A DNA stretch of 64,000 nucleotides from Rhizobium sp. GN54 (GTDB taxonomy: Bacteria > Pseudomonadota > Alphaproteobacteria > Rhizobiales > Rhizobiaceae). Numbering within the stretch: the first letter of the stretch is position 1; each line of letters starts with the position of its first letter. The notes beneath the pieces are model-generated. The model was not told the origin of the DNA. It searched no databases and was given only the letters and a program-made list of their open reading frames with translations. Shown here one piece after another: positions 1 through 64,000 of the stretch. The DNA lies in the NCBI RefSeq assembly GCF_021026345.1, contig NZ_JAJNCZ010000005.1, positions 124,001-188,000 on the forward strand. The letters are read 5' to 3'. The position numbers and the translations under genes were made by a program.

Positions 1-105
1 CTTTGGTTGAGTGCATTGATCTTGACTGCCGCAACGCTTGCAGCGGTCGCAACGCTGATCGGTATCGATGGCCGCCAGCCCGTCCGGGCGCCGGCGATTT
101 TCTGA
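1..105 (+). CDS. C-terminal end of an unknown membrane protein (partial)
   Basis: The window opens inside a rightward reading frame (frame 1) that gives 34 residues before a TGA at 103-105. The first two thirds form a hydrophobic stretch rich in Leu, Ala and Ile, consistent with a last transmembrane helix, followed by a short polar tail with GRQPVRAP. It ends 45 bases before the stop of the convergent rhaK. The start and most of the protein lie outside the window, so the family cannot be named. Confidence 0.5.
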   Translation, partial: LWLSALILTAATLAAVATLIGIDGRQPVRAPAIF

Positions 106-149
106 TCCGAAACTTCCGGCCGGCCACGGATCGGGGTGCCCTCGGCGCC

Positions 150-1511
150 TCAACCGGAAGCGAGGCTGCGCCATCTTTCGACATAGGCCGTCGCAGCCCC
201 GGGCAGCGACGGCTCCACCGGCCGCAGGCGCGGCCTCGGTACCCCTTTCACAGCCAGGCAGGCCGCACCGACACTGGTGCCCGTGGCACTTTCGCCCACG
301 AGCACGCGCCTGCCGGTTGCCGCCGCCAGCATCGCCAGATATCGACCGTTGCCCGAGAACGGCCCCTCGACGATGACAGGCCCGTCCGCGCCGATCAGCG
401 ACAGGCAGGTCGCACTCATGAGGGCGAGATAGAACGCGACCGCGACCTGGGCCTCCTCTTCCGTCAGTTGCCCGCGATCGATCGTCCAGCGGGCCTGGCG
501 GCCCGGAAAGGGCCCGGAATCGTCGGGGATGGACGGCAGGATCATCGCCTGCCGGGCCAGAACGGAGGCGACGGCATCATCGCCGACGGGCGCGTTCCTG
601 CCGCCGAGGAGCGAGAAGGCGCGGCCGCCCATGAAGCGGGCGGAGGGGACCGGGTCACCCAGCGCATTGACGTTGACCAGCGTATCGCGCCGCTCGTCCA
701 GTTCGCAGTGCCGGGCGCCCATCGCCATGCAGACGACCCAGGTGCCGGTCGAGACGACCGCGTAGGGCGAAGGCGTCGTCAGCACATGGGGCAGGAGCGA
801 GGCGTTGGAATCGTGGATGCCGCAGTGGACGGGCGTCTGCGCATCCAGCCCGGTGGCAGCGGCAAGCTCCGGCAGGATCGGCCCGAGCACGTCGGAAGCC
901 TTGCGCAGGGGCGGCATCAGCCGGCTCCAGCCCTGCCCGGTCACCAGCGTCGAATATCGGCGGTTCACCGGCTCCCACAGGTCGGCGTGGCAACCGAGCG
1001 AGGTGACCTCGCCGGCCAGCACCCCGGTCAGCCGGTACGACCAGTACTGCGCGTACATCAGGATAGCTGACACCCGCCCGAACGCCTCGGGGAAGCGGCG
1101 CGACTGCCAGTAGAGCTGCATGCCCGCGTTCAGGCCGACGGGCAGCTTCGGCGTACCCGTCTCGGAAAAGGACGGTCGAACGGCCTCGTACTCCGCGAGC
1201 AGCTCCTGCGGACCCGCATGCTCATAGTCCAGCACCGGCAGGACCAGAACGCCGTCGCCGTCGACGAGTGCGGCCGTGGCGCCGTGCGTCGTCACCGAGA
1301 TGCGATCGATCCGGCGCTCGACGTTCAGCACCTTGAGACTGTCGAGAATGAAGGCCCACAAACGTTCGGTGTCGAAATGCGGATAGGGCGGCGCGTCCAC
1401 CACGCCGTTGGGGGTGGTGCGCACGGCGATCTCGCCGAAGCTCTCGCCATCGACGAGTGCCACCTTGGCATTCGTCTTGCCGATATCGATGACGGCGATC
1501 GTGCGGGCCAT
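150..1511 (-). CDS. rhaK: rhamnulokinase-type FGGY carbohydrate kinase RhaK
   Basis: A 453-residue FGGY-family sugar kinase. The N-terminus carries the phosphate-binding motif DIGKTNAK, and the C-terminal half has the GTWV and VEGPFSGNGRY stretches expected of the actin-like ATPase fold. It is the last gene of a leftward operon with all rhizobial rha transport genes, which supports L-rhamnulose as substrate (L-rhamnulose to L-rhamnulose-1-phosphate, cytoplasm). In Rhizobium leguminosarum the equivalent RhaK is known to be needed for activity of the ABC transporter as well as for catabolism. ATG start; the gene begins 10 bases after the rhaU stop. Length is close to that of other rhizobial RhaK proteins. 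Confidence 0.88.
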   Translation of the reverse strand: MARTIAVIDIGKTNAKVALVDGESFGEIAVRTTPNGVVDAPPYPHFDTERLWAFILDSLKVLNVERRIDRISVTTHGATAALVDGDGVLVLPVLDYEHAGPQELLAEYEAVRPSFSETGTPKLPVGLNAGMQLYWQSRRFPEAFGRVSAILMYAQYWSYRLTGVLAGEVTSLGCHADLWEPVNRRYSTLVTGQGWSRLMPPLRKASDVLGPILPELAAATGLDAQTPVHCGIHDSNASLLPHVLTTPSPYAVVSTGTWVVCMAMGARHCELDERRDTLVNVNALGDPVPSARFMGGRAFSLLGGRNAPVGDDAVASVLARQAMILPSIPDDSGPFPGRQARWTIDRGQLTEEEAQVAVAFYLALMSATCLSLIGADGPVIVEGPFSGNGRYLAMLAAATGRRVLVGESATGTSVGAACLAVKGVPRPRLRPVEPSLPGAATAYVERWRSLASG

Positions 1512-1521
1512 GGGCTGCTGC

Positions 1522-1836
1522 TCATTCCATGTGAAAGACGGTGCGGAGCGGAACGGCGACCGGCTCGTTGTCGGGCTTCGTCTCCATGATGTCGGCCATA
1601 TGCGCCCACCAGCGCTTCATCACCGGGTGGTCCGGAAGACTGTCCATCGTGTGGTCGTCGCGCCGCCAGAGGACGCCGAAGAGAAGACCGGTCTCCTCGT
1701 CCAGATGGATGGAATAGTCGGAGACGCCGGCCGCCTTCAGCAGTGCCGCAAGTTCCGGCCAGATCGCGTCGTGCCGTGCCTTGTATTCCTCGGCCATGCC
1801 GGGGTTGAGGCGCATGCGGAAGGCAAATTTCTCCAT
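1522..1836 (-). CDS. rhaU: L-rhamnose mutarotase RhaU
   Basis: A 104-residue protein of the RhaM/RhaU family, which interconverts the alpha and beta anomers of L-rhamnose. The full family pattern is visible: an N-terminal FRMRLNPG strand, then [13 protein letters not shown], the central [10 protein letters not shown], and a C-terminal HPVMKRWW followed by MADIM. The ATG at 1836 is 8 bases after the rhaQ stop and gives the usual family length. It sits between permease and kinase genes of the same operon, as in the R. leguminosarum rhaRSTPQUK operon. Confidence 0.93.
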
Positions 1837-1844
1837 CGTTCCCC

Positions 1845-2849
1845 TCAGTGTCCCATGCGGCGCCTGAGCCGCGTGTAGAGGATCGGCAGCGCGATCACCG
1901 AAATCAGCAGCAGGCCGATGAAGATCGACATGACGATGCCGGGCACGTTGAGCAGGCCGAAGCCGAAGGTGACCATGCCCATGATGAAGGCCGCCAGCAC
2001 CACGCCGCCGATCGTGCCGGAGCCGCCGAGGATGCTGACGCCGCCGAGCACCACCATCGTCACCACTTCCAGCTCCCAGCCGAGCGCGATCGAGGGCCGG
2101 GTCGAGCCGAGGCGCGAGGTCAGGCAGATCGAGGCGATCGCCGACATCAGGCCGGTGAGCAGGAACAGGGTGAACTTCACGCGCGCCACCCGCACGCCGG
2201 AGAAGAGGGCGGCCGTCTGGTTGTTGCCGATCGCATAGACCGCGCGGCCGAAGTTCGTCATGTGCAGGATCACCGCATAGAGAAGCGCAAAGCCCAGAAA
2301 CAAGCAGAACTCGAACGAGAACACCCACCAGACATAGCCCTGCCCGAACCAGGAGAAGCCTGCCGGATATTCGGTGAAGGCCTGGTCGCCGAGAATGATG
2401 AAGGCGATGCCGCGGAACAGGCTCATGGTGCCGATCGTGACCACGATCGAGGGCAGCCCCAGCCGGGTCACGAGCAGACCGTTGACGGCGCCGCAGGCAA
2501 GGCCCACCGCCAGGCCGACAACCACCAGCGCCGGCGTGTCGAAACCCTGCGTCGCGGCATAGCCCATGGCCGTCGACGTCAGCGCCACGATAGAGGCGAC
2601 CGACAGGTCGATCTCGCCCGAGATAACCACGAGCGCCATAGCGAAGGCGATCATCGCCTTCTCGGTGAAGTTGAAGGTCGCGTCGGACAGGTTCCACGGG
2701 TCGAGGAAGTAGGGGGAGGCCAGCGAATTGGCGACGAAGATCAGGATCGCCACCACCACCAGCAGGCTCTCCCAGCTCTTCAGCAGGCGGGATCCCCGGC
2801 TCTGCAGGCGGTCGGGAATATGACGGGTCTGGACCTGTGCCTCGGCCAT
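1845..2849 (-). CDS. rhaQ: rhamnose ABC transporter permease RhaQ
   Basis: A 334-residue inner-membrane permease of the CUT2 (ribose/xylose type) class with about ten hydrophobic segments. The typical [14 protein letters not shown] stretch after the second or third helix and the [19 protein letters not shown] cytoplasmic loop that contacts the ATPase are both present. The chosen ATG at 2849 overlaps the rhaP stop by one base (TGATG), implying translational coupling. RhaP and RhaQ are homologous and should form the heterodimeric pore of the L-rhamnose importer with RhaT and RhaS. Confidence 0.9.
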
Positions 2850-3826
2850 CAGTGTGCCTCCGCCTTCTTGAGAATGACCCTGCCCTTGCGCCGCTCGGCG
2901 CGCGCATTGACGGCGACGGCGATGATGATGACCATGCCGGAGATGGCCATCTGGGCGAAGGGAGAAATGTTGATGACCGGCAGCGCGTTCTTGATGATGC
3001 CGAGGAACAGCGCGCCGAGGACCGCCCCCGGCACCGAGCCGATGCCGCCGGCGATCGAGATGCCACCGATCACGCAGGCGGCGATGATGTCGAGTTCGAA
3101 GCCGAGCGCGATGTCGACATAGGCGACGGCGTAGCGGGACACCCAGAGATAGCCGGCAAAGCCGGCAAGCGCGCCGGAAAGGCAATAGGCCAGGAATCGG
3201 GTACGGCCGACGTCGATGCCGGTATAGACCGCCGCGTGCGGGTTGCCGCCGACGGCGAAGAAGGCCCGGCCCGTCGCCGTGCGGGTCATCACGACGAACA
3301 TGAGCGCGACGATGAGGACGGAGAACCAGGAGAGCGCGGGGATGCCGAAGAGATCGGCCCGCGGCAGTCCCTTGAAGGCCTCGCTCATCTGGTGGGCATT
3401 GATCCACTGGCCGCCGGTGAGCAGGAAGATCGTGCCGCGGAAGATCGTCAACGTCCCGAGCGTCACCACGATCGGCGGGATGTTCAGCTTCCAGACGAGC
3501 AGGCCGTTGATCGAGCCGAGGGCCGCACCCAGCGCCACGACGGCTGCGATCACCAGCGGGATCGGCAGGCCGGGCCAGGCGACGTTGATGAGGCCGGCGA
3601 CCATGCCGCAAAGCGCAAGGTTCGCCGCCATCGAGAGATCGATGCAGCGGGTGAGGATCACCGCCATCTGCCCGAGCGCCAGGATGATCAGGATCGAGGT
3701 GTCGTTGTAGACCCGACCGAGATTGGCCGGCTGGACGAAGCCGGGGAAGCGCAGCGTGACCAGCGCCACCAGCGCCAGGATCGCCACGACCAGCAGCGCC
3801 TCGCGGTTCTTCAGAAGCATGTTCAT
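2849..3826 (-). CDS. rhaP: rhamnose ABC transporter permease RhaP
   Basis: A 325-residue CUT2-class inner-membrane permease, homologous to the next gene. It shows the characteristic [15 protein letters not shown] stretch, the [19 protein letters not shown] helix and the [19 protein letters not shown] coupling loop. The ATG at 3826 overlaps the rhaT stop by four bases (ATGA) and is followed by a second in-frame ATG two codons later. It would be the partner of RhaQ in the membrane part of the L-rhamnose importer. Confidence 0.9.
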
Positions 3827-5322
3827 GGCGCGGTCTCCGAAATGCCTGCGGCGGCGCGAACCAGTTTCTCCGCCGAGAGTTCGGCGCGCTCGAACCGGCC
3901 GACCATCCTGCCCTCGCGCATGACGATGACGCGGTCCGACATGCCCATGATCTCGGGGATTTCCGAGGAGACCATAATGACGCTGAGACCCTGCGCAGCC
4001 AGTTCGCTCATGAAGGCGTGGACGGCGGCCTTGGAGCCGATGTCGATGCCCTTGGTCGGCTCGTCCAGGATGATCACCTTCGGCTTCGTCGCCAGCCACT
4101 TGGCGATGACGACCTTCTGCTGGTTGCCGCCCGACAGCGTGCCGACGTCCTGGTCGAGGGAGGCAGCGCGCAGGTCGAGCCTTGAGGTGTATTCGCGCGC
4201 CAGCCGGAATTCCTCGGCCATGCGCAGGAAGCCGGAACGCGAGGTGCGGGTCAGCGAGGGCAGCGTGACGTTCTGGAAGATCGGCATGCCGATGATCGCG
4301 CCCTGCCGGCCGCGCTCTTCCGGCACATAGACGATGCCGGCCTCGATCGCCTCGGCCGGCGAACGGATGACGAGAACCCTGTCGTCCAGCCGGACGGCGC
4401 CGGCCGACGGTCTGGTGATGCCGATCAGCGACTGCATGAACTCGGAGCGGCCTGCCCCGACAAGGCCATAGAAGCCCAGGATCTCGCCGCGGCGCAGCTC
4501 GAAATTGATGTCCTCGAATTCGGTCGGGTGGCGGTAGCCGGAAACGGTCAGCACCGGTTCGCCGATCGCCACCTCCTGCTTGGGGAAGACCTGGCCGACG
4601 TCGCGGCCAACCATCATGCGCACGAGATCATCCTGCGTCGTCCCCGCGATCAGCCCCTCGCCGACCATGCGGCCGTCGCGGAAAACGGTATAGCGGTCGG
4701 CGATGCGGAAGATCTCGTCGAACTTGTGGCTGATGAAGAGGATCGCCTTGCCGTCTGCCTTGAGCCGGTCGATCAGTTCATAGAGTTCGTGGATCTCCTT
4801 ATAGGAGAGGGCAGCGGTCGGCTCGTCCATGATGACGACGCGGGCGTCGATCGACAGCGCGCGCGCGATCGCTACCAGATGCTTGCTGGCGATGCCGAGG
4901 TCGCGCAGGCGGATCGAGGGATCGAGGCTCGCGCCGACCCGCTCCAGCAGCATGCGCGCATCGGTGTTCATCCTCTGCCAGTCGATCAGGCCGAAGGGGG
5001 TGCGCGGGGCATGGCCGAGGAAGATGTTCTCGGCGACGGAAAGCTCGTCGAAGAGCACCGTCTCCTGGTGGATGGCGGTGACGCCGGCCCTCGCGGCAGC
5101 GCTTGCGGAAGGAAAGTGCATCTCCTCGCCGTCGACGCGGATCGTGCCGCCATCGGGCTGGTAGATGCCGGTGAGGATCTTCACCAGCGTCGACTTGCCG
5201 GCGCCGTTCTCGCCGACCAGAGCGGTCACGGAGCCCGGATAGAGCGACAGCGAGACGTCGGAAAGCGCGTGGACGCCCGGGAAGGACTTGGAGATCCCCT
5301 GAAGCGCGATCGCCGGCTTCAT
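3823..5322 (-). CDS. rhaT: rhamnose ABC transporter ATP-binding protein RhaT (double ATPase)
   Basis: A 499-residue tandem ATPase of the RbsA/XylG type. Domain 1 has Walker A GENGAGKST (about residue 40) and Walker B VVIMDEPTAAL, but its signature is degenerate (GIASKHLVAIARAL). Domain 2 has a degenerate Walker A (VGAGRSE, no Lys), a canonical signature LSGGNQQK and Walker B VIILDEPTKGID. This split of intact motifs is normal for CUT2 ATPases. The open frame extends nine codons further to a TTG at 5349; the ATG at 5322 is preferred because it begins directly before the first beta strand. Neither start has a strong ribosome-binding site. Confidence 0.9.
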   Translation of the reverse strand: MKPAIALQGISKSFPGVHALSDVSLSLYPGSVTALVGENGAGKSTLVKILTGIYQPDGGTIRVDGEEMHFPSASAAARAGVTAIHQETVLFDELSVAENIFLGHAPRTPFGLIDWQRMNTDARMLLERVGASLDPSIRLRDLGIASKHLVAIARALSIDARVVIMDEPTAALSYKEIHELYELIDRLKADGKAILFISHKFDEIFRIADRYTVFRDGRMVGEGLIAGTTQDDLVRMMVGRDVGQVFPKQEVAIGEPVLTVSGYRHPTEFEDINFELRRGEILGFYGLVGAGRSEFMQSLIGITRPSAGAVRLDDRVLVIRSPAEAIEAGIVYVPEERGRQGAIIGMPIFQNVTLPSLTRTSRSGFLRMAEEFRLAREYTSRLDLRAASLDQDVGTLSGGNQQKVVIAKWLATKPKVIILDEPTKGIDIGSKAAVHAFMSELAAQGLSVIMVSSEIPEIMGMSDRVIVMREGRMVGRFERAELSAEKLVRAAAGISETAP

Positions 5323-5412
5323 CCGCGATGTGGTCGTGTCCTGCAACAAGGGTTCGTCCGTCAGTTCGGGTACGGTGTCGTCAGGCCGTGTTCAGCCTGG
5401 CCATGCTTGAAA

Positions 5413-5559
5413 ATTGCCCCTCACCCTAGCCCTCTCCCCGCAAGCGGGGAGAGGGGACGATGCCGTTTCGCCGCTTCGATGGCAGGCGAGACGTTGCCAG
5501 GCATTTCCTTCTCCCCGTTCACGGGGAGAAGGTGGCCGGCAGGCCGGATGAGGGGCAAT
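5413..5559. repeat. RIME-like intergenic palindromic element, copy 1
   Basis: A 147-bp element in the rhaS-rhaT gap. Its ends are perfect 11-bp inverted repeats (ATTGCCCCTCA at the left, TGAGGGGCAAT at the right). It contains two internal hairpins built on CTCTCCCCGC/GCGGGGAGAG and CTTCTCCCCG/CGGGGAGAAG. This matches the known rhizobial intergenic mosaic elements (RIME). The transcript would fold strongly between the binding-protein gene and the ATPase gene, which fits the usual excess of binding protein over the membrane components. Confidence 0.8.
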
Positions 5560-5612
5560 GCACTTGCTTCACTGCGGCCCGGCCATACTACCGCCGCGCC
5601 GCCCACCAAGGA

Positions 5613-6605
5613 TCAGAAGATCTTGGCGAATTCCTCGACATTCGAGGCGTCGTAGACGAACGGGTCGGCCATGGCGCCTTCGTTCTTGTCGTCCAGCTTG
5701 ACCTTGCCCATACGGCCCATGTTGAGCTCCGCGCCGGGCTTGGCTTCCGCACCCTCGATCAGGTCATTGGCGATCATGGTGGCGGAATAGCCGAGGTCGA
5801 TCGGGTTCCAGATCGCGAACGACTTGGACGCACCGGACTTCACGTGGCCCGCCATTTCGGAGGGAAGGCCGAGGCCGGTGACGTTGATCTGGCCGGCCTT
5901 GCCAGCATCCGAGACGGCCTGGGCGGCGGCGACGATGCCGACGGAGGTCGGCGCGATGATCGCCTTCAGGTCCGGATAGGACTGGATGAGCCCCTGCGTC
6001 TCGCGGTAGGACTTGTCGGCCAGGTCGTCGCCATAGACGGTGGTGACGATGTTGACGCCCGGATAGTTCGGCAACACCTTCTTCATCTCCTCGATCCAGA
6101 CGTTCTGGTTGGTCGAGGTTGCCGTTGCCGACAGGATCGCCACGTCGCCCTTGCCGTCCGGCAGGTTGTCGGCAGCCATCTTCACGCACATATTGCCGAT
6201 CAGCGCGCTGGACGACGGGTTCAGGTGCATCGAGCGGCCTTCCGGCGCCACGCCGGAATCCCAGGAGATCACCTTGATGCCGCGGTCCATCGCCTTCTTC
6301 AGGGCCGGCACCAGCGCATCGGTGTCGTTGGCCGAGACGGCGATCGCATCGACCTTCTGGGCGATCAGCGAGTTGATCACCTCGATCTGCCCTTCGGCGG
6401 TGGTCGTCGTCGGGCCGGTATAGATCACCTCGACGTTGCCGAGTTCCTTCGCCGCCTCCTGCGCGCCCTTGTTGGCGGCCTCGAAGAAGCCGATGCCGAG
6501 CGCCTTCACCACCAGCGCGATCTTCTTGTCCGCCGCATTGGCGACGTTTCCGACGAGCGCCGTCGAGACAGCGGCTGCGACGAGCAATGCCTTCCAGATC
6601 TTCAT
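5613..6605 (-). CDS. rhaS: rhamnose ABC transporter substrate-binding protein RhaS
   Basis: A 330-residue periplasmic binding protein of the ribose/xylose (type I) family. The first about 24 residues form a Sec signal peptide ending in NAADKK. The mature protein begins with IALVVKALGIGFFEAANKG, where the family places the first sugar-contact strand, and contains the SANDTDALVPAL and ISWDSG motifs of this class. A GGAGGAC ribosome-binding site precedes the ATG. It follows rhaR and precedes the ATPase gene, with a RIME-like element in between. Confidence 0.92.
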   Translation of the reverse strand: MKIWKALLVAAAVSTALVGNVANAADKKIALVVKALGIGFFEAANKGAQEAAKELGNVEVIYTGPTTTTAEGQIEVINSLIAQKVDAIAVSANDTDALVPALKKAMDRGIKVISWDSGVAPEGRSMHLNPSSSALIGNMCVKMAADNLPDGKGDVAILSATATSTNQNVWIEEMKKVLPNYPGVNIVTTVYGDDLADKSYRETQGLIQSYPDLKAIIAPTSVGIVAAAQAVSDAGKAGQINVTGLGLPSEMAGHVKSGASKSFAIWNPIDLGYSATMIANDLIEGAEAKPGAELNMGRMGKVKLDDKNEGAMADPFVYDASNVEEFAKIF

Positions 6606-6649
6606 GTCCTAGTCCTCCCTGACTGGTACGTTCCCCTCCCCGACCGGCC

Positions 6650-7462
6650 CTATGCCTGCGAGGGAGCATTCTCCACCGGAGCCGCCGCCCGAACGTCCGC
6701 GACGATCAGGCTGACGCCGGCATTCTCCAGCATCGAGGCTTCCCTGTCCTCGATGCCCGTATCGGTGATGACCGTTGCGATGCGCTTCAACCCGCACAGG
6801 ATGAGGCTGGAGCGCTTCCTGAATTTCGAGGAGTCGACCAGCACGACCAGATCGTCGGCCTGGTCGATCAGCTTCTGCTCGGCCTGGATCAGAAGCGGAT
6901 CGGCCTCCATCAGGCCGAGCGGCCCGAGCCCCTGGGCGCCCATGAACATGCGCCGCGCATAGAAGTTGCGCGTGACGTCGTTCTCGAACGGGCTGAGGAT
7001 GATGTTCTGCTCGCGGTAGATCGTGCCGCCGGAGAGCATCACCGTGTTCTTCGAATGCTTCAGCAGGTGCTCGGCGATCGGAAAGGAATTGGTGAAGACC
7101 TGCATGCGACGGTTCGCCAGGAAGTGCACCATCTGGAAGGTCGTCGTGCCGCCGTTGATGATGATCGGCTCGCCATCCTGACAGAGCGCCACCGCTTCCT
7201 TCGCGATCGCCTGCTTTTGCCTGGCATTGAGCGCCTCGTTGACGCTGAAGGGACGGCCGGCAAGGCCGACGAACTGTGGCGGATTGATCGCCTCGGCGCC
7301 GCCGCGCACGCGGCGCAGGCGCTTCTGCACGTGCAGGGCGGCGATATCCCGACGGATCGTCGCTTCGGAACTGTCGGTCAGATCCACCAGTTCCTGCACC
7401 GTGGCGACGGGCTTTTCCTGGACGGCCGACAGAATGATCCGATGTCTTTCCTTCTCGTGCAT
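6650..7462 (-). CDS. rhaR: DeoR-family transcriptional regulator RhaR
   Basis: A 270-residue DeoR-family repressor. The N-terminal winged helix-turn-helix is clear (RHRIILSAVQEKP, TVQELVDLTDSSEATIRRDI, RLRRVRGGAEA), followed by a sugar-phosphate-sensing domain with the INGGTTTFQMV and MLSGGTIYREQN motifs. The ATG at 7462 is chosen over an upstream in-frame ATG at 7495 because it follows GGGAGGAGCC and starts at the conserved MHEKERHR. It is the first gene of the leftward rha operon and diverges from rhaD, so it is well placed to control both directions. Confidence 0.92.
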   Translation of the reverse strand: MHEKERHRIILSAVQEKPVATVQELVDLTDSSEATIRRDIAALHVQKRLRRVRGGAEAINPPQFVGLAGRPFSVNEALNARQKQAIAKEAVALCQDGEPIIINGGTTTFQMVHFLANRRMQVFTNSFPIAEHLLKHSKNTVMLSGGTIYREQNIILSPFENDVTRNFYARRMFMGAQGLGPLGLMEADPLLIQAEQKLIDQADDLVVLVDSSKFRKRSSLILCGLKRIATVITDTGIEDREASMLENAGVSLIVADVRAAAPVENAPSQA

Positions 7463-7674
7463 GGCTCCTCCCAATGGTTTGCATGCTTCCATCACGATCG
7501 CGCAATGTCAATCATGATCGGTCATGTTTTTTCATTGTGCAGCGCAGTATGACTGATTTTGATCGTTTGTGATTGACACGCTTGCCGCATCCGTGAGATT
7601 TGAATCCCCGAACTGGAGGTGCGGCCCCGATATCGTCCGAGGGTCGCGACATGGAAGACCGGGAGGAAATGCCG
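7463..7674. promoter_or_regulatory. divergent rhaR/rhaD promoter region
   Basis: This gap separates two divergent rha transcription units. It is clearly richer in A and T than the genes and contains repeated TGATC/GATTG words, for example ATGATCGGTCAT at 7514-7525 and TTTTGATCGTTTGTGATTG before a TTGACA at 7573-7578 that could be a -35 box for rhaD. A DeoR-family regulator would be expected to bind here. The exact operator is not defined by the sequence alone. Confidence 0.5.
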
Positions 7675-9780
7675 ATGCTGGACAAACAGGTGAATGGGCA
7701 GCAAGGCGCACGCCTTGCCAATCTCTGGGACGAGGCGAAGGCGGCCGCGATGAGCGAGCCGGAACGCCTGCTCTATCGCTCGAACCTTCTCGGCTCGGAC
7801 AAGCGCATCACCAATTACGGCGGCGGCAACACCTCTGCCAAGGTGAAGGAGAACGATCCGCTCGGCGGCGGCACGGTCGAGGTGCTCTGGGTGAAGGGAT
7901 CGGGCGGCGACGTCGGCACGATCAGGATGGACGGCTTCGCCACCCTCTATATGGAGAAGCTGCAGGCGCTGAAGGGCCTCTACCGGGGGCTCGAGCATGA
8001 GGACGAGATGGTGGGCTACCTCCCCCACTGCACCTTCAACCTCAATCCGCGCGCCGCCTCCATCGACACGCCACTGCATGCCTACGTGCCGCGCATCCAT
8101 GTCGACCACATGCATCCCGACGCGATCATTGCCATCGCCGCTTCCGAGAACAGCCGCGAGCTGACGCAGCAAATCTTCGGCGACGACATCGGCTGGCTGC
8201 CGTGGAAGCGTCCCGGCTACGAACTCGGCCTGTGGCTGGAAAAGTTCTGCAAGGAAAACCCTGACGCGCGCGGCGTTGTTCTGGAGAGCCACGGCCTGTT
8301 CACCTGGGCGGACACGGCGAAGGAATGCTACGAGACGACGATCGAGATCATCAACAAGGCGATCGCCTGGTTCGAGGCGAACAATACGGCCCCCGCCTTC
8401 GGCGGCGCGGTCAAGCCTGTGCTGGCCGCCGATGAGCGCCGGGCGGTCGCGCAGACGCTGATGCCAGTCATCCGCGGCCTGATCGGTGCGGACGAGAGCA
8501 AGGTCGGCCATTTCGACGACAGCGAGGCCGTTCTCGACTTCGTGACCTCGAAGAACCTGGCGCCGCTCGCAGCGCTCGGCACCAGTTGCCCGGACCATTT
8601 CCTGCGCACCAAGATCCGCCCGCTGGTGGTCGATTTCGATCCGGCAAATCCCGACGTGGACGCCACGCTTGCGGGCCTTGCCGATGCCGTCGCAGCCTAC
8701 CGGGCGGACTATGCCGCCTACTACGAGCGCTGCAAGCACGACAACAGCCCGGCGATGCGCGATCCGAACGCCGTCGTCTACCTCGTTCCCGGTGTCGGCA
8801 TGATCACCTTTGCCAAGGACAAGGCAACCGCGCGCATCTCGGCCGAGTTCTACGTCAACGCCATCAACGTCATGCGCGGCGCCGCAGGCGTTTCCACCTA
8901 TGTCGGCCTGCCGGAGCAGGAGGCCTTCGACATCGAATACTGGCTTCTGGAGGAGGCGAAGCTGCAGCGCATGCCGAAGCCCAAGAGCCTCGCCGGACGC
9001 ATCGCGCTCGTCACCGGCGGCGCCGGCGGGATCGGCAAGGCAACCGCCAACCGGCTGATGGCCGAGGGCGCCTGCGTCGTGCTCGCCGACATCGATGCGG
9101 AGGCGCTGGCCATCGCCCAGTCGGAGCTCGCCGCCCGCTACGGCAAAGACTTCGTCCGCTCGGTCGCCATGAACGTCACCGACGAGGCGCTCGTGGAAAA
9201 GAGCTTCGCCGACACGCTCGTCGATTTCGGCGGCCTCGACATTCTCGTTTCCAATGCCGGGCTCGCCTCCTCCGCGCCGATCGAGGAGACCACGCTTTCG
9301 CTCTGGAACAAGAACATCGACATTCTCGCCACTGGCTATTTCCTCGTCTCGCGCGAGGCGTTCCGGATCTTCCGCCGGCAGAAGGCCGGCGGCAATGTCG
9401 TCTTCGTCGCCTCCAAGAACGGCCTGGCCGCGTCTCCGGGTGCTGCCGCCTACTGCACCGCGAAGGCGGCAGAGATCCATCTCGCCCGCTGCCTGGCGCT
9501 TGAGGGCGCTTCCGAGCAGATCCGCGTCAACGTCGTCAATCCGGATGCGGTGCTGCGCGGCTCGAAGATCTGGACCGGCGAATGGAAGGAACAGCGGGCG
9601 GCGACCTACAAGACCGACGACCTGGAGGCACACTACCGCGAGCGCTCCATGCTGAAGCGCAGCGTCTTTCCGGAGGACATCGCCGAGGCGATCTACTTCC
9701 TCGCCTCCGACATGTCGGCCAAGTCGACCGGCAACATCATCAACGTCGACGCCGGCAACGCCCAGTCGTTCACGCGATAA
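7675..9780 (+). CDS. rhaD: bifunctional rhamnulose-1-phosphate aldolase / lactaldehyde dehydrogenase-type SDR (RhaD)
   Basis: A 701-residue fusion. Residues 1 to about 430 are a class II aldolase domain with the zinc-site histidines in HVDHMHPDAI and ESHGLF and an N-terminal NYGGGNTSAK phosphate motif. Residues about 440-700 are a short-chain dehydrogenase with the cofactor motif TGGAGGIG and active-site YCTAK. The family cleaves L-rhamnulose-1-phosphate to dihydroxyacetone phosphate and L-lactaldehyde, then acts on the lactaldehyde. The ATG at 7675 lies 7 bases after GGGAGGA; an ATG at 7669 is too close to it, and the frame is open upstream. It forms a two-gene unit with rhaI. Confidence 0.92.
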   Translation: MLDKQVNGQQGARLANLWDEAKAAAMSEPERLLYRSNLLGSDKRITNYGGGNTSAKVKENDPLGGGTVEVLWVKGSGGDVGTIRMDGFATLYMEKLQALKGLYRGLEHEDEMVGYLPHCTFNLNPRAASIDTPLHAYVPRIHVDHMHPDAIIAIAASENSRELTQQIFGDDIGWLPWKRPGYELGLWLEKFCKENPDARGVVLESHGLFTWADTAKECYETTIEIINKAIAWFEANNTAPAFGGAVKPVLAADERRAVAQTLMPVIRGLIGADESKVGHFDDSEAVLDFVTSKNLAPLAALGTSCPDHFLRTKIRPLVVDFDPANPDVDATLAGLADAVAAYRADYAAYYERCKHDNSPAMRDPNAVVYLVPGVGMITFAKDKATARISAEFYVNAINVMRGAAGVSTYVGLPEQEAFDIEYWLLEEAKLQRMPKPKSLAGRIALVTGGAGGIGKATANRLMAEGACVVLADIDAEALAIAQSELAARYGKDFVRSVAMNVTDEALVEKSFADTLVDFGGLDILVSNAGLASSAPIEETTLSLWNKNIDILATGYFLVSREAFRIFRRQKAGGNVVFVASKNGLAASPGAAAYCTAKAAEIHLARCLALEGASEQIRVNVVNPDAVLRGSKIWTGEWKEQRAATYKTDDLEAHYRERSMLKRSVFPEDIAEAIYFLASDMSAKSTGNIINVDAGNAQSFTR

Positions 9781-9809
9781 GCAAACGGCCCGGTCTGGGA
9801 GGACGAAGC

Positions 9810-11099
9810 ATGAGCATCATTTCAAAGGACCTGATCGCGGCCGAGAACGCGAAACAGGCGTCAGCACTTGCAAGCGACTACGCCCATCTCGGCGAGCAGC
9901 TGGCGCGGCGCGGCGTCGACATCGACACCGTCAAGCGCAAGGTCGCGGACTACGCCGTCGCCGTTCCCTCCTGGGGCGTGGGCACCGGCGGCACGCGCTT
10001 TGCCCGCTTTCCAGGCCGGGGCGAGCCGCGTAACATCTTCGACAAGCTCGAGGACTGCGCCGTCATCCACGAACTGACGCGCGCCACCCCGACCGTTTCG
10101 CTGCACATCCCCTGGGACAAGGTCTCCGATCTTTCGGCGCTGAAGGAAAAGGGCGCCGCACTGGGCCTCGGCTTCGATGCGATGAACTCCAACACCTTCT
10201 CCGACGCGCCGCAGCAGGAGCATTCCTACAAGTACGGCTCGCTCTCGCACGCGGACGCGGCGACGCGCCGGCAGTCTATCGAGCATAACATCGAGTGCAT
10301 CGAGATCGGCCGCAAGCTCGGCTCAAAAGCGCTGACGGTGTGGATCGGCGACGGCACGAACTTCCCCGGCCAGGCCGATTTCACGCGGAGCTTCGAGCGC
10401 TATCTCGAGGCGATGAAGGCGATCTACAAGCATCTGCCCGACGACTGGCGCATCTTCTCCGAGCACAAGATGTACGAGCCGGCCTTCTACTCCACCGTCG
10501 TGCAGGACTGGGGCACCAACTACCTGATCGCCAAGGAACTGGGCGACAAGGCCTTTTGCCTCGTCGACCTCGGCCATCATGCACCGAACGTCAACATCGA
10601 GATGATCGTCGCCCGGTTGATCCAGTTCGGCAAGCTCGGCGGTTTCCACTTCAACGATTCCAAATATGGCGACGACGACCTCGATACCGGCTCGATCGAC
10701 CCCTACCGGCTGTTCCTCGTCTTCAATGAACTGGTGAATGCCGAGGAGCGCAAGGCGGAAGGCTTCGCGCCGGCGCACATGCTCGACCAGAGCCACAACG
10801 TCACCGATCCGATCGAGAGCCTGATGCGCAGCGCAACGGAAGTCTGCCGCGCCTATGCGCAGGGGCTGCTCGTCGACCGGGCGGCGCTGTCGGGCTACCA
10901 GGAGGAGAACGACGCGCTGATGGCATCCGAGACGCTGAAGGCCGCGTTCCGCACCGACGTCGAGCCGATCCTGGCGATGGCGCGCACCGAGAGCGGCGGC
11001 GCGATCGACCCGGTCAGCTGCTATCGTGCCGCGGGGTACCGGGCGAAAGTCGCGGCCGAGCGGCCGGCGGTAGCCGGAGGTGGCGGCGGGATCGTGTGA
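9810..11099 (+). CDS. rhaI: L-rhamnose isomerase RhaI (rhizobial/Pseudomonas type)
   Basis: A 429-residue TIM-barrel sugar isomerase of the L-rhamnose catabolism isomerase family, which is distinct from E. coli RhaA. Metal and substrate ligands are visible in WIGDGTNFPGQ, FSEHKMYEPAFYST, LVDLGHHAPN and GFHFNDSKYGDDDLDTG. It converts L-rhamnose to L-rhamnulose in the cytoplasm. The ATG follows GGGAGGACGAAGC, and the gene starts 29 bases after rhaD. The C-terminal tail is Ala/Gly rich. Confidence 0.93.
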   Translation: MSIISKDLIAAENAKQASALASDYAHLGEQLARRGVDIDTVKRKVADYAVAVPSWGVGTGGTRFARFPGRGEPRNIFDKLEDCAVIHELTRATPTVSLHIPWDKVSDLSALKEKGAALGLGFDAMNSNTFSDAPQQEHSYKYGSLSHADAATRRQSIEHNIECIEIGRKLGSKALTVWIGDGTNFPGQADFTRSFERYLEAMKAIYKHLPDDWRIFSEHKMYEPAFYSTVVQDWGTNYLIAKELGDKAFCLVDLGHHAPNVNIEMIVARLIQFGKLGGFHFNDSKYGDDDLDTGSIDPYRLFLVFNELVNAEERKAEGFAPAHMLDQSHNVTDPIESLMRSATEVCRAYAQGLLVDRAALSGYQEENDALMASETLKAAFRTDVEPILAMARTESGGAIDPVSCYRAAGYRAKVAAERPAVAGGGGGIV

Positions 11100-11166
11100 A
11101 ACAACGCGAGGCGACAGCACGCCCGAGGCTGACGTCAGCGGCCCTGACAAAGTTACAGAACTGAAT

Positions 11167-11282
11167 ATTGCCCCTCACCCTACCCTCTCCCCGCAAGCGG
11201 GGAGAGGGGACCGGAAACTTCGCGGCACTCGTCCTTCTCCCCGCTTGCGGGGAGAAGGTGCCGGCAGGCGGATGAGGGGCAT
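11167..11282. repeat. RIME-like intergenic palindromic element, copy 2
   Basis: A 116-bp shorter relative of the element at 5413-5559, lying between the convergent rhaI and pncB genes. It starts with ATTGCCCCTCACC and ends with GATGAGGGGCAT. It holds two hairpins (CTCTCCCCGCAAGCGGGGAG and CTTCTCCCCGCTTGCGGGGA). In this position it can act as a bidirectional terminator. Confidence 0.8.
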
Positions 11283-11306
11283 CTCCCGCCCTCCATCACC
11301 AAAATC

Positions 11307-12611
11307 CTACACCTTCACCGCCTGTTCGACGAAATCCTCCGTTCCGAAGAACTTCAGGTAGCGTTCGACCTCCGCCGGATCGCCGGTCGCCTTGCGGGGG
11401 TTGTCGGAGAGTTTCACGGCCGGGCGGCCGCCGGCGTCAGTGACCTTGCAGACCACCGAGATCGGGTCCAGCCCGCGGAAAGGCTGCGGTGCGCAGCCGA
11501 CGAAGTCGTTGGTGAGGTTGGTACCCCAGCCGAAGCTCATGCGCACCCGGCCCTTGAAATGCTCGTAGGTCCTGATGATGGTGTCGACGTCGAGACCGTC
11601 GGAGAAGATCAGGAGCTTCTCGCGCGGATCGCGCCCCATCTTCTTCCACCAGGCGAGGATCTTCTCGCCGCCCTCGATCGGCGGCGCGCTGTCGGGGCGG
11701 AAGCCGGTCCAGTCGGCCACCCAGTCCGGCGCGTTTTTCAGGAACGCCGCGGTGCCGAAGGCATCGGGAAGCACGATCAGCAGGTTGCCACCATAGAGCT
11801 GGTTCCAGTCCTGCAGCACCTTGTAGGGCGCGTCGGCCAGTTCGGCGTCATTTCGCGCCAGCGCCGCCGCCACCATCGGCAGTTCATGGGCATTGGTGCC
11901 GAGCGCCTCGAGATCCGTGTCCATGGCGAGCAGCACGTTGCTGGTGCCTGAAAACGAATGGCCGATCCCCTCCTTCAGCGCCTCCACGCACCAGCGCTGC
12001 CACAGGAAGGAATGCCTGCGGCGGGTGCCGAAATCGGAGATGCGCAGTTCCGGGTGCTGGCGCAACTGCTCCACCTTCGACCACATCTTCGCCTTGGCGC
12101 GGGCATAGAGCACATCGAGCGCAAACGGCCCCATGTCCTTCATCGCGGTGCGCGAGCGCAGTTCGTTGACGATGGCAAGTGCCGGAATTTCCCACATCGT
12201 GGTTTGCGACCAGCGCCCCTCGAAGGTCAGCTCGTACTGACCTTCCTTGCGCGCCAGATGATATTCCGGCAGCTGGAACTCGGCCAGCCAGGCGAGGAAC
12301 TCGGGCGAGAAGATCTGCTTGCGGCCGTAGAAACTGTTGCCGGCCAGCCAGATCATCTCCTTCTTGGTGAAGCGCAGCGTGCGAGCGAAATCCAGCTGGT
12401 CGCGCAGTTCCTGCTCGTCGATCTCGTCGGCGAGGCGCACGGTCTTCGTGCGGTTGATCAGCGAGAAGGTGGCATCGACGTCCGGATAGAGCTTCCAGAT
12501 CATCTGCAGCATCAGGAGCTTGTAGAAGTCCGTATCCAGCAGGCTGCGCACGATCGGGTCGAGCTTCCAGGCATTGTCGTATACGCGACGGGCAATATCC
12601 GTCTTGGTCAT
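11307..12611 (-). CDS. pncB: nicotinate phosphoribosyltransferase
   Basis: A 434-residue NAPRTase (nicotinate + PRPP + ATP to nicotinate mononucleotide), part of NAD salvage. Family motifs include [13 protein letters not shown] near the N-terminus, [28 protein letters not shown] and [10 protein letters not shown]. The ATG at 12611 follows GGGAGAG and gives the length normal for rhizobia; the frame is open upstream but without homologous-looking sequence. It is convergent with rhaI and divergent from the small membrane-protein gene. Confidence 0.95.
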
Positions 12612-12850
12612 CTCTCCCACCTCGCTGCACTGCTCTGCCCGCCGGCCGAAAATTCGAGGATCGGGATGGTGCCGGCGGTTGCGCTCCCGGGTCCGTCGCA
12701 CTCATCGCACGCCCCCCGCCCGGCCGCAAGACACGCCGGCTGGGGAACAGTGCGCGCAATCCGCGCAGGGGCGAAGATAAGGTCTTGTAATCTCTTCGCC
12801 TTCAATCGATGCTCGCAGGTGTTTCCAACCCGCGCTCGGGAGGCGTGCAC

Positions 12851-13105
12851 ATGGGTATTGAGAGCATCATTATCTTTCTTATCGTCGGCGCAATTGCAGG
12901 ATGGCTCGCGGGCCTGATCGTATCCGGTTACGGATTCGGCCTGCTCGGCAACATCGTCATCGGCATCGTCGGCGCCTTCATCGCCGGCTTCCTTCTGCCC
13001 CGGCTCGGGATAGGCGTCGGCGGTGGCATCCTCTGGGCGATCATCCACGCCACGATCGGGGCGATCATCCTGCTATTGCTGATCAAGGTGATCAAACGGG
13101 CCTGA
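12851..13105 (+). CDS. GlsB/YeaQ/YmgE-family small membrane protein
   Basis: An 84-residue protein that is almost all transmembrane, with three Gly-rich helices separated by short turns (IIIFLIVGAIAGWLAG, GLLGNIVIGIVGAFIAGFLLP, GILWAIIHATIGAIILLLL). This is the layout of the transglycosylase-associated (GlsB/YeaQ/YmgE) family of stress-linked inner-membrane proteins, whose function is unsettled. GGGAGG 7 bases before the ATG at 12851 decides the start. It appears monocistronic. Confidence 0.85.
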   Translation: MGIESIIIFLIVGAIAGWLAGLIVSGYGFGLLGNIVIGIVGAFIAGFLLPRLGIGVGGGILWAIIHATIGAIILLLLIKVIKRA

Positions 13106-13190
13106 AACGCGGCAGCGCCGCCTTGCAGATTCCAGCGGACGGCGGCCGAAATCGACCGCCGTCCTTGCACGATCGGGAAATGCCCTGCGC

Positions 13191-14189
13191 TCAGGCGCCC
13201 CAGCGCAGCGCCACCGTGGCGACCTGGGCATCCCAGAGGAGCAGGCGCTGCTCGTCGAGCAGCGAGACGGTGATCGAGAGCCCGGCCATGTCGAGCGAGG
13301 TCACATAGGTGCCGACGAGCGAGCGGGCTACACGGAGCCCGCCCTGTTCCATCCGCGCCCGCGCAAGGCCGTACATCAGATAGAGTTCTGAGGCCGGCGT
13401 ACCGCCGAAGCCGTTGACGAAGAGCAGCACCGGCGCGTCGGCGGGCGCTGCCAGATCGGCGAGGATCTCCGTGCACAGCAGGTCCGCGATCCTGTCGGCC
13501 GGCTCGAAGGCCGCGCGCGTGCGCCCGGGTTCGCCGTGAATGCCGACGCCGACCTCCATTTCCTCCGGCGACAGCGTGAAGGCGGCGCGGCCGGAGGCAG
13601 GCACGGTGGCGCCGTGGACGGCGACGCCCATGCTGCGGGTGGCCGCGACCGTCCGCTCGCCCAGGGCCTTGAGCCCGGCGAGCACCATGCCGGCCTCGGC
13701 CGCGGCACCGACGATCTTCTCCACCACCAGCGTGCCGGCGACGCCGCGCCGGCCGGAACTGCGCGGAGCCGCATGGGTGGCGATATCGTCGTTGACGATC
13801 ACCGTCTCGACCCTGTGGCCCGACGCGACCGCCATCTCCGCGGCCATCTCGAAGTTCATGACGTCGCCGTCATAGTTCTTGACGACCAGCAGAACGCCGG
13901 CGCCGGTGTCGCATTCGACGATCGCGGCATGAATCTGGTCGGGCGTGGCCGAGGTGAAGATGTGGCCGACGCAGGCGGCGTCGAGCATGCCGGGACCGAC
14001 GAAGCCGATATGCATCGGCTCGTGCCCGGCGCCGCCGCCGGAAATGATCGCCACCTTTCCCGGTCGCAACTCCCGGCGGCGGATATTGCGGCCACCGGTT
14101 CCGAACACGACGGATCCCTCGTGCGCCCGAACGAAGCCTTCGAGGCTTTCGGCGACGATCCGATCCGCCCTGTTCATGAATTTCTTCAT
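13191..14189 (-). CDS. dhaK: dihydroxyacetone kinase, DhaK subunit
   Basis: A 332-residue DhaK protein, which binds dihydroxyacetone covalently for phosphorylation by phospho-DhaL. Key motifs are GGGAGHEP (substrate site), LLVVKNYDGDVMNFEMA, GVAGTLVVEK, and GVGIHGEPG with the histidine that forms the hemiaminal with the substrate. AGGAGGAG precedes the ATG. It is the last gene of the leftward transporter/phosphorelay array, 97 bases after the HTH-like gene, and has no ATPase domain of its own. It is therefore the natural partner of the stand-alone DhaL and DhaM. Confidence 0.92.
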   Translation of the reverse strand: MKKFMNRADRIVAESLEGFVRAHEGSVVFGTGGRNIRRRELRPGKVAIISGGGAGHEPMHIGFVGPGMLDAACVGHIFTSATPDQIHAAIVECDTGAGVLLVVKNYDGDVMNFEMAAEMAVASGHRVETVIVNDDIATHAAPRSSGRRGVAGTLVVEKIVGAAAEAGMVLAGLKALGERTVAATRSMGVAVHGATVPASGRAAFTLSPEEMEVGVGIHGEPGRTRAAFEPADRIADLLCTEILADLAAPADAPVLLFVNGFGGTPASELYLMYGLARARMEQGGLRVARSLVGTYVTSLDMAGLSITVSLLDEQRLLLWDAQVATVALRWGA

Positions 14190-14286
14190 GCTCCTCCTCC
14201 GCCCGGCACGATCCTAGTTCATGCCGGGAACATCCCTCAAGTCCGTTCCACTTCGTTCGTCTTGCCCGGCTTGCCGGTGCGGAGTG

Positions 14287-14685
14287 TCAGAGCAGCGCCG
14301 ACAGCTTTGCCACGAACTCCGAGACGGCCTCGTCGAACTGGCGGTTCTTCAGCTCGTCGCCGAAATCGGGAACGTTCAAGGTCAGCGCCCGCTGGCCGTC
14401 GGTCGGGGCCAGGTCCGGCAGCTTGCCGGGATGGGCCTTCTCGTAGGCGCTCAGGAAGCGCTCCTGCTCCATCGCGCTCATGTGGCACACGCGGAAGATC
14501 GTCGCGAGGTGGCGCGACGGCAGCGGGGTCGCATAGGTGGGGCTGGTGATCTGGGTGACGAAGCTGCGGTGCTTGCCGAGTGCCGTGGCGAGGCGCTGTC
14601 GCGTCCCCGACGGCCGGTTGTCGATGATATCCGCAAGGATCGTCTTGTAGGCGACCGTCGCCTCTTCGCCTGCCTCGCGTGCCAT
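14287..14685 (-). CDS. unassigned protein with helix-turn-helix-like N-terminal half
   Basis: A 132-residue protein that I cannot place in a named family. Residues about 25-75 read like a Cro/XRE-type DNA-binding unit (TRQRLATALGKHRSFVTQI, then LPSRHLATIFRVCHM), followed by an acidic-to-hydrophobic C-terminal half with LNVPDFGDELKN and a final helix. The ATG at 14685 starts one base after the EI stop, so it belongs to the phosphorelay operon. A regulator of the dha/transport operon is the obvious guess from position and fold, but it is inference. Confidence 0.75.
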   Translation of the reverse strand: MAREAGEEATVAYKTILADIIDNRPSGTRQRLATALGKHRSFVTQITSPTYATPLPSRHLATIFRVCHMSAMEQERFLSAYEKAHPGKLPDLAPTDGQRALTLNVPDFGDELKNRQFDEAVSEFVAKLSALL

Positions 14686-14686
14686 T

Positions 14687-16288
14687 TCAGCCTCTTGCCT
14701 CGCTGCCGTCGGCGTTCAAGCGCGAAAGGGCCGCGCGCGCAAGCGTCATTCGCCTCGGCGCCATGGAAAAGTCTCGAAAACCGCAGGACAGCAGTGCGGG
14801 AAGGGCCGCGGGATCGCCTGCGAGGTCGCCGCAGATGCCGACGGGCCTGCCGGTTGCCGCGACCAGCGGCATCGTCATCTCCAGAAACCGCAGGACGGCA
14901 GCGCGCGCGGCCGGGTAGAGCGGCGACACGGCCGCGTTATCGCGGGCGCTGGCGGACAGATACTGGGCGAGATCGTTGGTGCCGAAGGAGAAGAACTCGG
15001 CCTTAAAGGTCTCCGGCATCAGGGCTGCGGCCGGCACCTCGACCATGAGGCCGAGCGGCGGCATGGCGTGCGTTACGCCACGGGCGGAAAGCCGCGCCGC
15101 CTCCTCGGCAAAGACGGCACGCGTCTGCTCGACTTCCGACGGCGCCGTCACCATCGGCAGCAGCACCCGCAGCCTCCCGACGGGGGCCGCACGCAGGAGG
15201 GCGCGCACCTGGGTGCGCAGCATGCCGGGGCGTGCCAGCAGCAACCGGATGCCGCGCAAGCCGAGGAAGGAGGAGGGATCGGTCGCCTCGCCGGGCGGCG
15301 GCTTGTCGGCGCCGAAGTCGAGAAGGCGGATCGTCACCGGCCGGTCGCCGGCCCAGGCGAGCGTTTCGGCATAGATTTCGACCTGCCGCTCTTCGTCGGC
15401 CAGATCGGCCGGCGCGCCCATCAGATATTCGGTCCTGAACAGCCCGATTCCGTCGATACCGGAAGGCGAAAGATGGCGGAGTTCCGAAGGATGATCGATG
15501 TTGGCCTGCAGGGTCAGCCTGATGCCGTCGGCTGTGTGCAGGGGGATTTCGTCGGCCTGCCGGCCGTCGGGCACCGGCAGGCTTGAAGCCCGGTCGTCGA
15601 CGAGCTCCGACGCACAAGCCGCGCGACCGCCCGCGACCACGCCGTCGTCGCCATCGACAACAAGTTCCATCCCCGTTTCGATTTCGGCGCCGGACATGGC
15701 CACCACCATCGGTACGCCGCGGCTGCGAGCGAGTGTGGCCACATGGCTCGCGACGCTGCCCCCGAAAAGCGCAATGCCGCCGCCCCGCGACCAGTCGTGC
15801 GACAGAAACAGGCTGGGGGCGATGTCGCGGCCGACGAGGATCGAGCCTTGCGGGAAATCCGGCGGACGCTCGCCATGCAACGCCCGGAGCACCTGTTGGC
15901 GGATATCGCGCATGTCTGCGCCGCGGGCGCGGATATGCTCGTCTTCGGCGTCCTCGAAGGAGGCGACATAGGCGTCCATGGTGGCCGCCCAGGCGGCGCC
16001 CGCCTCGGCTCCGCGCTGTATCCGCTCCAGGCTCGGCTCGAGCAGGGCCGGATCGCGCAGCATCTCGATCTGGAATTCCAGGATCGCAGCGCTTTCCAGA
16101 TCCGAGCGCCCGGCAAGCTCCCGCAGAGCCTCGACCGCGCGGTCGACCGCTTCGGCGAGCCGGGCGGCATCGCTGCCGTTTGCGCGGACACCCCGGGCGC
16201 GGCCATCCTCCGGCGCCATCACATAGGCCGGTCCGCGGGCCATTCCCGGAGAAGCCCCCTGCCCTTTCAGCCTAAGCGCTTCGGGCAT
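14687..16288 (-). CDS. PEP-protein phosphotransferase, enzyme I-type, dedicated to dihydroxyacetone kinase
   Basis: A 533-residue enzyme I homologue that should accept phosphate from PEP and pass it to HPr. Visible are the N-terminal GQGASPGMARG, the phosphorylated histidine in GGSVASHVATLAR (about residue 181), PEP-site motifs FRTEYLMG and FGTNDLAQY, and the catalytic cysteine region GICGDLAGDP. The length is slightly under that of E. coli PtsI. The ATG at 16288 overlaps the HPr gene by 17 bases and is preceded by GAGAAGAG. In E. coli the matching functions of DhaM are HPr and truncated-EI domains in one chain; here they are separate genes. Confidence 0.9.
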   Translation of the reverse strand: MPEALRLKGQGASPGMARGPAYVMAPEDGRARGVRANGSDAARLAEAVDRAVEALRELAGRSDLESAAILEFQIEMLRDPALLEPSLERIQRGAEAGAAWAATMDAYVASFEDAEDEHIRARGADMRDIRQQVLRALHGERPPDFPQGSILVGRDIAPSLFLSHDWSRGGGIALFGGSVASHVATLARSRGVPMVVAMSGAEIETGMELVVDGDDGVVAGGRAACASELVDDRASSLPVPDGRQADEIPLHTADGIRLTLQANIDHPSELRHLSPSGIDGIGLFRTEYLMGAPADLADEERQVEIYAETLAWAGDRPVTIRLLDFGADKPPPGEATDPSSFLGLRGIRLLLARPGMLRTQVRALLRAAPVGRLRVLLPMVTAPSEVEQTRAVFAEEAARLSARGVTHAMPPLGLMVEVPAAALMPETFKAEFFSFGTNDLAQYLSASARDNAAVSPLYPAARAAVLRFLEMTMPLVAATGRPVGICGDLAGDPAALPALLSCGFRDFSMAPRRMTLARAALSRLNADGSEARG

Positions 16289-16616
16289 GGCTCTTCTCTT
16301 CGTCGAAGTTCCGCTCGACCAGGGTGCGAAGCGCGGCGACGGCCTCCGGCGCCGCCGCACCTTCGGCGCGGATCGAGAGAACGAAGCCCTTTCTGATGCG
16401 TGCGCCCATGATCTTGACGATGCTCTTGCCGTTCAGCCAGACGCCGTCGCCATTCACCTCCACGCCGATCGCGCAGGGGAAGGACTTGGCGAGCCGGGTG
16501 AAGACCACCGACGGCCGGGCATGCAGCCCGATGTCGTGCGTGACCTCGACCGTCGCGAAGGCGATGGCTGAGGCCGCATCGTGCGGCCGGTCGGCCATGG
16601 GACGCTGATCGTTCAC
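16272..16616 (-). CDS. HPr phosphocarrier protein, dedicated to the DHA phosphorelay
   Basis: A 114-residue HPr homologue. The phosphate-accepting histidine lies in HDIGLHARPS (residue 32 with this start), and GKSIVKIMG holds the serine at the site equivalent to Ser46. The GTG at 16616 overlaps the DhaM stop by four bases (GTGA) and follows GAGGAG with an 8-base spacer. An ATG six codons further in (16598) is the alternative and would give a more usual HPr length. It should carry phosphate from the EI to DhaM. Confidence 0.88.
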   Translation of the reverse strand: MNDQRPMADRPHDAASAIAFATVEVTHDIGLHARPSVVFTRLAKSFPCAIGVEVNGDGVWLNGKSIVKIMGARIRKGFVLSIRAEGAAAPEAVAALRTLVERNFDEEKSHARSA

Positions 16617-17011
16617 GGGGAAAGCTCCTCCGCCGTTGCCACCACCTTCGACAGGGTCGCGCCACCGGATGCCTCGGCGGCCGCGATCACGGCGCCTTCG
16701 ACGACCGGGGCATTGCAGATGGCGACGCGGCGCGCGCGCGCAGGTTCGAGCATTTCGATCGCCATCTCGCTGTTGGTCTCCGCCCCGCCGAGGTCCACGA
16801 AGACCGCCACGCCCGCCTCCGACCAGGCGGCGGCGATCGCGGCCAGGATGTCGCTGGCGCTGGTGCCGAGGCCGCCCTCGGCGTTGCCGCCGCACCAGGA
16901 GAGCGGCACGCTGTCGCCGACCATCTGGCGGACCATGTCGGCGGTGCCGCGGGCGATCAGGGGCGAATGCGACACGATGACGATCCCGACATTTGCGCCA
17001 TTGGCCTTCAT
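16613..17011 (-). CDS. dhaM: dihydroxyacetone kinase phosphotransfer subunit DhaM (IIA-type domain only)
   Basis: A 132-residue EIIA-mannose-type protein with the phospho-histidine in VSHSP (residue 15), the GG-rich GGNAEGGLGTSASDI segment and VFVDLGGAETNSEMA. It receives phosphate from HPr and rephosphorylates ADP bound to DhaL. It consists of the IIA domain alone, whereas E. coli DhaM is fused to HPr and EI-like domains. The ATG at 17011 follows GGAGC and overlaps the DhaL stop by four bases. Confidence 0.92.
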   Translation of the reverse strand: MKANGANVGIVIVSHSPLIARGTADMVRQMVGDSVPLSWCGGNAEGGLGTSASDILAAIAAAWSEAGVAVFVDLGGAETNSEMAIEMLEPARARRVAICNAPVVEGAVIAAAEASGGATLSKVVATAEELSP

Positions 17012-17655
17012 GCTCCTTCCGTCTCCCCAAGATAGCGACAGATCGCGCCCGTCAGCAGGGCGCAACTGCAGGCGCCCGGATCCATATGTCCGATCGAACG
17101 GTCGCCGAGAAAGGACGCCCGCCCGCGCTCGGCCTTCATCGCAACGGTGCGTTCGGCCGCGGCCTGCGCCTCGATTGCGATGTTGTCGAGCGTGGACTGC
17201 ATTCGCACTTCCGACTGCACCGGGTAAAGCACGTCCAGCAAGGTTTTTTCGCCTGCGCCCGACCGGCCGCGCCGGGCGACGGCGTCGACGGCCCGCGACA
17301 GAGCGGACGAAAAGCCCTTCTGTACGCCGGGCTCCTCACCCGCCAGCCCCCTTCCGAGTTCCACCAGCAGGGTTCCGTAGAGCGGGCCGGATGCGCCGCC
17401 GACCGACATCACAAGCGTCATGCCGATCCGTTCCAGCGCCTGCGGCAGCGGCAGGCCCGCCAGCATGTGCCGCTCCTCGAACACCGCCTCGCAGCCCCGC
17501 CGCATGTTGGTGCCGTGGTCGCCGTCGCCGATCTCCTGGTCCAACAGGCAGAGATGATCGGCATTGTGCGCAATGGCCGCGCTACACGCCTCGATCAGGC
17601 CCGGAAGGAAGGATTGGCCGGCTTCCACGTTCCCGCTCCCCGTTCTCCCGTTCAA
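17008..17655 (-). CDS. dhaL: dihydroxyacetone kinase, ADP-binding subunit DhaL
   Basis: A 215-residue DhaL. The Mg-nucleotide aspartates are in DQEIGDGDHGTNM, and MSVGGASGPLYG and GDRSIGHMDPGA are typical of the helical barrel fold. The start is a TTG at 17655 that overlaps the preceding stop by four bases (TTGA); no in-frame ATG is near, and the residues after it reach the family N-terminus. It sits between the fused kinase and DhaM genes and would form the PTS-dependent kinase with DhaK and DhaM. Confidence 0.9.
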   Translation of the reverse strand: MNGRTGSGNVEAGQSFLPGLIEACSAAIAHNADHLCLLDQEIGDGDHGTNMRRGCEAVFEERHMLAGLPLPQALERIGMTLVMSVGGASGPLYGTLLVELGRGLAGEEPGVQKGFSSALSRAVDAVARRGRSGAGEKTLLDVLYPVQSEVRMQSTLDNIAIEAQAAAERTVAMKAERGRASFLGDRSIGHMDPGACSCALLTGAICRYLGETEGA

Positions 17656-19307
17656 CCCATCGCCGCGGCAGCGGTCTCGAAGACTGCCGCAACGGCTTCG
17701 GCGCCTGGATCGGGAACGCCTTCGAGATCGCGCGCGCCGAGATAGGACGAACGGCCGGCCTTGGCCCGCGTCATGGCGCCGGTCGCGACAGCGCCGGCGC
17801 GCGCCGCCTTCGCAGCGGCGGCGATCCCCTCCTTCTCCAGCGCCGAAAGTGCCGGTGCGAGCGCGTCGACCATGGTCCGGTCGCCGGGGGCCGCGCCTCC
17901 ATAGAAGGTCATCCGCTCGAGGCCGGCTGCGAGCGCTGCGGGAAGATCGCCGCCGGCGCCGTGGTTCTGTGCCGCGGCGGTGAAGAAGATCGACAACAGA
18001 ACGCCGCTGGAGCCGCCCATGCTGGTCCCCAGCGCCTCGCCGATCGCCGCCATCGTCGCTGCGGCGTCTGCCAGCGGGAGCTTCGGCTTCAGCGCCAGCA
18101 CGCTTCTGGCTCCGGTGGCGACCGTCGAGCCGGTGTCGCCGTCGCCGGTGCGCGCGTCGAGCCGGTTCAACTCGTCCTCCATCGCCACGAGACGATTGCA
18201 GATGGCGTCGAGCAGGGCGCCGGCCGCGGCCGGATCGGCCGGCCGTCCCGCGCCGGCCGATCCGGCGCCCGGAGCTGTGGCGGCCTGCGGTGCGGGGACG
18301 ACGGAGAGCGGATGACGTTCGACGGGAGCGATCCAGGCGCGCGGGGCGACGCCGGAAGCCAGGGCTGCGGCCCTCTCCGCGTCAAGCCGCAACAGCGACA
18401 GCGAGAAGCCGTTCATGTTCAGCGCCGTCATCAAGGGCGCCGGGCCGATGACGAGCCTGATCCGTTCGGCGAGCGGCGACGTCAGGACGGCCCGGGCGAT
18501 CAGCCCCATCTCCAGCGGCGGCACGGAGCCGAGATTGTTGATCAGGAGCGCATGGTCGCCGCCGGGTTTCAGCGTCGCCGAAAGCCGCTCGGCCATGGTC
18601 GCCACGATCGCGGCCGCCTCCTGCAGAGCAATGCGCTCCGCACCAGGCTCGCCATGGATGCCGAGGCCGAGTTCGCCCTCGCCGGGGCCCAGCCGGTCCT
18701 CGTGCGCCTGACCGGGAATGGAGCAGGTCGACAGCGACATGCCGAGCGAGACGATGTCGGCCGCCGCCGCGCGCGCAGCCGCCGCGACCGCTTCGAGGCC
18801 TTGCCCGGCTTCGGCGAGATGGCCGGCGATCTTGTGGACAAAGAGGGTGCCGGCGACGCCGCGCGGCTGGGGAAGGTCGGGAAGGGCGATGTCGTCGGCG
18901 ACGATCGCCATCTCCACCTTGTAGCCCTCGGCGCGGGCCTTCTCGGCCGCCAGGCCGAAATTCAGCCGGTCGCCGGTATAGTTCTTCACCACCAGCAGGC
19001 AGCCCGGCGCGCCCGTCACCGCGCGGATCGCGGTCAGCACCGCGTCGACGCTTGGCGAGGCGAAGATCTCGCCGGAGACGGCTGCCGTCAGCATGCCCTT
19101 GCCGACGAAGCCGGCGTGCGAGGGTTCGTGGCCGGCACCGCCGCCGGAAATGACGGCGACCTTCAACTTGTCCCAGTCGGCGCGCACGATCACCTTGATC
19201 GCCGGATAGGTATCGAGCCGCGCCAGTTGACCCTGCGGGGTCGAGAGAAGCAGGCCGTCGAGCGCCTCGGTGACGATGTCTTCCCTGCGGTTGAAGAAAT
19301 GCTTCAT
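17652..19307 (-). CDS. fused DhaK-DhaL dihydroxyacetone (glycerone) kinase
   Basis: A 551-residue fusion. Residues 1-330 are a DhaK domain with GGGAGHEP, VVKNYTGDRLNFGLA and GLGIHGEPG (substrate-binding His). An Ala/Gly/Pro-rich linker of about 35 residues follows, then a DhaL domain with LDARTGDGDTGSTV and SMGGSSGVLLS. This is the layout of ATP-dependent kinases such as that of Citrobacter, though ATP dependence here is inferred. The ATG at 19307 (MKHFFNRR) is chosen; an ATG three codons upstream is possible. It follows the ATPase gene by 92 bases and overlaps dhaL by four. Confidence 0.9.
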   Translation of the reverse strand: MKHFFNRREDIVTEALDGLLLSTPQGQLARLDTYPAIKVIVRADWDKLKVAVISGGGAGHEPSHAGFVGKGMLTAAVSGEIFASPSVDAVLTAIRAVTGAPGCLLVVKNYTGDRLNFGLAAEKARAEGYKVEMAIVADDIALPDLPQPRGVAGTLFVHKIAGHLAEAGQGLEAVAAAARAAAADIVSLGMSLSTCSIPGQAHEDRLGPGEGELGLGIHGEPGAERIALQEAAAIVATMAERLSATLKPGGDHALLINNLGSVPPLEMGLIARAVLTSPLAERIRLVIGPAPLMTALNMNGFSLSLLRLDAERAAALASGVAPRAWIAPVERHPLSVVPAPQAATAPGAGSAGAGRPADPAAAGALLDAICNRLVAMEDELNRLDARTGDGDTGSTVATGARSVLALKPKLPLADAAATMAAIGEALGTSMGGSSGVLLSIFFTAAAQNHGAGGDLPAALAAGLERMTFYGGAAPGDRTMVDALAPALSALEKEGIAAAAKAARAGAVATGAMTRAKAGRSSYLGARDLEGVPDPGAEAVAAVFETAAAAMG

Positions 19308-19399
19308 CCTGACCATCCCGTCCTGTCGTTTCCTGCCCAGCCCGAACGAGGCGCGGCGAAAGTTCAAATTCATTCGCGGGCCGCGCCGTGCCCACGCCG

Positions 19400-20407
19400 T
19401 CACGTCAACCTCTGCCCTCCGGCATCGAAATAGAGCGGGTTGCGCAGCTTCAAGTCGATCCGGTCGCCCCGGCCGACGGCGAGGTAGGGATCGGCAAGCG
19501 TCACCAGCTTGTGCTGGCCGACCTTGATGTGCAGGTGGTTCTGGTCGCCCAGGTGTTCGATCCAGTCGATCTCGGCATTGCCCTGGCCGGAGCGGACGAT
19601 CTCCAGATGCTCGGTGCGGGCGCCGATCGTCTTCGTGCCCCTAGGCGCGCTGCCGCCGGGAAGCAGCCCTTCCGGGATCAGGTTGATGTGCGGCTGGCCG
19701 AGCCGGGCGGCGACGTGGAGATTGGCGGGATTGCTGTAGATCTCGCGGGGCGTGCCGATCTGCGCCAGCCTTCCCTCCGCCAGGATGCCGATCCGGTCGG
19801 CCATCGTCATTGCCTCGACCTGGTCGTGGGTGACGTAGAGCAGCGTCGAGCCGATCTCGTTCTGGATGCGTTTCAGCTCCAGCCGCAACTCAGCGCGCAG
19901 CTTGGCATCGAGGGAGGAGAGCGGCTCGTCCATCAGGTAGATCGCGGGCTTGCGCACCAGCGCCCGGCCGATCGCCACGCGCTGCATCTCGCCCCCGGAA
20001 AGGCGGGTAGACCGGTTTTCCAGCTTGTGGTCGATACGCACCATCTTCGCCACCTCGCGCACGCGGGCGTCGATCTCGCCCGCCGGCAGGCGACGCGCCG
20101 GCGAGCGCAGCGGAAAGGCGAGGTTCTCGTAGACGGTCAGGTGCGGATAGAGCGAATACTGCTGGAAGACGAAAGCGACGTCGCGACTGGCCGGCGCCTC
20201 GCCGGCGACATCACGGCCGGCGATGGCCACGCGGCCGGAATCGGGTTTCTCCAGGCCCGCAATCAGCCGCAGCGTCGTGGTCTTGCCGGAGCCTGTGGGG
20301 CCGAGCAGGACGACGAAGTCCCCGTCGCGGACGGTCAGGCTGACATTGCTGACGGCCTGCGTTTCGCCGAAAGCCTTGCTGATGCCGGCAAGCGTGACTT
20401 CAGCCAT
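19400..20407 (-). CDS. carbohydrate ABC transporter ATP-binding protein (second of two)
   Basis: A 335-residue CUT1-class ATPase (MalK/UgpC type) with Walker A GPTGSGKT, a canonical signature LSGGEMQR, Walker B YLMDEPLSSLDA, an H-loop in YVTHDQVEAM and a C-terminal TOBE-like regulatory domain. The ATG overlaps the end of the other ATPase gene by eight bases. The two ATPases probably form a heterodimer serving the two permeases upstream, since both sit in one operon. Confidence 0.9.
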   Translation of the reverse strand: MAEVTLAGISKAFGETQAVSNVSLTVRDGDFVVLLGPTGSGKTTTLRLIAGLEKPDSGRVAIAGRDVAGEAPASRDVAFVFQQYSLYPHLTVYENLAFPLRSPARRLPAGEIDARVREVAKMVRIDHKLENRSTRLSGGEMQRVAIGRALVRKPAIYLMDEPLSSLDAKLRAELRLELKRIQNEIGSTLLYVTHDQVEAMTMADRIGILAEGRLAQIGTPREIYSNPANLHVAARLGQPHINLIPEGLLPGGSAPRGTKTIGARTEHLEIVRSGQGNAEIDWIEHLGDQNHLHIKVGQHKLVTLADPYLAVGRGDRIDLKLRNPLYFDAGGQRLT

Positions 20408-21497
20408 GACGGGCCTCCGCAGTGAGAGACGAGGGAACGGCCTTGCCGGATGCGCAATCGAACAGCGACAGCCGGTCATGGTCGAGTTCGAGCCCGACAT
20501 TCTCGCCGATCGCAAAGCTCTGTTCCGCCGGCACGCGCGCCTTGACCAGGCCCTGGGCCGTCTCGACCGAGACAATCTGGTTGGTGCCGAGATATTCGCT
20601 GCCATAGACGGAACCGCGCAAGGGCGCGGCGTCGCTGAAGCGGACATGCTCGGGGCGGACGCCGAGCGCCAGTTCGCCGGGCTCGCGCACCGCGTGCACC
20701 TGCGGCACGCGGACTGCGACCTCGCCGACGGTGACGCTGGTCGCGCCGGTTTCGAGGCCCGAGTGGAAGCGCAGGAAATTCATCGGCGGCGAACCGATGA
20801 AATCGGCGACATACATCGAGGCCGGGCGGGCATAGATCTCCTGCGGCGTGCCGTACTGCTCGATCACGCCGTGGTTCATCACGGCGATTTTGTCGGCCAT
20901 CGCCATCGCCTCGTGCTGGTCATGGGTGACGTAGACGGTGGTGGCGTGGATGCGGTTGTGCAGTTCGCGCAGTTCGTGGACCATCACCTCGCGGAATTCC
21001 GCATCCAGCGTGCCGAGCGGCTCGTCCATCAGGAAGCATTTCGGCCGGCGCACGATGGCGCGGCCGAGCGCCACGCGCTGGCGGTCGCCGCCGGCAAGGC
21101 CCGAGACGGAGCGGTCGAGGATATGGCCGATCTGCAGGAGCCGCGCCGTTTCCTCCACGCGCGTCTTGATCTCCGCCTTCGGCACGCCCTGCGACAGGAG
21201 CGGAAAGCCGATGTTCCTGCGGACGTTCATGTGCGGATAGAGCGCAAAGAGCTGGAAGACGAAGGCGATGTCGCGGGCGCTCGCCCGGTTGAAGGTGACG
21301 TCCTCGCCACCGAGCAGGATCCGGCCGCTGGTCGGCAGCTCGAGTCCTGCGATCATCCTGAGCGTCGTCGTCTTGCCGCAACCGGACGGCCCGAGCAGCG
21401 CCAGGAACTCGCCGTCGTTCACGGTGAAGGTGGAGTCTTCGACCGCGGCGAAATCGCCGAACTGCTTGCGCAGGTTTTCAACCCTGATCTCCGCCAT
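20400..21497 (-). CDS. carbohydrate ABC transporter ATP-binding protein (first of two, altered signature motif)
   Basis: A 365-residue CUT1-class ATPase with Walker A GPSGCGKT, Q-loop in FVFQLFALYPHM, Walker B FLMDEPLGTLDA and H-loop YVTHDQHEAM. The ABC signature reads LAGGDRQR instead of LSGGQ, so the central Ser is Ala and the Gln is Asp, unlike its partner. A C-terminal TOBE domain includes LALGVRPEHVRF. The ATG at 21497 is three bases past the stop of the small membrane-protein gene. Confidence 0.9.
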   Translation of the reverse strand: MAEIRVENLRKQFGDFAAVEDSTFTVNDGEFLALLGPSGCGKTTTLRMIAGLELPTSGRILLGGEDVTFNRASARDIAFVFQLFALYPHMNVRRNIGFPLLSQGVPKAEIKTRVEETARLLQIGHILDRSVSGLAGGDRQRVALGRAIVRRPKCFLMDEPLGTLDAEFREVMVHELRELHNRIHATTVYVTHDQHEAMAMADKIAVMNHGVIEQYGTPQEIYARPASMYVADFIGSPPMNFLRFHSGLETGATSVTVGEVAVRVPQVHAVREPGELALGVRPEHVRFSDAAPLRGSVYGSEYLGTNQIVSVETAQGLVKARVPAEQSFAIGENVGLELDHDRLSLFDCASGKAVPSSLTAEARHG

Positions 21498-21499
21498 GG

Positions 21500-21706
21500 C
21501 TACTCCGGAAACTTCGAGACGACGATGAACATGACGGTGCCGGCGAGCAGCGTCACCAGCGACCAGGTGTAGAAGACCAGCGCAAACGGCTGGAACAGCA
21601 TGAGGAAGCCGAGTGCGATCAAGGCGGTGGCGATGTTTTCCATCGGGCCGCGACGGAGGAAGAAGGGACGGCGCTTGCGCTTGATGGGTTCGGACTGGAC
21701 GGTCAT
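21500..21706 (-). CDS. small membrane protein encoded within the carbohydrate ABC operon
   Basis: A 68-residue protein of unknown family. The first about 20 residues are strongly basic (KRKRRPFFLRRG), followed by two predicted transmembrane helices (NIATALIALGFLMLFQPFAL and TWSLVTLLAGTVMFIVV). A GAAGG sequence precedes the ATG. It lies between the permease and ATPase genes of one operon, a place where some rhizobial polyol ABC operons also carry a small membrane gene. An accessory role in transporter assembly is a guess. Confidence 0.75.
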   Translation of the reverse strand: MTVQSEPIKRKRRPFFLRRGPMENIATALIALGFLMLFQPFALVFYTWSLVTLLAGTVMFIVVSKFPE

Positions 21707-21740
21707 CGCTTGTTGCCTTCCTCGATGTTTCGGGGTGCCG

Positions 21741-21940
21741 CCCCCTCACCCGGCCTCCGCTGCGCTCGGCCACCCTCTCCCCGCTGGGGAGAGGAGGTCC
21801 ATTGGTGCCGGCGATCCGGTCTCGATAGAGCATGGACGCTTTCGTTCCTGCTCGTCTTTCCAGGGTAACGCGGCGCGTATGGTTGTCCTCTCCCCCACGG
21901 GGAGAGGGTGGCCGAGCGCAGCGGAGGCCGGGTGAGGGGG
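21741..21940. repeat. large inverted repeat (RIME/REP-like) inside the carbohydrate ABC operon
   Basis: Two near-perfect arms of about 54 bases, beginning with CCCCCTCACCCGGCCTCCGC at 21741 and ending with its complement at 21940, enclose about 90 bases. Each arm holds a small inner CTCTCCCC/GGGGAGAG hairpin. It belongs to the same broad class as the elements at 5413 and 11167 but has a different end module (CGGCCTCCGCTGCGCTCGGCC). It separates the second permease gene from the small membrane-protein gene. Confidence 0.8.
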
Positions 21941-21965
21941 ACGCCGCAAGGAGAAACAGGCCCGA

Positions 21966-22919
21966 TCATTTGCGCACCGCTCCGAAGGTGATGCCGCGCA
22001 GCAGCTGTTTGCGAAGCAGGATGGTGAAGACGAGGATCGGCACGAGGAAAATCGTCGTTCCCGCCGCAACCGCCGGCCAGTCCATGCCGCCCTCGCCGAT
22101 GATCGTCGGGATGAAGGGCGGCGCGGTCTGGGCCGAGCCCGAGGTCAAGAGCACCGCGAAGGCATACTCGTTCCAGGCGAAGATCAGGCAGAAGATGGCG
22201 GTCGCCGCGATCCCCGTCGTCGCCTGCGGCAGAACGACCTTGCGGAAGGCCTGCAGGCGGGTGTAGCCGTCGATCATCGCGGCTTCCTCGTATTCGCGCG
22301 GGATCTCGTCGATGAAGCCCTTCAAGAGCCAGACGGCGAGCGAGACGTTGACCGCCGTATAGAGCAGGATCATGCCGAGCGCGGTGTCCGACAGGCCGAG
22401 CTCGCGGTACATCAGATAGATCGGGATCGCGACCGCGATCGGCGGCATCATCCGCGTCGACAGGATGAAGAACAGGAGATCGTCGGCGAGCGGCACCCGG
22501 AAGCGGGAGAAGCCGTAGGCCGCGAGCGTGCCGAGGAAGACGGCCAGGAAGGTCGAGCCGAAGGCGATCACCATGGAATTGGTGAAGCGCGGCCAGTAGT
22601 TGGAGGGGCCGGCGATCACCATGTTGCGGCTGCGAGTGATCTCGTCGCAGGTCGACTGCGGCGGCCCGAGCGACTGGATATATTCCGGCGTCTGCCGGGT
22701 GCGGGTGGTGAAGAGGTTGCAATAGCCTTCCAGCGTCGGCGTAAAGACGAGCTTCGGCGGATAGCTGATCGAATCCGGCGGCGACTTGAAGCTGGTCATG
22801 AAGATCCAGGCGAGCGGCACCATGGTGACGATCGCATAGAGCACGACGATGATGCCGGCGATGCGCTTTGTCGTGGCACTCGGCTCGACGACGGAATGGG
22901 CGGAGGTGGCGTTGCTCAT
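21966..22919 (-). CDS. carbohydrate ABC transporter permease 2 (MalG type)
   Basis: A 317-residue CUT1 permease with about six transmembrane helices and the ATPase-coupling EAA loop in EYEEAAMIDGYTRLQAFRKV. A long periplasmic loop with two cysteines (about residues 65 and 90) follows helix 1. The ATG overlaps the stop of permease 1 by four bases (ATGA). It should pair with the preceding gene product to form the translocation pore. Confidence 0.9.
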   Translation of the reverse strand: MSNATSAHSVVEPSATTKRIAGIIVVLYAIVTMVPLAWIFMTSFKSPPDSISYPPKLVFTPTLEGYCNLFTTRTRQTPEYIQSLGPPQSTCDEITRSRNMVIAGPSNYWPRFTNSMVIAFGSTFLAVFLGTLAAYGFSRFRVPLADDLLFFILSTRMMPPIAVAIPIYLMYRELGLSDTALGMILLYTAVNVSLAVWLLKGFIDEIPREYEEAAMIDGYTRLQAFRKVVLPQATTGIAATAIFCLIFAWNEYAFAVLLTSGSAQTAPPFIPTIIGEGGMDWPAVAAGTTIFLVPILVFTILLRKQLLRGITFGAVRK

Positions 22920-23890
22920 CTCTGCTTCACCCTGTTCAAGGCCTTGACGTAGATGTTGGCGAGCCCGAAGACGGCGACGAAGAGGATGATGGCGAAGGCC
23001 GACGCCCGCCCCGTCCGCCAGCTTTCGAACGCCTCACGCTTGAGCGTGATGGAGGCGACCTCGGTGGTCGATCCCGGTCCGCCGCCGGTGAGCAGCATCA
23101 CCATGTCGAACATCTTGAAGTTCTCGATGCCGCGGAAGAGTACGGCCAGCATGATGAAGGGCAGCGCCATCGGGATGGTGATCGACCAGAACTGTCGCCA
23201 GGCCGAGGCACGATCCACCTCCGCCGCCTCATAGATGTAGTCGGGAATGGAGCGAAGGCCAGCGAGGCAGATCAGCATCACATAGGGCGTCCACATCCAG
23301 GTATCGACGATGATGATCGACCACGGCGCCAGCGAAACCGAACCCAGCATCTCGAAAGAGGAAGGCGGCACGCCGGTGACGTAGGAGACGATATAATTGA
23401 ACAGGCCGATCTGCGGCTGGTAGAGGAACCGCCAGAAATTGCCGACCACCGCCGGCGACAGCATCATCGGAATCAGGATGACGGTCGTCCAGAAGGCATG
23501 GCCGCGGAACTTGCGGTCGATCAGGTAGGCGAGCGAAAAGCCGATCAGCGTCTGGAGCACAATCGTCCAGAAGACGAAATGCGCGGTCGTCTGCATGGCG
23601 ATCCAGATGTCGCTGTCCGTCAGCACGCGCTGGTAGTTCTGCAACCCGACGCTTTCCACCACCGCATTCGGCCGGTTCGCGCGATAGTTGGTGAAGGAGA
23701 GCCGCACCGCCCAGATCAGCGGGAAGATGTTGATGGCGAGAAGCAGCGCGATCGTCGGCGTGATGAAGAGCCAGGCGATCGCGCGGTCGGAGAGGCCGCC
23801 GATGCGCCGGGCGAGCGAAGCAGGCCTCGAGGTCGCGGCCCGTTCCGGCTCCTTTTCCAGTATGGTCGTATCAGAATTGATCACGGACAT
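22916..23890 (-). CDS. carbohydrate ABC transporter permease 1 (MalF type)
   Basis: A 324-residue CUT1 permease with six transmembrane helices and an EAA coupling loop in YIYEAAEVDRASAWRQF. The N-terminal about 35 residues are hydrophilic and the first helix begins at AIAWLFITPTIALL. The ATG at 23890 follows CAAGGTA; the open frame continues upstream without recognisable sequence. It is 73 bases after the binding-protein gene. Confidence 0.9.
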   Translation of the reverse strand: MSVINSDTTILEKEPERAATSRPASLARRIGGLSDRAIAWLFITPTIALLLAINIFPLIWAVRLSFTNYRANRPNAVVESVGLQNYQRVLTDSDIWIAMQTTAHFVFWTIVLQTLIGFSLAYLIDRKFRGHAFWTTVILIPMMLSPAVVGNFWRFLYQPQIGLFNYIVSYVTGVPPSSFEMLGSVSLAPWSIIIVDTWMWTPYVMLICLAGLRSIPDYIYEAAEVDRASAWRQFWSITIPMALPFIMLAVLFRGIENFKMFDMVMLLTGGGPGSTTEVASITLKREAFESWRTGRASAFAIILFVAVFGLANIYVKALNRVKQR

Positions 23891-23963
23891 TACCTTGAGG
23901 CTTGGAGGAACGTGCTTGCGGCGGGCCGCCCGGACAGGCGCCGGACGACCCGCCGGGAGGAAA

Positions 23964-25289
23964 TCAGAGTTTCCCTTCGTCCTCGAAGATCTCGGTCCAG
24001 TCCTTGACCAGCCCGTCGAGCGCCTCCTTGGCGGTGCCCTGGTCGGCCACCACATAGTCGTGGAACCGCTTCTGCGCGGCCTGCAGCAGGATAGCGTAGG
24101 ACGGCTCCTGCCAGAAGTCCTGCACCTGGTTCATGGCCACGAGGAAGTCGGCCGCGAAAGGCTGGCTATCCTTGAAGGAGGGATCGTTCAGCACGTCGTT
24201 GTGCACGGCATAGCCGCCGAGCTGCCACCACTTCTTCTGCACGTCGGGCTGGGCGAACCATTTGATGTAGGCGAGCGCGCCGTCCATGTTGTCGGTATTC
24301 GCCACGACCGAGATGCCCTGGCCGCCGAGCGTCGAGGCGGCCGTCGCCTCCTTCGGGTTGACGAAGAAGCCGATCCGGTCGCCGCCGACGTTCTCATCCT
24401 TGGCGAGGCCGGGGAAGAAGGCGAACCAGTTCATCGCCATCGCCGCCTGGCCGGATTTGAACGCGTCCAGCGTCTCGCCCATGTAGGCGTCGGTATAGCC
24501 CGGCGGCGTGCAGCACTTGTAGAGTTCCTTGTAGGCCTCCAGTCCCTTGACGGCGCCCTCGGAGTTCACGGCACCGTCCATGTCATACTTGCCGGTGGTG
24601 TTCTCGTATTTGAAGCCATAGGGGTAGAGCGCCTGCGTCGCGCCCATGGTGATGCCTTCCGAGGCCCGCTCGGTGAAGATCGCCGCGCCATAGACCTTCT
24701 TGCCGTCGATCTCCTTGCCGTTGAAGAACTTGGCCGTCTCCAGCAGTTCGTCCCAGGTGGTCGGCGGTGCGAGGTCGCGCCCCGTGGCGGCCTTGAATTC
24801 GGCCTGGATCTCCGGCTTGCTGAACCAGTCCTTGCGGTAGAACCAGGCATTGGCATCGCCCATGGCCGGCAGCGCCCAGTAATTCGGCGTGCCCTTCGGC
24901 CAGGTCGAATAGGCATTGACGGCGGCTTCGGCGAAGTCGCTCATCTTGATACCTTCCTTGTCGAAGAAGTCGTTCAGCTTGACGTAGTAGCCGTTCTCCG
25001 CCGAGCCGCCGATCCACTGGCTGTCGCCGATCAGGAGATCGCAGAGCTTGCCCCCGGAATTCAGCTCATTGAGGATGCGATCGGCGAAATTCGGCCAGGG
25101 CACGAACTCGAACTTCATCTGCGTGCCGCTCTGCGCGGTGAAGTCCTTGGAAAGCTCGACCAGCGCGTTGGCCGGGTCCCAGGCGGCCCAGCAGAGCGTC
25201 AGTTCGTCGGCCTGCGCGAGCGTCGGCAAAGCCGTCGAAAGGCCAAGCGCCATCGTTGCCCCGAGAAGGGGTCTGCACATCGTTTTCAT
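23964..25289 (-). CDS. carbohydrate ABC transporter substrate-binding protein
   Basis: A 441-residue family-1 extracellular solute-binding protein. A Sec signal peptide ends near TLAQADE, and the mature chain begins LTLCWAAWDPANAL. The domain has YYVKLNDFFD, WALPAMGDANAWFYRKDWF and the TTWDELLETAKFF pattern typical of CUT1 sugar receptors. GGGAGGA lies 6 bases before the ATG. It leads an operon whose later genes make dihydroxyacetone kinases, so the ligand is probably a polyol, ketose or other compound degraded through dihydroxyacetone. The true ligand cannot be read from sequence. Confidence 0.9.
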   Translation of the reverse strand: MKTMCRPLLGATMALGLSTALPTLAQADELTLCWAAWDPANALVELSKDFTAQSGTQMKFEFVPWPNFADRILNELNSGGKLCDLLIGDSQWIGGSAENGYYVKLNDFFDKEGIKMSDFAEAAVNAYSTWPKGTPNYWALPAMGDANAWFYRKDWFSKPEIQAEFKAATGRDLAPPTTWDELLETAKFFNGKEIDGKKVYGAAIFTERASEGITMGATQALYPYGFKYENTTGKYDMDGAVNSEGAVKGLEAYKELYKCCTPPGYTDAYMGETLDAFKSGQAAMAMNWFAFFPGLAKDENVGGDRIGFFVNPKEATAASTLGGQGISVVANTDNMDGALAYIKWFAQPDVQKKWWQLGGYAVHNDVLNDPSFKDSQPFAADFLVAMNQVQDFWQEPSYAILLQAAQKRFHDYVVADQGTAKEALDGLVKDWTEIFEDEGKL

Positions 25290-25390
25290 GAAATCCTCCC
25301 AGATTCGAAAGGAAGCCCCACGCCACCCTTCGGAAAACTCCCTGCATGAACATGCCCGGCACGGCCCTCACTCTGCCATGTTGAGCAATC

Positions 25391-25418
25391 TGTTTAGTGA
25401 TACGCAAATCACTCAACA
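25391..25418. promoter_or_regulatory. palindromic operator candidate upstream of the carbohydrate ABC operon
   Basis: In the 426-base gap before the binding-protein gene, two 11-base arms (TGTTTAGTGAT at 25391-25401, ATCACTCAACA at 25408-25418) form an inverted repeat with one mismatch around a 6-base centre. It lies about 100 bases upstream of the ATG at 25289 in an A/T-rich patch, as expected for a repressor or activator site. The regulator is not identified. The rest of 25290-25715 shows no convincing gene. Confidence 0.5.
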
Positions 25419-25715
25419 TATCAAGGGACAATCGTCGCTGCGCCGCAGCAGAAAGGGCCGGAACTGCGGGATACCCGGCCCACCTTATCACAACCGCCAA
25501 TGTTCAGCTGTCGTCGTGGCGTCTCAGGCCGGCCCGGGCAGGCCGTCGCCACGGTCGCCCGCGAGCCGACGCCGAGCGGGATGGCCGAGATCAGCCGCGG
25601 ACCAGGCGACCGGCAAGGGTCGCCTCGGCAACGTCCGCAGAGATTGCGCGACGGCTGCAGCCGCACGCTTCGGCGCAAGCCGGTTCGCGTGGATTTATAT
25701 ACCAAGGGAAAAAAA

Positions 25716-25790
25716 TGGTGCTGCTAGAGAGATTTGAACTCTCGGCCTCTCCCTTACCAAGGGAGTGCTCTACCCCTGAGCTATAGCAGC
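25716..25790 (-). tRNA. tRNA-Thr (anticodon GGT)
   Basis: Read on the minus strand, a full cloverleaf is present: acceptor GCTGCTA paired with TAGCAGC, D-arm GCTCAGGGGTAGAGC, anticodon stem CTCCC/GGGAG with loop TTGGTAA (anticodon GGT), and T-arm with GTTCAAATC. The encoded CCA end is included (tgg at 25716-25718). It is a single-copy unit between the ABC operon and the small hypothetical gene. Confidence 0.96.
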
Positions 25791-25946
25791 ATCCGGCGAA
25801 GCAGATTGCCTGCGTTCGCGTCGAGCGAGGCGCCTATTGCCATAGTCTTACCCCCTATGCAAGCCGCAAACGCATCATGGGGACAACAAATTCGGCAAAA
25901 GCCCGCGGCACTTTTGCGAAGGCGTGTTTCGCGCTATCGGTGGGGT

Positions 25947-26186
25947 ATGGAGAAGGACGGAAAGACGGGCGGCGGCGCGGATGGACGCGGCAGGCCTCCG
26001 GCGAAGACGCAGATGCCGGAGAGCGACGCGGTGCGCGCCCGCGCCGAAGAGCGCAAGGCGCGCCTGGCGAAGACGTTGCGCGACAACCTTTCCCGCCGCA
26101 AGCAGCAGGCGCGGGCGCGGCGTGCGGGCGCAGCCGACGAGACCGAGGGGCTGCCTGCCGCAAATTCGGACGAATCACAGTCATAG
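25947..26186 (+). CDS. conserved-looking small basic hypothetical protein
   Basis: A 79-residue, highly charged protein with no membrane segment. It is dominated by Arg/Lys/Ala in a predicted long helix (RARAEERKARLAKTLRDNL, then SRRKQQARARR) flanked by disordered Gly/Pro/Asp tails. A GGTGGGG sequence precedes the ATG. The composition suggests nucleic-acid or ribosome contact, but I do not recognise the family. It lies upstream of murA on the same strand; the 285-base gap to murA contains no gene I can support. Confidence 0.6.
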   Translation: MEKDGKTGGGADGRGRPPAKTQMPESDAVRARAEERKARLAKTLRDNLSRRKQQARARRAGAADETEGLPAANSDESQS

Positions 26187-26471
26187 AGTGTCGAGAACGC
26201 CGTTTCCGGCGCGAGGGGACAACCAGATGGCGCGGCCGAAACGGTCGGCTATCGGCACGCTGGCCTGCGCCGGCCAAGCGTCGGCGACGACGGGATCCGG
26301 CATCCCGGTGACCTATCCCCCTCTTCCGGACGGTCAATACACAGTTTCCGGCATTCGCGCCGGGGCGGTCTCCTGCGGGAGGCTTCATTTTTATGCCGCG
26401 ATGCTCTATGGAGGCGCCTTCCTCCGGGAGCCGGTAGATTGAGAAAGGCGGGCGCAGGCCCGTAGGCACAC

Positions 26472-27764
26472 ATGGATCGTATCAGGATTGTAGGCGGCAA
26501 CGCGCTCAAGGGCGTCATTCCCATCTCCGGCGCCAAGAACGCGGCGCTGCCGCTGATGATCGCCTCGCTTCTGACCGACGATACGCTGACGCTGGAAAAC
26601 GTGCCGCATCTCGCCGACGTCGAGCAGCTCATCCGCATCCTCGGCAACCATGGCGCCGACATCTCCGTCAACGGCCGCCGCGAACGCCAGAGCGAGGGAT
26701 ATTCCCGCACGATCCACTTCACCTCGCGCAACATCGTCGACACGACCGCGCCCTACGAGCTGGTCTCGAAGATGCGGGCGAGCTTCTGGGTGATCGGCCC
26801 GCTGCTCGCACGCGAGGGCAAGGCGCGCGTGTCGCTGCCGGGCGGCTGCGCGATCGGCACGCGCCCGGTCGACCTCTTCATCGAGGGGCTGACGGCGCTC
26901 GGCGCGCAGATCGAGATCGACGGCGGCTACATCGACGCGAAGGCGCCCGAGGGCGGCCTGATCGGCGTCCGCTACACCTTCCCCAAGGTTTCGGTCGGCG
27001 CCACGCACGTCATGATGATGGCCGCGACGCTCGCCCGCGGCACGACCGTCATCGGCAATGCGGCACGCGAGCCGGAAGTGCAGGATCTCGCCAAGTGCCT
27101 GAACGCCATGGGCGCGAAGATCACCGGCGCGGGGACGGGTACGATCACGATCGAAGGCGTCGCCTCGCTTTCCGGCGCGCGCCACCGCGTGCTGCCCGAC
27201 CGGATCGAGACCGGCACCTATGCCATGGCGGTGGCGATGACCGGCGGCGACGTGGTGCTCGAGGGCACCGAAACGCACCTGCTCGACACCGCGTTGGAAG
27301 CCATCCGCCGCGCCGGCGCCGAGATCACGACGACCGATAGCGGGATCCGCGTCGTCCGCAACGGCGCCGGCATCAAGCCGGTCGATATCGTCACCGATCC
27401 CTATCCCGGGTTCCCGACCGACCTGCAGGCGCAGTTCATGGGGCTGATGACGCGCTCCTCCGGCGTCTCCCACATCACCGAGACGATCTTCGAAAACCGC
27501 TTCATGCACGTGCAGGAGCTCGCCCGGCTCGGCGCGAAGATCTCGCTCTCCGGCCAGACGGCCAAGATCGAGGGCGTCGAGCGGTTGCGCGGCGCACCGG
27601 TCATGGCGACCGACCTGCGCGCCTCCGTCTCACTCGTCATCGCCGGCCTTGCCGCCGAAGGCGAAACGATGGTCTCGCGCGTCTACCATCTCGACCGCGG
27701 CTTCGAGCGGCTGGAAGAGAAGCTGAACCGCTGCGGCGCCTCGGTGGAACGCGTCAGCGACTGA
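26472..27764 (+). CDS. murA: UDP-N-acetylglucosamine 1-carboxyvinyltransferase
   Basis: A 430-residue MurA, the first committed enzyme of peptidoglycan synthesis (PEP + UDP-GlcNAc to enolpyruvyl-UDP-GlcNAc). The catalytic lysine is in [11 protein letters not shown], and the fosfomycin-target cysteine is in [13 protein letters not shown]. The inside-out barrel repeats are evident, and the length matches the family. Cytoplasmic and presumably essential. Confidence 0.97.
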
Positions 27765-27779
27765 CGGACCGGCTGGACC

Positions 27780-27806
27780 ATGCCCGGCGATGAATGTGCC
27801 GGGCAT
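27780..27806. terminator. hairpin after murA
   Basis: A perfect 9-bp inverted repeat (ATGCCCGGC ... GCCGGGCAT) with a 9-base loop begins 15 bases after the murA stop. There is no T-run after it, so it may be a weak or Rho-assisted terminator or an mRNA 3' stabiliser. Confidence 0.45.
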
Positions 27807-28025
27807 TCGATGATTGCGCCATCGCATGGGCCCAGATCTGCGACAGACCCCTCGCCTTCTCCGGTGGCCCGGCAGGATCGCTGCCGGCTGCACCTCGCGC
27901 GCAGTTGCGCTCGCCCGTTTCCCGTCCTATTTCCTGAATTGAACGCAAATGGGCGGCCAGCCAACCGGCGCGGCGCGCGATGTCGGCAATCAGGGGCGGC
28001 CGCAAGGCTGCCGAAAAGGAGCATC

Positions 28026-28463
28026 ATGGACAATCTGAGGCTGCTGGCCCTCGACGGAGACGATCTCTCGGTCGTTTCCGCGCATCTGCAGGACGCCGTC
28101 TTCAAGACCGGCGACGTCAGCTGGGATGCCCGCCACGGCGTGTTCTCGCTCGCCGTCAACCGCTTTGTCTGGGAGACGGCAGGCGCGCGCGGCAAGGCCT
28201 TCGAGCGCCGGCGCGCCATGATCGCCTTCAAGCGCGTGCGCGCAGTGCGCGCGATCGGCATCGATCGGAGCGACCGCGAGGCGGTCCTCTCCCTGTTGGC
28301 GATCCGGTTCTCGCCTGCGGGCGAAGGGCCGGACGGCACGGTGGAGCTGGTCATGTCGGGCGACGCCCAGTTCGCGCTCGACGTCGAATGCATCGAAAGC
28401 CAGCTCGCCGATGTCGGCGGTGCATGGGAAACGAGCTTGAAACCGCAGCATCCGGCAAGCTAG
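28026..28463 (+). CDS. DUF2948 family protein
   Basis: A 145-residue protein of the DUF2948 type, found next to murA and hisD in many Alphaproteobacteria. Recognisable stretches are LLALDGDDLSVVSAHLQDAV near the N-terminus, FSLAVNRFVWE, and the C-terminal IRLDVECIE-like segment (here FALDVECIESQLADVG). AAAAGGAGC precedes the ATG. No enzymatic motif is visible and no function is established for the family. Confidence 0.85.
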   Translation: MDNLRLLALDGDDLSVVSAHLQDAVFKTGDVSWDARHGVFSLAVNRFVWETAGARGKAFERRRAMIAFKRVRAVRAIGIDRSDREAVLSLLAIRFSPAGEGPDGTVELVMSGDAQFALDVECIESQLADVGGAWETSLKPQHPAS

Positions 28464-28593
28464 AGCAGTGAGGCATCGTCCGCCGGCCCGCAATGCCGCG
28501 CGACGGGACGCATCGACGGGTCGCCGGGTTTCCTGCACCCGCACCATCCAGGCAGGGCGGAGCCTTCCCGCCGCACGACAGGACGATTGAACA

Positions 28594-29892
28594 GTGGCGA
28601 TCAGGCTTGATTTTCGCGACGGCGACTTCGAAACGCGGTTCGCCGCCTTCCTCACCACCAAGCGCGAGGTGTCGGAGGACGTGAACGCCACGGTCCGCGC
28701 CATCATCGACGACGTGCGCGAGCACGGCGACCGGGCGCTTGCCGCCTATACGCTGCGCTTCGACGGGCTGGATTTCGGCACCGTGCCGATGCGCGTCGGC
28801 GCGGACGAGATCGAGGCGGCCTATCGGGATACGCCGGCGGAGGTCGTCGCCGCGCTCGAGCTGGCCGCCCGGCGCATCGAGAAGCACCACGCCCGCCAGT
28901 TGCCGAAGGACGACCTCTACGAGGACGACATCGGCGTGGGGCTCGGATCGCGCTGGACGGCGATCGACGCGGTCGGGCTCTATGTGCCGGGCGGCACCGC
29001 CAGCTATCCGAGCTCGGTACTGATGAACGCCGTTCCGGCCAAGGTCGCCGGCGTGCCGCGCATCGTCATGGTGGTGCCGGCCAAGGACGGCGCGATCAAC
29101 CCGGCGGTGCTGGCGGCGGCCAGGATCGCCGGCGTCGACGAGATCTACCGCATCGGCGGCGCGCAGGCCGTCGCCGCGCTCGCCTACGGCACCGGGACGA
29201 TCGCGCCCGTCGCCAAGATCACCGGCCCCGGCAACGCCTTCGTCGCGGCCGCCAAGCGCCAGGTGTTCGGGACGGTGGGCATCGATATGATCGCGGGACC
29301 TTCCGAGGTGCTGGTGATCGCCGACGAAGGGAACGATCCGGACTGGCTGGCCGCCGATCTTCTGGCCCAGGCCGAGCACGACCGCGGCGCGCAGGCGATC
29401 CTGGTCACCGACAGCGCCGAACTCGCCGATGCCGTCGAAGCGGCAGTGGCCCGCCAGTTGAAGACGCTGGAACGCGCGGAGACGGCGGCGGCCAGCTGGC
29501 GCGACTTCGGCGCGATCATCCTGGTGCCGGACCTCGAAGATTCCGTGCCGCTCGCCAACCGCATTGCCGCCGAGCATCTGGAAATCGCCACCTCCGACCC
29601 CGACGCCTTGCTGCCGAAGATCCGCAATGCCGGGGCGATCTTCGTCGGCCGCCATACCCCGGAGGTGATCGGCGACTATGTCGGCGGTTCCAACCACGTG
29701 CTGCCGACCGCCCGCTCGGCCCGCTTCTCCTCCGGCCTATCGGTGCTCGACTACATGAAGCGCACCTCGATCCTGCGGCTCGGCCTCGAGCAGCTGCGCA
29801 AGCTCGGTCCTGCGGCGGTCACGCTTGCCGAGGCCGAGGGGCTCGGCGCGCATGCGCGCTCCGTTTCCATCCGCCTCAACGCCGGAGGATGA
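28594..29892 (+). CDS. hisD: histidinol dehydrogenase
   Basis: A 432-residue HisD, which performs the last two steps of histidine synthesis (L-histidinol to L-histidine with 2 NAD+). Visible motifs are [39 protein letters not shown], and the zinc/active-site AQAEHD and AEHLEI stretches. The start is a GTG at 28594, preceded by AGGACGATTGAACA. It is followed after 7 bases by the UPF0262 gene, an arrangement common in Rhizobiales. Confidence 0.96.
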
Positions 29893-29899
29893 TGGAGGG

Positions 29900-30376
29900 A
29901 TGACGAGGATGCCCGCCTTCCGCCTATGCGACGTGGTGCTGGACGAGACGATCGGCCGCGCCACGCCGGACGTCGAGCATGAGCGGGCGGTGGCGATCTT
30001 CGACCTGATCGAGGAGAATTCCTTCGAGCCGGTCGGCCACACCGGCGGCCCCTACCGGCTCAACCTGTCGCTGATGGATTCGAAGCTGATCTTCGCCATC
30101 AGCACCGAGGACGGCGGCGCGGTCGCCACCCACATCCTGTCGCTGACGCCTTTCCGGCGGATCGTGAAGGACTATTTCCTGATCTGCGAAAGCTACTATC
30201 AGGCGATCCGCTCGGCCACGCCCAGCCAGATCGAGGCGATCGACATGGGCCGGCGCGGCATCCACAATGACGGTTCGCAGACGCTGATGGACCGGCTCTC
30301 CGGCAAGATCAGGCTCGATTTCGACACCGCGCGGCGGCTCTTCACGCTGGTCTGCGTGCTCTACTGGCGCGGGTGA
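29900..30376 (+). CDS. UPF0262 family protein
   Basis: A 158-residue UPF0262 protein, an alphaproteobacterial family usually encoded right after hisD. Typical sequence includes [36 protein letters not shown] and [19 protein letters not shown]. The ATG at 29900 follows GATGGAGGG and lies 7 bases after hisD. Its stop overlaps the GTG of the next gene. The biochemical role is unknown. Confidence 0.9.
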
Positions 30377-30858
30377 GCGGCATGAGCGCGCTGGCGACCG
30401 ACATGGGGCAGACAACGACGCGAAGCCCCGGCTCGGTGCTATTCATGTGCCGGATGAATGCGGTGCGCTCGCCCATGGCCGAGGCGATCGCCCGGAGCGT
30501 GCTGCCGGCCGGCACCTACGTAGCCTCCGCCGGCATCCGCCCCGGCGAGCGCGATCCCTTCGTCCAGGCGGTGCTGGAGGAGGTGGGGCTGTCGATCGAG
30601 CGCCATCTGCCGCGGTCGCTGGAGGAACTGGAGGACGACTATTTCGACCTGATCGTGACGCTCGCCCCGGAAGCGCACCACGCAGCCCTCGAACTGACCC
30701 GGTCGAGCGCGGTCGAGGTGGTCTACTGGCCGACCCCCGATCCGACTGTCGCCGCGGGCACGCGCGAGCAGATCCTTTCGGCCTATCGCGAGGTCCGCAA
30801 CCACCTGGCGACGCTGATCGAGCGGCGGCTCGGCCCCGGCATATCCGTTTCTTCTTGA
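30373..30858 (+). CDS. low-molecular-weight protein-tyrosine-phosphatase-like protein
   Basis: A 161-residue member of the low-molecular-weight phosphatase/arsenate reductase fold. The P-loop CRMNAVRS fits C-x5-R-S, and a late Asp-Pro pair (PTPDPT) is in the general-acid position. The GTG at 30373 overlaps the upstream stop (GTGA); an ATG three codons later (30382) is equally plausible. It lies in a run of housekeeping genes between UPF0262 and infA. Its substrate is not known, and an arsenate or phosphotyrosine role cannot be decided from sequence. Confidence 0.85.
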
Positions 30859-30997
30859 ATAAACCCGGGCCCTCATACGGGCATGTGAAGAAAGCCGGAT
30901 CATTGGTGTTCACAAAACACCCTCTATTGTGTAGTTTCCGGCAAAATTTCGGCCGGCGGCATCCTGCCTCCCGCCAACGAAGGATCACCACCGCAAT

Positions 30998-31216
30998 ATG
31001 GCAAAAGAAGAAGTCCTTGAATTCCCGGGTGTCGTTACGGAACTGCTGCCGAACGCCACCTTCCGCGTCAAGCTCGAGAACGAGCACGAGATCATCGCGC
31101 ACACGGCCGGCCGCATGCGCAAGAACCGCATCCGCGTGCTCGCCGGCGACAAGGTGCTCGTCGAGATGACGCCCTACGACCTGACCAAGGGTCGCATCAC
31201 CTACCGCTTCAAATAA
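30998..31216 (+). CDS. infA: translation initiation factor IF-1
   Basis: A 72-residue S1/OB-fold protein, the exact length of bacterial IF-1. It has [33 protein letters not shown] and the terminal [11 protein letters not shown]. It binds the ribosomal A site during initiation. The A/T-rich gap before it (30859-30997) probably holds its own promoter. GAAGGAT lies about 13 bases before the ATG. Confidence 0.98.
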
Positions 31217-31266
31217 GCCTGTCCTTCCGGCGCTCCACCGGGCGCGCTCGGCTCCCTCGAGGTTCC

Positions 31267-31887
31267 ATGGAATTCGCCCACAAGCTCATCCTGGCATCCG
31301 GCTCGCCGCGCCGCGTCGAGCTTCTGGCGCAGGTGGGCATCGAGCCCGACCGGCTGATGCCGATGGACATCGACGAGACGCCGAAGAAATCGGAGCATCC
31401 GCGTTCGCTGGCACGACGGCTTTGCACCGGCAAGGCGGAGGCCGCCCTTGCCGCGATCAAGGGCGATCCGGCCGCCGCGGGCAGCTACATCCTCGCCGCC
31501 GACACCGTAGTCGCGGTCGGGCGACGCATCGTGCCGAAATGCGACATGGTCGACGAGGCCGCAAGCGCCCTGCATCTGCTTTCCGGCCGCAGCCACCGCG
31601 TCTTCACCGGCATCTGCCTGATCACCCCGGACAGGAAGGTGCGCCAGCGCATCGTCGATACCAAGGTCCGCTTCAAGCGGCTGTCCGGCCTCGACATCGA
31701 GAGCTATCTCGCCTCCGGCCAGTGGCGCGGCAAGGCCGGCGGCTATGCGATCCAGGGGATCGCCGGCGGCTTCGTCGTCAAGCTGGTGGGTTCCTATACG
31801 AACGTGGTCGGCCTGCCGCTGCAGGAGACGACCTCCCTGCTCTCCGGCGAAGGATACGACGTCCACCGCCGCTGGTCGGAGGGCTGA
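31267..31887 (+). CDS. maf: Maf family nucleotide pyrophosphatase
   Basis: A 206-residue Maf-like protein, a house-cleaning nucleoside triphosphate pyrophosphatase. The N-terminal [15 protein letters not shown] and the central [13 protein letters not shown] (with the conserved Asp) are the family signature, followed by [11 protein letters not shown] and [10 protein letters not shown]. It is co-directional with infA and yacG, the normal rhizobial order. Substrate preference among Maf subfamilies is not assigned. Confidence 0.94.
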
Positions 31888-31891
31888 GGCT

Positions 31892-32098
31892 GTGAGCAAC
31901 GGTACGGACAAGCCGACGGCAAAGGTCGAACCCCTGCGCAAGGCGCACCCCTGCCCCGAATGCGGCCGCCAGTCGGTGCGCGACCACTACCCGTTCTGCT
32001 CGGAGCGCTGCCGCAGCCTCGACCTGAACCGGTGGCTCTCGGGCTCCTACGCCATCCCCGTCAGCGACGACGAGGCGAAGGCAGGCGAGAACGATTGA
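31892..32098 (+). CDS. yacG: DNA gyrase inhibitor / zinc-binding protein YacG
   Basis: A 68-residue YacG protein with a four-cysteine zinc site (CPECG near residue 25, then FCSERCR) followed by [15 protein letters not shown], all diagnostic. E. coli YacG binds GyrB and inhibits gyrase. The GTG at 31892 follows the maf stop by 4 bases, and GAGG lies just upstream. The following 303 bases up to the tRNA hold only the tRNA promoter candidate. Confidence 0.93.
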
Positions 32099-32310
32099 CG
32101 CTGACGGCCCGTCAGCACACATCCCCGAGCCGGCCTCTCCCTCCTGCCGCCACCGCCATCCAGCGGCGCCCGGTCCCGGCGCGGGCGGCCGGAAGCAGGC
32201 TGCATCCTGTCACCAACAATTGCGCAGCCACGTGCGACGATCCGAAAAGCCGAACCTTTTCCGATACTTGAGATCTCGCGCTTTTTCACGTCGAAAATCT
32301 GCCATGGGGG

Positions 32311-32338
32311 CTGGACACGATCGAGCAAGATGCTATAA
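32311..32338 (+). promoter_or_regulatory. promoter candidate for tRNA-Phe
   Basis: CTGGAC at 32311-32316 and CTATAA at 32333-32338 are separated by 16 bases. They match the rhizobial housekeeping consensus (CTTGAC ... CTATAT) at five of six positions each. The mature tRNA begins about 60 bases downstream. Confidence 0.55.
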
Positions 32339-32401
32339 CCCCGCTCGCTTCCGGGGCGAAACCAAACGCCCCACGGGTTTTGCAACGAAACCCAGCCGGA
32401 T

Positions 32402-32477
32402 GCCCGGATAGCTCAGTTGGTAGAGCAGCGGATTGAAAATCCGCGTGTCGGTGGTTCAAATCCGCCTCCGGGCACCA
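32402..32477 (+). tRNA. tRNA-Phe (anticodon GAA), integration site of the adjacent element
   Basis: A complete 76-base tRNA: acceptor GCCCGGA/TCCGGGC, D-arm GCTCAGTTGGTAGAGC, anticodon stem GCGGA/TCCGC with loop TTGAAAA (GAA), T-arm GGTTCAAATCC, and encoded CCA. Everything from the 3' part of the anticodon stem's 5' strand onward (32430-32477) is repeated at 43037-43084. The resident element therefore restores an intact 3' end on the left copy. Confidence 0.97.
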
Positions 32478-32479
32478 TT
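32430..32479. repeat. attL: left 50-bp direct repeat
   Basis: Identical over 50 bases to 43037-43086. It starts with GGATTGAAAATCCGCG in the anticodon arm and ends two bases after the CCA of tRNA-Phe (GCACCATT). Sequences diverge immediately outside (C versus G on the left, C versus T on the right). Confidence 0.95.
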
Positions 32480-32547
32480 CTAAGTCCCTATTATGTTTGC
32501 CTTTTTCCATATCCGCATCAATCCTAATGAATCTGAGTTTGACAGAT

Positions 32548-33642
32548 TTATTCGCCGGGTTTGACAACTTTCGTTTTTCGTTTGTTCAGTTCGGCCTCGA
32601 AATCGGCCACGGCGGCACTTGCTTGACGTGAACGATCGGCACGCCTGGAATAGTGTTTAGCCATCGCCTCGGTCGCATGACCAAGCACGAGCGCGATAGT
32701 TCCGTGATCCTTGCCCATTTCGGCTAGAATCGTTCCCACAGTGTGGCGAAGACCCTTGAGCGTTAGACCAGGCTGCACCGCGCCGCTTTCTTCGAGCTTT
32801 TTCTTCAGCTTGTTCCAATTGGTGCTGAAGCCGTTATAGGTCCACGGTTTGCCGCGAGAGTTCGCGCACAGGGTGATAGCGTCGTGCTTCGGTGCCTGAG
32901 CAAGAGCATTCGCAACCGGCTCAAAAAGCGGCAGGTAAACGGGCTGACCCGTCTTGTGACGACGGGTGTCAATCCCGGCTGCAGAGATCGCCGTTTTCGG
33001 CAGAGCAAGCGCGTCCTGCGGATCGAGCGCATAGAACATCATAATACTGATCGGCAAAGCCATGTGTGCCGGCAATGCAGCGAGTACGGTTTCCCGCTCA
33101 GCGTCTGTCCACGGTCGGTTCGCGTCCGGCAAATCCTTGGGGCGTTCCGCTAGGCTGACCTCTTCAGCCGGATTTCCCTTCGTATAATCGTACTCAAGGC
33201 CCCAATTGAAAACCAACGATATGACCGAGCGGACATAGTTCGCGAATCGGAACCCGCGTTGCATTTCAGCCTTGTCGCGAATCTTGGCAACAAAGCTTCG
33301 CGTGAACCGCTCTAGCGGCGTATCCTCGATTGGCTTGAGCCAGTCAAAAACCTTCTGATAATCGCTCTGTGTGCGCGCCGCACGCTTCTGGAATTTTGGG
33401 CTGGCACGATATTTCTTGATCAGCATGCCAAGCGTGCCGGGTTTCGCTTCCTTCACCTTGTGCAGTTCGTTGATCCGATGCACTTCCATATCGAAAGCAA
33501 GCGTGAACGGTTCGAATTTCGTGCAGTCGATTTTCTCCCGGCTCTTCCGATGATAGGCGCGCCATTCGAACGGCGGCTTTTTATCTCGGAAAATCTGCCA
33601 TCCCTTGTACTTATTCTGGCGCTTTTCCCGGTCCGTTTTCAT
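32548..33642 (-). CDS. tyrosine recombinase / integrase of the satellite
   Basis: A 364-residue integrase pointing at attL. The C-terminal catalytic domain has LKGLRHTVGTILAEMG (box II Arg, with Lys where His is usual), LGHATEAM and the nucleophile in KHYSRRAD. The box I region reads YALDPQDALALPK, so the usual first catalytic Arg (TGxR) is not at its standard place. An N-terminal SAM-like DNA-binding domain covers about residues 70-170. The ATG overlaps the AlpA-like stop by four bases. The adjacent perfect att repeats argue that the enzyme worked at least once. Confidence 0.93.
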   Translation of the reverse strand: MKTDREKRQNKYKGWQIFRDKKPPFEWRAYHRKSREKIDCTKFEPFTLAFDMEVHRINELHKVKEAKPGTLGMLIKKYRASPKFQKRAARTQSDYQKVFDWLKPIEDTPLERFTRSFVAKIRDKAEMQRGFRFANYVRSVISLVFNWGLEYDYTKGNPAEEVSLAERPKDLPDANRPWTDAERETVLAALPAHMALPISIMMFYALDPQDALALPKTAISAAGIDTRRHKTGQPVYLPLFEPVANALAQAPKHDAITLCANSRGKPWTYNGFSTNWNKLKKKLEESGAVQPGLTLKGLRHTVGTILAEMGKDHGTIALVLGHATEAMAKHYSRRADRSRQASAAVADFEAELNKRKTKVVKPGE

Positions 33643-33875
33643 CCGAGCCTTCCAAGAATTTCATCATCACTATCAGGTGAGCCGGCTTTCAGACTGTCAA
33701 GCCAGGCGTCCAGATCGTGCATGTCGTACAATTGGGAGCCGTTGGGCATCGCCACCGGTCGAACGGAGCAGGCACCGGGGAAGCGCTTAGCGGGGATACC
33801 CACGTACTCGCCCGCCTCGCGCAAAGTCAGCATGCGGCGCGGTGCCAATCTCAAATTAAGGGTAGCGCTTGCCAT
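33639..33875 (-). CDS. AlpA/MerR-like small DNA-binding protein, possible excisionase
   Basis: A 78-residue protein with the winged-helix signature of AlpA-like regulators and excisionases: MLTLREAGEYVGIPAKRF for the recognition helix, then a strand and LYDMHDLDAWLDSL. It is translationally coupled to the integrase (4-base overlap), fitting control of excision or directionality. The ATG at 33875 is chosen because upstream in-frame ATGs (33902, 33929) lie inside the operator block. There is no strong ribosome-binding site. Confidence 0.75.
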   Translation of the reverse strand: MASATLNLRLAPRRMLTLREAGEYVGIPAKRFPGACSVRPVAMPNGSQLYDMHDLDAWLDSLKAGSPDSDDEILGRLG

Positions 33876-33900
33876 CGCTATAACGCCTCGAATCTCGAAC

Positions 33901-33948
33901 ATATTGTGTTTTGCAATATAGAGCGCCATATCGTGTTTTGCAATATGG
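33901..33948. promoter_or_regulatory. double operator block A, upstream of alpA-int
   Basis: Two dyad-symmetric sites lie 27 bases centre to centre. ATATTGTGTTTTGCAATAT is at 33901-33919. A second site at 33926-33948 has arms CCATATCG and CAATATGG around the same TGTTTTG centre. The block ends 26 bases before the ATG at 33875. The same 48 bases recur at 37671-37718 with only three differences, at almost the same distance from another leftward small regulator gene. Confidence 0.8.
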
Positions 33949-33977
33949 ATTTGATGCACAGTTGTGGGAAAGAGCGG

Positions 33978-35141
33978 CTATAGCTGGTCGCTCATAATTG
34001 CGCGCGGGTTCCAGCCTTCAACCTGCCGAACCTCGTCAGGATCAAGCACACCCGTTTCGATTGCGATTTTGTGCGCATTCCAGCGCGTCTCGGGGTCGCC
34101 GCGAAGGAAACCCGACAGATCAAGTTCCATTTCATAGGGACCGGACGTCGGGAAAACGGATCGAATAAATTCCGCTTCGATCTTCCGCGCCCACGGTGCC
34201 AAGCAGAACGTCGCGAACCACAAGCCGGCCTGTGCAGCATTTGTGAAGGTGTTGTTTTCGTACGATTGTACGATTGGCGGCGGCACCTGAAACAGCCGGC
34301 ATATCTCGATCACGCCGAACTTACGCGTTTCCAGCAATTCGGCATCTTCCGGGTTGATCTGCGCCGCCTTCCACTTGAGGCCATCTTCTAGAATAGGTGT
34401 GGAACCGGCTTTGCCCGCACCCGAATGGTCCGTCTTCCACGACGTTCGAAGACGGTCGAATGCCTCGCTTGATAGTTTGTTGTCCGTTTCGAGCACACCG
34501 GAAGGTGACGCGCCGTTGTTCAGGAACGCCCGCGCATGTTCGTTCGCCGCTTGGACGCCATTGACGGTATCAGCGGCACGCGACAGGCGGCTACGGCCAA
34601 TCTTGCCGTCATCCGTCCTATCACGCAGGTGCAGCACCTCGCCCTCAAGATAACGACGGGTAATGCCGCGTCCGTCCGAGACGTCATAGGCGAGCCGCCC
34701 GCTCGACAGTTCGGATACCGTCACCATGCCCCACGGAACGTAACGGAAGCCCGAAAGCTGCCCGTTGCCGCTGCGATCGATCACAGCCAGGCCGTTGCCG
34801 GTTAGAAGCGTTGACGCGACGATATGCTCAAGGAAATCCGGCCAAGACATTTGCGGACTGACACCGGCCCGCGCGATCCGGCAGAGCGGATGCGTGGTTG
34901 TCTCGATCCGGTTGCCGTCATTGTCGCGGCGGTAAACCACGACGGGCACATAGGCGAGCGCCGTGGCGATTGCATTGGTGCAGCCGAGAACCGTACTAAG
35001 ATTCTCGGCTGCACGCGCTGACATACCGGCAAAATTGCCAATGCCAGGCGCGAGCGCTGACCAGGATGACGGTGCGAGGGTTTCCCCGGCCGCGCGCTTC
35101 TCATAGCCGGCCAAGCCGGCAATTCGTTCGATCAGGCCCAT
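33978..35141 (-). CDS. HK97-family phage portal protein
   Basis: A 387-residue portal protein, which would form the dodecameric ring at one capsid vertex. It shows typical features: LGCTNAIATALAYVPVVVYRR near residue 60, LLTGNGLAVIDRSG, the VLHLRDRT strand, ARAFLNNGASPSGVL, and LLETRKFGVIEICRLFQVPPPIV near residue 280. The length is a little short for the family but covers clip, wing and stem regions. It starts 10 bases inside the protease gene and follows GAGG. It is the last gene of the capsid module, the reverse of the normal portal-protease-capsid order. Confidence 0.93.
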   Translation of the reverse strand: MGLIERIAGLAGYEKRAAGETLAPSSWSALAPGIGNFAGMSARAAENLSTVLGCTNAIATALAYVPVVVYRRDNDGNRIETTTHPLCRIARAGVSPQMSWPDFLEHIVASTLLTGNGLAVIDRSGNGQLSGFRYVPWGMVTVSELSSGRLAYDVSDGRGITRRYLEGEVLHLRDRTDDGKIGRSRLSRAADTVNGVQAANEHARAFLNNGASPSGVLETDNKLSSEAFDRLRTSWKTDHSGAGKAGSTPILEDGLKWKAAQINPEDAELLETRKFGVIEICRLFQVPPPIVQSYENNTFTNAAQAGLWFATFCLAPWARKIEAEFIRSVFPTSGPYEMELDLSGFLRGDPETRWNAHKIAIETGVLDPDEVRQVEGWNPRAIMSDQL

Positions 35142-35674
35142 TTGTTGGCCTCCGCAAGAATGAGGGCGCGACGGCGGCGCTCGGCATTGGAACCGTTGCG
35201 CAGCGCCCGAAGCGCAATTTCAGTGTCGGGATATGCCGGCCACGCTGAGACGACAGAGATTTCTTTGAGGGCCACAGTTCGCAGCGTACGCCGGTCGCCC
35301 TGCCAAGATTCGCCGCCCTTCGGCACCGTGAAACCGAAAGACATTCCGCCCAGGTCGCCGCGCTCGGCAAGGGCGAGCACGTCACGGCCGGCGCTTGTGT
35401 CGGGAAGGTCGAGCGAGAAGGCCAAGCCCCGGCCATCTTCCGTGAGCCGCAGCGTACCGCTCTTGGTGCGGCCAAGCACGCGTGAAAGGTCGTGATCGAG
35501 CAAGGCGAGGATATCCCCCGCCAATGCCTCGCGAAATGCGCCGGGGGCGATCGTTTCAACGAAACCGCCCGTCCACGCTTCACTGTTGAAGGTGGCGGCA
35601 TACCCTTCGATACGCCGTCCAGTGCTGCGGATTTCAATGAACGATCGCCGTTCGATGTCGCCCCCGGCCTTCAT
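35132..35674 (-). CDS. HK97-family prohead maturation protease
   Basis: A 180-residue prohead protease (peptidase family U35). Visible are GYAATFNSEAWTGGFVETIAPGAF at the N-terminus, ALLDHDLSRVLGRTKSG with the catalytic histidine, GGMSFGFTV with the catalytic serine, and EISVVSAWPAYPDTEIALR. It should cut the capsid protein's N-terminal delta domain. The ATG at 35674 follows GGAG by 8 bases and lies 5 bases after the capsid stop. Confidence 0.93.
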   Translation of the reverse strand: MKAGGDIERRSFIEIRSTGRRIEGYAATFNSEAWTGGFVETIAPGAFREALAGDILALLDHDLSRVLGRTKSGTLRLTEDGRGLAFSLDLPDTSAGRDVLALAERGDLGGMSFGFTVPKGGESWQGDRRTLRTVALKEISVVSAWPAYPDTEIALRALRNGSNAERRRRALILAEANKWA

Positions 35675-35679
35675 CGCGC

Positions 35680-36915
35680 TTACTCCACAGGCGCGGCAAT
35701 CGCCACGCTGGTCGTTTCGACGCCCGTGGCCGACACAAACGCCAGCGGATGGCGCACTGCGCAATCAACGGTCGCCATGGCACGAATGGACACGTTGCCC
35801 TTGGAATAGGCCGTGCTTTCGAACGGGTTCACGAGAATGTCGATTTCAGACCAAATGCCGATAAGCATCTCGGACCAGTCGCCATAGATCAGGCCATGCT
35901 CGTCGCCGCTGCCAAGGGTCGTCGGCACCTGGTTAGAGAACGTCACGGGCTCTTGGTGGAAGATCGGAGCAACACCCACCGGCAGCCGGTTGGCGTCGAG
36001 GCCCAACGAGCAAATCTTCTTGATGAGATTGGTCGTCAGGAAGCTGCGCCGCGCGGTGGCGACGTTGGCAATGTCTGCCTTGGCGATCATTTCCGCCGTC
36101 GTGGTAAAAAGGTCGGTCGTGTACGCCTGCGTGGCGATGCCGGTGGTCGCAAGAACGCCCTTCGGCTGGTTGCTGCCGCCGCCCTGGATGGCCGCACGGT
36201 CGATGGCAAGCGCGAGATTGCGCGCCAGCATCTGACGAAGCAGCATTTCCACATCGGGCGATGCCTGGAGAAGCATATTGCGGGAAAACTCCGAAAGCGC
36301 GCCGGCATGCTTGGGGCTGAGGGTCACGGCGTCGAAGTCGGCATCGTCAGACGACAGCGCCGCATTCTCGGCAACCCATCCCACAGTGGGGCTATCCGTC
36401 TCGCGCGGAATGCTGAGATTGCCCGTAAGGCCATTGAGCACACGAGCACCAAGGCCGCGAACGACGGAAGATGCCGTGAGAGCGGAAATGTACTGGTCGG
36501 GCCGGTGGTCGGTCGGGACCAGTTCTCCACCCGTCGAAGTCGTGAGAACACGCGTCTCGAAAACTTCGGTCGGGATGTAGATGCCTTCAGCGGAACGGCC
36601 GGCACGCTTGGAAAGCTCTGCCTGCACTTCACGTTCAAAGCCGGCATCCACACCCAGGCCGGCAGCGGCCGCGATAGCGCGGGTGACGCGGAAACGGGAA
36701 CGGATTTCCGTGTCCAGCTTCACATCGCCGTTGATCGGCTTGCCTGTTTCGGCCCGGTCGGCAGCATCGATTTTGCGCGCACGTTCCAACTTGTTATCGA
36801 CGGCACGAAGTTCGGTTTCTGCCGCCACGAAGTCATCGTTCTTGTCGGCCTGGTGGGCCTCATTCATGCGGGTCACGATTGCCGCCCGCTGTTCGATCAG
36901 ATCACTGGTTTTCAT
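35680..36915 (-). CDS. HK97-fold major capsid protein with N-terminal scaffold domain
   Basis: A 411-residue capsid protein. Residues 1 to about 100 are charged and helical (KTSDLIEQRAAIVTRMNEA, then coiled-coil-like LRAVDNKLERARKI), fitting the cleavable delta/scaffold domain. The HK97 fold follows with GGELVPTDHRPD, TVGWVAENAALSSDDADFD, the SPKHAGALSEFSRNML E-loop/spine region, AIQGGGSNQPKGVL and the C-terminal GLIYGDWSEMLIGIW. GGAAGGACC precedes the ATG. Size and the adjacent protease argue that it still assembles a prohead. Confidence 0.94.
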   Translation of the reverse strand: MKTSDLIEQRAAIVTRMNEAHQADKNDDFVAAETELRAVDNKLERARKIDAADRAETGKPINGDVKLDTEIRSRFRVTRAIAAAAGLGVDAGFEREVQAELSKRAGRSAEGIYIPTEVFETRVLTTSTGGELVPTDHRPDQYISALTASSVVRGLGARVLNGLTGNLSIPRETDSPTVGWVAENAALSSDDADFDAVTLSPKHAGALSEFSRNMLLQASPDVEMLLRQMLARNLALAIDRAAIQGGGSNQPKGVLATTGIATQAYTTDLFTTTAEMIAKADIANVATARRSFLTTNLIKKICSLGLDANRLPVGVAPIFHQEPVTFSNQVPTTLGSGDEHGLIYGDWSEMLIGIWSEIDILVNPFESTAYSKGNVSIRAMATVDCAVRHPLAFVSATGVETTSVAIAAPVE

Positions 36916-36964
36916 GTGGTTTGGTCCTTCCGGGGTTAAATAAATCTACCTCCTTTTTGCTTCG

Positions 36965-36994
36965 CCGTGCCGGTGGGGAAGGTGACCGGCACGG
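36965..36994. terminator. hairpin in the leader of the capsid gene
   Basis: A perfect 10-bp inverted repeat (CCGTGCCGGT ... ACCGGCACGG, 10-base loop) lies between the 61-residue gene and the capsid gene. It may attenuate or process the message between the regulatory and structural genes. No T-run follows on the minus strand, so simple termination is uncertain. Confidence 0.4.
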
Positions 36995-37019
36995 ATGTTT
37001 CGGATGACTTAGCGCTTGT

Positions 37020-37205
37020 TCAGGTAGCGCGATGAAATGTAGGGAGAGGATATGCGCCTCGCCGCTTCATTTCGTTTTCCGCAAGTTCAGCCATCCCGCG
37101 CGTGACAGTCGCGAAGTAATAAAGCTTGTCCAGCGGCAGATTATCAAGGTTTCCACCCGTCACATACTTGGTGGCTTCCGATAGTTCTTTTTCAATCGTC
37201 GTCAT
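37020..37205 (-). CDS. small hypothetical protein of the satellite
   Basis: A 61-residue protein with a helical N-terminus (TTIEKELSEATKYVTGG) and an acidic/basic helix (RGMAELAENEMKRRG). No family is recognised. The ATG overlaps the stop of the upstream regulator gene by four bases (ATGA), which supports real translation. It precedes the capsid gene by 104 bases. Confidence 0.65.
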   Translation of the reverse strand: MTTIEKELSEATKYVTGGNLDNLPLDKLYYFATVTRGMAELAENEMKRRGAYPLPTFHRAT

Positions 37206-37651
37206 TTTCCGGCCTCGTTTTCGACCTGAGAGGAAATGAATTCACGAAGAAATTTCACATTGTAGGTCGTGACGCCGAAAATGAACGAACCTGAGAACAT
37301 CACTTTGTCCCATTCGGAGAACTCAGGCACCGACGCAGCGACATGCACGGATTTGGCTCCGTTCACATACTCAACAACCGAAATTGCAGGTTCGTCGGGA
37401 TTGCTGCGAGCTTTCCCCGCGACGTCGCACGCGAAATAACCGGCGTCTTTGACTTTGAAACCTCGCTCCAAAAAGGTGCGGAAAAGCCAAAGTGCGAGTA
37501 AATCGTCTATGCCAAACACACGATACCGTCCCCGGATCGTGCCCGGCATGCACGGAAACCGCCCTGCCGCTACGTGCTCATTGAGTCGGAGGGGGTTCAT
37601 TCCCACGATGCGGCATGCCACGTCTGTGGTCACTTCTATCGGATCGGTCAT
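37202..37651 (-). CDS. MerR/AlpA-like regulator of the satellite
   Basis: A 149-residue protein. The N-terminal about 70 residues resemble a winged helix of the MerR/AlpA kind (DVACRIVGMNPLRLNEHV, GRYRVFGIDDLLALWLF). The rest is a mixed domain of unknown fold ending in an FLREFISSQVE helix. The ATG at 37651 is chosen because earlier in-frame ATGs fall in or beside the operator block; 37672 remains possible. The double operator directly upstream suggests autoregulation and control of alpA-int. This is inference. Confidence 0.7.
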   Translation of the reverse strand: MTDPIEVTTDVACRIVGMNPLRLNEHVAAGRFPCMPGTIRGRYRVFGIDDLLALWLFRTFLERGFKVKDAGYFACDVAGKARSNPDEPAISVVEYVNGAKSVHVAASVPEFSEWDKVMFSGSFIFGVTTYNVKFLREFISSQVENEAGK

Positions 37652-37670
37652 CTTTGCACCTACTTCGTCC

Positions 37671-37718
37671 ATATTGTATTTTGCAATATACAGCGCCATA
37701 TCGCGTTTTGCAATATGG
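37671..37718. promoter_or_regulatory. double operator block B, upstream of the satellite regulator
   Basis: ATATTGTATTTTGCAATAT at 37671-37689 and a second dyad at 37696-37718 (arms CCATATCG and CAATATGG) repeat block A at 33901-33948 with 45 of 48 bases identical and the same internal spacing. It ends 20 bases before the ATG at 37651 and also faces the rightward small gene at 37804. Confidence 0.8.
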
Positions 37719-37803
37719 AATGAGCGTCACTGTGAACGCACATGTGGATAATCGGCAGAACCGCAATTTAAGTGCTGTTTAGAACGGAGCGGAGCGCCAC
37801 ACC

Positions 37804-37983
37804 ATGACAGCCACGGTTCAGCAGATACGCAAGGCGATGGCTGATCTTGCAGGCATCATCGAGACGCACCCTAACGGCGAATGCGTGGCCGTGGTTCGAA
37901 CGCCTGGAGGCGAACTTGCATTTAGAGAAGATCGCACAGCGCGCCTCGCGGCGGCAAAAGCCGCCAGTCAAGCGCCGCCTTGA
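37804..37983 (+). CDS. putative 59-residue protein, rightward from operator block B
   Basis: An intact short frame, ATG at 37804 to TGA at 37983. The product begins TATVQQIRKAMADLAGIIE, continues with ECVAVVRTPGGELAFREDRT and ends with a basic/Ala tail. A GGAGCGGAG sequence 13-20 bases upstream is a poor but possible ribosome-binding site. The residue pattern is protein-like (amphipathic helix, then two strands). It converges on and overlaps the next leftward gene by 16 bases. No homologue is recognised. Confidence 0.4.
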   Translation: MTATVQQIRKAMADLAGIIETHPNGECVAVVRTPGGELAFREDRTARLAAAKAASQAPP

Positions 37984-38195
37984 GCCTTGCGCTCATCTAT
38001 GAAGTCTTCAAGCTCGTTGAGCATGGTATCTTCCGAGCTTGGAACGCGGCGGACGCGGCCCAAGGCCGACGCGGCACCCGCCATGAACGCGTCCCGGCAA
38101 ATCCGCATCTCGTCAATGCGCAGCGTTCCGCCGACGCAATTTCTCATGAACTCGATAAAGTCGGCCGTCAGCGGCTCGTAACTCATGTCATTCAC
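37968..38195 (-). CDS. small hypothetical phage-type protein
   Basis: A 75-residue protein starting at a GTG (38195) preceded by AAAGGACC; an ATG at 38186 is the alternative. It has a helical TADFIEFMRNCVGG segment and RICRDAFMAGAASALGRV, a pattern I associate with small proteins in rhizobial prophage early regions, but no function is known. It is divergent from the XRE gene. Confidence 0.65.
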   Translation of the reverse strand: MNDMSYEPLTADFIEFMRNCVGGTLRIDEMRICRDAFMAGAASALGRVRRVPSSEDTMLNELEDFIDERKAQGGA

Positions 38196-38270
38196 GGTGG
38201 CGGTCCTTTCGCGGTTCGTGTATCAACAGAAAATATTGGTAAGCCCCAAGCGCAAAAGCGTCAACATAGA

Positions 38271-38507
38271 ATGTCGATATCGCCCGCTCAATGCCGCGCC
38301 GCGCGGTCACTACTCGAAATCACGCAACCTCATCTGGCCGAAATGGCCGGATTTGGTCTGTCAACGATTGTTGATTTTGAGAAGCAAAGGCGAAAGGTTT
38401 CCGTTGAGGCAGTCGCGGCCATTAAGACCGCCCTGGAAACCGCAGGGGTCATCTTCATTGACCAGAACGGTGCCGGTGCCGGCGTACGTCTTCGCGACAA
38501 ATCCTGA
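38271..38507 (+). CDS. XRE-family helix-turn-helix regulator
   Basis: A 78-residue Cro/CI-like protein consisting of one HTH domain (SPAQCRAARSLLEITQPHL, AEMAGFGLSTIVDFEKQRR) and a short C-terminal strand region ending GVRLRDKS. This short XRE form is common in rhizobial prophages and plasmids. It diverges from the gene at 38195, with a 75-base A/T-rich gap that should hold both promoters. It is a likely repressor for the early genes. No clear ribosome-binding site. Confidence 0.8.
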   Translation: MSISPAQCRAARSLLEITQPHLAEMAGFGLSTIVDFEKQRRKVSVEAVAAIKTALETAGVIFIDQNGAGAGVRLRDKS

Positions 38508-39519
38508 GCGCCGCATAAAACTGCGGGTCATTGCATTTTTATCGAGAATAATTGTTACGGACTCGAAACCAATTGCGTTTCGCAACCGGTGAATTTGCCC
38601 CGACGATGCATCTGCGGAAAAGTGCTTTGGGGGCCGGTCCGCAGCGTTTCAGCCCTGAGCGATTTCCTAGCACCCCGATCCATGATCAATCGATGTCTGA
38701 TGCCCCTCGCCACGACGTTGCCCCAGGACGCGCGTTCTCGGCCCATGGCGTGTCGCTCGTCATCCAACCGCACCGACAGCGCTCCACGACGCGACGGCTA
38801 GCCCGTAGGCGAACGCGCTTCCACATTGCGCTGTAGAGAGCCGGAGGGCGGGTTACACAGCACGATCAATATCGGGTCGCTTATTGCCCACAGTGGTGCG
38901 TGACGACTTGGTGACGAGTTGGTGACGAGTTGCAACGGAGAAATCCATTTGAAATCAATGACGTGACGCGAGTGACGCGTTCCGCTCACATACTTTCATA
39001 CCGGTTCACCACCACCAATATGATTTGCTTTTCCCATCGCATAAGCGTTGGAAAAAGTCGTCACTCTCGTCACGCATAACGAATAATCTAATGAAGACAG
39101 CGTATTAGCCGTGACGACTTACCTTCTCAACTCGTCACCAACTCGTCACCAACTCGTCACCAGTTGGTGACGCTATGAGAAACCGCACTGACAACGACGG
39201 TGACGCAATGGTGTGGCTGAAAAGCCAAAGCCTGGACGCAAGAGGCAACAGATAAAGAAAATTTAATAATCCACGGCCTTCACAACGACTCAAAAGTTGT
39301 TAAGGTGATCTCAACAACTCGGTGTCAAACTGCGTTGACATTTGGGGCGAACATATGTAGAGGCGCGCTTGCGGTGCAGACGCTCCGTCCTATATATGAT
39401 TTCACTTAAGCCTGATGGAACTAAGGTCGAAAGAGGCAGTTTCTTGTCTCCAGACCTAGGACTTGCGGGCTTATTGCATTTGTAGGGTAATAGTGCCTTA
39501 CCAAAACAGGAGAAACAAG
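38508..39519. other. gene-poor region of the satellite carrying the putative origin
   Basis: About 1 kb without a supported gene. Short frames exist at 38552-38836 (+) and 38555-38773 (-), but they are mutually overlapping, lack ribosome-binding sites and have unnatural composition. From 38880 on the sequence becomes repeat-rich (iterons, separate entry) and A/T-rich. 39230-39500 contains further A/T-rich DNA and the presumed promoter of the gene at 39520. Confidence 0.6.
38900..39172. repeat. iteron array, putative replication origin of the satellite
   Basis: Three direct 11-bp units GTGACGASTTG run at 38900, 38911 and 38922. Three units of the same sequence in the opposite orientation (CAACTCGTCAC) run at 39128, 39139 and 39150. 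Single GTGACG/CGTCAC words occur at 38963, 38972, 39059, 39068, 39111 and 39167. About 170 bp of A/T-rich DNA lies between the two triplets. Iterons plus an A/T-rich core beside a primase-helicase gene resemble the P4 ori/crr design. Confidence 0.75.
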
Positions 39520-39744
39520 ATGAGTGAGAAGGACAGGCTGCTTAAGACGCTGTTTGAAACAGCTGATCAGTCACATCTCAACATCAAATTTTTCCGTGGC
39601 TTTTCAGACGAGATTTCCACGGAAGATTTGTGCCGGGAAGCCAATTCCGCCTTCTTTCAGTTTGAAAGCGGAATCGCTGTGACCTCGACTGAATTTGGCG
39701 ATGCTGATCGTACTTCATTTAACGTGAAAGAAATGTTCGCGTAA
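39520..39744 (+). CDS. small acidic hypothetical protein, first of a two-gene unit
   Basis: A 74-residue acidic protein starting MSEKDRLLKTLFETADQS, with a central FFRGFSDEISTEDLCREAN and a strand-rich end (FESGIAVTSTEFGDADRTS). CAGGAGA lies 7 bases before the ATG at 39520, the best ribosome-binding site in the element. No family is recognised. It is followed after 59 bases by the 190-residue gene, in A/T-rich DNA unlike the rest of the window. Confidence 0.65.
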   Translation: MSEKDRLLKTLFETADQSHLNIKFFRGFSDEISTEDLCREANSAFFQFESGIAVTSTEFGDADRTSFNVKEMFA

Positions 39745-39803
39745 GACGTGAATGACGGTTTTTGCATCTAGACTTTTTTCCCGGGGTTGGATAATTCCGG
39801 GAA

Positions 39804-40376
39804 ATGGACATGAATCTCTACGAAAAATTTGCCGGTTACACTGTTCTGCCGATCAAAATTGATTGGGTCAAAGAGCAAGTCAAGGAGGACTGCGAGTTTG
39901 CAGAAATCCTCTTCATACCCGTTCAGATGGATGCTAGTGTCCTGCTAGGCATACACAGGATGTTTTCCAAGAACGTCGGTGGTGTTACAAAGGTCACCCT
40001 TCAGGTTTATTACAACTCAATACTTGACGAGGAGCGTCACGCTGCGCTCAAGCGATTGGTCTGCTGCAAAGAGCTCCTTCACGCTTACGACAGCGAGAAG
40101 CAGACAGCAAAGTCCATGTCTGCGGTGGATCATCTCATTGAAGGAATAGTTGTTCCGCCGTCCTCCGGCATGACGGCGTCCTTGGCTTCGGACCACAATG
40201 GTGGTCTGAGGGCACTAATGGTTCTACTCCCACGTGATGCGCTTGACGTGATCATCCCCGCGCACCACGCCGGCAAGATAAGTGTCGAAGACGTAGCGCT
40301 TCTTGCCGGGATTCCGGAAGCGTATGCGAGGGTTTCCCTCTCCCCCGTCTGGAAGGACTTGGTCGAGAAGCTTTGA
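39804..40376 (+). CDS. hypothetical protein with a degenerate ImmA/IrrE-like layout
   Basis: A 190-residue protein that I cannot assign with certainty. RLVCCKELLHAYD (about residues 85-97) aligns by eye with the HExxH helix of ImmA/IrrE metallopeptidases, with Lys in place of the first His. The C-terminal part, MVLLPRDALDVII followed by ISVEDVALLAGIPEAYARV, resembles the substrate-domain/HTH-like tail of that family. If so, it would be a pseudo-peptidase. It is the rightmost rightward gene, convergent with the primase, in a typical cargo position. ATG at 39804 (second ATG at 39810) with only GGGAA upstream. Confidence 0.6.
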   Translation: MDMNLYEKFAGYTVLPIKIDWVKEQVKEDCEFAEILFIPVQMDASVLLGIHRMFSKNVGGVTKVTLQVYYNSILDEERHAALKRLVCCKELLHAYDSEKQTAKSMSAVDHLIEGIVVPPSSGMTASLASDHNGGLRALMVLLPRDALDVIIPAHHAGKISVEDVALLAGIPEAYARVSLSPVWKDLVEKL

Positions 40377-40433
40377 GGGCGTAAAGCCCTCGTGGTCGAG
40401 CCATCCCCGGTAACTACGTTCGTCGGTGTTCTG

Positions 40434-42809
40434 TCATGGCATTCCTTGCATGACGATGCCGGTAAACATGCGCTCTGCGCGCGTCCTAGTACGCCTGTAG
40501 CCTAGTTGTTCCAACCGATTGCCGAACTGAAGCTGGCCGAGCATGTTGCGAATACCCATAGCCTGCGCCCATCCTTGATAGGTTGAGTACAAGAAACTAA
40601 TCGACACCGTGCCACCTGTGCGGGTCTCGCACCGCTCTTCCACGAATTGCGCCACCTGATCCGCTTCGACCTGCCATTTCCTTTGCGCGGAGACAGACGA
40701 TGCCGGAACGGTGAAGGCATTACGGCTGACGACGCCCGCATAAGCATTGAGTGCATGGTTTAATATGCCGGGCAACTCTGCTTTCAGCTTATCTTTCAGA
40801 CCGGAATCCTGCTCGTGCGGCTCGAATACACGATTGAACGTTATGACCAGGGCACGGCGAAAAAAGGCGTCCGAATAGTCTCGGGTGTGGGGCATGTGAT
40901 TGGTGCCAAACCAGCACGTCGCGAACGGTCGAATTACAAAAGGATCTTTGTTCTTGTGTTCCACGGTGGCCGGCTCACCACTCGTGATCGCCTTCAATTC
41001 GGCGTCCGCGATCGTTTCGCCCTGCTTTAGCTCGGTAATAATATTTGCAAGCTTTTGATCCAGATGGCCGCGCTGGAATTTATTGTCGAAGCTCGCTGGC
41101 TGAACGCCTGCCACGTTCTGTTTGCCTAGCAGGGCCTCCAACGTCGCCAAGAGCACGGATTTGCCATTAGCGCCCGCGCCGATCAGCAGCACAAACTTTT
41201 CGCGGTTCGCGTGGCCCATGAGAGAATAGCCCATCATTTCCAAGACGACCCTAATCTTGTCGTCGCGGTCAGGGTCATCGCGGAAAATATCGAGTAAGAA
41301 TCTCTCGAATAGTGGTGCGGTCGCATCCGGATCGTAAGAAACCGGAATCTGCGTCGTGCGATACTGGTCACGTCGATGTGGATGAAGCACCCACCGCCCG
41401 TCTATAAGTTCCAATTCTCCATTCAAGCAGTTGACGCTTTCCGGCTTTCCCAGGTTAAATTCGTGGGCTGGCTTATGGATATCGTTCTTCAGCACGTCGG
41501 TAACGCCGCTAACTCGTGCAGCCGTTACCGCGTAGTGCTCTGCCGCCAATGTCAACTGCACGCGCTGCTTCAACTCCCGGTCGTCGCATTGCTTCCACAC
41601 GCCCCTGGCGTCAAACTTCCACGTGAACTGTCCGGCATGGATGATGTTCTCGGCACCAATGGACGCCACCGCCTTGCGAGCAAGCTCTAGATGATCCGGC
41701 TCGCCGTCCTTTCCGTCAGCCTGTTTCTTGAGGTCGGCCATTGGTACGTCGGTATTCATACGAATCTGGCGCAATACTGCGGCTTTTTCGACCGGGCCAA
41801 GGGTGGCGGCTTCGCTACATAGCCGCTTGATTGCCGTCACATCGTCAGCCGCAAGGTTGCGCGCATCGTTCATGATGTTGTCAAACGCCCGCGCGCGCGG
41901 CGCGGTCACACCGGCAGGGAGCGTTGGACGATTATAGACGTTGCGAGTGGAGCTAACCGCCTTAGATATGGTGGATGCTCGATAGTCGGCACGTTCCCAC
42001 TTCGCGCGCATAAGCCCGGAACGACGGAAAAGCCGGGCCATACGTACTGCGTTTTTGCCGGTCCAGAACGCCAGCGCATTCGCTAGCGCCTGGTCGGCGC
42101 TGGAGTGATCGAAGTCGCCCCCGGATACTGACGGGTAGCAGCGCGAGAGAACGGCCACATTAGCGGTGAATAGATCAGCAAACGATGCAGCGTCACCGAA
42201 ACGCGCGGCAGCGCCGCCCTTGGACTTCATCGCCAAGGCCAAAAGCTCGTCGTCATCAGTCGGGCCGTTCCAAGCCGGATCGACCGTATCGGAGAGAGCC
42301 ACAATCTCGGCCGGGTCACCCACAGGCACGATTGCCGCTAGGGTATCGGTCCAATCGAGGTCCATGCCGCCGCCGTTGTTCGACGTACCAAGCGCAATGA
42401 ATCTGCCGCTCGTGTAGAACTCGATTTTGAGACCGTTGTTGAGTTCGAACTTCTTCCTGCGCGGGCCGATGGCACCGCAGCGGCCCCATATGTGGATACC
42501 ATTGCCGCTCACGCTGACCTCAGCAAACGCGCCAGGAAACATCGCGAGCAGTTCGAGTGCTCTTTGATCCCACGCCCCCGTGACCGGATCACGAACGCCG
42601 TCAACGTCAATCACAAAATAAGGGTCATCCGCCGTCAGCACGAAGCCGACAGGCAGTCCAGTTGCTGCAGCTTCGTCATGCGTCAGCCAATTCGCTGGCT
42701 TTAAATGATCGATCGGATTGCCCGTGCGGGCATCGGTCGGGACCTTCCTAGGCTTTGCACCAAGCTGCGGAACCGAGTGCCAGTTGATCCATTGACGCTC
42801 GTGCATCAT
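40434..42809 (-). CDS. primase-polymerase / SF3 helicase replication protein
   Basis: A 791-residue replication protein. Residues about 30-180 resemble an archaeo-eukaryotic primase-polymerase core (YFVIDVDGVRDP metal site, SVSGNGIHIWG, then EFYTSGRFIALGT). The C-terminal third is a D5/P4-type superfamily 3 helicase with Walker A GAGANGKS (about residue 545), ANIITEL as Walker B, and CWFGTNHMPHTRDYSDAFFRR as motif C/sensor. ATG 42809 is preferred over 42875; a second ATG directly follows. It would initiate replication at the nearby iterons. Confidence 0.92.
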   Translation of the reverse strand: MMHERQWINWHSVPQLGAKPRKVPTDARTGNPIDHLKPANWLTHDEAAATGLPVGFVLTADDPYFVIDVDGVRDPVTGAWDQRALELLAMFPGAFAEVSVSGNGIHIWGRCGAIGPRRKKFELNNGLKIEFYTSGRFIALGTSNNGGGMDLDWTDTLAAIVPVGDPAEIVALSDTVDPAWNGPTDDDELLALAMKSKGGAAARFGDAASFADLFTANVAVLSRCYPSVSGGDFDHSSADQALANALAFWTGKNAVRMARLFRRSGLMRAKWERADYRASTISKAVSSTRNVYNRPTLPAGVTAPRARAFDNIMNDARNLAADDVTAIKRLCSEAATLGPVEKAAVLRQIRMNTDVPMADLKKQADGKDGEPDHLELARKAVASIGAENIIHAGQFTWKFDARGVWKQCDDRELKQRVQLTLAAEHYAVTAARVSGVTDVLKNDIHKPAHEFNLGKPESVNCLNGELELIDGRWVLHPHRRDQYRTTQIPVSYDPDATAPLFERFLLDIFRDDPDRDDKIRVVLEMMGYSLMGHANREKFVLLIGAGANGKSVLLATLEALLGKQNVAGVQPASFDNKFQRGHLDQKLANIITELKQGETIADAELKAITSGEPATVEHKNKDPFVIRPFATCWFGTNHMPHTRDYSDAFFRRALVITFNRVFEPHEQDSGLKDKLKAELPGILNHALNAYAGVVSRNAFTVPASSVSAQRKWQVEADQVAQFVEERCETRTGGTVSISFLYSTYQGWAQAMGIRNMLGQLQFGNRLEQLGYRRTRTRAERMFTGIVMQGMP

Positions 42810-42946
42810 ATCGCACCGCCGATCCTTGCCAGGCGCGACGTATGTGTGGTATTCAGATACTCGATATCGCCACAATGGTATCCCGTTTTGCGACCGCTCC
42901 CGATGCCACTCGGGGCGGTCGTTTGCGTTTCAGGTGGTCCATCGCG

Positions 42947-42996
42947 ATTTGACAAAACCGGCGTAAGTATTTGTTTTTCTGGTGCGGGTTTGACAG
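42947..42996. other. TTTGACA repeats near attR, possible integrase arm sites
   Basis: ATTTGACAA at 42947-42955 and GTTTGACAG at 42988-42996 lie 41-90 bases left of attR. Matching words GTTTGACAG (32537-32545) and GTTTGACAA (32559-32567) lie 58-88 bases right of attL, all in the same orientation. Such paired short direct repeats inside both ends are typical of integrase arm-type or excisionase sites. Confidence 0.45.
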
Positions 42997-43036
42997 AATT
43001 TCCGTCAGAAGCTATTGAACAACCACAAATGGCACG

Positions 43037-43086
43037 GGATTGAAAATCCGCGTGTCGGTGGTTCAAATCCGCCTCCGGGCACCATT
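43037..43086. repeat. attR: right 50-bp direct repeat (3' fragment of tRNA-Phe)
   Basis: Identical to 32430-32479. It contains the anticodon arm, variable loop, T-arm and acceptor 3' strand with CCA but no 5' half, so it is not a functional tRNA. It marks the right end of the element. Confidence 0.95.
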
Positions 43087-43276
43087 TTCAGGCTCTTTCT
43101 CCCATCATCTGCATCGACCATCCGCCCGAAATTCCAGCGCGTATCGGTCAACGCGGGCACTCACTTTTCGGCCTGCAATCACGCACCCTTAAGGGTTGCA
43201 GATGGTCGGTTGCGTGCCTACAGTCCCGCACCGTGCGGGCCCTGCTTCGGCCTGCGACGATGGCCAGGAGAAGGGA

Positions 43277-44722
43277 ATGACCATGGCAGCCGAAGTCTAC
43301 GTCGTAACGTCAGCCAGAAAGCTGATCGCAATCAACACCCAGACACTCAAGGCGCGCGAGGTGGGAGACACCGGCGTCGTGATGACCGACGTGGCTTTCG
43401 CACCGGACGGAGAACTCTACGCAATTTCGTTCGACACCCTCTATCGCCTTGACCGCGAGACTGGCGCGACGCTCGAAGCTCACCGCCTCGGCATCTACAG
43501 CGCGAACGCCTTCGAAATCGGTGCGGACGGCAAAGCCTACATCGCCTCGAACACCGATGGCGGGCTCTACAGCGTGGACCTCAAGAGCGGCGGCACGGCG
43601 CTGATCGGCAACTATTCCTCGAGCATGGCATCGTCCGGGGACCTCGCCTTCTATGACGGCAAGTTGTACCTGACCACGTCGAACAAGAAGATCCTCAGCC
43701 TCGATCCCGAAACCGGAAAGGCGTTGAGCACGGTCTCGATCTCCGTCGACAGGATGTACGGCCTGGAGCAGAGCGGCTCCACGCTCTACGGCTTCGCCAA
43801 CAACACCTTCTACTCGGTCGATCCAAAGACCGGAAAGCTCGTCACGATGAGTAAGGTCGACAGCCTCGGCGAGTTCATGGGGGCTGCCAGCCGCCAGTTT
43901 TCCGACCCCGACGACGGCGGATATAAGCTGACCGGCACCAAGGGCCAGGACTGGCTGTTCGGCAACAAGGGCGCCGACCTTCTGTACGGCCGCGGCGGCG
44001 ACGATTTTCTTTACGGCGACGCCGGCAAGGACCGTCTCGAAGGGGAAGGCGGAGCGGATGTGCTCGACGGCGGCAAGGGCGCGGACCGCATGTATGGCGG
44101 CAAGGGCAACGATACCTACATCGTCGACAACAAGGGCGACAAGGTGATCGAGAAGGCCGGCGAGGGCACCGATTTCGTCAAGGCTTCCATCAGCTACAAA
44201 CTGACTGACAATGTCGAAAAGCTGATCCTGACCGGATCGGCAAGCCTCAACGGCACCGGCAACGGCCTCGCCAACGCGATCACCGGCAATTCCGGCAAGA
44301 ACACCCTGAGCGGCGGCAGCGGAAACGACACGCTCAAGGGCAAGTCGGGCGCCGACACCCTGATCGGCGGCAAGGGCGCCGACAAGCTCTACGGCGGATC
44401 GGGCGCCGACACCTTTGTCTTCAAGTCGATCAAGGACAGCACCGTCTCGGGTTCGGGCCGCGACACGATCTACGACTTCTCCCGCAAGCAGGACGACACG
44501 ATCGACCTCAAAGCGATCGACGCGAACACGAAGTCCAGCGGGGACCAGGCGTTCAAGTTCATCGGCAAGGAGAAATTCCACAAGAAGGCAGGCGAACTGC
44601 GCTTTGAAAAGGACGGTGGTGACACGTTCATCTATGGCGACGTCAACGGCGATGCCAAGGCGGACTTCGCGATCAAGCTGGACCTGTCGCTGACGCTGAA
44701 CAAGTCCGACTTCATTCTCTGA
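43277..44722 (+). CDS. RTX-type calcium-binding protein with N-terminal beta-propeller-like region
   Basis: A 481-residue protein without a Sec signal. The first about 215 residues contain repeated short strand modules (DVAFAPDGELYAIS, DLAFYDGKLYLTTS, LEQSGSTLYGFANN) suggesting a quinoprotein/WD-like propeller. Then come glycine-aspartate nonapeptides (GGDDFLYGDAG, GGKGNDTYIVDN, GGSGADTFVF), which bind Ca2+. The C-terminus ends in hydrophobic DLSLTLNKSDFIL, usual for type I secretion substrates. AGGAGAAGGG precedes the ATG at 43277. It is the first gene right of attR. Its secretion apparatus is not in the window. Confidence 0.85.
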   Translation: MTMAAEVYVVTSARKLIAINTQTLKAREVGDTGVVMTDVAFAPDGELYAISFDTLYRLDRETGATLEAHRLGIYSANAFEIGADGKAYIASNTDGGLYSVDLKSGGTALIGNYSSSMASSGDLAFYDGKLYLTTSNKKILSLDPETGKALSTVSISVDRMYGLEQSGSTLYGFANNTFYSVDPKTGKLVTMSKVDSLGEFMGAASRQFSDPDDGGYKLTGTKGQDWLFGNKGADLLYGRGGDDFLYGDAGKDRLEGEGGADVLDGGKGADRMYGGKGNDTYIVDNKGDKVIEKAGEGTDFVKASISYKLTDNVEKLILTGSASLNGTGNGLANAITGNSGKNTLSGGSGNDTLKGKSGADTLIGGKGADKLYGGSGADTFVFKSIKDSTVSGSGRDTIYDFSRKQDDTIDLKAIDANTKSSGDQAFKFIGKEKFHKKAGELRFEKDGGDTFIYGDVNGDAKADFAIKLDLSLTLNKSDFIL

Positions 44723-44902
44723 AGCCGGACCGGGTCCCCCGCTGCGGGCCGTCGGCAATGCGGCCCGCGACACGGCTCAGTTGGACCGTCACGCACATGT
44801 GAGCCTTCGCGGCAGTCCCCTGCGGAACAAAAAGCGGTTCTTGAACGTCTTATCGAAAGGTGCTTGTCACTGCACCTGCTCGGATTGGAGACCGAGCCAA
44901 TT

Positions 44903-44929
44903 CCGGCGGGTCCGCCCGCCGGCTTTTTT
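44903..44929 (+). terminator. Rho-independent terminator downstream of the RTX gene
   Basis: CCGGCGGG and CCCGCCGG form an 8-bp G+C-only stem with a 4-base loop, followed by C and six T. It lies 180 bases after the RTX stop. The spacing leaves room for a separate short transcript, but no promoter is clear. The remainder of 44723-45100 shows no gene. Confidence 0.75.
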
Positions 44930-45100
44930 ATGCCAAGCGCCCGAAAATCACACCGGGATACGGCCCGAAAGCCCGGTCGTTCGACGCTATTGGCGGCCGG
45001 ATGGGGTGGAGAACGCCCATCGCCGGGCGGGGTTCCAAGCCCACCAGGAGAGGCTCGACCCCTTCGTAGCGCCGTTGCCCGGCCCCCTCCCCTCTTCGCC

Positions 45101-45847
45101 CTACGAGCCGTTCTTCGGCGGCTGGGGCGGCGGCTGGCGGCCCTCGAGAAGCTCGATCTGGATCTGCTGCAATTCGGCCAGACGCTCCCACTGGTGCGCC
45201 ATCTGGTGCTCGATCATATCGTGCAACTGGCGGATCTCGAGCTCGGCACGCAGGTTGACCATGTAGTCGTTCTCCGCGCGAATCCGGTCCTTCTCCTCCT
45301 GCCGCCGCTGGCTCATCATGATCACCGGCGCCTGGAGCGCTGCGATGCAGGAGAGGACGAGATTGAGCAGGATGAAGGGATAGGGGTCGAAGCCACCGCC
45401 GAGGATGCCGATGATGTTGATCGTCATCCAGCAGAGGAGGACGAGGACAAAGGCGATGATGAACCCCCAGGAGCCGCCGAAGGCTGCCACGCGGTCTGCA
45501 GCACGCTGGCCGAAGGTTTCGCCCTCCAGTTCCTTCTGCAGGCCGAGGGCACTGGCATGGACCGAGGAGACGCCTCTCTCGAAACTTTCCAGCACCTGCC
45601 GGTCGAGATCGGAGAGTTCCCCCCGCTCCTGTTCCAGAAGATCCGCCACGTAGCGGCGGCGATAGCGTGAGAGGTCGGCGCCGCAGATGCGGCTGTCCAG
45701 GCTCCAGCCGCCCACGTCCCGGCGGATCAGTTCTAAAATGCCCGGTCGGATGGAGGAGGCGTGATAGAGCCGGGCCGCCGGAAAAGGCTTTCCGCAGACG
45801 GCGCAGGTTTCCGTCCTGGTGCGTGCAGCCGATCCGTTCCGTCCCAT
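45101..45847 (-). CDS. DUF1003 domain membrane protein
   Basis: A 248-residue protein. Residues about 15-60 include a CAVCGKPFPA zinc-like motif and ICGADLSRYRR. The DUF1003 core has ADRVAAFGGSWGFII, then two transmembrane helices joined by FDPYPFILLNLVLSC, then MMSQRRQEEKDRIRAENDY and a long C-terminal coiled coil ending in a Pro/Gln-rich tail. This is the normal layout for the family, which has no established function. It is convergent with the RTX gene. Confidence 0.88.
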   Translation of the reverse strand: MGRNGSAARTRTETCAVCGKPFPAARLYHASSIRPGILELIRRDVGGWSLDSRICGADLSRYRRRYVADLLEQERGELSDLDRQVLESFERGVSSVHASALGLQKELEGETFGQRAADRVAAFGGSWGFIIAFVLVLLCWMTINIIGILGGGFDPYPFILLNLVLSCIAALQAPVIMMSQRRQEEKDRIRAENDYMVNLRAELEIRQLHDMIEHQMAHQWERLAELQQIQIELLEGRQPPPQPPKNGS

Positions 45848-45967
45848 CGGCGGCGATCTCCATCAAATGCCGTGCCGGGCACAGCCCGCGGCACGCTCAG
45901 AACCGTGCGGCAGATTACAGCGCGGGCTGACCGGGCGGCAACCGCCGCCGCCGGCAGAGGATCGATG

Positions 45968-47572
45968 TCAGGCCGTCGCGCCCCGGGTGCGGGTCTGGTG
46001 GATCTCGATCAGGCTCGGGCCGTTGCGCCTGGCGGCGACCCGAAGGGCTTCGGCGAGCTCGTCGACATCGGCAAGGCGGACGGCAGGCAGGCCGTAGGCC
46101 TTGGCGATGTCGAGGAAATCCGGCGCGGACGGCTTGACGCCTTCCGGCTCGATCCCGCACTCGACCATATAGTTCTCGATCTCCTGATAGCCGTCGTTGT
46201 TCCAGACGAGGAAGACGACGCGGGCGCCGGCATCGGCCGCCGAGCCGATCTCGGCCAGCGAGAACTGGAAGCCGCCGTCGCCGGTCAGGCAGACGACCGG
46301 GCGATCGGGGGCGCCGATCGCAGCGCCGATGGCCGCCGGCGGGCCGTAGCCCAGCGCGCCGAAGCCGGTTGCGGCATTGAACCAGGTCTGCGGGCGGGCG
46401 ACATCGAGATAGAGGTTGCCGGCATAGACCGCCTGGGTGGAATCGCCGACGACGATCGCATCCGGCAGCGCCTCGTAGACCCTGCCGATCACGCCGATCT
46501 CGGTGCGGATCTTCGGCGTCAGCTCGCCGAAGGCGGCAGCCCGCGCCCGTCCCGCCCGCTCCGCGCCGTCCCCGCTCCTGGCCTTGACCAGCGGCAGGAG
46601 GGACGCGGCTGCCGCCTCGACCGTCGAGAGCACGGGAAGATCGGCGCGCGGCTCGCGGGCGAGCTGCTGTGCGTCGATGTCGACGCGCACGAAGCTGCGC
46701 ATCGCGGGAAGCGTGCCCGTCGCATACATGTCGTAGTCGGTCTGCCCCATCTCGGTGCCGAAACCGATGACGAGATCCGCATCGGCGATCAGCGCGCGGG
46801 TCGCGTCCAGGCTCGGGCTCGCCGGCACCCGGAGCGCATGGCCGGCGAGCATGCCGCGGGCATTGGTGGTCAGGACCACCGGCGCGTCCAGCCTTTCGGC
46901 AAGAGCCGTCACCGACCTGTCGGCGGTGGCAGCGCCGCCACCGCACATCAAGACGATGCGGCCGGAGCGCTCGCAGAGTTCGGCAAGCTCGGCCAGCGTC
47001 GCCGGATCCGGGCTCGGGCGCGATGCGCGCGTCGCTTTCAGCGCGATCTCGCCTGCCGGCAGCGGCATCACGTCGGTCGGGATCTCGATATGCACCGGGC
47101 CCGGTCGGGCCGAGCCCATGACGGAGAAGGCCTGGGCGATCACCGAGGGCAGGTCGGCCGGATCGACCAGCGTGTGCGAATAGAGGGCGAAGCTCTTCAT
47201 CATCGCCGCCTGGTCCGGCAATTCATGCAGCAGACCGCGGCCGTGGCCGAGCGAATTGCGGCGATTGACGCCGGAGATCACCAGCATCGGCACGGAATCC
47301 TGCCGCGCCTGTGCCATCGCCGTGATGGTGTTGGTCAGGCCCGGGCCGGTGATCACCAGCGCCACGCCGGGCTTGCCGGTGACGCGCGCATAGCCGTCGG
47401 CCATGAAGCCTGCGCCCTGTTCGTGGCGCGGGGTGATGTGGCGGATCTTCGAGGCCGCAAGGCCGCGATAGAGTTCGACGGTGTGGACGCCCGGAATGCC
47501 GAACACCACCTCCACGCCGTTTGCCTCGAGAAGATCGACCATCGCCTCCCCGACCGTCTTCGTCGTGCTCAT
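45968..47572 (-). CDS. aruI: 5-guanidino-2-oxopentanoate decarboxylase (AruI-like, ThDP-dependent)
   Basis: A 534-residue ThDP enzyme of the acetolactate-synthase fold. It has the catalytic-Glu region RHEQGAGFMADGYAR, GPGLTNTITA, and the diphosphate/Mg motif GDGGFQFSLAEIGSAADAGA followed by WNNDGYQEIE. The position directly after an arginine-pyruvate-transaminase-like gene (4-base overlap) points to AruI, which decarboxylates 5-guanidino-2-oxopentanoate to 4-guanidinobutyraldehyde. The family contains related decarboxylases, so the substrate is inferred from context. Confidence 0.82.
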   Translation of the reverse strand: MSTTKTVGEAMVDLLEANGVEVVFGIPGVHTVELYRGLAASKIRHITPRHEQGAGFMADGYARVTGKPGVALVITGPGLTNTITAMAQARQDSVPMLVISGVNRRNSLGHGRGLLHELPDQAAMMKSFALYSHTLVDPADLPSVIAQAFSVMGSARPGPVHIEIPTDVMPLPAGEIALKATRASRPSPDPATLAELAELCERSGRIVLMCGGGAATADRSVTALAERLDAPVVLTTNARGMLAGHALRVPASPSLDATRALIADADLVIGFGTEMGQTDYDMYATGTLPAMRSFVRVDIDAQQLAREPRADLPVLSTVEAAAASLLPLVKARSGDGAERAGRARAAAFGELTPKIRTEIGVIGRVYEALPDAIVVGDSTQAVYAGNLYLDVARPQTWFNAATGFGALGYGPPAAIGAAIGAPDRPVVCLTGDGGFQFSLAEIGSAADAGARVVFLVWNNDGYQEIENYMVECGIEPEGVKPSAPDFLDIAKAYGLPAVRLADVDELAEALRVAARRNGPSLIEIHQTRTRGATA

Positions 47573-48759
47573 GCTCGCAATTCCTTCCTGAAGCCCGAGC
47601 GCTTGGCCAGGGCGGAAATTCGTCTGCAGGCTTCGTCGATCATGTCGTCCGGCACAGTCAGGCTGATACGGATGAAATCGTCGCCGCCGCTGCCGAAGGC
47701 CGATCCCGGCATGACGGCGACCCGCTCCTCGTCCAGAAGCGCCCAGGCGAAGGCTTCGCTGTCCATGCCGGTTGCGGAGACGTCGACGACGATGAACATG
47801 CCGGCCTCGGGTGCGACCGGCATCAGGCCGGGGGCGTCCGCGAGACCGGCGACGACCCGGGCGGCGCGGTGGCTGTAGGACTGGCGCATCCTGGCCGAAG
47901 TGTCGATCGGATTGTCCAGGGCATAGGCCGTCATGTCGGCGATGAAGGGCTGCACGCCGAACAGCATCGTCTCGGAGACCGCGAGCAGCCGGCCGGCGAA
48001 TTCCGCAGGCCCGATCGCCCAGCCGCTGCGGAAGCCCGGGGCGGCATGCGACTTGGAGATCGAGGAGCAGACGATCGTGCGCTCGGCGAGTTCGGGATCG
48101 TCGAAGGGGGACGCGAAGGAGCCGGAGAATACCAGTTCCTCATAGACCTCGTCGCAGACGATCCACAGGTCGTGCCTGCGGCAGACGGCGCCGATCGCTG
48201 AGATTTCTTCCGCGGTCAGCACGGCCCCGGTGGGATTGTGCGGCGTATTCAGCAGCAGCACGCGGCACTGCGGCGTGATCGCGCGTTCGAGATCGTCCGC
48301 CTGCATGTGAAAACCATGCTCCGGGCGGAGCGGAACCGTCACCTGCTCGGCGCCGGTGGCGCGGATCACGCCTTCGTAGGTGGCATAGAGCGGGTCGCCG
48401 ACCAGAACGGCATCGCCCTTTTCCACGAGGCCGAGCATGACGGCGAAGAGGGCCGTCTGCGTGCCGGGAAAGCAGAGCACATTGGCACTCGTCACGTCCG
48501 GACGGCGCCTTGCGTATTTGCGCACCAGCGCGTCCACCACCGGCGGCTCGCCCCGGCCGTTCGAATAGCGATAGCGGCCGGCATTCATCGCACGCGTCGC
48601 TTCCTCGAGCAGGCTCCGGTGCGGCGGCAGGTCGGGCTCACCGATGGTGAGCTCGATGATCGGCTCGCCCCGGTCCTTGCGCCGGCGTGCCTCGACGTGA
48701 ACCGCCCATTTCTCGGAACCCAGGCTCGCCAGCCTCTCGGTGATGGATGCGTAGCGCAT
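47569..48759 (-). CDS. aruH: arginine-pyruvate transaminase-like aminotransferase (AruH)
   Basis: A 396-residue class I/II PLP aminotransferase. The PLP lysine is in SSISKSHAAPGFRSGW, with NTPHNPTG and CDEVYEELVF earlier. The N-terminal MRYASITERLASLG and pairing with AruI match the arginine transaminase pathway of Pseudomonas (L-arginine + pyruvate to 5-guanidino-2-oxopentanoate + L-alanine). GGGAGAACGC precedes the ATG. It is 15 bases after the TetR gene in the same unit. Confidence 0.82.
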   Translation of the reverse strand: MRYASITERLASLGSEKWAVHVEARRRKDRGEPIIELTIGEPDLPPHRSLLEEATRAMNAGRYRYSNGRGEPPVVDALVRKYARRRPDVTSANVLCFPGTQTALFAVMLGLVEKGDAVLVGDPLYATYEGVIRATGAEQVTVPLRPEHGFHMQADDLERAITPQCRVLLLNTPHNPTGAVLTAEEISAIGAVCRRHDLWIVCDEVYEELVFSGSFASPFDDPELAERTIVCSSISKSHAAPGFRSGWAIGPAEFAGRLLAVSETMLFGVQPFIADMTAYALDNPIDTSARMRQSYSHRAARVVAGLADAPGLMPVAPEAGMFIVVDVSATGMDSEAFAWALLDEERVAVMPGSAFGSGGDDFIRISLTVPDDMIDEACRRISALAKRSGFRKELRA

Positions 48760-48774
48760 TGCGTTCTCCCTATC

Positions 48775-49404
48775 TTATTCTGTTGATGCCGGCGGAGCGA
48801 TCGGCTGGCCGATCAGGGCCTCGATGGAGGACAGCGCGGTCGAGACCAGCTCGCGTTCCTCGAAGAGCTCGCCTGCAAGGCATCCCTCCAGCCACAGCCC
48901 GTCGAGCAGGCCGTTGATCGCGATCGCCAGCGTCCGGCAGCGCGCGGGACCGGCGTCGAGCCCACTGGACGCCAGGAACTCGGCAAGCAGCCCTTCCAGC
49001 GCGTTGCGGAAGCCGAGATAGCCCTCGCGATGAATGGCCGCGAGCGCGGGATCGACGCTAACGCGGCTGATGAACGACGCCCAGAGCGACAGGCTGCGGC
49101 TGTTTGCGACGGGCTCGGTCAGGTTGATGACGATGAACGCGCGCAGGCGCTCGTCCGGCGTGCCCGCCACGCGTTCGGCCTTTTCCGTCAACCGCGCGAT
49201 CACCACGCGATAGGCCTCCTGGAGAATCTGTTCCTTCGAGACGAAATAGTGCCGGATCAGACCCGCCGTCACGCCCGCCTTGATCGCGATCTGGCGGACC
49301 GTCGCGCCCTGCAGCCCGCCCTCGGCGATGCAGTCCAGCGTCGCCTCGATGAGATCATGGCGGCGCTCCGCTTCCGGGGCGCGATGGAAGGACCGGCGGC
49401 TCAT
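48775..49404 (-). CDS. TetR-family (BetI-like) transcriptional regulator
   Basis: A 209-residue TetR regulator. The N-terminal HTH (RRHDLIEATLDCIAEGG, TVRQIAIKAGVTAGLIRHYF) is clear. The C-terminal ligand domain resembles BetI, with NSRSLSLWASFISRV and a terminal helix. The ATG at 49404 overlaps the upstream hydrolase gene by four bases. It probably controls this arginine unit and perhaps the divergent transporter. The ligand is unknown. Confidence 0.9.
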   Translation of the reverse strand: MSRRSFHRAPEAERRHDLIEATLDCIAEGGLQGATVRQIAIKAGVTAGLIRHYFVSKEQILQEAYRVVIARLTEKAERVAGTPDERLRAFIVINLTEPVANSRSLSLWASFISRVSVDPALAAIHREGYLGFRNALEGLLAEFLASSGLDAGPARCRTLAIAINGLLDGLWLEGCLAGELFEERELVSTALSSIEALIGQPIAPPASTE

Positions 49405-50279
49405 GCCGCCCGCCGCAGGACGGGCCGGGTGAGGCAGGTCGGGCCGCCTTCGCAGGCAATGCAGAGCGCGTCGGCCTCGAAGGTCTCGACCACGCAGCCG
49501 GCAGCCTCCATCGCTGCCCTGGTCTTCGGGAAGCCCGCCACCATGATCACCTCGTTCGGGTGGACCGGCAGCACGTTCAGGCTCAGGCCGTTGCTGGCGT
49601 GGAACTCGTCCGCCGGCGCCTCGATCAGGCGGATGCCGCGCGCCTTCAGCAACTGGTAGAAGGCAGCCGGCAGGAGCGGCGCGAAGACGAGCGCGAGGTC
49701 GCCGGCAAGCGGGCTCATGACGCTCATCAGATGCAGGCAGGCCTCTTCGCCCTGCCACAGCGGCAGGTCGTAGGCGAGCACGGAGACGCCGTGCGGGGAG
49801 AGCATCGTCGAAAGCTGGTCGATGCCCTCCTGGTTGGTCCGGACGCCGCGGCCGACGACGAGCGTCTTCGCATCGAGCCAGATGCAATCGCCGCCTTCCA
49901 CCGTGCCGGGTGCTTCGATGCGGCCGAGGATCGGAATCTGGCGATCCGCATAGGCCTTCTCGTGCAGTTCCGTCTCGTTCACGCGCAGCGGCTTTCCCAT
50001 GCGCAGCAGGATCGCGCCGTGATCGGACATCAGCGAGGGATCGTGGGTGAACATGGCGTCGGCAAGACCGTCGCCCTCGTCCTCGAGCCAGATGATCTCG
50101 GTTCCGGACTTTTCCACAAGCCGGGCGAATTCCGCATACTGACGCACCGCCCTTTGCCCGTCGAACGTCGGTCCGTAGTGCCACTTCGCCGGATCGGCCG
50201 AGACGAGGCTGGGGCCGGGACGACGCATCAGAACGCGCAGCAGGGAAGCCGACATTTCCTGGGAACCGAAAGCGGGCAT
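49401..50279 (-). CDS. guanidine-modifying hydrolase (DDAH/arginine deiminase superfamily)
   Basis: A 292-residue amidinotransferase-fold enzyme. The catalytic set of dimethylarginine dimethylaminohydrolases is visible: Glu/Asp in APGTVEGGDC, His in EACLHLMSV and the nucleophilic cysteine in EGGPTCLTRP near the C-terminus. Likely substrates are L-arginine derivatives (methylated arginine, or arginine itself), giving citrulline. AAAGGAGT precedes the ATG. It is the first gene of the leftward unit and divergent from an amino acid importer. Exact substrate cannot be told. Confidence 0.82.
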   Translation of the reverse strand: MPAFGSQEMSASLLRVLMRRPGPSLVSADPAKWHYGPTFDGQRAVRQYAEFARLVEKSGTEIIWLEDEGDGLADAMFTHDPSLMSDHGAILLRMGKPLRVNETELHEKAYADRQIPILGRIEAPGTVEGGDCIWLDAKTLVVGRGVRTNQEGIDQLSTMLSPHGVSVLAYDLPLWQGEEACLHLMSVMSPLAGDLALVFAPLLPAAFYQLLKARGIRLIEAPADEFHASNGLSLNVLPVHPNEVIMVAGFPKTRAAMEAAGCVVETFEADALCIACEGGPTCLTRPVLRRAA

Positions 50280-50526
50280 CCGCTACTCCTTTGATTGCAA
50301 ACAGTGTTTTGGCGAGACCGGACAAAAAGCCGGCGGCGCGATTATTATACGCTTGAACAACTACGCCACAAGTGCAACGATGGTGTCAATGGAAGGAAGC
50401 GACGGGCACGAAGATGACCGCGCCGAACAGGACAGCCTGCCGCAAGAGCGGGTTGCAAAAGACGAACAGGGGAAGATTTGGCATGAGCCAAGCTCATTCG
50501 TGCCGCGCATCGGAGCAGTTCATCCG

Positions 50527-51300
50527 ATGACGGATCGCGCCGAGGCAATCGCAGTCGAAAACCTGCACAAGCGCTTCGGACCGCTCGAGGTCCTCAAGGG
50601 CGTTTCCCTCACGGCCCGGGAAGGCGATGTCATCGCCATCATCGGCGGCTCCGGATCGGGCAAGTCCACCTTCCTTCGCTGCATCAACATGCTGGAACTG
50701 CCCAGCGCCGGATCGGTCACGATCCATGGCGAAGAGATCGCCATGAAGAAGGATGGCCATGGCGGCCTCGTGCCCGCCGATCGCAAGCAGGTGCAGCGGA
50801 TCCGCTCCCGTCTCGGAATGGTGTTCCAGAACTTCAATCTGTGGCAGCACATGACGATCCTGCAGAACGTCATCGAAGCGCCTGTCCATGTGCTCGGGAT
50901 CGCAAAGGCAGAAGCCATCGAGCGGGCCGAGACGATCCTCCGGCGCGTCGGCCTGTTCGAGAAGCGCGACGCCTATCCCGCCTTCCTGTCCGGCGGCCAG
51001 CAGCAGCGCGCTGCAATCGCGAGAGCGCTCGCCGTCCAGCCGCATGTCATGCTCTTCGACGAACCGACGTCCGCGCTCGACCCGGAGCTGGTGGGCGAGG
51101 TCCTCACCGTGATCGGCGACCTGGCGAAGGAGAAGCGGACGATGATCCTGGTCACCCACGAGATGAAGTTCGCCCGCAACGTCGCCAACCACATCGTGTT
51201 CCTGGCCAATGGCGTCATCGAGGAACAGGGCCCGCCGGAAGAGATCTTCGGTGCCCCGAAATCGGAGCGGCTGAAGAAATTCATCAGTTCCATCCATTGA
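50527..51300 (+). CDS. polar amino acid ABC transporter ATP-binding protein
   Basis: A 257-residue ATPase of the HisP/AotP class with Walker A GGSGSGKS, signature LSGGQQQR, Walker B VMLFDEPTSALDPE and H-loop LVTHEMKFA. The ATG at 50527 gives exactly the HisP length and follows GGAGCAG; the frame is open for 58 more codons upstream without family sequence. It is the first gene of a rightward transporter operon. The divergent gap 50280-50526 should hold both promoters. Confidence 0.92.
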   Translation: MTDRAEAIAVENLHKRFGPLEVLKGVSLTAREGDVIAIIGGSGSGKSTFLRCINMLELPSAGSVTIHGEEIAMKKDGHGGLVPADRKQVQRIRSRLGMVFQNFNLWQHMTILQNVIEAPVHVLGIAKAEAIERAETILRRVGLFEKRDAYPAFLSGGQQQRAAIARALAVQPHVMLFDEPTSALDPELVGEVLTVIGDLAKEKRTMILVTHEMKFARNVANHIVFLANGVIEEQGPPEEIFGAPKSERLKKFISSIH

Positions 51301-51332
51301 GAATACCAATAACCAACAGAGGGAAAACAAGC

Positions 51333-52115
51333 ATGAAGACCGCATTGAAGACGATCGCACTTGCCGCCGTCATCGGCTTTGCCGGCATCAGCGGCGCCAT
51401 GGCCCAGCAGATCAAGGTCGGCTTCGCCGCCGAGCCCTATCCGCCGTTCGCCTCCCCCGACGCCTCGGGCAACTGGGAAGGCTGGGAAGTCGAATTCATG
51501 AAGGCGATCTGCGACGAGGCCAAGCTCGACTGTGTCATCACCCCGGTCGCGTGGGACGGCATCATTCCGGCGCTGACCACGAACAAGATCGACATGATCG
51601 TCGGCTCCATGTCGATCACCGGGGAGCGCCTCAAGACGATCGACTTCTCCGACAAGTACTACAACACCCCGACGGGCGTCATCGGCCCCAAGGGCGCTGC
51701 CTTCGACGCGACGCCGGAGAGCCTCGCCGGCAAGACCATCGGCGTCCAGGTCGCCACCATCCACCAGTCCTATGCCGACAAGTACTTCGGCGGGGCCGGC
51801 GCGACGATCAAGGAATACCAGACCCAGGACGAGGCCAACAACGACCTGGCGGCCGGGCGCATCGACGCCGTGCAGGCGGATGCGATCGCACTCGACGCCT
51901 TCCTGAAGTCCGACCAGGGCAAGGACTGCTGCGAGCACAAGGGCAACGTCAAGGACGATCCGGAAATCCTCGGGGCCGGCGTGGGCGTCGGCCTGCGCAA
52001 GGGCGAGACGGAGCTGAAGGACAAGGTCAACGCCGCGATCAAGGCGATCCGCGCCAACGGCACCTATGACACCTTCTCCAAGAAATACTTCGACTTCGAC
52101 ATCTACGGCGGCTGA
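51333..52115 (+). CDS. polar amino acid ABC transporter substrate-binding protein
   Basis: A 260-residue periplasmic binding protein (family 3, HisJ/ArgT type). The signal peptide ends at AMAQQ. The mature chain has VGFAAEPYPPFASPDASGNWEGWEVEFM, IPALTTNKIDMIVGSMSITGERLKTIDFSDKYY and the cysteine pair DCCEHKG. The conserved Arg and Asp that hold the ligand alpha-amino and carboxyl groups are at the expected sites. Context with arginine genes suggests arginine or a derivative as ligand. Confidence 0.92.
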   Translation: MKTALKTIALAAVIGFAGISGAMAQQIKVGFAAEPYPPFASPDASGNWEGWEVEFMKAICDEAKLDCVITPVAWDGIIPALTTNKIDMIVGSMSITGERLKTIDFSDKYYNTPTGVIGPKGAAFDATPESLAGKTIGVQVATIHQSYADKYFGGAGATIKEYQTQDEANNDLAAGRIDAVQADAIALDAFLKSDQGKDCCEHKGNVKDDPEILGAGVGVGLRKGETELKDKVNAAIKAIRANGTYDTFSKKYFDFDIYGG

Positions 52116-52121
52116 TCGACG

Positions 52122-52225
52122 TCCGGAGTAACTCCGGAGGAATCCGGCTCACCGCATTGTCCAACGCCGAAGCGATCCCGCTTCGGCCGGTAATGCTCGG
52201 GCGGCCGGCGGCGACGCCGCCGGCC
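52122..52225. promoter_or_regulatory. three consecutive hairpins between binding-protein and permease genes
   Basis: The inverted repeats are TCCGGAG/CTCCGGA (52122-52138), GCCGAAGCG/CGCTTCGGC (52166-52187) and GGCCGGCGGC/GCCGCCGGCC (52203-52225), all perfect with loops of 3-4 bases. They lie in the 135-base gap inside the operon. Such structures usually protect the binding-protein message and lower read-through to the permeases. No T-run follows. Confidence 0.65.
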
Positions 52226-52250
52226 AGGCTCCCTTGAAGACGAGAGTGAC

Positions 52251-52982
52251 ATGGCTGCTGATCCCGCGACCCTGATCAACTGGGGCCTTCTGGCGCTCGA
52301 ACCGCCGGGCTGGGGCGGCGTGCTCCTGGGCGGCCTCCTGAATTCGATCAAGATCGCGCTCGGCGGCTATGCGCTCGGCCTGCTGCTCGGAACCGGCGGC
52401 GCCTTCGGCAAGCTTTATGGCGGACCCGTGCTGAAGGATCTGCTCGAGGTCTATACCACCCTCGTCCGCGCCATTCCCGAGCTCGTGCTCATCCTGCTGC
52501 TCTACTATGCGGGAACGGATCTTCTCAACCAGCTGACGGCGGCGATGGGCTACGGCCCCGTCGACATCAGCGGGCTCGCCGCCGGCATCTTCGTCATCGG
52601 CGTCGTGCAGGGCGCCTATTCGACCGAGGTGCTGCGCGGGGCGATCAAGGCCGTGCCGGCCGGACAGATCGAGGCTGCCCGCGCCTACGGCATGGCGCCG
52701 ACCCAGATCATGCGCCGCATCACGCTTCCCGCCATGCTGCCGCACGCCATTCCCGGCCTTTCCAACCTCTGGCTGATCGCCACGAAGGACACGGCCCTTC
52801 TGGCCGTCGTCGGCTTCAGCGAACTGACGCTGGTGACGCGGCAGGCGGCGGGCAGCACCAAGGCCTATCTCCTGTTCTTCTGCGCTGCCGGCGCGCTGTA
52901 CCTGGCGCTGACGCTCGTCTCGAATATCGTCATCCGCATCATCGAAACCCGCGCCCGGCGCGGCATGGTGGCCCCGGCATGA
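52251..52982 (+). CDS. polar amino acid ABC transporter permease (HisQ type)
   Basis: A 243-residue inner-membrane permease with five transmembrane helices. The EAA coupling loop reads GQIEAARAYGMAPTQIMRRITLP, and TTLVRAIPELVLILLLYY is the typical helix-3 region. The stop overlaps the next permease start by four bases (ATGA), so the two pore subunits are coupled. Confidence 0.92.
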   Translation: MAADPATLINWGLLALEPPGWGGVLLGGLLNSIKIALGGYALGLLLGTGGAFGKLYGGPVLKDLLEVYTTLVRAIPELVLILLLYYAGTDLLNQLTAAMGYGPVDISGLAAGIFVIGVVQGAYSTEVLRGAIKAVPAGQIEAARAYGMAPTQIMRRITLPAMLPHAIPGLSNLWLIATKDTALLAVVGFSELTLVTRQAAGSTKAYLLFFCAAGALYLALTLVSNIVIRIIETRARRGMVAPA

Positions 52983-53803
52983 CCGTCGAGACAAGCACAG
53001 TCGAGGCCACTGCCCTGACCGAGCTTCCGGGCGGGAGGGCCTTCCTGAAGCCGCACCGGATCATCCTGCTCGCCATAGCCGTGATCGCGATCTTCTGCAT
53101 GGCCTGGTTCATGCGCTGGGACTGGATACCGGACTATGCCGGACGGCTTGCCCAGGGGGGCGGCGTCACCCTGCTGATGCTCTTCAGCACCTGCATTCTC
53201 GGCTTCCTCTTCGCCGTCCCTCTCGGGCTCGTACAGGTCACCGGCCCCTGGCCGCTGAAGATGCTGGCCAGGACCTTCTGCACCATCATCCGCGGCACGC
53301 CGCTGCTCCTGCAGCTGTGGCTGCTGTACTACGGGCTGGGATCGCTCTTTCCGCAGTTTCCCGCCATTCGGGACTCCTTCCTCTGGCCCTATCTGCGCGA
53401 GGCCTGGCCCTATGGCGTCGCAGCGCTGACGATCTCCTTTGCCGCCTACGAAGGCGAGGTGATGCGCGGCGCCTTCGCCGGCGTTCCGGCCGGCGAGCTC
53501 GAGGCCGCCCGGGCCTACGGCATGAGCCGGTGGAAGGTGTTCCGGCGCATCTGGCTGCCGCGCGCCGTCCATCGCGCATTGCCGACGCTGAACGGCGAGA
53601 CCGTGCTGCAGTTGAAGTCGACGCCGCTGGTGGCGACGATCACCGTTGTCGACGCCTACGCCGTCATCTCCAAGATCCGGCAGACGACCTACCTCACCTA
53701 CGAACCGCTGCTGTTCCTGGCGCTCATCTACCTCTGCCTGACCGCCATCCTCGTCGTGGCGTTCCGCACGCTCGAAAACAAGATTCCAACCCGTGGTGCC
53801 TGA
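52979..53803 (+). CDS. polar amino acid ABC transporter permease (HisM type)
   Basis: A 274-residue permease homologous to the previous one, with a longer hydrophilic N-terminus (about 25 residues). It has FCTIIRGTPLLLQLWLLYYG and the EAA loop GELEAARAYGMSRWKVFRRI. It completes the importer with the HisQ-type subunit, ATPase and binding protein. Confidence 0.92.
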   Translation: MTVETSTVEATALTELPGGRAFLKPHRIILLAIAVIAIFCMAWFMRWDWIPDYAGRLAQGGGVTLLMLFSTCILGFLFAVPLGLVQVTGPWPLKMLARTFCTIIRGTPLLLQLWLLYYGLGSLFPQFPAIRDSFLWPYLREAWPYGVAALTISFAAYEGEVMRGAFAGVPAGELEAARAYGMSRWKVFRRIWLPRAVHRALPTLNGETVLQLKSTPLVATITVVDAYAVISKIRQTTYLTYEPLLFLALIYLCLTAILVVAFRTLENKIPTRGA

Positions 53804-53804
53804 C

Positions 53805-54974
53805 ATGAACATACGCGCTGCCCTCACCAATGCGATGCCGGAACTGACCGCGATCCGCCAGGACCTGCACGCCCATCCGGAGCTCGGGCTCGAGGAGGTG
53901 CGCACGTCGGAGCTGATCGCCCGCCATCTCGAGAGCTACGGCTACAAGGTGACGCGCGGACTTGCGAAGACGGGCCTGGTCGCGACGCTGACGAACGGCA
54001 CCGGCCGGCGTTCCGTCGGCATCCGCGCCGACATCGACGCCCTGCCGATCCTGGAGGAGACCGGCCTGCCCTATGCCAGCAGGACACCGGGGCTGATGCA
54101 CGCCTGCGGCCATGACGGGCACACGACGATGCTGCTCGGGGCTGCGCGCGCCATCGCCGAGCGGCGTAACTTCGACGGCACCGTCCACCTGATCTTCCAG
54201 CCGGCCGAGGAGAATTTCGGCGGCGCCCGGATCATGGTCGAGGAGGGACTGTTCGACCGCTTCCCCTGCGACGCCGTCTTCGCGCTCCACAACGAGCCGG
54301 CGCTGCCCTTCGGCCAGTTCTATTTCCGCGAAGGCGCGATCATGGCCGCCGTCGACGAGGCGACCATCACGGTCAGCGGCCGCGGCGGCCACGGCGCCGA
54401 GCCGCAGGAGACGGCGGACCCGATCGTCGCCGGCGCCTCGATCGTGATGGCCCTGCAGACGATCGTCTCCCGCAACATCCATCCGCTCGATCCGACCGTC
54501 GTCACCGTCGGCTCGTTCCATGGCGGCACGGCCAGCAACATCATTCCGGGGCGCGCCGAGATCGTCGTCGGCATCCGCTCGTTCGATCCCGGCGTGCGCG
54601 ATGAGCTGGAACGGCGCATACGCCTGATTGCCGAACGCCAGGCGGAAAGCTACGCGACGACCGCCACCGTGGATTACCTGCGCAGCTACGACGCCACCAT
54701 CAACCATAAGCGTGAGACTGACCTTCTGCGGGACATCGCCATTCGATTTGCGGGTGCCGACAAGGTCATGGACCTCCCCCGCCCCTTCATGGGCAGCGAG
54801 GATTTCGCCTATATGCTGAAGGAGCGCCCCGGCAGCTACTTCTTCCTCGGCGCGAAGACCTCCGAAAGTGACCCGCCGCTCCACCATCCGGGTTACAATT
54901 TCAACGACGATCTGCTGCCGGTGGGCGCCGCCTTCTGGACGGAAGTGGCCGAAAGCTACCTGAAGCCGGCCTGA
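53805..54974 (+). CDS. M20-family amidohydrolase (hippurate hydrolase/aminoacylase type)
   Basis: A 389-residue metallopeptidase-fold hydrolase. Metal ligands are in MHACGHDGHTTM, PAEENFGGA and near the C-terminus (MGSEDFAYML). The dimerisation domain includes VSGRGGHGAEP. These enzymes hydrolyse N-acyl amino acids in the cytoplasm. The ATG at 53805 lies one base past the permease stop; an upstream GTG at 53793 is possible. Co-transcription with the importer suggests that the imported compound is an N-acylated or conjugated amino acid. Confidence 0.9.
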   Translation: MNIRAALTNAMPELTAIRQDLHAHPELGLEEVRTSELIARHLESYGYKVTRGLAKTGLVATLTNGTGRRSVGIRADIDALPILEETGLPYASRTPGLMHACGHDGHTTMLLGAARAIAERRNFDGTVHLIFQPAEENFGGARIMVEEGLFDRFPCDAVFALHNEPALPFGQFYFREGAIMAAVDEATITVSGRGGHGAEPQETADPIVAGASIVMALQTIVSRNIHPLDPTVVTVGSFHGGTASNIIPGRAEIVVGIRSFDPGVRDELERRIRLIAERQAESYATTATVDYLRSYDATINHKRETDLLRDIAIRFAGADKVMDLPRPFMGSEDFAYMLKERPGSYFFLGAKTSESDPPLHHPGYNFNDDLLPVGAAFWTEVAESYLKPA

Positions 54975-55126
54975 AGCGAATCACCGTTCGCGCCGTAGCA
55001 GCGAGCCATTAACATAATGTGACGTTTTTTCGGCAGGGGCCACTTAACACACAGGCCCCGCGCCCCATATGATATTTTCGCATGCACGAGGATGTCCGAT
55101 GTTACCCGCAATCAGAGGACCTCAAG

Positions 55127-55369
55127 ATGAAGACATTCGTTGTATCGATCGCTGTCATGGCCTTTGCGGCCTCTAGTGCATTCGCAGCCCTCGGAAATTT
55201 CGATCGCGCAAGGTTCGGCGACCCGATCGTTGCGTCCAATGAGAGCATGATCGACCAGACCGTCACCGGTTCCGTCGAGCCACAAGTCTGCAAGTTCGGC
55301 GTCAAGACGGTTCGGCGTTGCGTCGACCCATCCGCCAGGCCGACCGAAGAGGGCATCCGCAAGGACTAG
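55127..55369 (+). CDS. small secreted hypothetical protein
   Basis: An 80-residue protein with a clear Sec signal peptide (MKTFVVSIAVMAFAASSAFA, cleavage after AFA). The short mature part has two cysteines (PQVCKFGVKTVRRCVDPS). AGAGGACCTC precedes the ATG at 55127; the frame opens 15 codons earlier. It probably resides in the periplasm, with the cysteines forming a disulfide. Function unknown. Confidence 0.7.
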   Translation: MKTFVVSIAVMAFAASSAFAALGNFDRARFGDPIVASNESMIDQTVTGSVEPQVCKFGVKTVRRCVDPSARPTEEGIRKD

Positions 55370-55392
55370 CCCGAAGCATCGATCCCCCCAAT

Positions 55393-55417
55393 TGACCGCC
55401 CATGCGGCGGGCGGTCA
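55393..55417. terminator. hairpin downstream of the small secreted protein gene
   Basis: A perfect 9-bp inverted repeat, TGACCGCCC/GGGCGGTCA, with a 7-base loop, begins 24 bases after the stop. There is no T-run, so termination would need help. The rest of 55418-55660 shows no gene. Confidence 0.4.
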
Positions 55418-55660
55418 GGCGGGGAGCGTCCTATCTCCCGAAAGCACATCCGGAGCAACAGCGCGCCAAGGTCGCGGATGGCGACCGATATCGGCGGTGC
55501 TCCCAGTGCGTCTTGGTGCGTCTTGCGCCACACGTTCGGGGCAGGAGATGGCGGTCGCCGTATTTTTATATTAGCAACTATTAAAATAAAGAGATCGCCC
55601 CCATATATGGCGCTGGGCTTGAGGATCGCGTGGGACTTCCTTTGATCCGAGGATCTCGAC

Positions 55661-55879
55661 ATGAGAGCACTTGTCTTTTCCGCTGCCATCCTGGCCGTGT
55701 CGGCCACGACGGCGATCGCATTCCCGGCCAGTTTCGGCCTGCCCCATTTCGTCCGGGTCGACCAATGGCCAGATGCCGGTGTGTTCGAACCCGCAGCACG
55801 GATGCAAGCCAGGCCGAGTGCGTGCCGAACTGTTGCGCCAACCGACAGGCGATGCCGTCTTCCGGAGGCGCAGAAATAG
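55661..55879 (+). CDS. putative small secreted protein, possibly frameshifted
   Basis: A 72-residue frame starting with a good signal peptide (MRALVFSAAILAVSATTAIA) behind GAGGATCTC. The mature portion becomes Arg/Cys rich and less natural after about residue 45. In the +1 frame from about 55800 the sequence reads TDASQAECVPNCCANRQAMP, which looks more protein-like, so a frameshift relative to an ancestral gene is possible. The following 351 bases up to the chorismate mutase have no supported gene. Confidence 0.4.
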   Translation: MRALVFSAAILAVSATTAIAFPASFGLPHFVRVDQWPDAGVFEPAARMQARPSACRTVAPTDRRCRLPEAQK

Positions 55880-56230
55880 CCGCACGTCGGCGGCGGCCTG
55901 TTCCGAATCTCCGCGGCCTTGCGGCGGCCGGCGAGCGGGTTGCTGCGCCATGTGCCTCACCCTGGGTAAGCCTCTTCAACCGACCGCAACCTATTAGAGA
56001 ATATTAATTTAAGTCTCGCTCAAGCTTCATCGTCTAGAACTGTCCTTGCCAGCATACGGGACCGCCGGAAGACAGGAACAGGACCGCACCCTCCCTGAAT
56101 TTCGCGCGGCCCGTATGTGGCACAGCGCCGCCCGGCGCGCTTTCGCCTTTCCTCCCCGCCTCTGCTTTGTTACAGCCAACCGCAATGTCCGCGGCGGCGG
56201 ACCGACGTTTGCATAGAAGCGGAGACGGGA

Positions 56231-56527
56231 ATGTCCGAAAAAGCAGCCGATTGCCGGACCATGGCGGAAATTCGCGACAACATCGACCGGATCGACCGGG
56301 CGCTGATGGATCTCTTTGCGGAACGCTGGACCTTCATCGGCCGCGCCGCCGAGATCAAGGCCGAACTTGGCCTGAAGGCAGACATTCCCGCACGCGTCGA
56401 CGAGGTTCGCAACAATGCCCGCGAAAACGCGCTGGCACGCGGCCTCGACGGCGATTTCTACGACGGCCTCTGGGCACAACTCATCCGCCACTCGATCGAG
56501 CATGAGGAAAAGACGCTCGGCAGGTAG
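56231..56527 (+). CDS. chorismate mutase (AroQ type)
   Basis: A 98-residue all-helical AroQ-class chorismate mutase (chorismate to prephenate). It shows MAEIRDNIDRIDRALMDLFAERW with the conserved Arg and Asp, then the Lys in AAEIKAELGL, and a C-terminal helix with LIRHSIEHEEKTL. CGGAGACGG precedes the ATG at 56231. It has no signal peptide, so it is cytoplasmic. A related role (isochorismate-pyruvate lyase) cannot be excluded. Confidence 0.88.
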   Translation: MSEKAADCRTMAEIRDNIDRIDRALMDLFAERWTFIGRAAEIKAELGLKADIPARVDEVRNNARENALARGLDGDFYDGLWAQLIRHSIEHEEKTLGR

Positions 56528-56581
56528 CGCTGCCGGCGGGCGCAAGGCGGGCGGCGGGACGCGCCCGCCGCCATCTACCCG

Positions 56582-57574
56582 TCAGATCTGGTTGCGGCGA
56601 CCGAGGTGGTTCTCCCAGTCGAGCGCTGTGCGCACGATGAAGGCGAGATCGTCGTGTTGCGGCTTCCAGTTCAGTTCCTTCATCGCCACCGACGGGTTGG
56701 CGACGATCGAGACGGCATCGCCCGGCCGGCGCCCGGCGATGCGCACCGGGAAATCGACGCCGGAAACCTCCTTGACGCGGTTCAGCACCTCCAGCACGGA
56801 GAAGCCCCGGCCGTAGCCGCAATTGGCGACGATCGAACCGCCGCCGGCGCGCATGCGCTCGAGCGCCTTCAGATGCGCATTGGCGAGGTCGGAGACGTGG
56901 ATATAGTCGCGCACGCAGGTGCCGTCCGGCGTCGCATAGTCGGTGCCGTAGACGTCCATGCCCTGCCGCTTTCCAAGGGCCGCTTCCGAAGCGACCTTGA
57001 TCAGGTGCGTCGCCCCCTTGGTCGACTGGCCTGTGCGGCCGCGCGGATCGGCGCCTGCGACGTTGAAGTAGCGAAGGGCGGTATAGGCAAGGTCATGGGC
57101 GAGCGCGGTGTCCCGCAGCATAATCTCCGTCATCAGCTTCGACGAGCCATAGGGCGATTCCGGGCTCAGCGGAGCAGTTTCCTCGACCGGGTCGGCCGTC
57201 TGCGGCGTGCCGTAGACGGCGGCGGTCGAGGAGAATACGAAATGCGGTACACCGGCCTCGACGGCGGCCGCGATCAGCGCACGCGACTTGACCGTGTTGT
57301 TCTCGTAGTAACCAAGGGGATCGGAAACCGATTCCGGCACGACGATCGATCCGGCGAAGTGGATGATCGCGTCGATGGAGTTCTCGGCGAAGATCCGTCT
57401 CAGCAGTTCGCGGTCGGCAATATCGCCCTCGTAGAAGCGGGCCTCCGGCGCAATCGCCCAGCGAAAGCCGGTGGACAGGCGATCGACGACGACGACCTCC
57501 TCCCCGGCATCATGAAGCGCCCAGACCATGTGCGAGCCGATATAGCCCGCTCCGCCCGTCACCAATACCGCCAT
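56582..57574 (-). CDS. galE: UDP-glucose 4-epimerase
   Basis: A 330-residue extended short-chain dehydrogenase with the NAD motif GGAGYIGSH, SSTAAVYGTP, the active-site YGSSK, and RYFNVAGADPRGR. It interconverts UDP-glucose and UDP-galactose, feeding exopolysaccharide and LPS synthesis in rhizobia (the exoB function). GAAGACGGG precedes the ATG. It is convergent with the chorismate mutase gene. Confidence 0.94.
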   Translation of the reverse strand: MAVLVTGGAGYIGSHMVWALHDAGEEVVVVDRLSTGFRWAIAPEARFYEGDIADRELLRRIFAENSIDAIIHFAGSIVVPESVSDPLGYYENNTVKSRALIAAAVEAGVPHFVFSSTAAVYGTPQTADPVEETAPLSPESPYGSSKLMTEIMLRDTALAHDLAYTALRYFNVAGADPRGRTGQSTKGATHLIKVASEAALGKRQGMDVYGTDYATPDGTCVRDYIHVSDLANAHLKALERMRAGGGSIVANCGYGRGFSVLEVLNRVKEVSGVDFPVRIAGRRPGDAVSIVANPSVAMKELNWKPQHDDLAFIVRTALDWENHLGRRNQI

Positions 57575-57643
57575 CCCGTCTTCTCCGATCCTGTTTCACG
57601 CGCCGAATAGAGCGCGATCGTAACGAAGATGTAAATATGGCGA

Positions 57644-58810
57644 TCAGAGGGCGGCGATGTAGCGCGACAGCCTTCCGGCCGCATCCTCCACCTGCGCAGT
57701 ATCGCGCAGGAAGCAGGCCCTGAGGAAGAGCGACCCGCCCTCGCCGAAGGCCGTGCCGGGGGCGAGGCCCACGCCCGTCTTGTCGACGATGTCGAGTGCT
57801 GCCTGCCGCGCGTCGGTGACGCCGTCGATCTTGAGAAAGGTGTAGAGGGCGCCGTCCGGCTTCAGGGTCTCCACCCGATTCGTGGCGATCAGTGCATCGC
57901 AGAGCAGGTCGCGGTTGCACGCCGCCTTATCGATATTGGCCTGGACGAAGGCGTCGCCCTCGTCGAGGGCGGCAACCGCGCCCTTCTGCATGAACTGGGC
58001 GACGCCCGAAGTCGAGTACTGCACCAGGTTCTCGAGCACCTGGCCCATCTGCGGCGGCGCCACGATCCAGCCGACGCGCCAGCCCGTCATCGACCAGTTC
58101 TTCGAGAAGGAATTGACGAAGACGACGCGGTCGCCGTCCTCCATCACGTCGAGGAAGGAGGGTGCCCGGCCGCCGGCATAGAAGTAGCGCGCATAGATCT
58201 CGTCGGCCATGATCCACAGGCCGCGCCGGCGGGCGACCTCCAGCAGGGCCTGCAGGTCCTCCCGCGTCGCCGTCCAGCCGGTGGGATTGGACGGCGTGTT
58301 GACGAAGAGCACCCGGGTCAGCGGCGTGATCGTGGCTTCGAGGCGATCGAGTTCCAGCCGCCAGCGACCGTCGGCAAACTGCAGCGGTACGGCGAGCGGG
58401 CGCACGCCGGCAATCTCGGCTGCGGCGGCCAGGTTCGGCCAGGCCGGCGTCAGGTAGACGATGTCATCGCCCGGCCCGGTCAGCGCCTGCAGCGCGAGCT
58501 GGATCGCCTGCATGCCGGAACCGACGACGTAGAAATGCTCTGGCGACAGCGCATGGCCGAAATGGCGGGCGTAGTAGCGCGCCAGCGCCTGCCGCAGTTC
58601 CGGTATGCCGCGCTGCCAGGTGTAGAAGGTCTCGCCAGCCTTCAGGGCCGCCATGGCCGCATCGGAGATGAACTGCGGCGTCGGCAGATCGCCCTCGCCG
58701 ACCCAGAGCGGGATCAGCCCGTCCCTGTGGCGCGCATAGTTGACCAGTTCGACGATGCCGCTCTCCGGCGCGTTCAGCGCGCGCGGGCTCAGTTGGCCGA
58801 GAATATCCAT
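57644..58810 (-). CDS. class I/II pyridoxal-phosphate aminotransferase
   Basis: A 388-residue aspartate-aminotransferase-fold protein. The PLP lysine is in FSKNWSMTGWRVGW, with NTPSNPTG and MADEIYARYF upstream and FLRACFLRD as the carboxylate-binding Arg region. Substrate is not known; the nearby chorismate mutase makes an aromatic or prephenate aminotransferase conceivable, but the two genes are on different strands. It lies 69 bases upstream of galE. Confidence 0.88.
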   Translation of the reverse strand: MDILGQLSPRALNAPESGIVELVNYARHRDGLIPLWVGEGDLPTPQFISDAAMAALKAGETFYTWQRGIPELRQALARYYARHFGHALSPEHFYVVGSGMQAIQLALQALTGPGDDIVYLTPAWPNLAAAAEIAGVRPLAVPLQFADGRWRLELDRLEATITPLTRVLFVNTPSNPTGWTATREDLQALLEVARRRGLWIMADEIYARYFYAGGRAPSFLDVMEDGDRVVFVNSFSKNWSMTGWRVGWIVAPPQMGQVLENLVQYSTSGVAQFMQKGAVAALDEGDAFVQANIDKAACNRDLLCDALIATNRVETLKPDGALYTFLKIDGVTDARQAALDIVDKTGVGLAPGTAFGEGGSLFLRACFLRDTAQVEDAAGRLSRYIAAL

Positions 58811-58974
58811 CGTGTCTCCATCAGAACCTGGTCATGCCACAACGCGCGGCATCCAGGCGGGCAATCCTTAGCGGGATTCGATTGCCCGATCACGCCAGTT
58901 TCTCTGACGGTCCGATCGATTTCGGTGATGGAAAGAGAGCGGCCCCGACGGCGATCGCCGGGGCCCGGAGCAGC

Positions 58975-59406
58975 TCAGACCGCCGGCCGCGACTTCAGGA
59001 GGTCGCGGATTTCCGTCAGCAGCGCCACGTCGGCCGGCGGCGGCGCAGCCTCGGCGGCCTTCTTCTTTTCGACGCTGGCGCGCACGCGGTTGACCGCCTT
59101 GATCATCAGGAAAATGATCCAGGCCAGAATGAGGAAGTTGATCAGCACCGTGATGAAGCTGCCATAGGCGAAGACCGCACCCTGCTCGCGCGCAGCAGCA
59201 AGCGAGCTTGCCGTCACGTTTGAGGAAAGCGGCAGGAAGTAGTTCGAGAAATCAAAGCCGCCACCCGTCAGGGCGCCGACGATCGGCATCACGAGGTCGT
59301 TGACGACCGAATCGACAATCTTGCTGAAGGCCGCGCCGATGATCACGCCGACGGCGAGGTCCATCACATTGCCGCGGGCGATAAACTCCTTGAACTCGTT
59401 GAGCAT
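58975..59406 (-). CDS. mscL: large-conductance mechanosensitive channel
   Basis: A 143-residue MscL with the N-terminal amphipathic [27 protein letters not shown], two transmembrane helices, and a C-terminal helical bundle ending [10 protein letters not shown]. It releases solutes on osmotic downshift. The ATG at 59406 follows AGGAGAAGGG, and the open frame upstream has no family sequence. Confidence 0.96.
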
Positions 59407-59610
59407 TCCCTTCTCCTCTTGCTGCATGACAGTGGCAGCGTAATTTAGATTCTCCGCAGAGGGAACCGTCCGGACGCATTCCTCCACCACACTGCAACCA
59501 CCTTTCCGCTATGGGACTTAAGTCAAGGCCCGCCCCGATTTTCTTTGCCGTTTTAATGTCCTATGGTGCCCTCGGCGGACGGGAGGGGTCCGTCGACGAC
59601 CGGAGGACGC

Positions 59611-62600
59611 ATGCTGCCTGGCTGGACCATCTTCGCCGCGGCCTTCGCCTATCTCCTGCTGCTGTTTGCGGTGGCGACCTACGGCGACCGCAAGTCGCGC
59701 GATCCGGATGCCCCGCATCGCGGCCGGCCGCTCGTCTATGCGTTGAGCCTCGCCATCTACTGCACGTCGTGGACCTATTTCGGAGGCGTCGGGCTTGCGA
59801 GCGTGCAGGGCCTGGAATTCCTCGGCATCTATATCGGCCCGATCCTGATGTTCACGCTCGGGCTGCCGCTGATCCGGCGGATCGTGGACCTTGCAAAGTC
59901 CGAGCGCCTGACCTCGATCGCCGATTTCGTCGGTGCCCGCTACGGCAAGAGCCCGGGGGTTGCCGCGATCGTGGCGCTGATCGCCCTCATCGGCGCGATC
60001 CCCTACATCGCCCTGCAGCTCAAGGCGGTCTCGAGCTCGGTGAAGGTGGTGGTCGATTTCTACGACTACGGCTTCGACGAGAGCCAGACCTTCCTCGACC
60101 TGCCGCTGATCGTGTCCCTGTTCCTGGCCTGCTTCGCCGTCGTCTTCGGCACGCGGCACACGGACGCGACGGAGCACCAGGACGGCCTGATCCTGGCTAT
60201 CTCGATGGAATCGGTGGTCAAGCTCTTCGCCTTCGCCACCGTCGGCATCTATGTCGTCTACTTCATGTTCGACGGGCTCGGCGACCTGTGGCTGCGCGCC
60301 GCCGAGAGCGAGCGCGTGACCGCAGCGCTGGCACACGATACGCCGATCGCCCGATGGCTGCTCCTGATCGTGCTTTCGGCCTTTGCCATCGTCATCCTTC
60401 CACGGCAGTTCCACGTCACCGTGGTCGAGAACCGGACCGCGGGCGAGTTGCGCACCGCGGGCGTGCTGTTTCCGCTCTATCTGATCGCCATCAACCTCTT
60501 CGTGCTGCCGGTCGCGATCGGTGGCGTCATCGTCTTCCAAGGGCTCGGCGACGCCGACCTCTACGTGCTGGCGCTGCCGCTGGCACAGGGCCAGCCGACG
60601 CTGACGCTCGTCTCCTTCATCGGCGGCTTTTCGGCGGCCACCGCCATGGTCATCGTCGAATGCGTGGCGCTGTCGATCATGATCTCCAACGACATCGTCA
60701 TCCCCGTCGTGCTCCGCCGCAACCTGATCGGACGCGGCGAGCCGCAGGAGGACCTGACGCAGACGCTGCTGCGCATCCGGCGGCTGGCGATCTTCTTCGT
60801 GCTGCTTCTGGGATACGCGTACTACCGGTTCTCGACCTCGAACGCCGGGCTCGCCTCGATCGGTCTTCTGGCATTCGCGGCCGTCGCGCAGGTCGCCCCT
60901 GCCCTCATCGGCGGCCTCCTCTGGCGCCATGCCAATGCGCGCGGCGCGATCGCCGGCATGGTCTCCGGTCTCGTCGTCTGGGCCTATCTGCTGTTTCTTC
61001 CCAGCCTCGGCGTCAGCGACAATTCCGGGATCGCGTCTGCCGTCCTCGGCTTCCTGCTGCCGGGCGCCAGCGTGCTCTCCGGGCCGCAGGCCGATCCGCT
61101 GGTCGCCGCATCCGTACTGTCGCTGCTGGTCAACGTCGCGGCCTTCGTCATCGGCTCGCTGTCGCGCAGCACCACCAACATCGAGCGCCTGCAGGCCAAC
61201 ATCTTCATCCGCTCGCGGCCGCAACTGGAGCGCGCCTTCCGCGGCAGCAGGACCAAGGTGACCGTGCGCGACCTGAAGAACACGGTGGCGACCTATCTCG
61301 GCGAGGAGCGGACCGAGCGCTCCTTCCACAGCTACGAGCGACAGGCCGGCCGCTGGCTGGAGGACCATGCGCCGGCGGATGTCGCGCTCGTGCATTTCTC
61401 CGAGCAGGTTCTCGGCAGCGCCATCGGTTCCTCCTCCGCCCGCCTCGTCCTGTCGCTCACGCTGCAGCGAATCGACGAGACCACGGCCGATACGAGCTGG
61501 CTGCTCGACCAGGCGAGTGAGGCACTGCAATACAATCAGGGCATGCTCCAGACCGCGCTCGGGCAGATGGACCAGGGGATCGCCGTCTTCGACAGCTCGG
61601 GCAACCTCACCGTCTGGAACCGCCGCTTCCGCGAGTTGCTGGACCTGCCCGAGCAGGTCGGCCAGGTGGGTTTCGCGCTGAAGGACATGATCGACATCCT
61701 CGTTGCCGAGGGCCGCATCGCCACGAGCGAGAAGCAGGCGATCCTCGACGGCGCCCTGAACTTCGACCAGCCGTTCCAGCTGGTGCTCTCCGGCGGCAGG
61801 CGCATCGTCGAGGTTCATTCCAACGCCATGCCCGAGCGCGGCTTCGTCGCGACCTTCACCGACATCACCGAGCGGGTCGAGGCCGACCGGGCTCTGAAGC
61901 TCGCCAACGAGACGCTGGAAATGCGCGTGGCGGAACGTACCGCGGAATTGACCCGGGTCAACCAGGAACTGGGCGAGGCGCGGGCGGCTGCGGAAGAGGC
62001 CAATCTCGGCAAGACGCGCTTCTTCGCCGCTGTCGGTCACGACATCCTGCAGCCGCTGAACGCAGCGCGGCTCTATTCCTCCTCGCTCGTCGAGCGGCTG
62101 GGCGCCTCCGACAACGGCGCGATGGTGCACAATATCGACTCCTCGCTGGAGTCGGTCGAGGCCATCCTGGGGGCGGTGCTCGACATATCGCGGCTGGATA
62201 CCGGCGCGATGAAGCCCCGGCTGCAGGTGGTGCAACTCGATGATCTCCTGCGGCGGATCGAGACGGATTTCGCGCCGATGGCGCTGGCCAAGAACCTGAC
62301 GCTCAAGGTCATGCCGACATCGATTGCGGTGCGCAGCGATCCCAATCTGCTTCGCCGGCTCGTGCAGAACCTCGTCTCCAACGCGATCAAGTACACCAAC
62401 AGCGGCAAGGTGCTGGTCGGCGTGCGCAGGCAGGCAGGCGACGCCTCGATACAGGTCTTCGACACCGGCATCGGCATCCCGTCATCGAAGTTCCGCACCG
62501 TCTTCAAGGAGTTCGCCCGGCTCGACGAGGGTGCGCGGACGGCGCCGGGACTGGGGCTCGGGCTTTCCATCGTCGACCGTATCGCAAAGGTGCTCAGCTA

Positions 62601-63114
62601 CCCTGTCGAGCTACAATCGACGCCCGGCGGAGGCACGGGCTTCAAGGTCCGGGTGCCGATCGACACCACCGCCGCCGGCCGGAAGGGGGCGACGTCGGCG
62701 CCTGCCGCCCCGGCCGCCGAGCCGATGCGCGGACTGAGGGTGCTTTGCATCGACAACGAGCCGAAGATCCTCGAGGGCATGCGGCTGCTTTTGACGGGCT
62801 GGGGCTGCGAGGTCGCCACGGCGGATTCGATCGCCGCCGTGGACGCGCTCCTGACAGCCGCACCGCCCGCCTTCCACGCGGTCATCGCCGACTACCATCT
62901 TGGCGACGGTACCGGCATCGAGGCGATCGACCGGGTGCGGGCCGCGCTCGGCGCGGAACTGCCTGGCCTGCTTGTCACCGCCGACCGGTCCGCCGAGGTC
63001 AGGGCGCTGGCCGACGGCAAGGACATCGTCGTGCAGAACAAGCCCGTCCGCCCCGCCTCGATGCGGGCCTGGCTGACGCGTCTGGTGAACCTGGAAAAGG
63101 CGGCGGCGGAATAG
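59611..63114 (+). CDS. sodium/solute symporter-fused hybrid sensor histidine kinase
   Basis: A 1167-residue protein. Residues 1 to about 520 are a PutP-like SSS transporter domain (about 13 helices). A PAS-type domain (LGQMDQGIAVFDSSGNLTVWN) lies around 640-760. A coiled coil leads to the HisKA box FFAAVGHDILQPLN (His about 810), followed by N-box VQNLVSNAIKYTN, GIGIP and GLGLGLSIVDR. The C-terminal receiver has the phospho-Asp in IADYHLGDG (about 1093). This is the CbrA/NahK-like layout. CGGAGGA 6 bases before the ATG at 59611 decides the start. The signal may be a transported solute. Confidence 0.93.
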   Translation: MLPGWTIFAAAFAYLLLLFAVATYGDRKSRDPDAPHRGRPLVYALSLAIYCTSWTYFGGVGLASVQGLEFLGIYIGPILMFTLGLPLIRRIVDLAKSERLTSIADFVGARYGKSPGVAAIVALIALIGAIPYIALQLKAVSSSVKVVVDFYDYGFDESQTFLDLPLIVSLFLACFAVVFGTRHTDATEHQDGLILAISMESVVKLFAFATVGIYVVYFMFDGLGDLWLRAAESERVTAALAHDTPIARWLLLIVLSAFAIVILPRQFHVTVVENRTAGELRTAGVLFPLYLIAINLFVLPVAIGGVIVFQGLGDADLYVLALPLAQGQPTLTLVSFIGGFSAATAMVIVECVALSIMISNDIVIPVVLRRNLIGRGEPQEDLTQTLLRIRRLAIFFVLLLGYAYYRFSTSNAGLASIGLLAFAAVAQVAPALIGGLLWRHANARGAIAGMVSGLVVWAYLLFLPSLGVSDNSGIASAVLGFLLPGASVLSGPQADPLVAASVLSLLVNVAAFVIGSLSRSTTNIERLQANIFIRSRPQLERAFRGSRTKVTVRDLKNTVATYLGEERTERSFHSYERQAGRWLEDHAPADVALVHFSEQVLGSAIGSSSARLVLSLTLQRIDETTADTSWLLDQASEALQYNQGMLQTALGQMDQGIAVFDSSGNLTVWNRRFRELLDLPEQVGQVGFALKDMIDILVAEGRIATSEKQAILDGALNFDQPFQLVLSGGRRIVEVHSNAMPERGFVATFTDITERVEADRALKLANETLEMRVAERTAELTRVNQELGEARAAAEEANLGKTRFFAAVGHDILQPLNAARLYSSSLVERLGASDNGAMVHNIDSSLESVEAILGAVLDISRLDTGAMKPRLQVVQLDDLLRRIETDFAPMALAKNLTLKVMPTSIAVRSDPNLLRRLVQNLVSNAIKYTNSGKVLVGVRRQAGDASIQVFDTGIGIPSSKFRTVFKEFARLDEGARTAPGLGLGLSIVDRIAKVLSYPVELQSTPGGGTGFKVRVPIDTTAAGRKGATSAPAAPAAEPMRGLRVLCIDNEPKILEGMRLLLTGWGCEVATADSIAAVDALLTAAPPAFHAVIADYHLGDGTGIEAIDRVRAALGAELPGLLVTADRSAEVRALADGKDIVVQNKPVRPASMRAWLTRLVNLEKAAAE

Positions 63115-63175
63115 GGCGCATATGGCGCGCCATGCCAATGCCGGGTGAAGCGTCGATGACGCCGGCCGGGCGCGT

Positions 63176-63832
63176 TCAGGCGGCGGCCGCGGAGGTGGAC
63201 CCGATCTTGCCGAGCTGGATGACGGCCTGGGTGCGGCTGTCCACGTTCAGCTTCAGCAGGATCGCCGACACATGCGCCTTGATCGTCGCCTCGGATACGC
63301 CGAGCTCGTAGGCGATCTGCTTGTTGAGCAGCCCTTCGGCCAGCATCGACAGCACGCGCGACTGCTGTGGTGTCAGCGTGCGCAGCCGGTTGATCAGGTC
63401 GCCGACCTCCGCATCCTGTTCGGGGCCGCGCTGATAGTCGCTCGGCGTATAGATGTTGCCGTCGAGGACGGCCGCGATACCCTCGCGGATCTCCTCGATC
63501 GAGGCGGACTTGGAAATGAAGCCGGAGGCGCCGAGATCCAATGCGCGGCGGATGGTGGCGGCATCGTCGCGGGCCGAGACCACGATCACCGGCAGGCCCG
63601 GATGTTCCGCCCGCAACGTGATCAGGCCGGACAGGCCGCTGGCGCCGGGCATCGAGAGATCGAGAAGCATGAGGTCGGCATCGGGACACCGGCTGGCCGA
63701 GGCGCGGGCGGCGTCGAAGTCCCCGGCCTCGACGATCGTGGCCTCGTCGCCGCTTCCGAGCAGCGCCTGCCTCAGCGCGCCGCGGAAGAGCGGGTGGTCA
63801 TCTGCAATGATGATCGTCAATCCTGTGGTCAT
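63176..63832 (-). CDS. NarL/FixJ-type LuxR-family response regulator
   Basis: A 218-residue response regulator with receiver domain (IIADDHPLFRGAL, phospho-Asp in LLDLSMPGASG, Lys in FISKSASIEE) and LuxR HTH (LTPQQSRVLSMLAEGL, NKQIAYELGVSEATIKAHV). It converges on the hybrid kinase gene with 61 bases between them. The pair is a plausible cognate system, similar in arrangement to kinases of this type with a LuxR partner in other Proteobacteria. Confidence 0.93.
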   Translation of the reverse strand: MTTGLTIIIADDHPLFRGALRQALLGSGDEATIVEAGDFDAARASASRCPDADLMLLDLSMPGASGLSGLITLRAEHPGLPVIVVSARDDAATIRRALDLGASGFISKSASIEEIREGIAAVLDGNIYTPSDYQRGPEQDAEVGDLINRLRTLTPQQSRVLSMLAEGLLNKQIAYELGVSEATIKAHVSAILLKLNVDSRTQAVIQLGKIGSTSAAAA

Positions 63833-63894
63833 GCGGGCTCCCTCCCAAGAGCACGGTCATGATGGCACGCGGTTCGACGTGGGCACATCGGCGC

Positions 63895-64000
63895 TCAGGT
63901 CTTTTCCGGCACCGGCTGCTGGGGGGCGATCTTCTCCTCCTCACCCTCCAGATTCTTCACGATAGCCATCAGGCGCTGCATCATTCTTTCCATGATGCCC
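63895..64000 (-). CDS. C-terminal fragment of a short unknown protein (partial)
   Basis: A leftward frame enters from the right edge and ends at a TGA at 63895-63897. The visible 34 residues are helical and charged (MERMMQRLMAIVKNLEGEEE) and end with PQQPVPEKT. No family is recognised. The start lies outside the window or at an internal Met. Confidence 0.4.
   Translation of the reverse strand, partial: GIMERMMQRLMAIVKNLEGEEEKIAPQQPVPEKT

Follow-up and report, generated by a model that had tools for sequence, protein, structure and literature searches.

A terminase-less, capsid-encoding island at tRNA-Phe in Rhizobium sp. GN54 and its candidate packaging site

Capsid-forming phage-inducible islands (cf-PICIs) are defined, in the accessible text of PMC10690885, by a gene set that includes terminase subunits, an HNH endonuclease and head-tail connectors, while they depend on a helper for tails. 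The same text calls them widely distributed across Bacteria, a distribution list in the available part of PMC10803314 omits Alphaproteobacteria, and the AlpA regulator is given as a cf-PICI signature in an excerpt of PMC10448857. That excerpt also reports 224 putative E. coli satellites which encode a capsid without a terminase, and it states that the HNH gene of HK97 precedes the terminase and cos and assists cos cutting. In addition, some SaPIs, as well as P4, use the terminase of the helper via cos sites of their own (PMC10690885, accessible text). PLE of Vibrio cholerae, according to the portion of PMC10945586 available, remodels stolen capsids and, according to that of PMC12987554, has its own tape measure, which makes chimeric tails; Extended Data Fig. 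10 of the latter source indicates that some cf-PICIs have tmp as well.

The island described here was found in a window of 64,000 nucleotides, that is, the whole stretch of DNA that was analysed (contig NZ_JAJNCZ010000005.1, positions 124,001 to 188,000), to which all coordinates refer unless a locus is named. Like cf-PICIs, it has a capsid, a protease, a portal, an integrase, att sites and a P4-type primase, and no tail genes, but it differs from them in having no recognisable terminase, HNH or connectors. The preliminary description had placed it among the cf-PICIs; since the published definition needs all three of these, that placement does not hold and the island is called here a terminase-less variant, whereas its relatives with a terminase come much closer to the cf-PICI pattern. 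The E. coli capsid satellites, as far as the excerpt of PMC10448857 describes them, resemble it in adjoining tRNAs and in lacking terminase and connectors, and they encode tape-measure proteins, as the siblings of the island do; neither protease nor Pri-Rep is present in them, and they are linked to RepA_N, whereas the window has an S78 protease, a portal and a P4-type primase. With P4 the island shares the P4-family primase domain, and like P4-like satellites and cos-SaPIs it would use the helper terminase through a cos site of its own, here a candidate; those elements remodel helper capsids, while this one encodes its own capsid, protease and portal. PLE, with its own tape measure (PMC12987554, available portion), is comparable to the siblings of the island, the window itself having none. 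On balance, we favour the reading that the island is a satellite which derives from a tail-less, cf-PICI-like alphaproteobacterial island, makes its own procapsid and relies on a helper for terminase, neck and tail.

The island spans 32430-43086 (about 10.6 kb) between two 50-bp repeats at tRNA-Phe, which are the only two copies in the whole window and are exact, as the preliminary description had stated (Table 1). Its GC content in 1-kb steps is 46-63%, against 62-72% in the leftward flank. In the empty-site comparison, for which six other genomes of the genus were read together with its own, the left flank with tRNA-Phe was present in 7 of 7, and in two of the six others (G532 and G645) the left and right flanks are joined via a single 50-bp copy, so that the occupied site could be set beside an empty one as had been envisaged. 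The other four have one 50-bp copy at tRNA-Phe with a differing right neighbourhood, and no island-family gene was found in the approximately 18 kb read there. Given these single-copy sites, the island is missing at tRNA-Phe in the six other genomes and its integration through the 50-bp core is, judging from the junctions, site-specific. No match to the island was found in plasmid records. The right neighbour gene (43196-44722) carries glycine- and aspartate-rich tandem repeats with a 27-nt spacing, which we take to be an RTX-like motif.

Table 1. Features of the island and their positions in the window
Feature	Position	Strand	Remarks
Left 50-bp attachment repeat	32430..32479	+	Overlaps the 3' end of tRNA-Phe 32402-32477
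Tyrosine integrase	32548..33642	-	PF00589 4e-10
Xis-like protein, 78 aa	33639..33875	-	Function inferred from place and conservation beside int
55-nt repeat with ATATTG-N7-CAATAT dyad	33895..33949		Upstream of xis-int; operator candidate
Portal, HK97 type	33978..35141	-	PF04860 4e-91; TIGR01537
Head maturation protease, S78	35132..35674	-	PF04586 8e-41
Major capsid protein, HK97 type	35680..36915	-	PF05065 1e-34; TIGR01554
61-aa protein, function unassigned	37020..37205	-	Also in L116
MerR-like protein	37202..37651	-	Weak PF13411 match (0.008), under cut-off
Second 55-nt dyad repeat, 91% identical	37665..37719		Upstream of merR-head genes
Helix-turn-helix protein, 77 aa, repressor-like	38274..38507	+	
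Candidate packaging (cos-like) block	38591..38667	-	Core 38635-38665
Origin candidate	38899..39172		Inverted sets of 11-nt iterons (GGTGACGAGTT) flanking an AT-richer stretch
74-aa protein, function unassigned	39520..39744	+	No PADLOC or NCBIfam match
190-aa protein, cargo candidate	39804..40376	+	No family above cut-off
Primase/SF3 helicase, P4 type	40434..42875	-	D5_N, DUF5906, NrS-1 HBD; TIGR01613 'P4 family' 4e-64
Right 50-bp attachment repeat	43037..43086	+	Exact repeat of the left copy

In the direction of transcription, the minus strand carries the primase/helicase, the MerR-like gene, the 61-aa protein, capsid, S78 protease, portal, the xis-like gene and the integrase, while the helix-turn-helix, 74-aa and 190-aa proteins are encoded on the plus strand. 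The usual phage order is the reverse of this capsid-protease-portal succession. The integrase, primase/helicase, HK97-type capsid, protease and portal named beforehand were all recovered through Pfam or NCBIfam matches, and their five reading frames are open, in line with the earlier remark that the key frames are intact. A structure prediction of the capsid gave no usable model (mean pLDDT 41). The origin candidate contains 56% AT, against 44% for the island.

The absence of recognisable terminase, connector, tail and lysis genes, also noted earlier, was borne out by several searches. No match to HMMs built from relatives for TerL, HNH, connectors and tape measure was obtained (E 1e-4) among all stop-to-stop frames of at least 50 aa in 29001-46500, the relatives' HTC/HTA models serving for the head-tail connectors and the small terminase having no search model of its own; nor did tblastn of 41 family TerLs and three tape-measure proteins match the window (E 0.01). 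Neither tail nor lysis genes were recognisable in the island, whether by the relatives' HMMs or by a whole Pfam and PHROGs scan which took in ten island ORFs, the small ORFs being compared with PADLOC and NCBIfam as well. With the complete Pfam and PHROGs collections applied to just these ten ORFs, the island may still encode a terminase of an unfamiliar kind.

Relatives of the island proved to be numerous. Among 397 genomes of the host's order, 12 (its own included) matched the capsid at E 1e-20, and of the ten capsid-matched regions that were fetched seven (L018-L024) contain capsid, protease, portal and integrase in the window order, five of these seven also showing a tRNA close to the integrase. 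Scanning with a protease alignment gave 237 stretches in genome contigs, of which 147 were confirmed, and at least 551 confirmed ones in viral contigs (551 of 600 among the matches listed). With 80 loci kept from each protease scan, the gene census covered 168 sources (the window, 160 scan loci and the seven from the order search), in which the portal was found in 164, the capsid in 153, the protease in 142, the integrase in 140, a TerL cluster in 127 and an HNH cluster in 94. The usual order is replication gene, HNH, TerL, regulator, capsid, protease, portal, optional connectors and integrase. From the replication gene (or HNH) to the integrase, 29 terminase-bearing members measure 8.6-11.4 kb; contrary to the earlier suggestion of an even smaller relative of the cf-PICIs, the island is thus not notably smaller than they are. 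A PHROGs scan of 108 unlabelled ORFs of these 29 members matched nine families, the sole tail label being 'tail fiber' (2 of 108); unlike a complete tailed prophage, the island is without recognisable terminase, tail or lysis genes, and its relatives are nearly tail-less too. The relatives are mostly alphaproteobacterial, with a few others (e.g., Desulfovibrio, Salinisphaera and a Clostridia bin), and we read them as compact (about 10 kb), tail-less, cf-PICI-like islands. Many cf-PICI-like islands of Alphaproteobacteria came to light in this way. The earlier view of an integrated, capsid-encoding, satellite-like island rather than a plain decayed prophage was upheld: in the loci examined, these head genes are found in tail-less islands of similarly small size, and a full prophage with terminase and tail genes around them was not seen.

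A tree of protease plus portal was built with 151 rows (168 loci of the right gene order minus 17 identical), of which 115 have TerL, 13 lack it and 23 are cut by contig ends. Here lacking TerL means no match to the family TerL model, and L058, L072, L079, L084, L103 and L106 were left out of the check for other TerL types. Nested among members with a terminase is a clade without one, made up of the window, L116 and L037 (SH-aLRT 99); a second terminase-less group (99) unites L018, L209, L221 and the cut row L212, and the presence or absence of TerL changes at least 8 times on the tree. L116 is the closest whole-element sibling. Between it and the window, dN/dS is 0.12 for the capsid, 0.13 for the portal, 0.17 for the protease, 0.08 for the integrase and 0.13 for the primase, ratios which demonstrate, for this pair of sequences, purifying selection on capsid, protease and portal. 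The window integrase is 82-85% identical to those of L116 and L037, the latter being an island of Rhizobium sp. Root274 with an identical 50-bp core and maf beside it. The L037 capsid (L037:8778-10001, compared with 35680-36915) is only 37% identical to that of the window, whereas protease and portal reach 76-78%, which points to an exchange of head parts within the satellite lineage. A distant head-encoding element, L333 (IMGVR_UViG_3300048856_000060), is also without TerL or HNH.

The candidate packaging site, located by the TerL start in terminase-bearing relatives, is new in this analysis. Between the window and L116 the block 38591-38667 differs at 11 of 77 sites, whereas at synonymous sites int, capsid, portal and protease have diverged by 53-63%; read in the HNH frame, 2 of the changes are synonymous and 9 are not, so that the block is, on this comparison, conserved as DNA rather than as protein. 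Its core pattern (RAAATCGCTCAGRGCTGR, about 9 nt, GACCG) was searched from 400 nt ahead of the TerL frame to 150 nt into it, and occurs there with up to 3 mismatches in 68 of 109 distinct terminase-bearing loci, against 0 of 109 shuffles even at up to 4 mismatches; its being missing from the remaining 41 at up to 3 mismatches counts against the reading we favour. With up to 4 mismatches the core lies within HNH, in one phase, in 56 of 74 loci (in 12 others it falls past the HNH frame, and in 6 it has a different phase or spans the HNH stop), and part of the conservation there may therefore be coding. The wobble A of an AAA codon and the wobble T of a GCT codon are invariant in 68 of 68 core loci, themselves selected at up to 3 mismatches, as against a usage of 24% for AAA and 11% for GCT in TerL genes.

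The exact core pattern occurs once in the window, where none is expected, and in 25 viral contigs, all 25 of which carry head genes of the island's family; 23 of them have TerL, and the two without it are L116 and L333 (core at 8051-8080 in the latter). The right half of the block (GACCGGCCCCC..GCACTTTT) sets the window, L116 and L037 apart, with a similar one in L333; its pattern was found once in the own genome and, in viral contigs, only in L229 (=L037) and L338 (=L116). In L037 the left core has diverged, and the genome that carries L037 has no match to a relaxed core pattern, which also counts against the favoured reading. This relaxed pattern, which is too loose, matched 91 stretches. 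Counted by locus, duplicates included, among the 80 matches listed, 54 are beside TerL in family members, 26 have no head gene (one is a window fragment and many are a recurrent stretch of larger phages), and 6 have head genes without an adjacent TerL, namely the window, L116 (two ids), L333, L375 and L418, the contigs of the last two stopping at HNH. A noncoding candidate packaging site apparently persists, then, in the terminase-less window, L116 and L333, and it could be used as a marker for finding such elements. In a limited survey of the literature, no paper was found on capsid islands of Alphaproteobacteria that lack a terminase and have a site of this kind.

In L116 a tape-measure gene begins about 380 nt past the block, in the TerL slot. 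Tape-measure genes were located at L037:5799-7817, L116:4357-6339, L018:5285-7717, L201:3316-5166, L203:3765-6002, L308:6096-8510, L311:7274-9250 and L316:8919-11111, the last five loci being islands with a related xis-int, four of which (L203, L308, L311 and L316) adjoin tRNA-Phe. The best PHROG matches of all these proteins fall in four families, and in most of these small islands no other tail genes were seen. Since L308 and L203 have TerL, tape-measure-bearing islands are not all terminase-less; the window itself is without the tape-measure gene of its siblings. This gene, together with the candidate packaging site and the iteron-flanked origin candidate, goes beyond what the preliminary description contained. 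Relatives of these tape-measure proteins (53-67%) were also found in five contigs of 45-49 kb, which may be helper-type phages.

No helper is identified among phage records, own prophages and 394 genomes of the host's taxonomic family. The exact core has no match in phage records at blastn level, and the only one of the 394 genomes in which it occurs is the island's own, where no second copy was found. Moreover, in 17 stretches (own prophages, helper-type phages and tRNA-Phe islands) the site scores no better than in shuffles, and the candidate block is in none of the own-prophage or helper-type phage stretches that were fetched. The own genome has two TerL_ATPase matches, on C7 and C23. The latter belongs to what we read as a siphophage-type prophage cut at the contig end; the former to an element of about 15 kb (L030, about 7601-23077), perhaps a mini-prophage or a further satellite, that carries integrase, tape measure, TerL, connectors, capsid, protease and portal. 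On C1 (L028-L029, about 605-620 kb) a compact portal-protease-capsid-connector cluster is followed by long tail-like ORFs; no integrase was found in that stretch, and in our reading it resembles a gene transfer agent cluster.

Under the favoured reading, induction by a helper phage would lead the island to excise, to replicate from the iteron-flanked origin and to build its own HK97-type procapsid. The helper terminase would recognise the block, cut it in cos fashion and fill the satellite head via the satellite portal, and the helper neck and tail would finish the particle. The lineage would have shifted from packing its own head by itself to a borrowed motor, which would separate two functions joined in cf-PICIs, the making and the filling of the shell. 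With the packing motor lost and its site apparently kept, the island probably depends on another virus for filling, tail and spread. Alternatively, it could be a cf-PICI-like island stripped of its packaging genes and immobile, with its head genes in decay and the site left over from the HNH-TerL junction. The missing terminase, HNH and connectors, the lack of even the siblings' tape-measure gene and the failure to find a helper all agree with this; we consider it unlikely, though to be taken seriously, since head-gene dN/dS is low between two elements both without terminase, the block has changed less than synonymous sites have, the named frames are all open and terminase-less elements arise more than once on the tree. 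If the terminase losses were recent and independent, however, dN/dS would be no argument against decay.

The exact site was found only in the island's own family (25 viral contigs with these head genes, TerL being present in 23), and phage records gave no match; this would also fit a satellite of a satellite, in which the terminase of a terminase-bearing sibling in the same cell would pack the island's DNA into the head made by the island itself. This appears quite unlikely, since there is no second core in the own genome and none in the others of the 394, and the right half of the block is unlike that of terminase-bearing members. A precedent exists for a further possibility, namely that the head proteins form no separate head and interfere with or remodel the helper capsid: the Ccm of SaPIbov5 is a capsid homologue which redirects the shape of the helper capsid (PMC8569155, in the part available). 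Here, portal and protease are retained alongside the capsid under selection, as expected of a complete procapsid, and known phage capsids are only distantly similar, with identities under 60% in all 83 records, which makes such a role very improbable. As for an origin by deletion from a full tailed prophage, the HK97-type head genes are indeed related to phage ones, but relatives have the same compact order beside an integrase, the att ends are exact and the 20 viral loci obtained in the window-capsid scan are all on contigs of 4-17 kb, so that hardly any weight is left to it. Prophage remnant and gene transfer agent were both rejected for the island in view of its integrase, att sites, primase and compact relatives.

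Regarding the remaining genes, the paired 55-nt dyad repeats before two operons are probably a shared operator. The MerR-like gene is kept ahead of the capsid in 14 loci, and the 78-aa xis-like protein has no Pfam, PADLOC or NCBIfam match. The 190-aa protein has distant relatives in 3 of 296 other genomes of the host's taxonomic family; it contains a KELLH stretch, which reads KELIH in its relatives L429 and L430, and it might be a remote metalloprotease relative.
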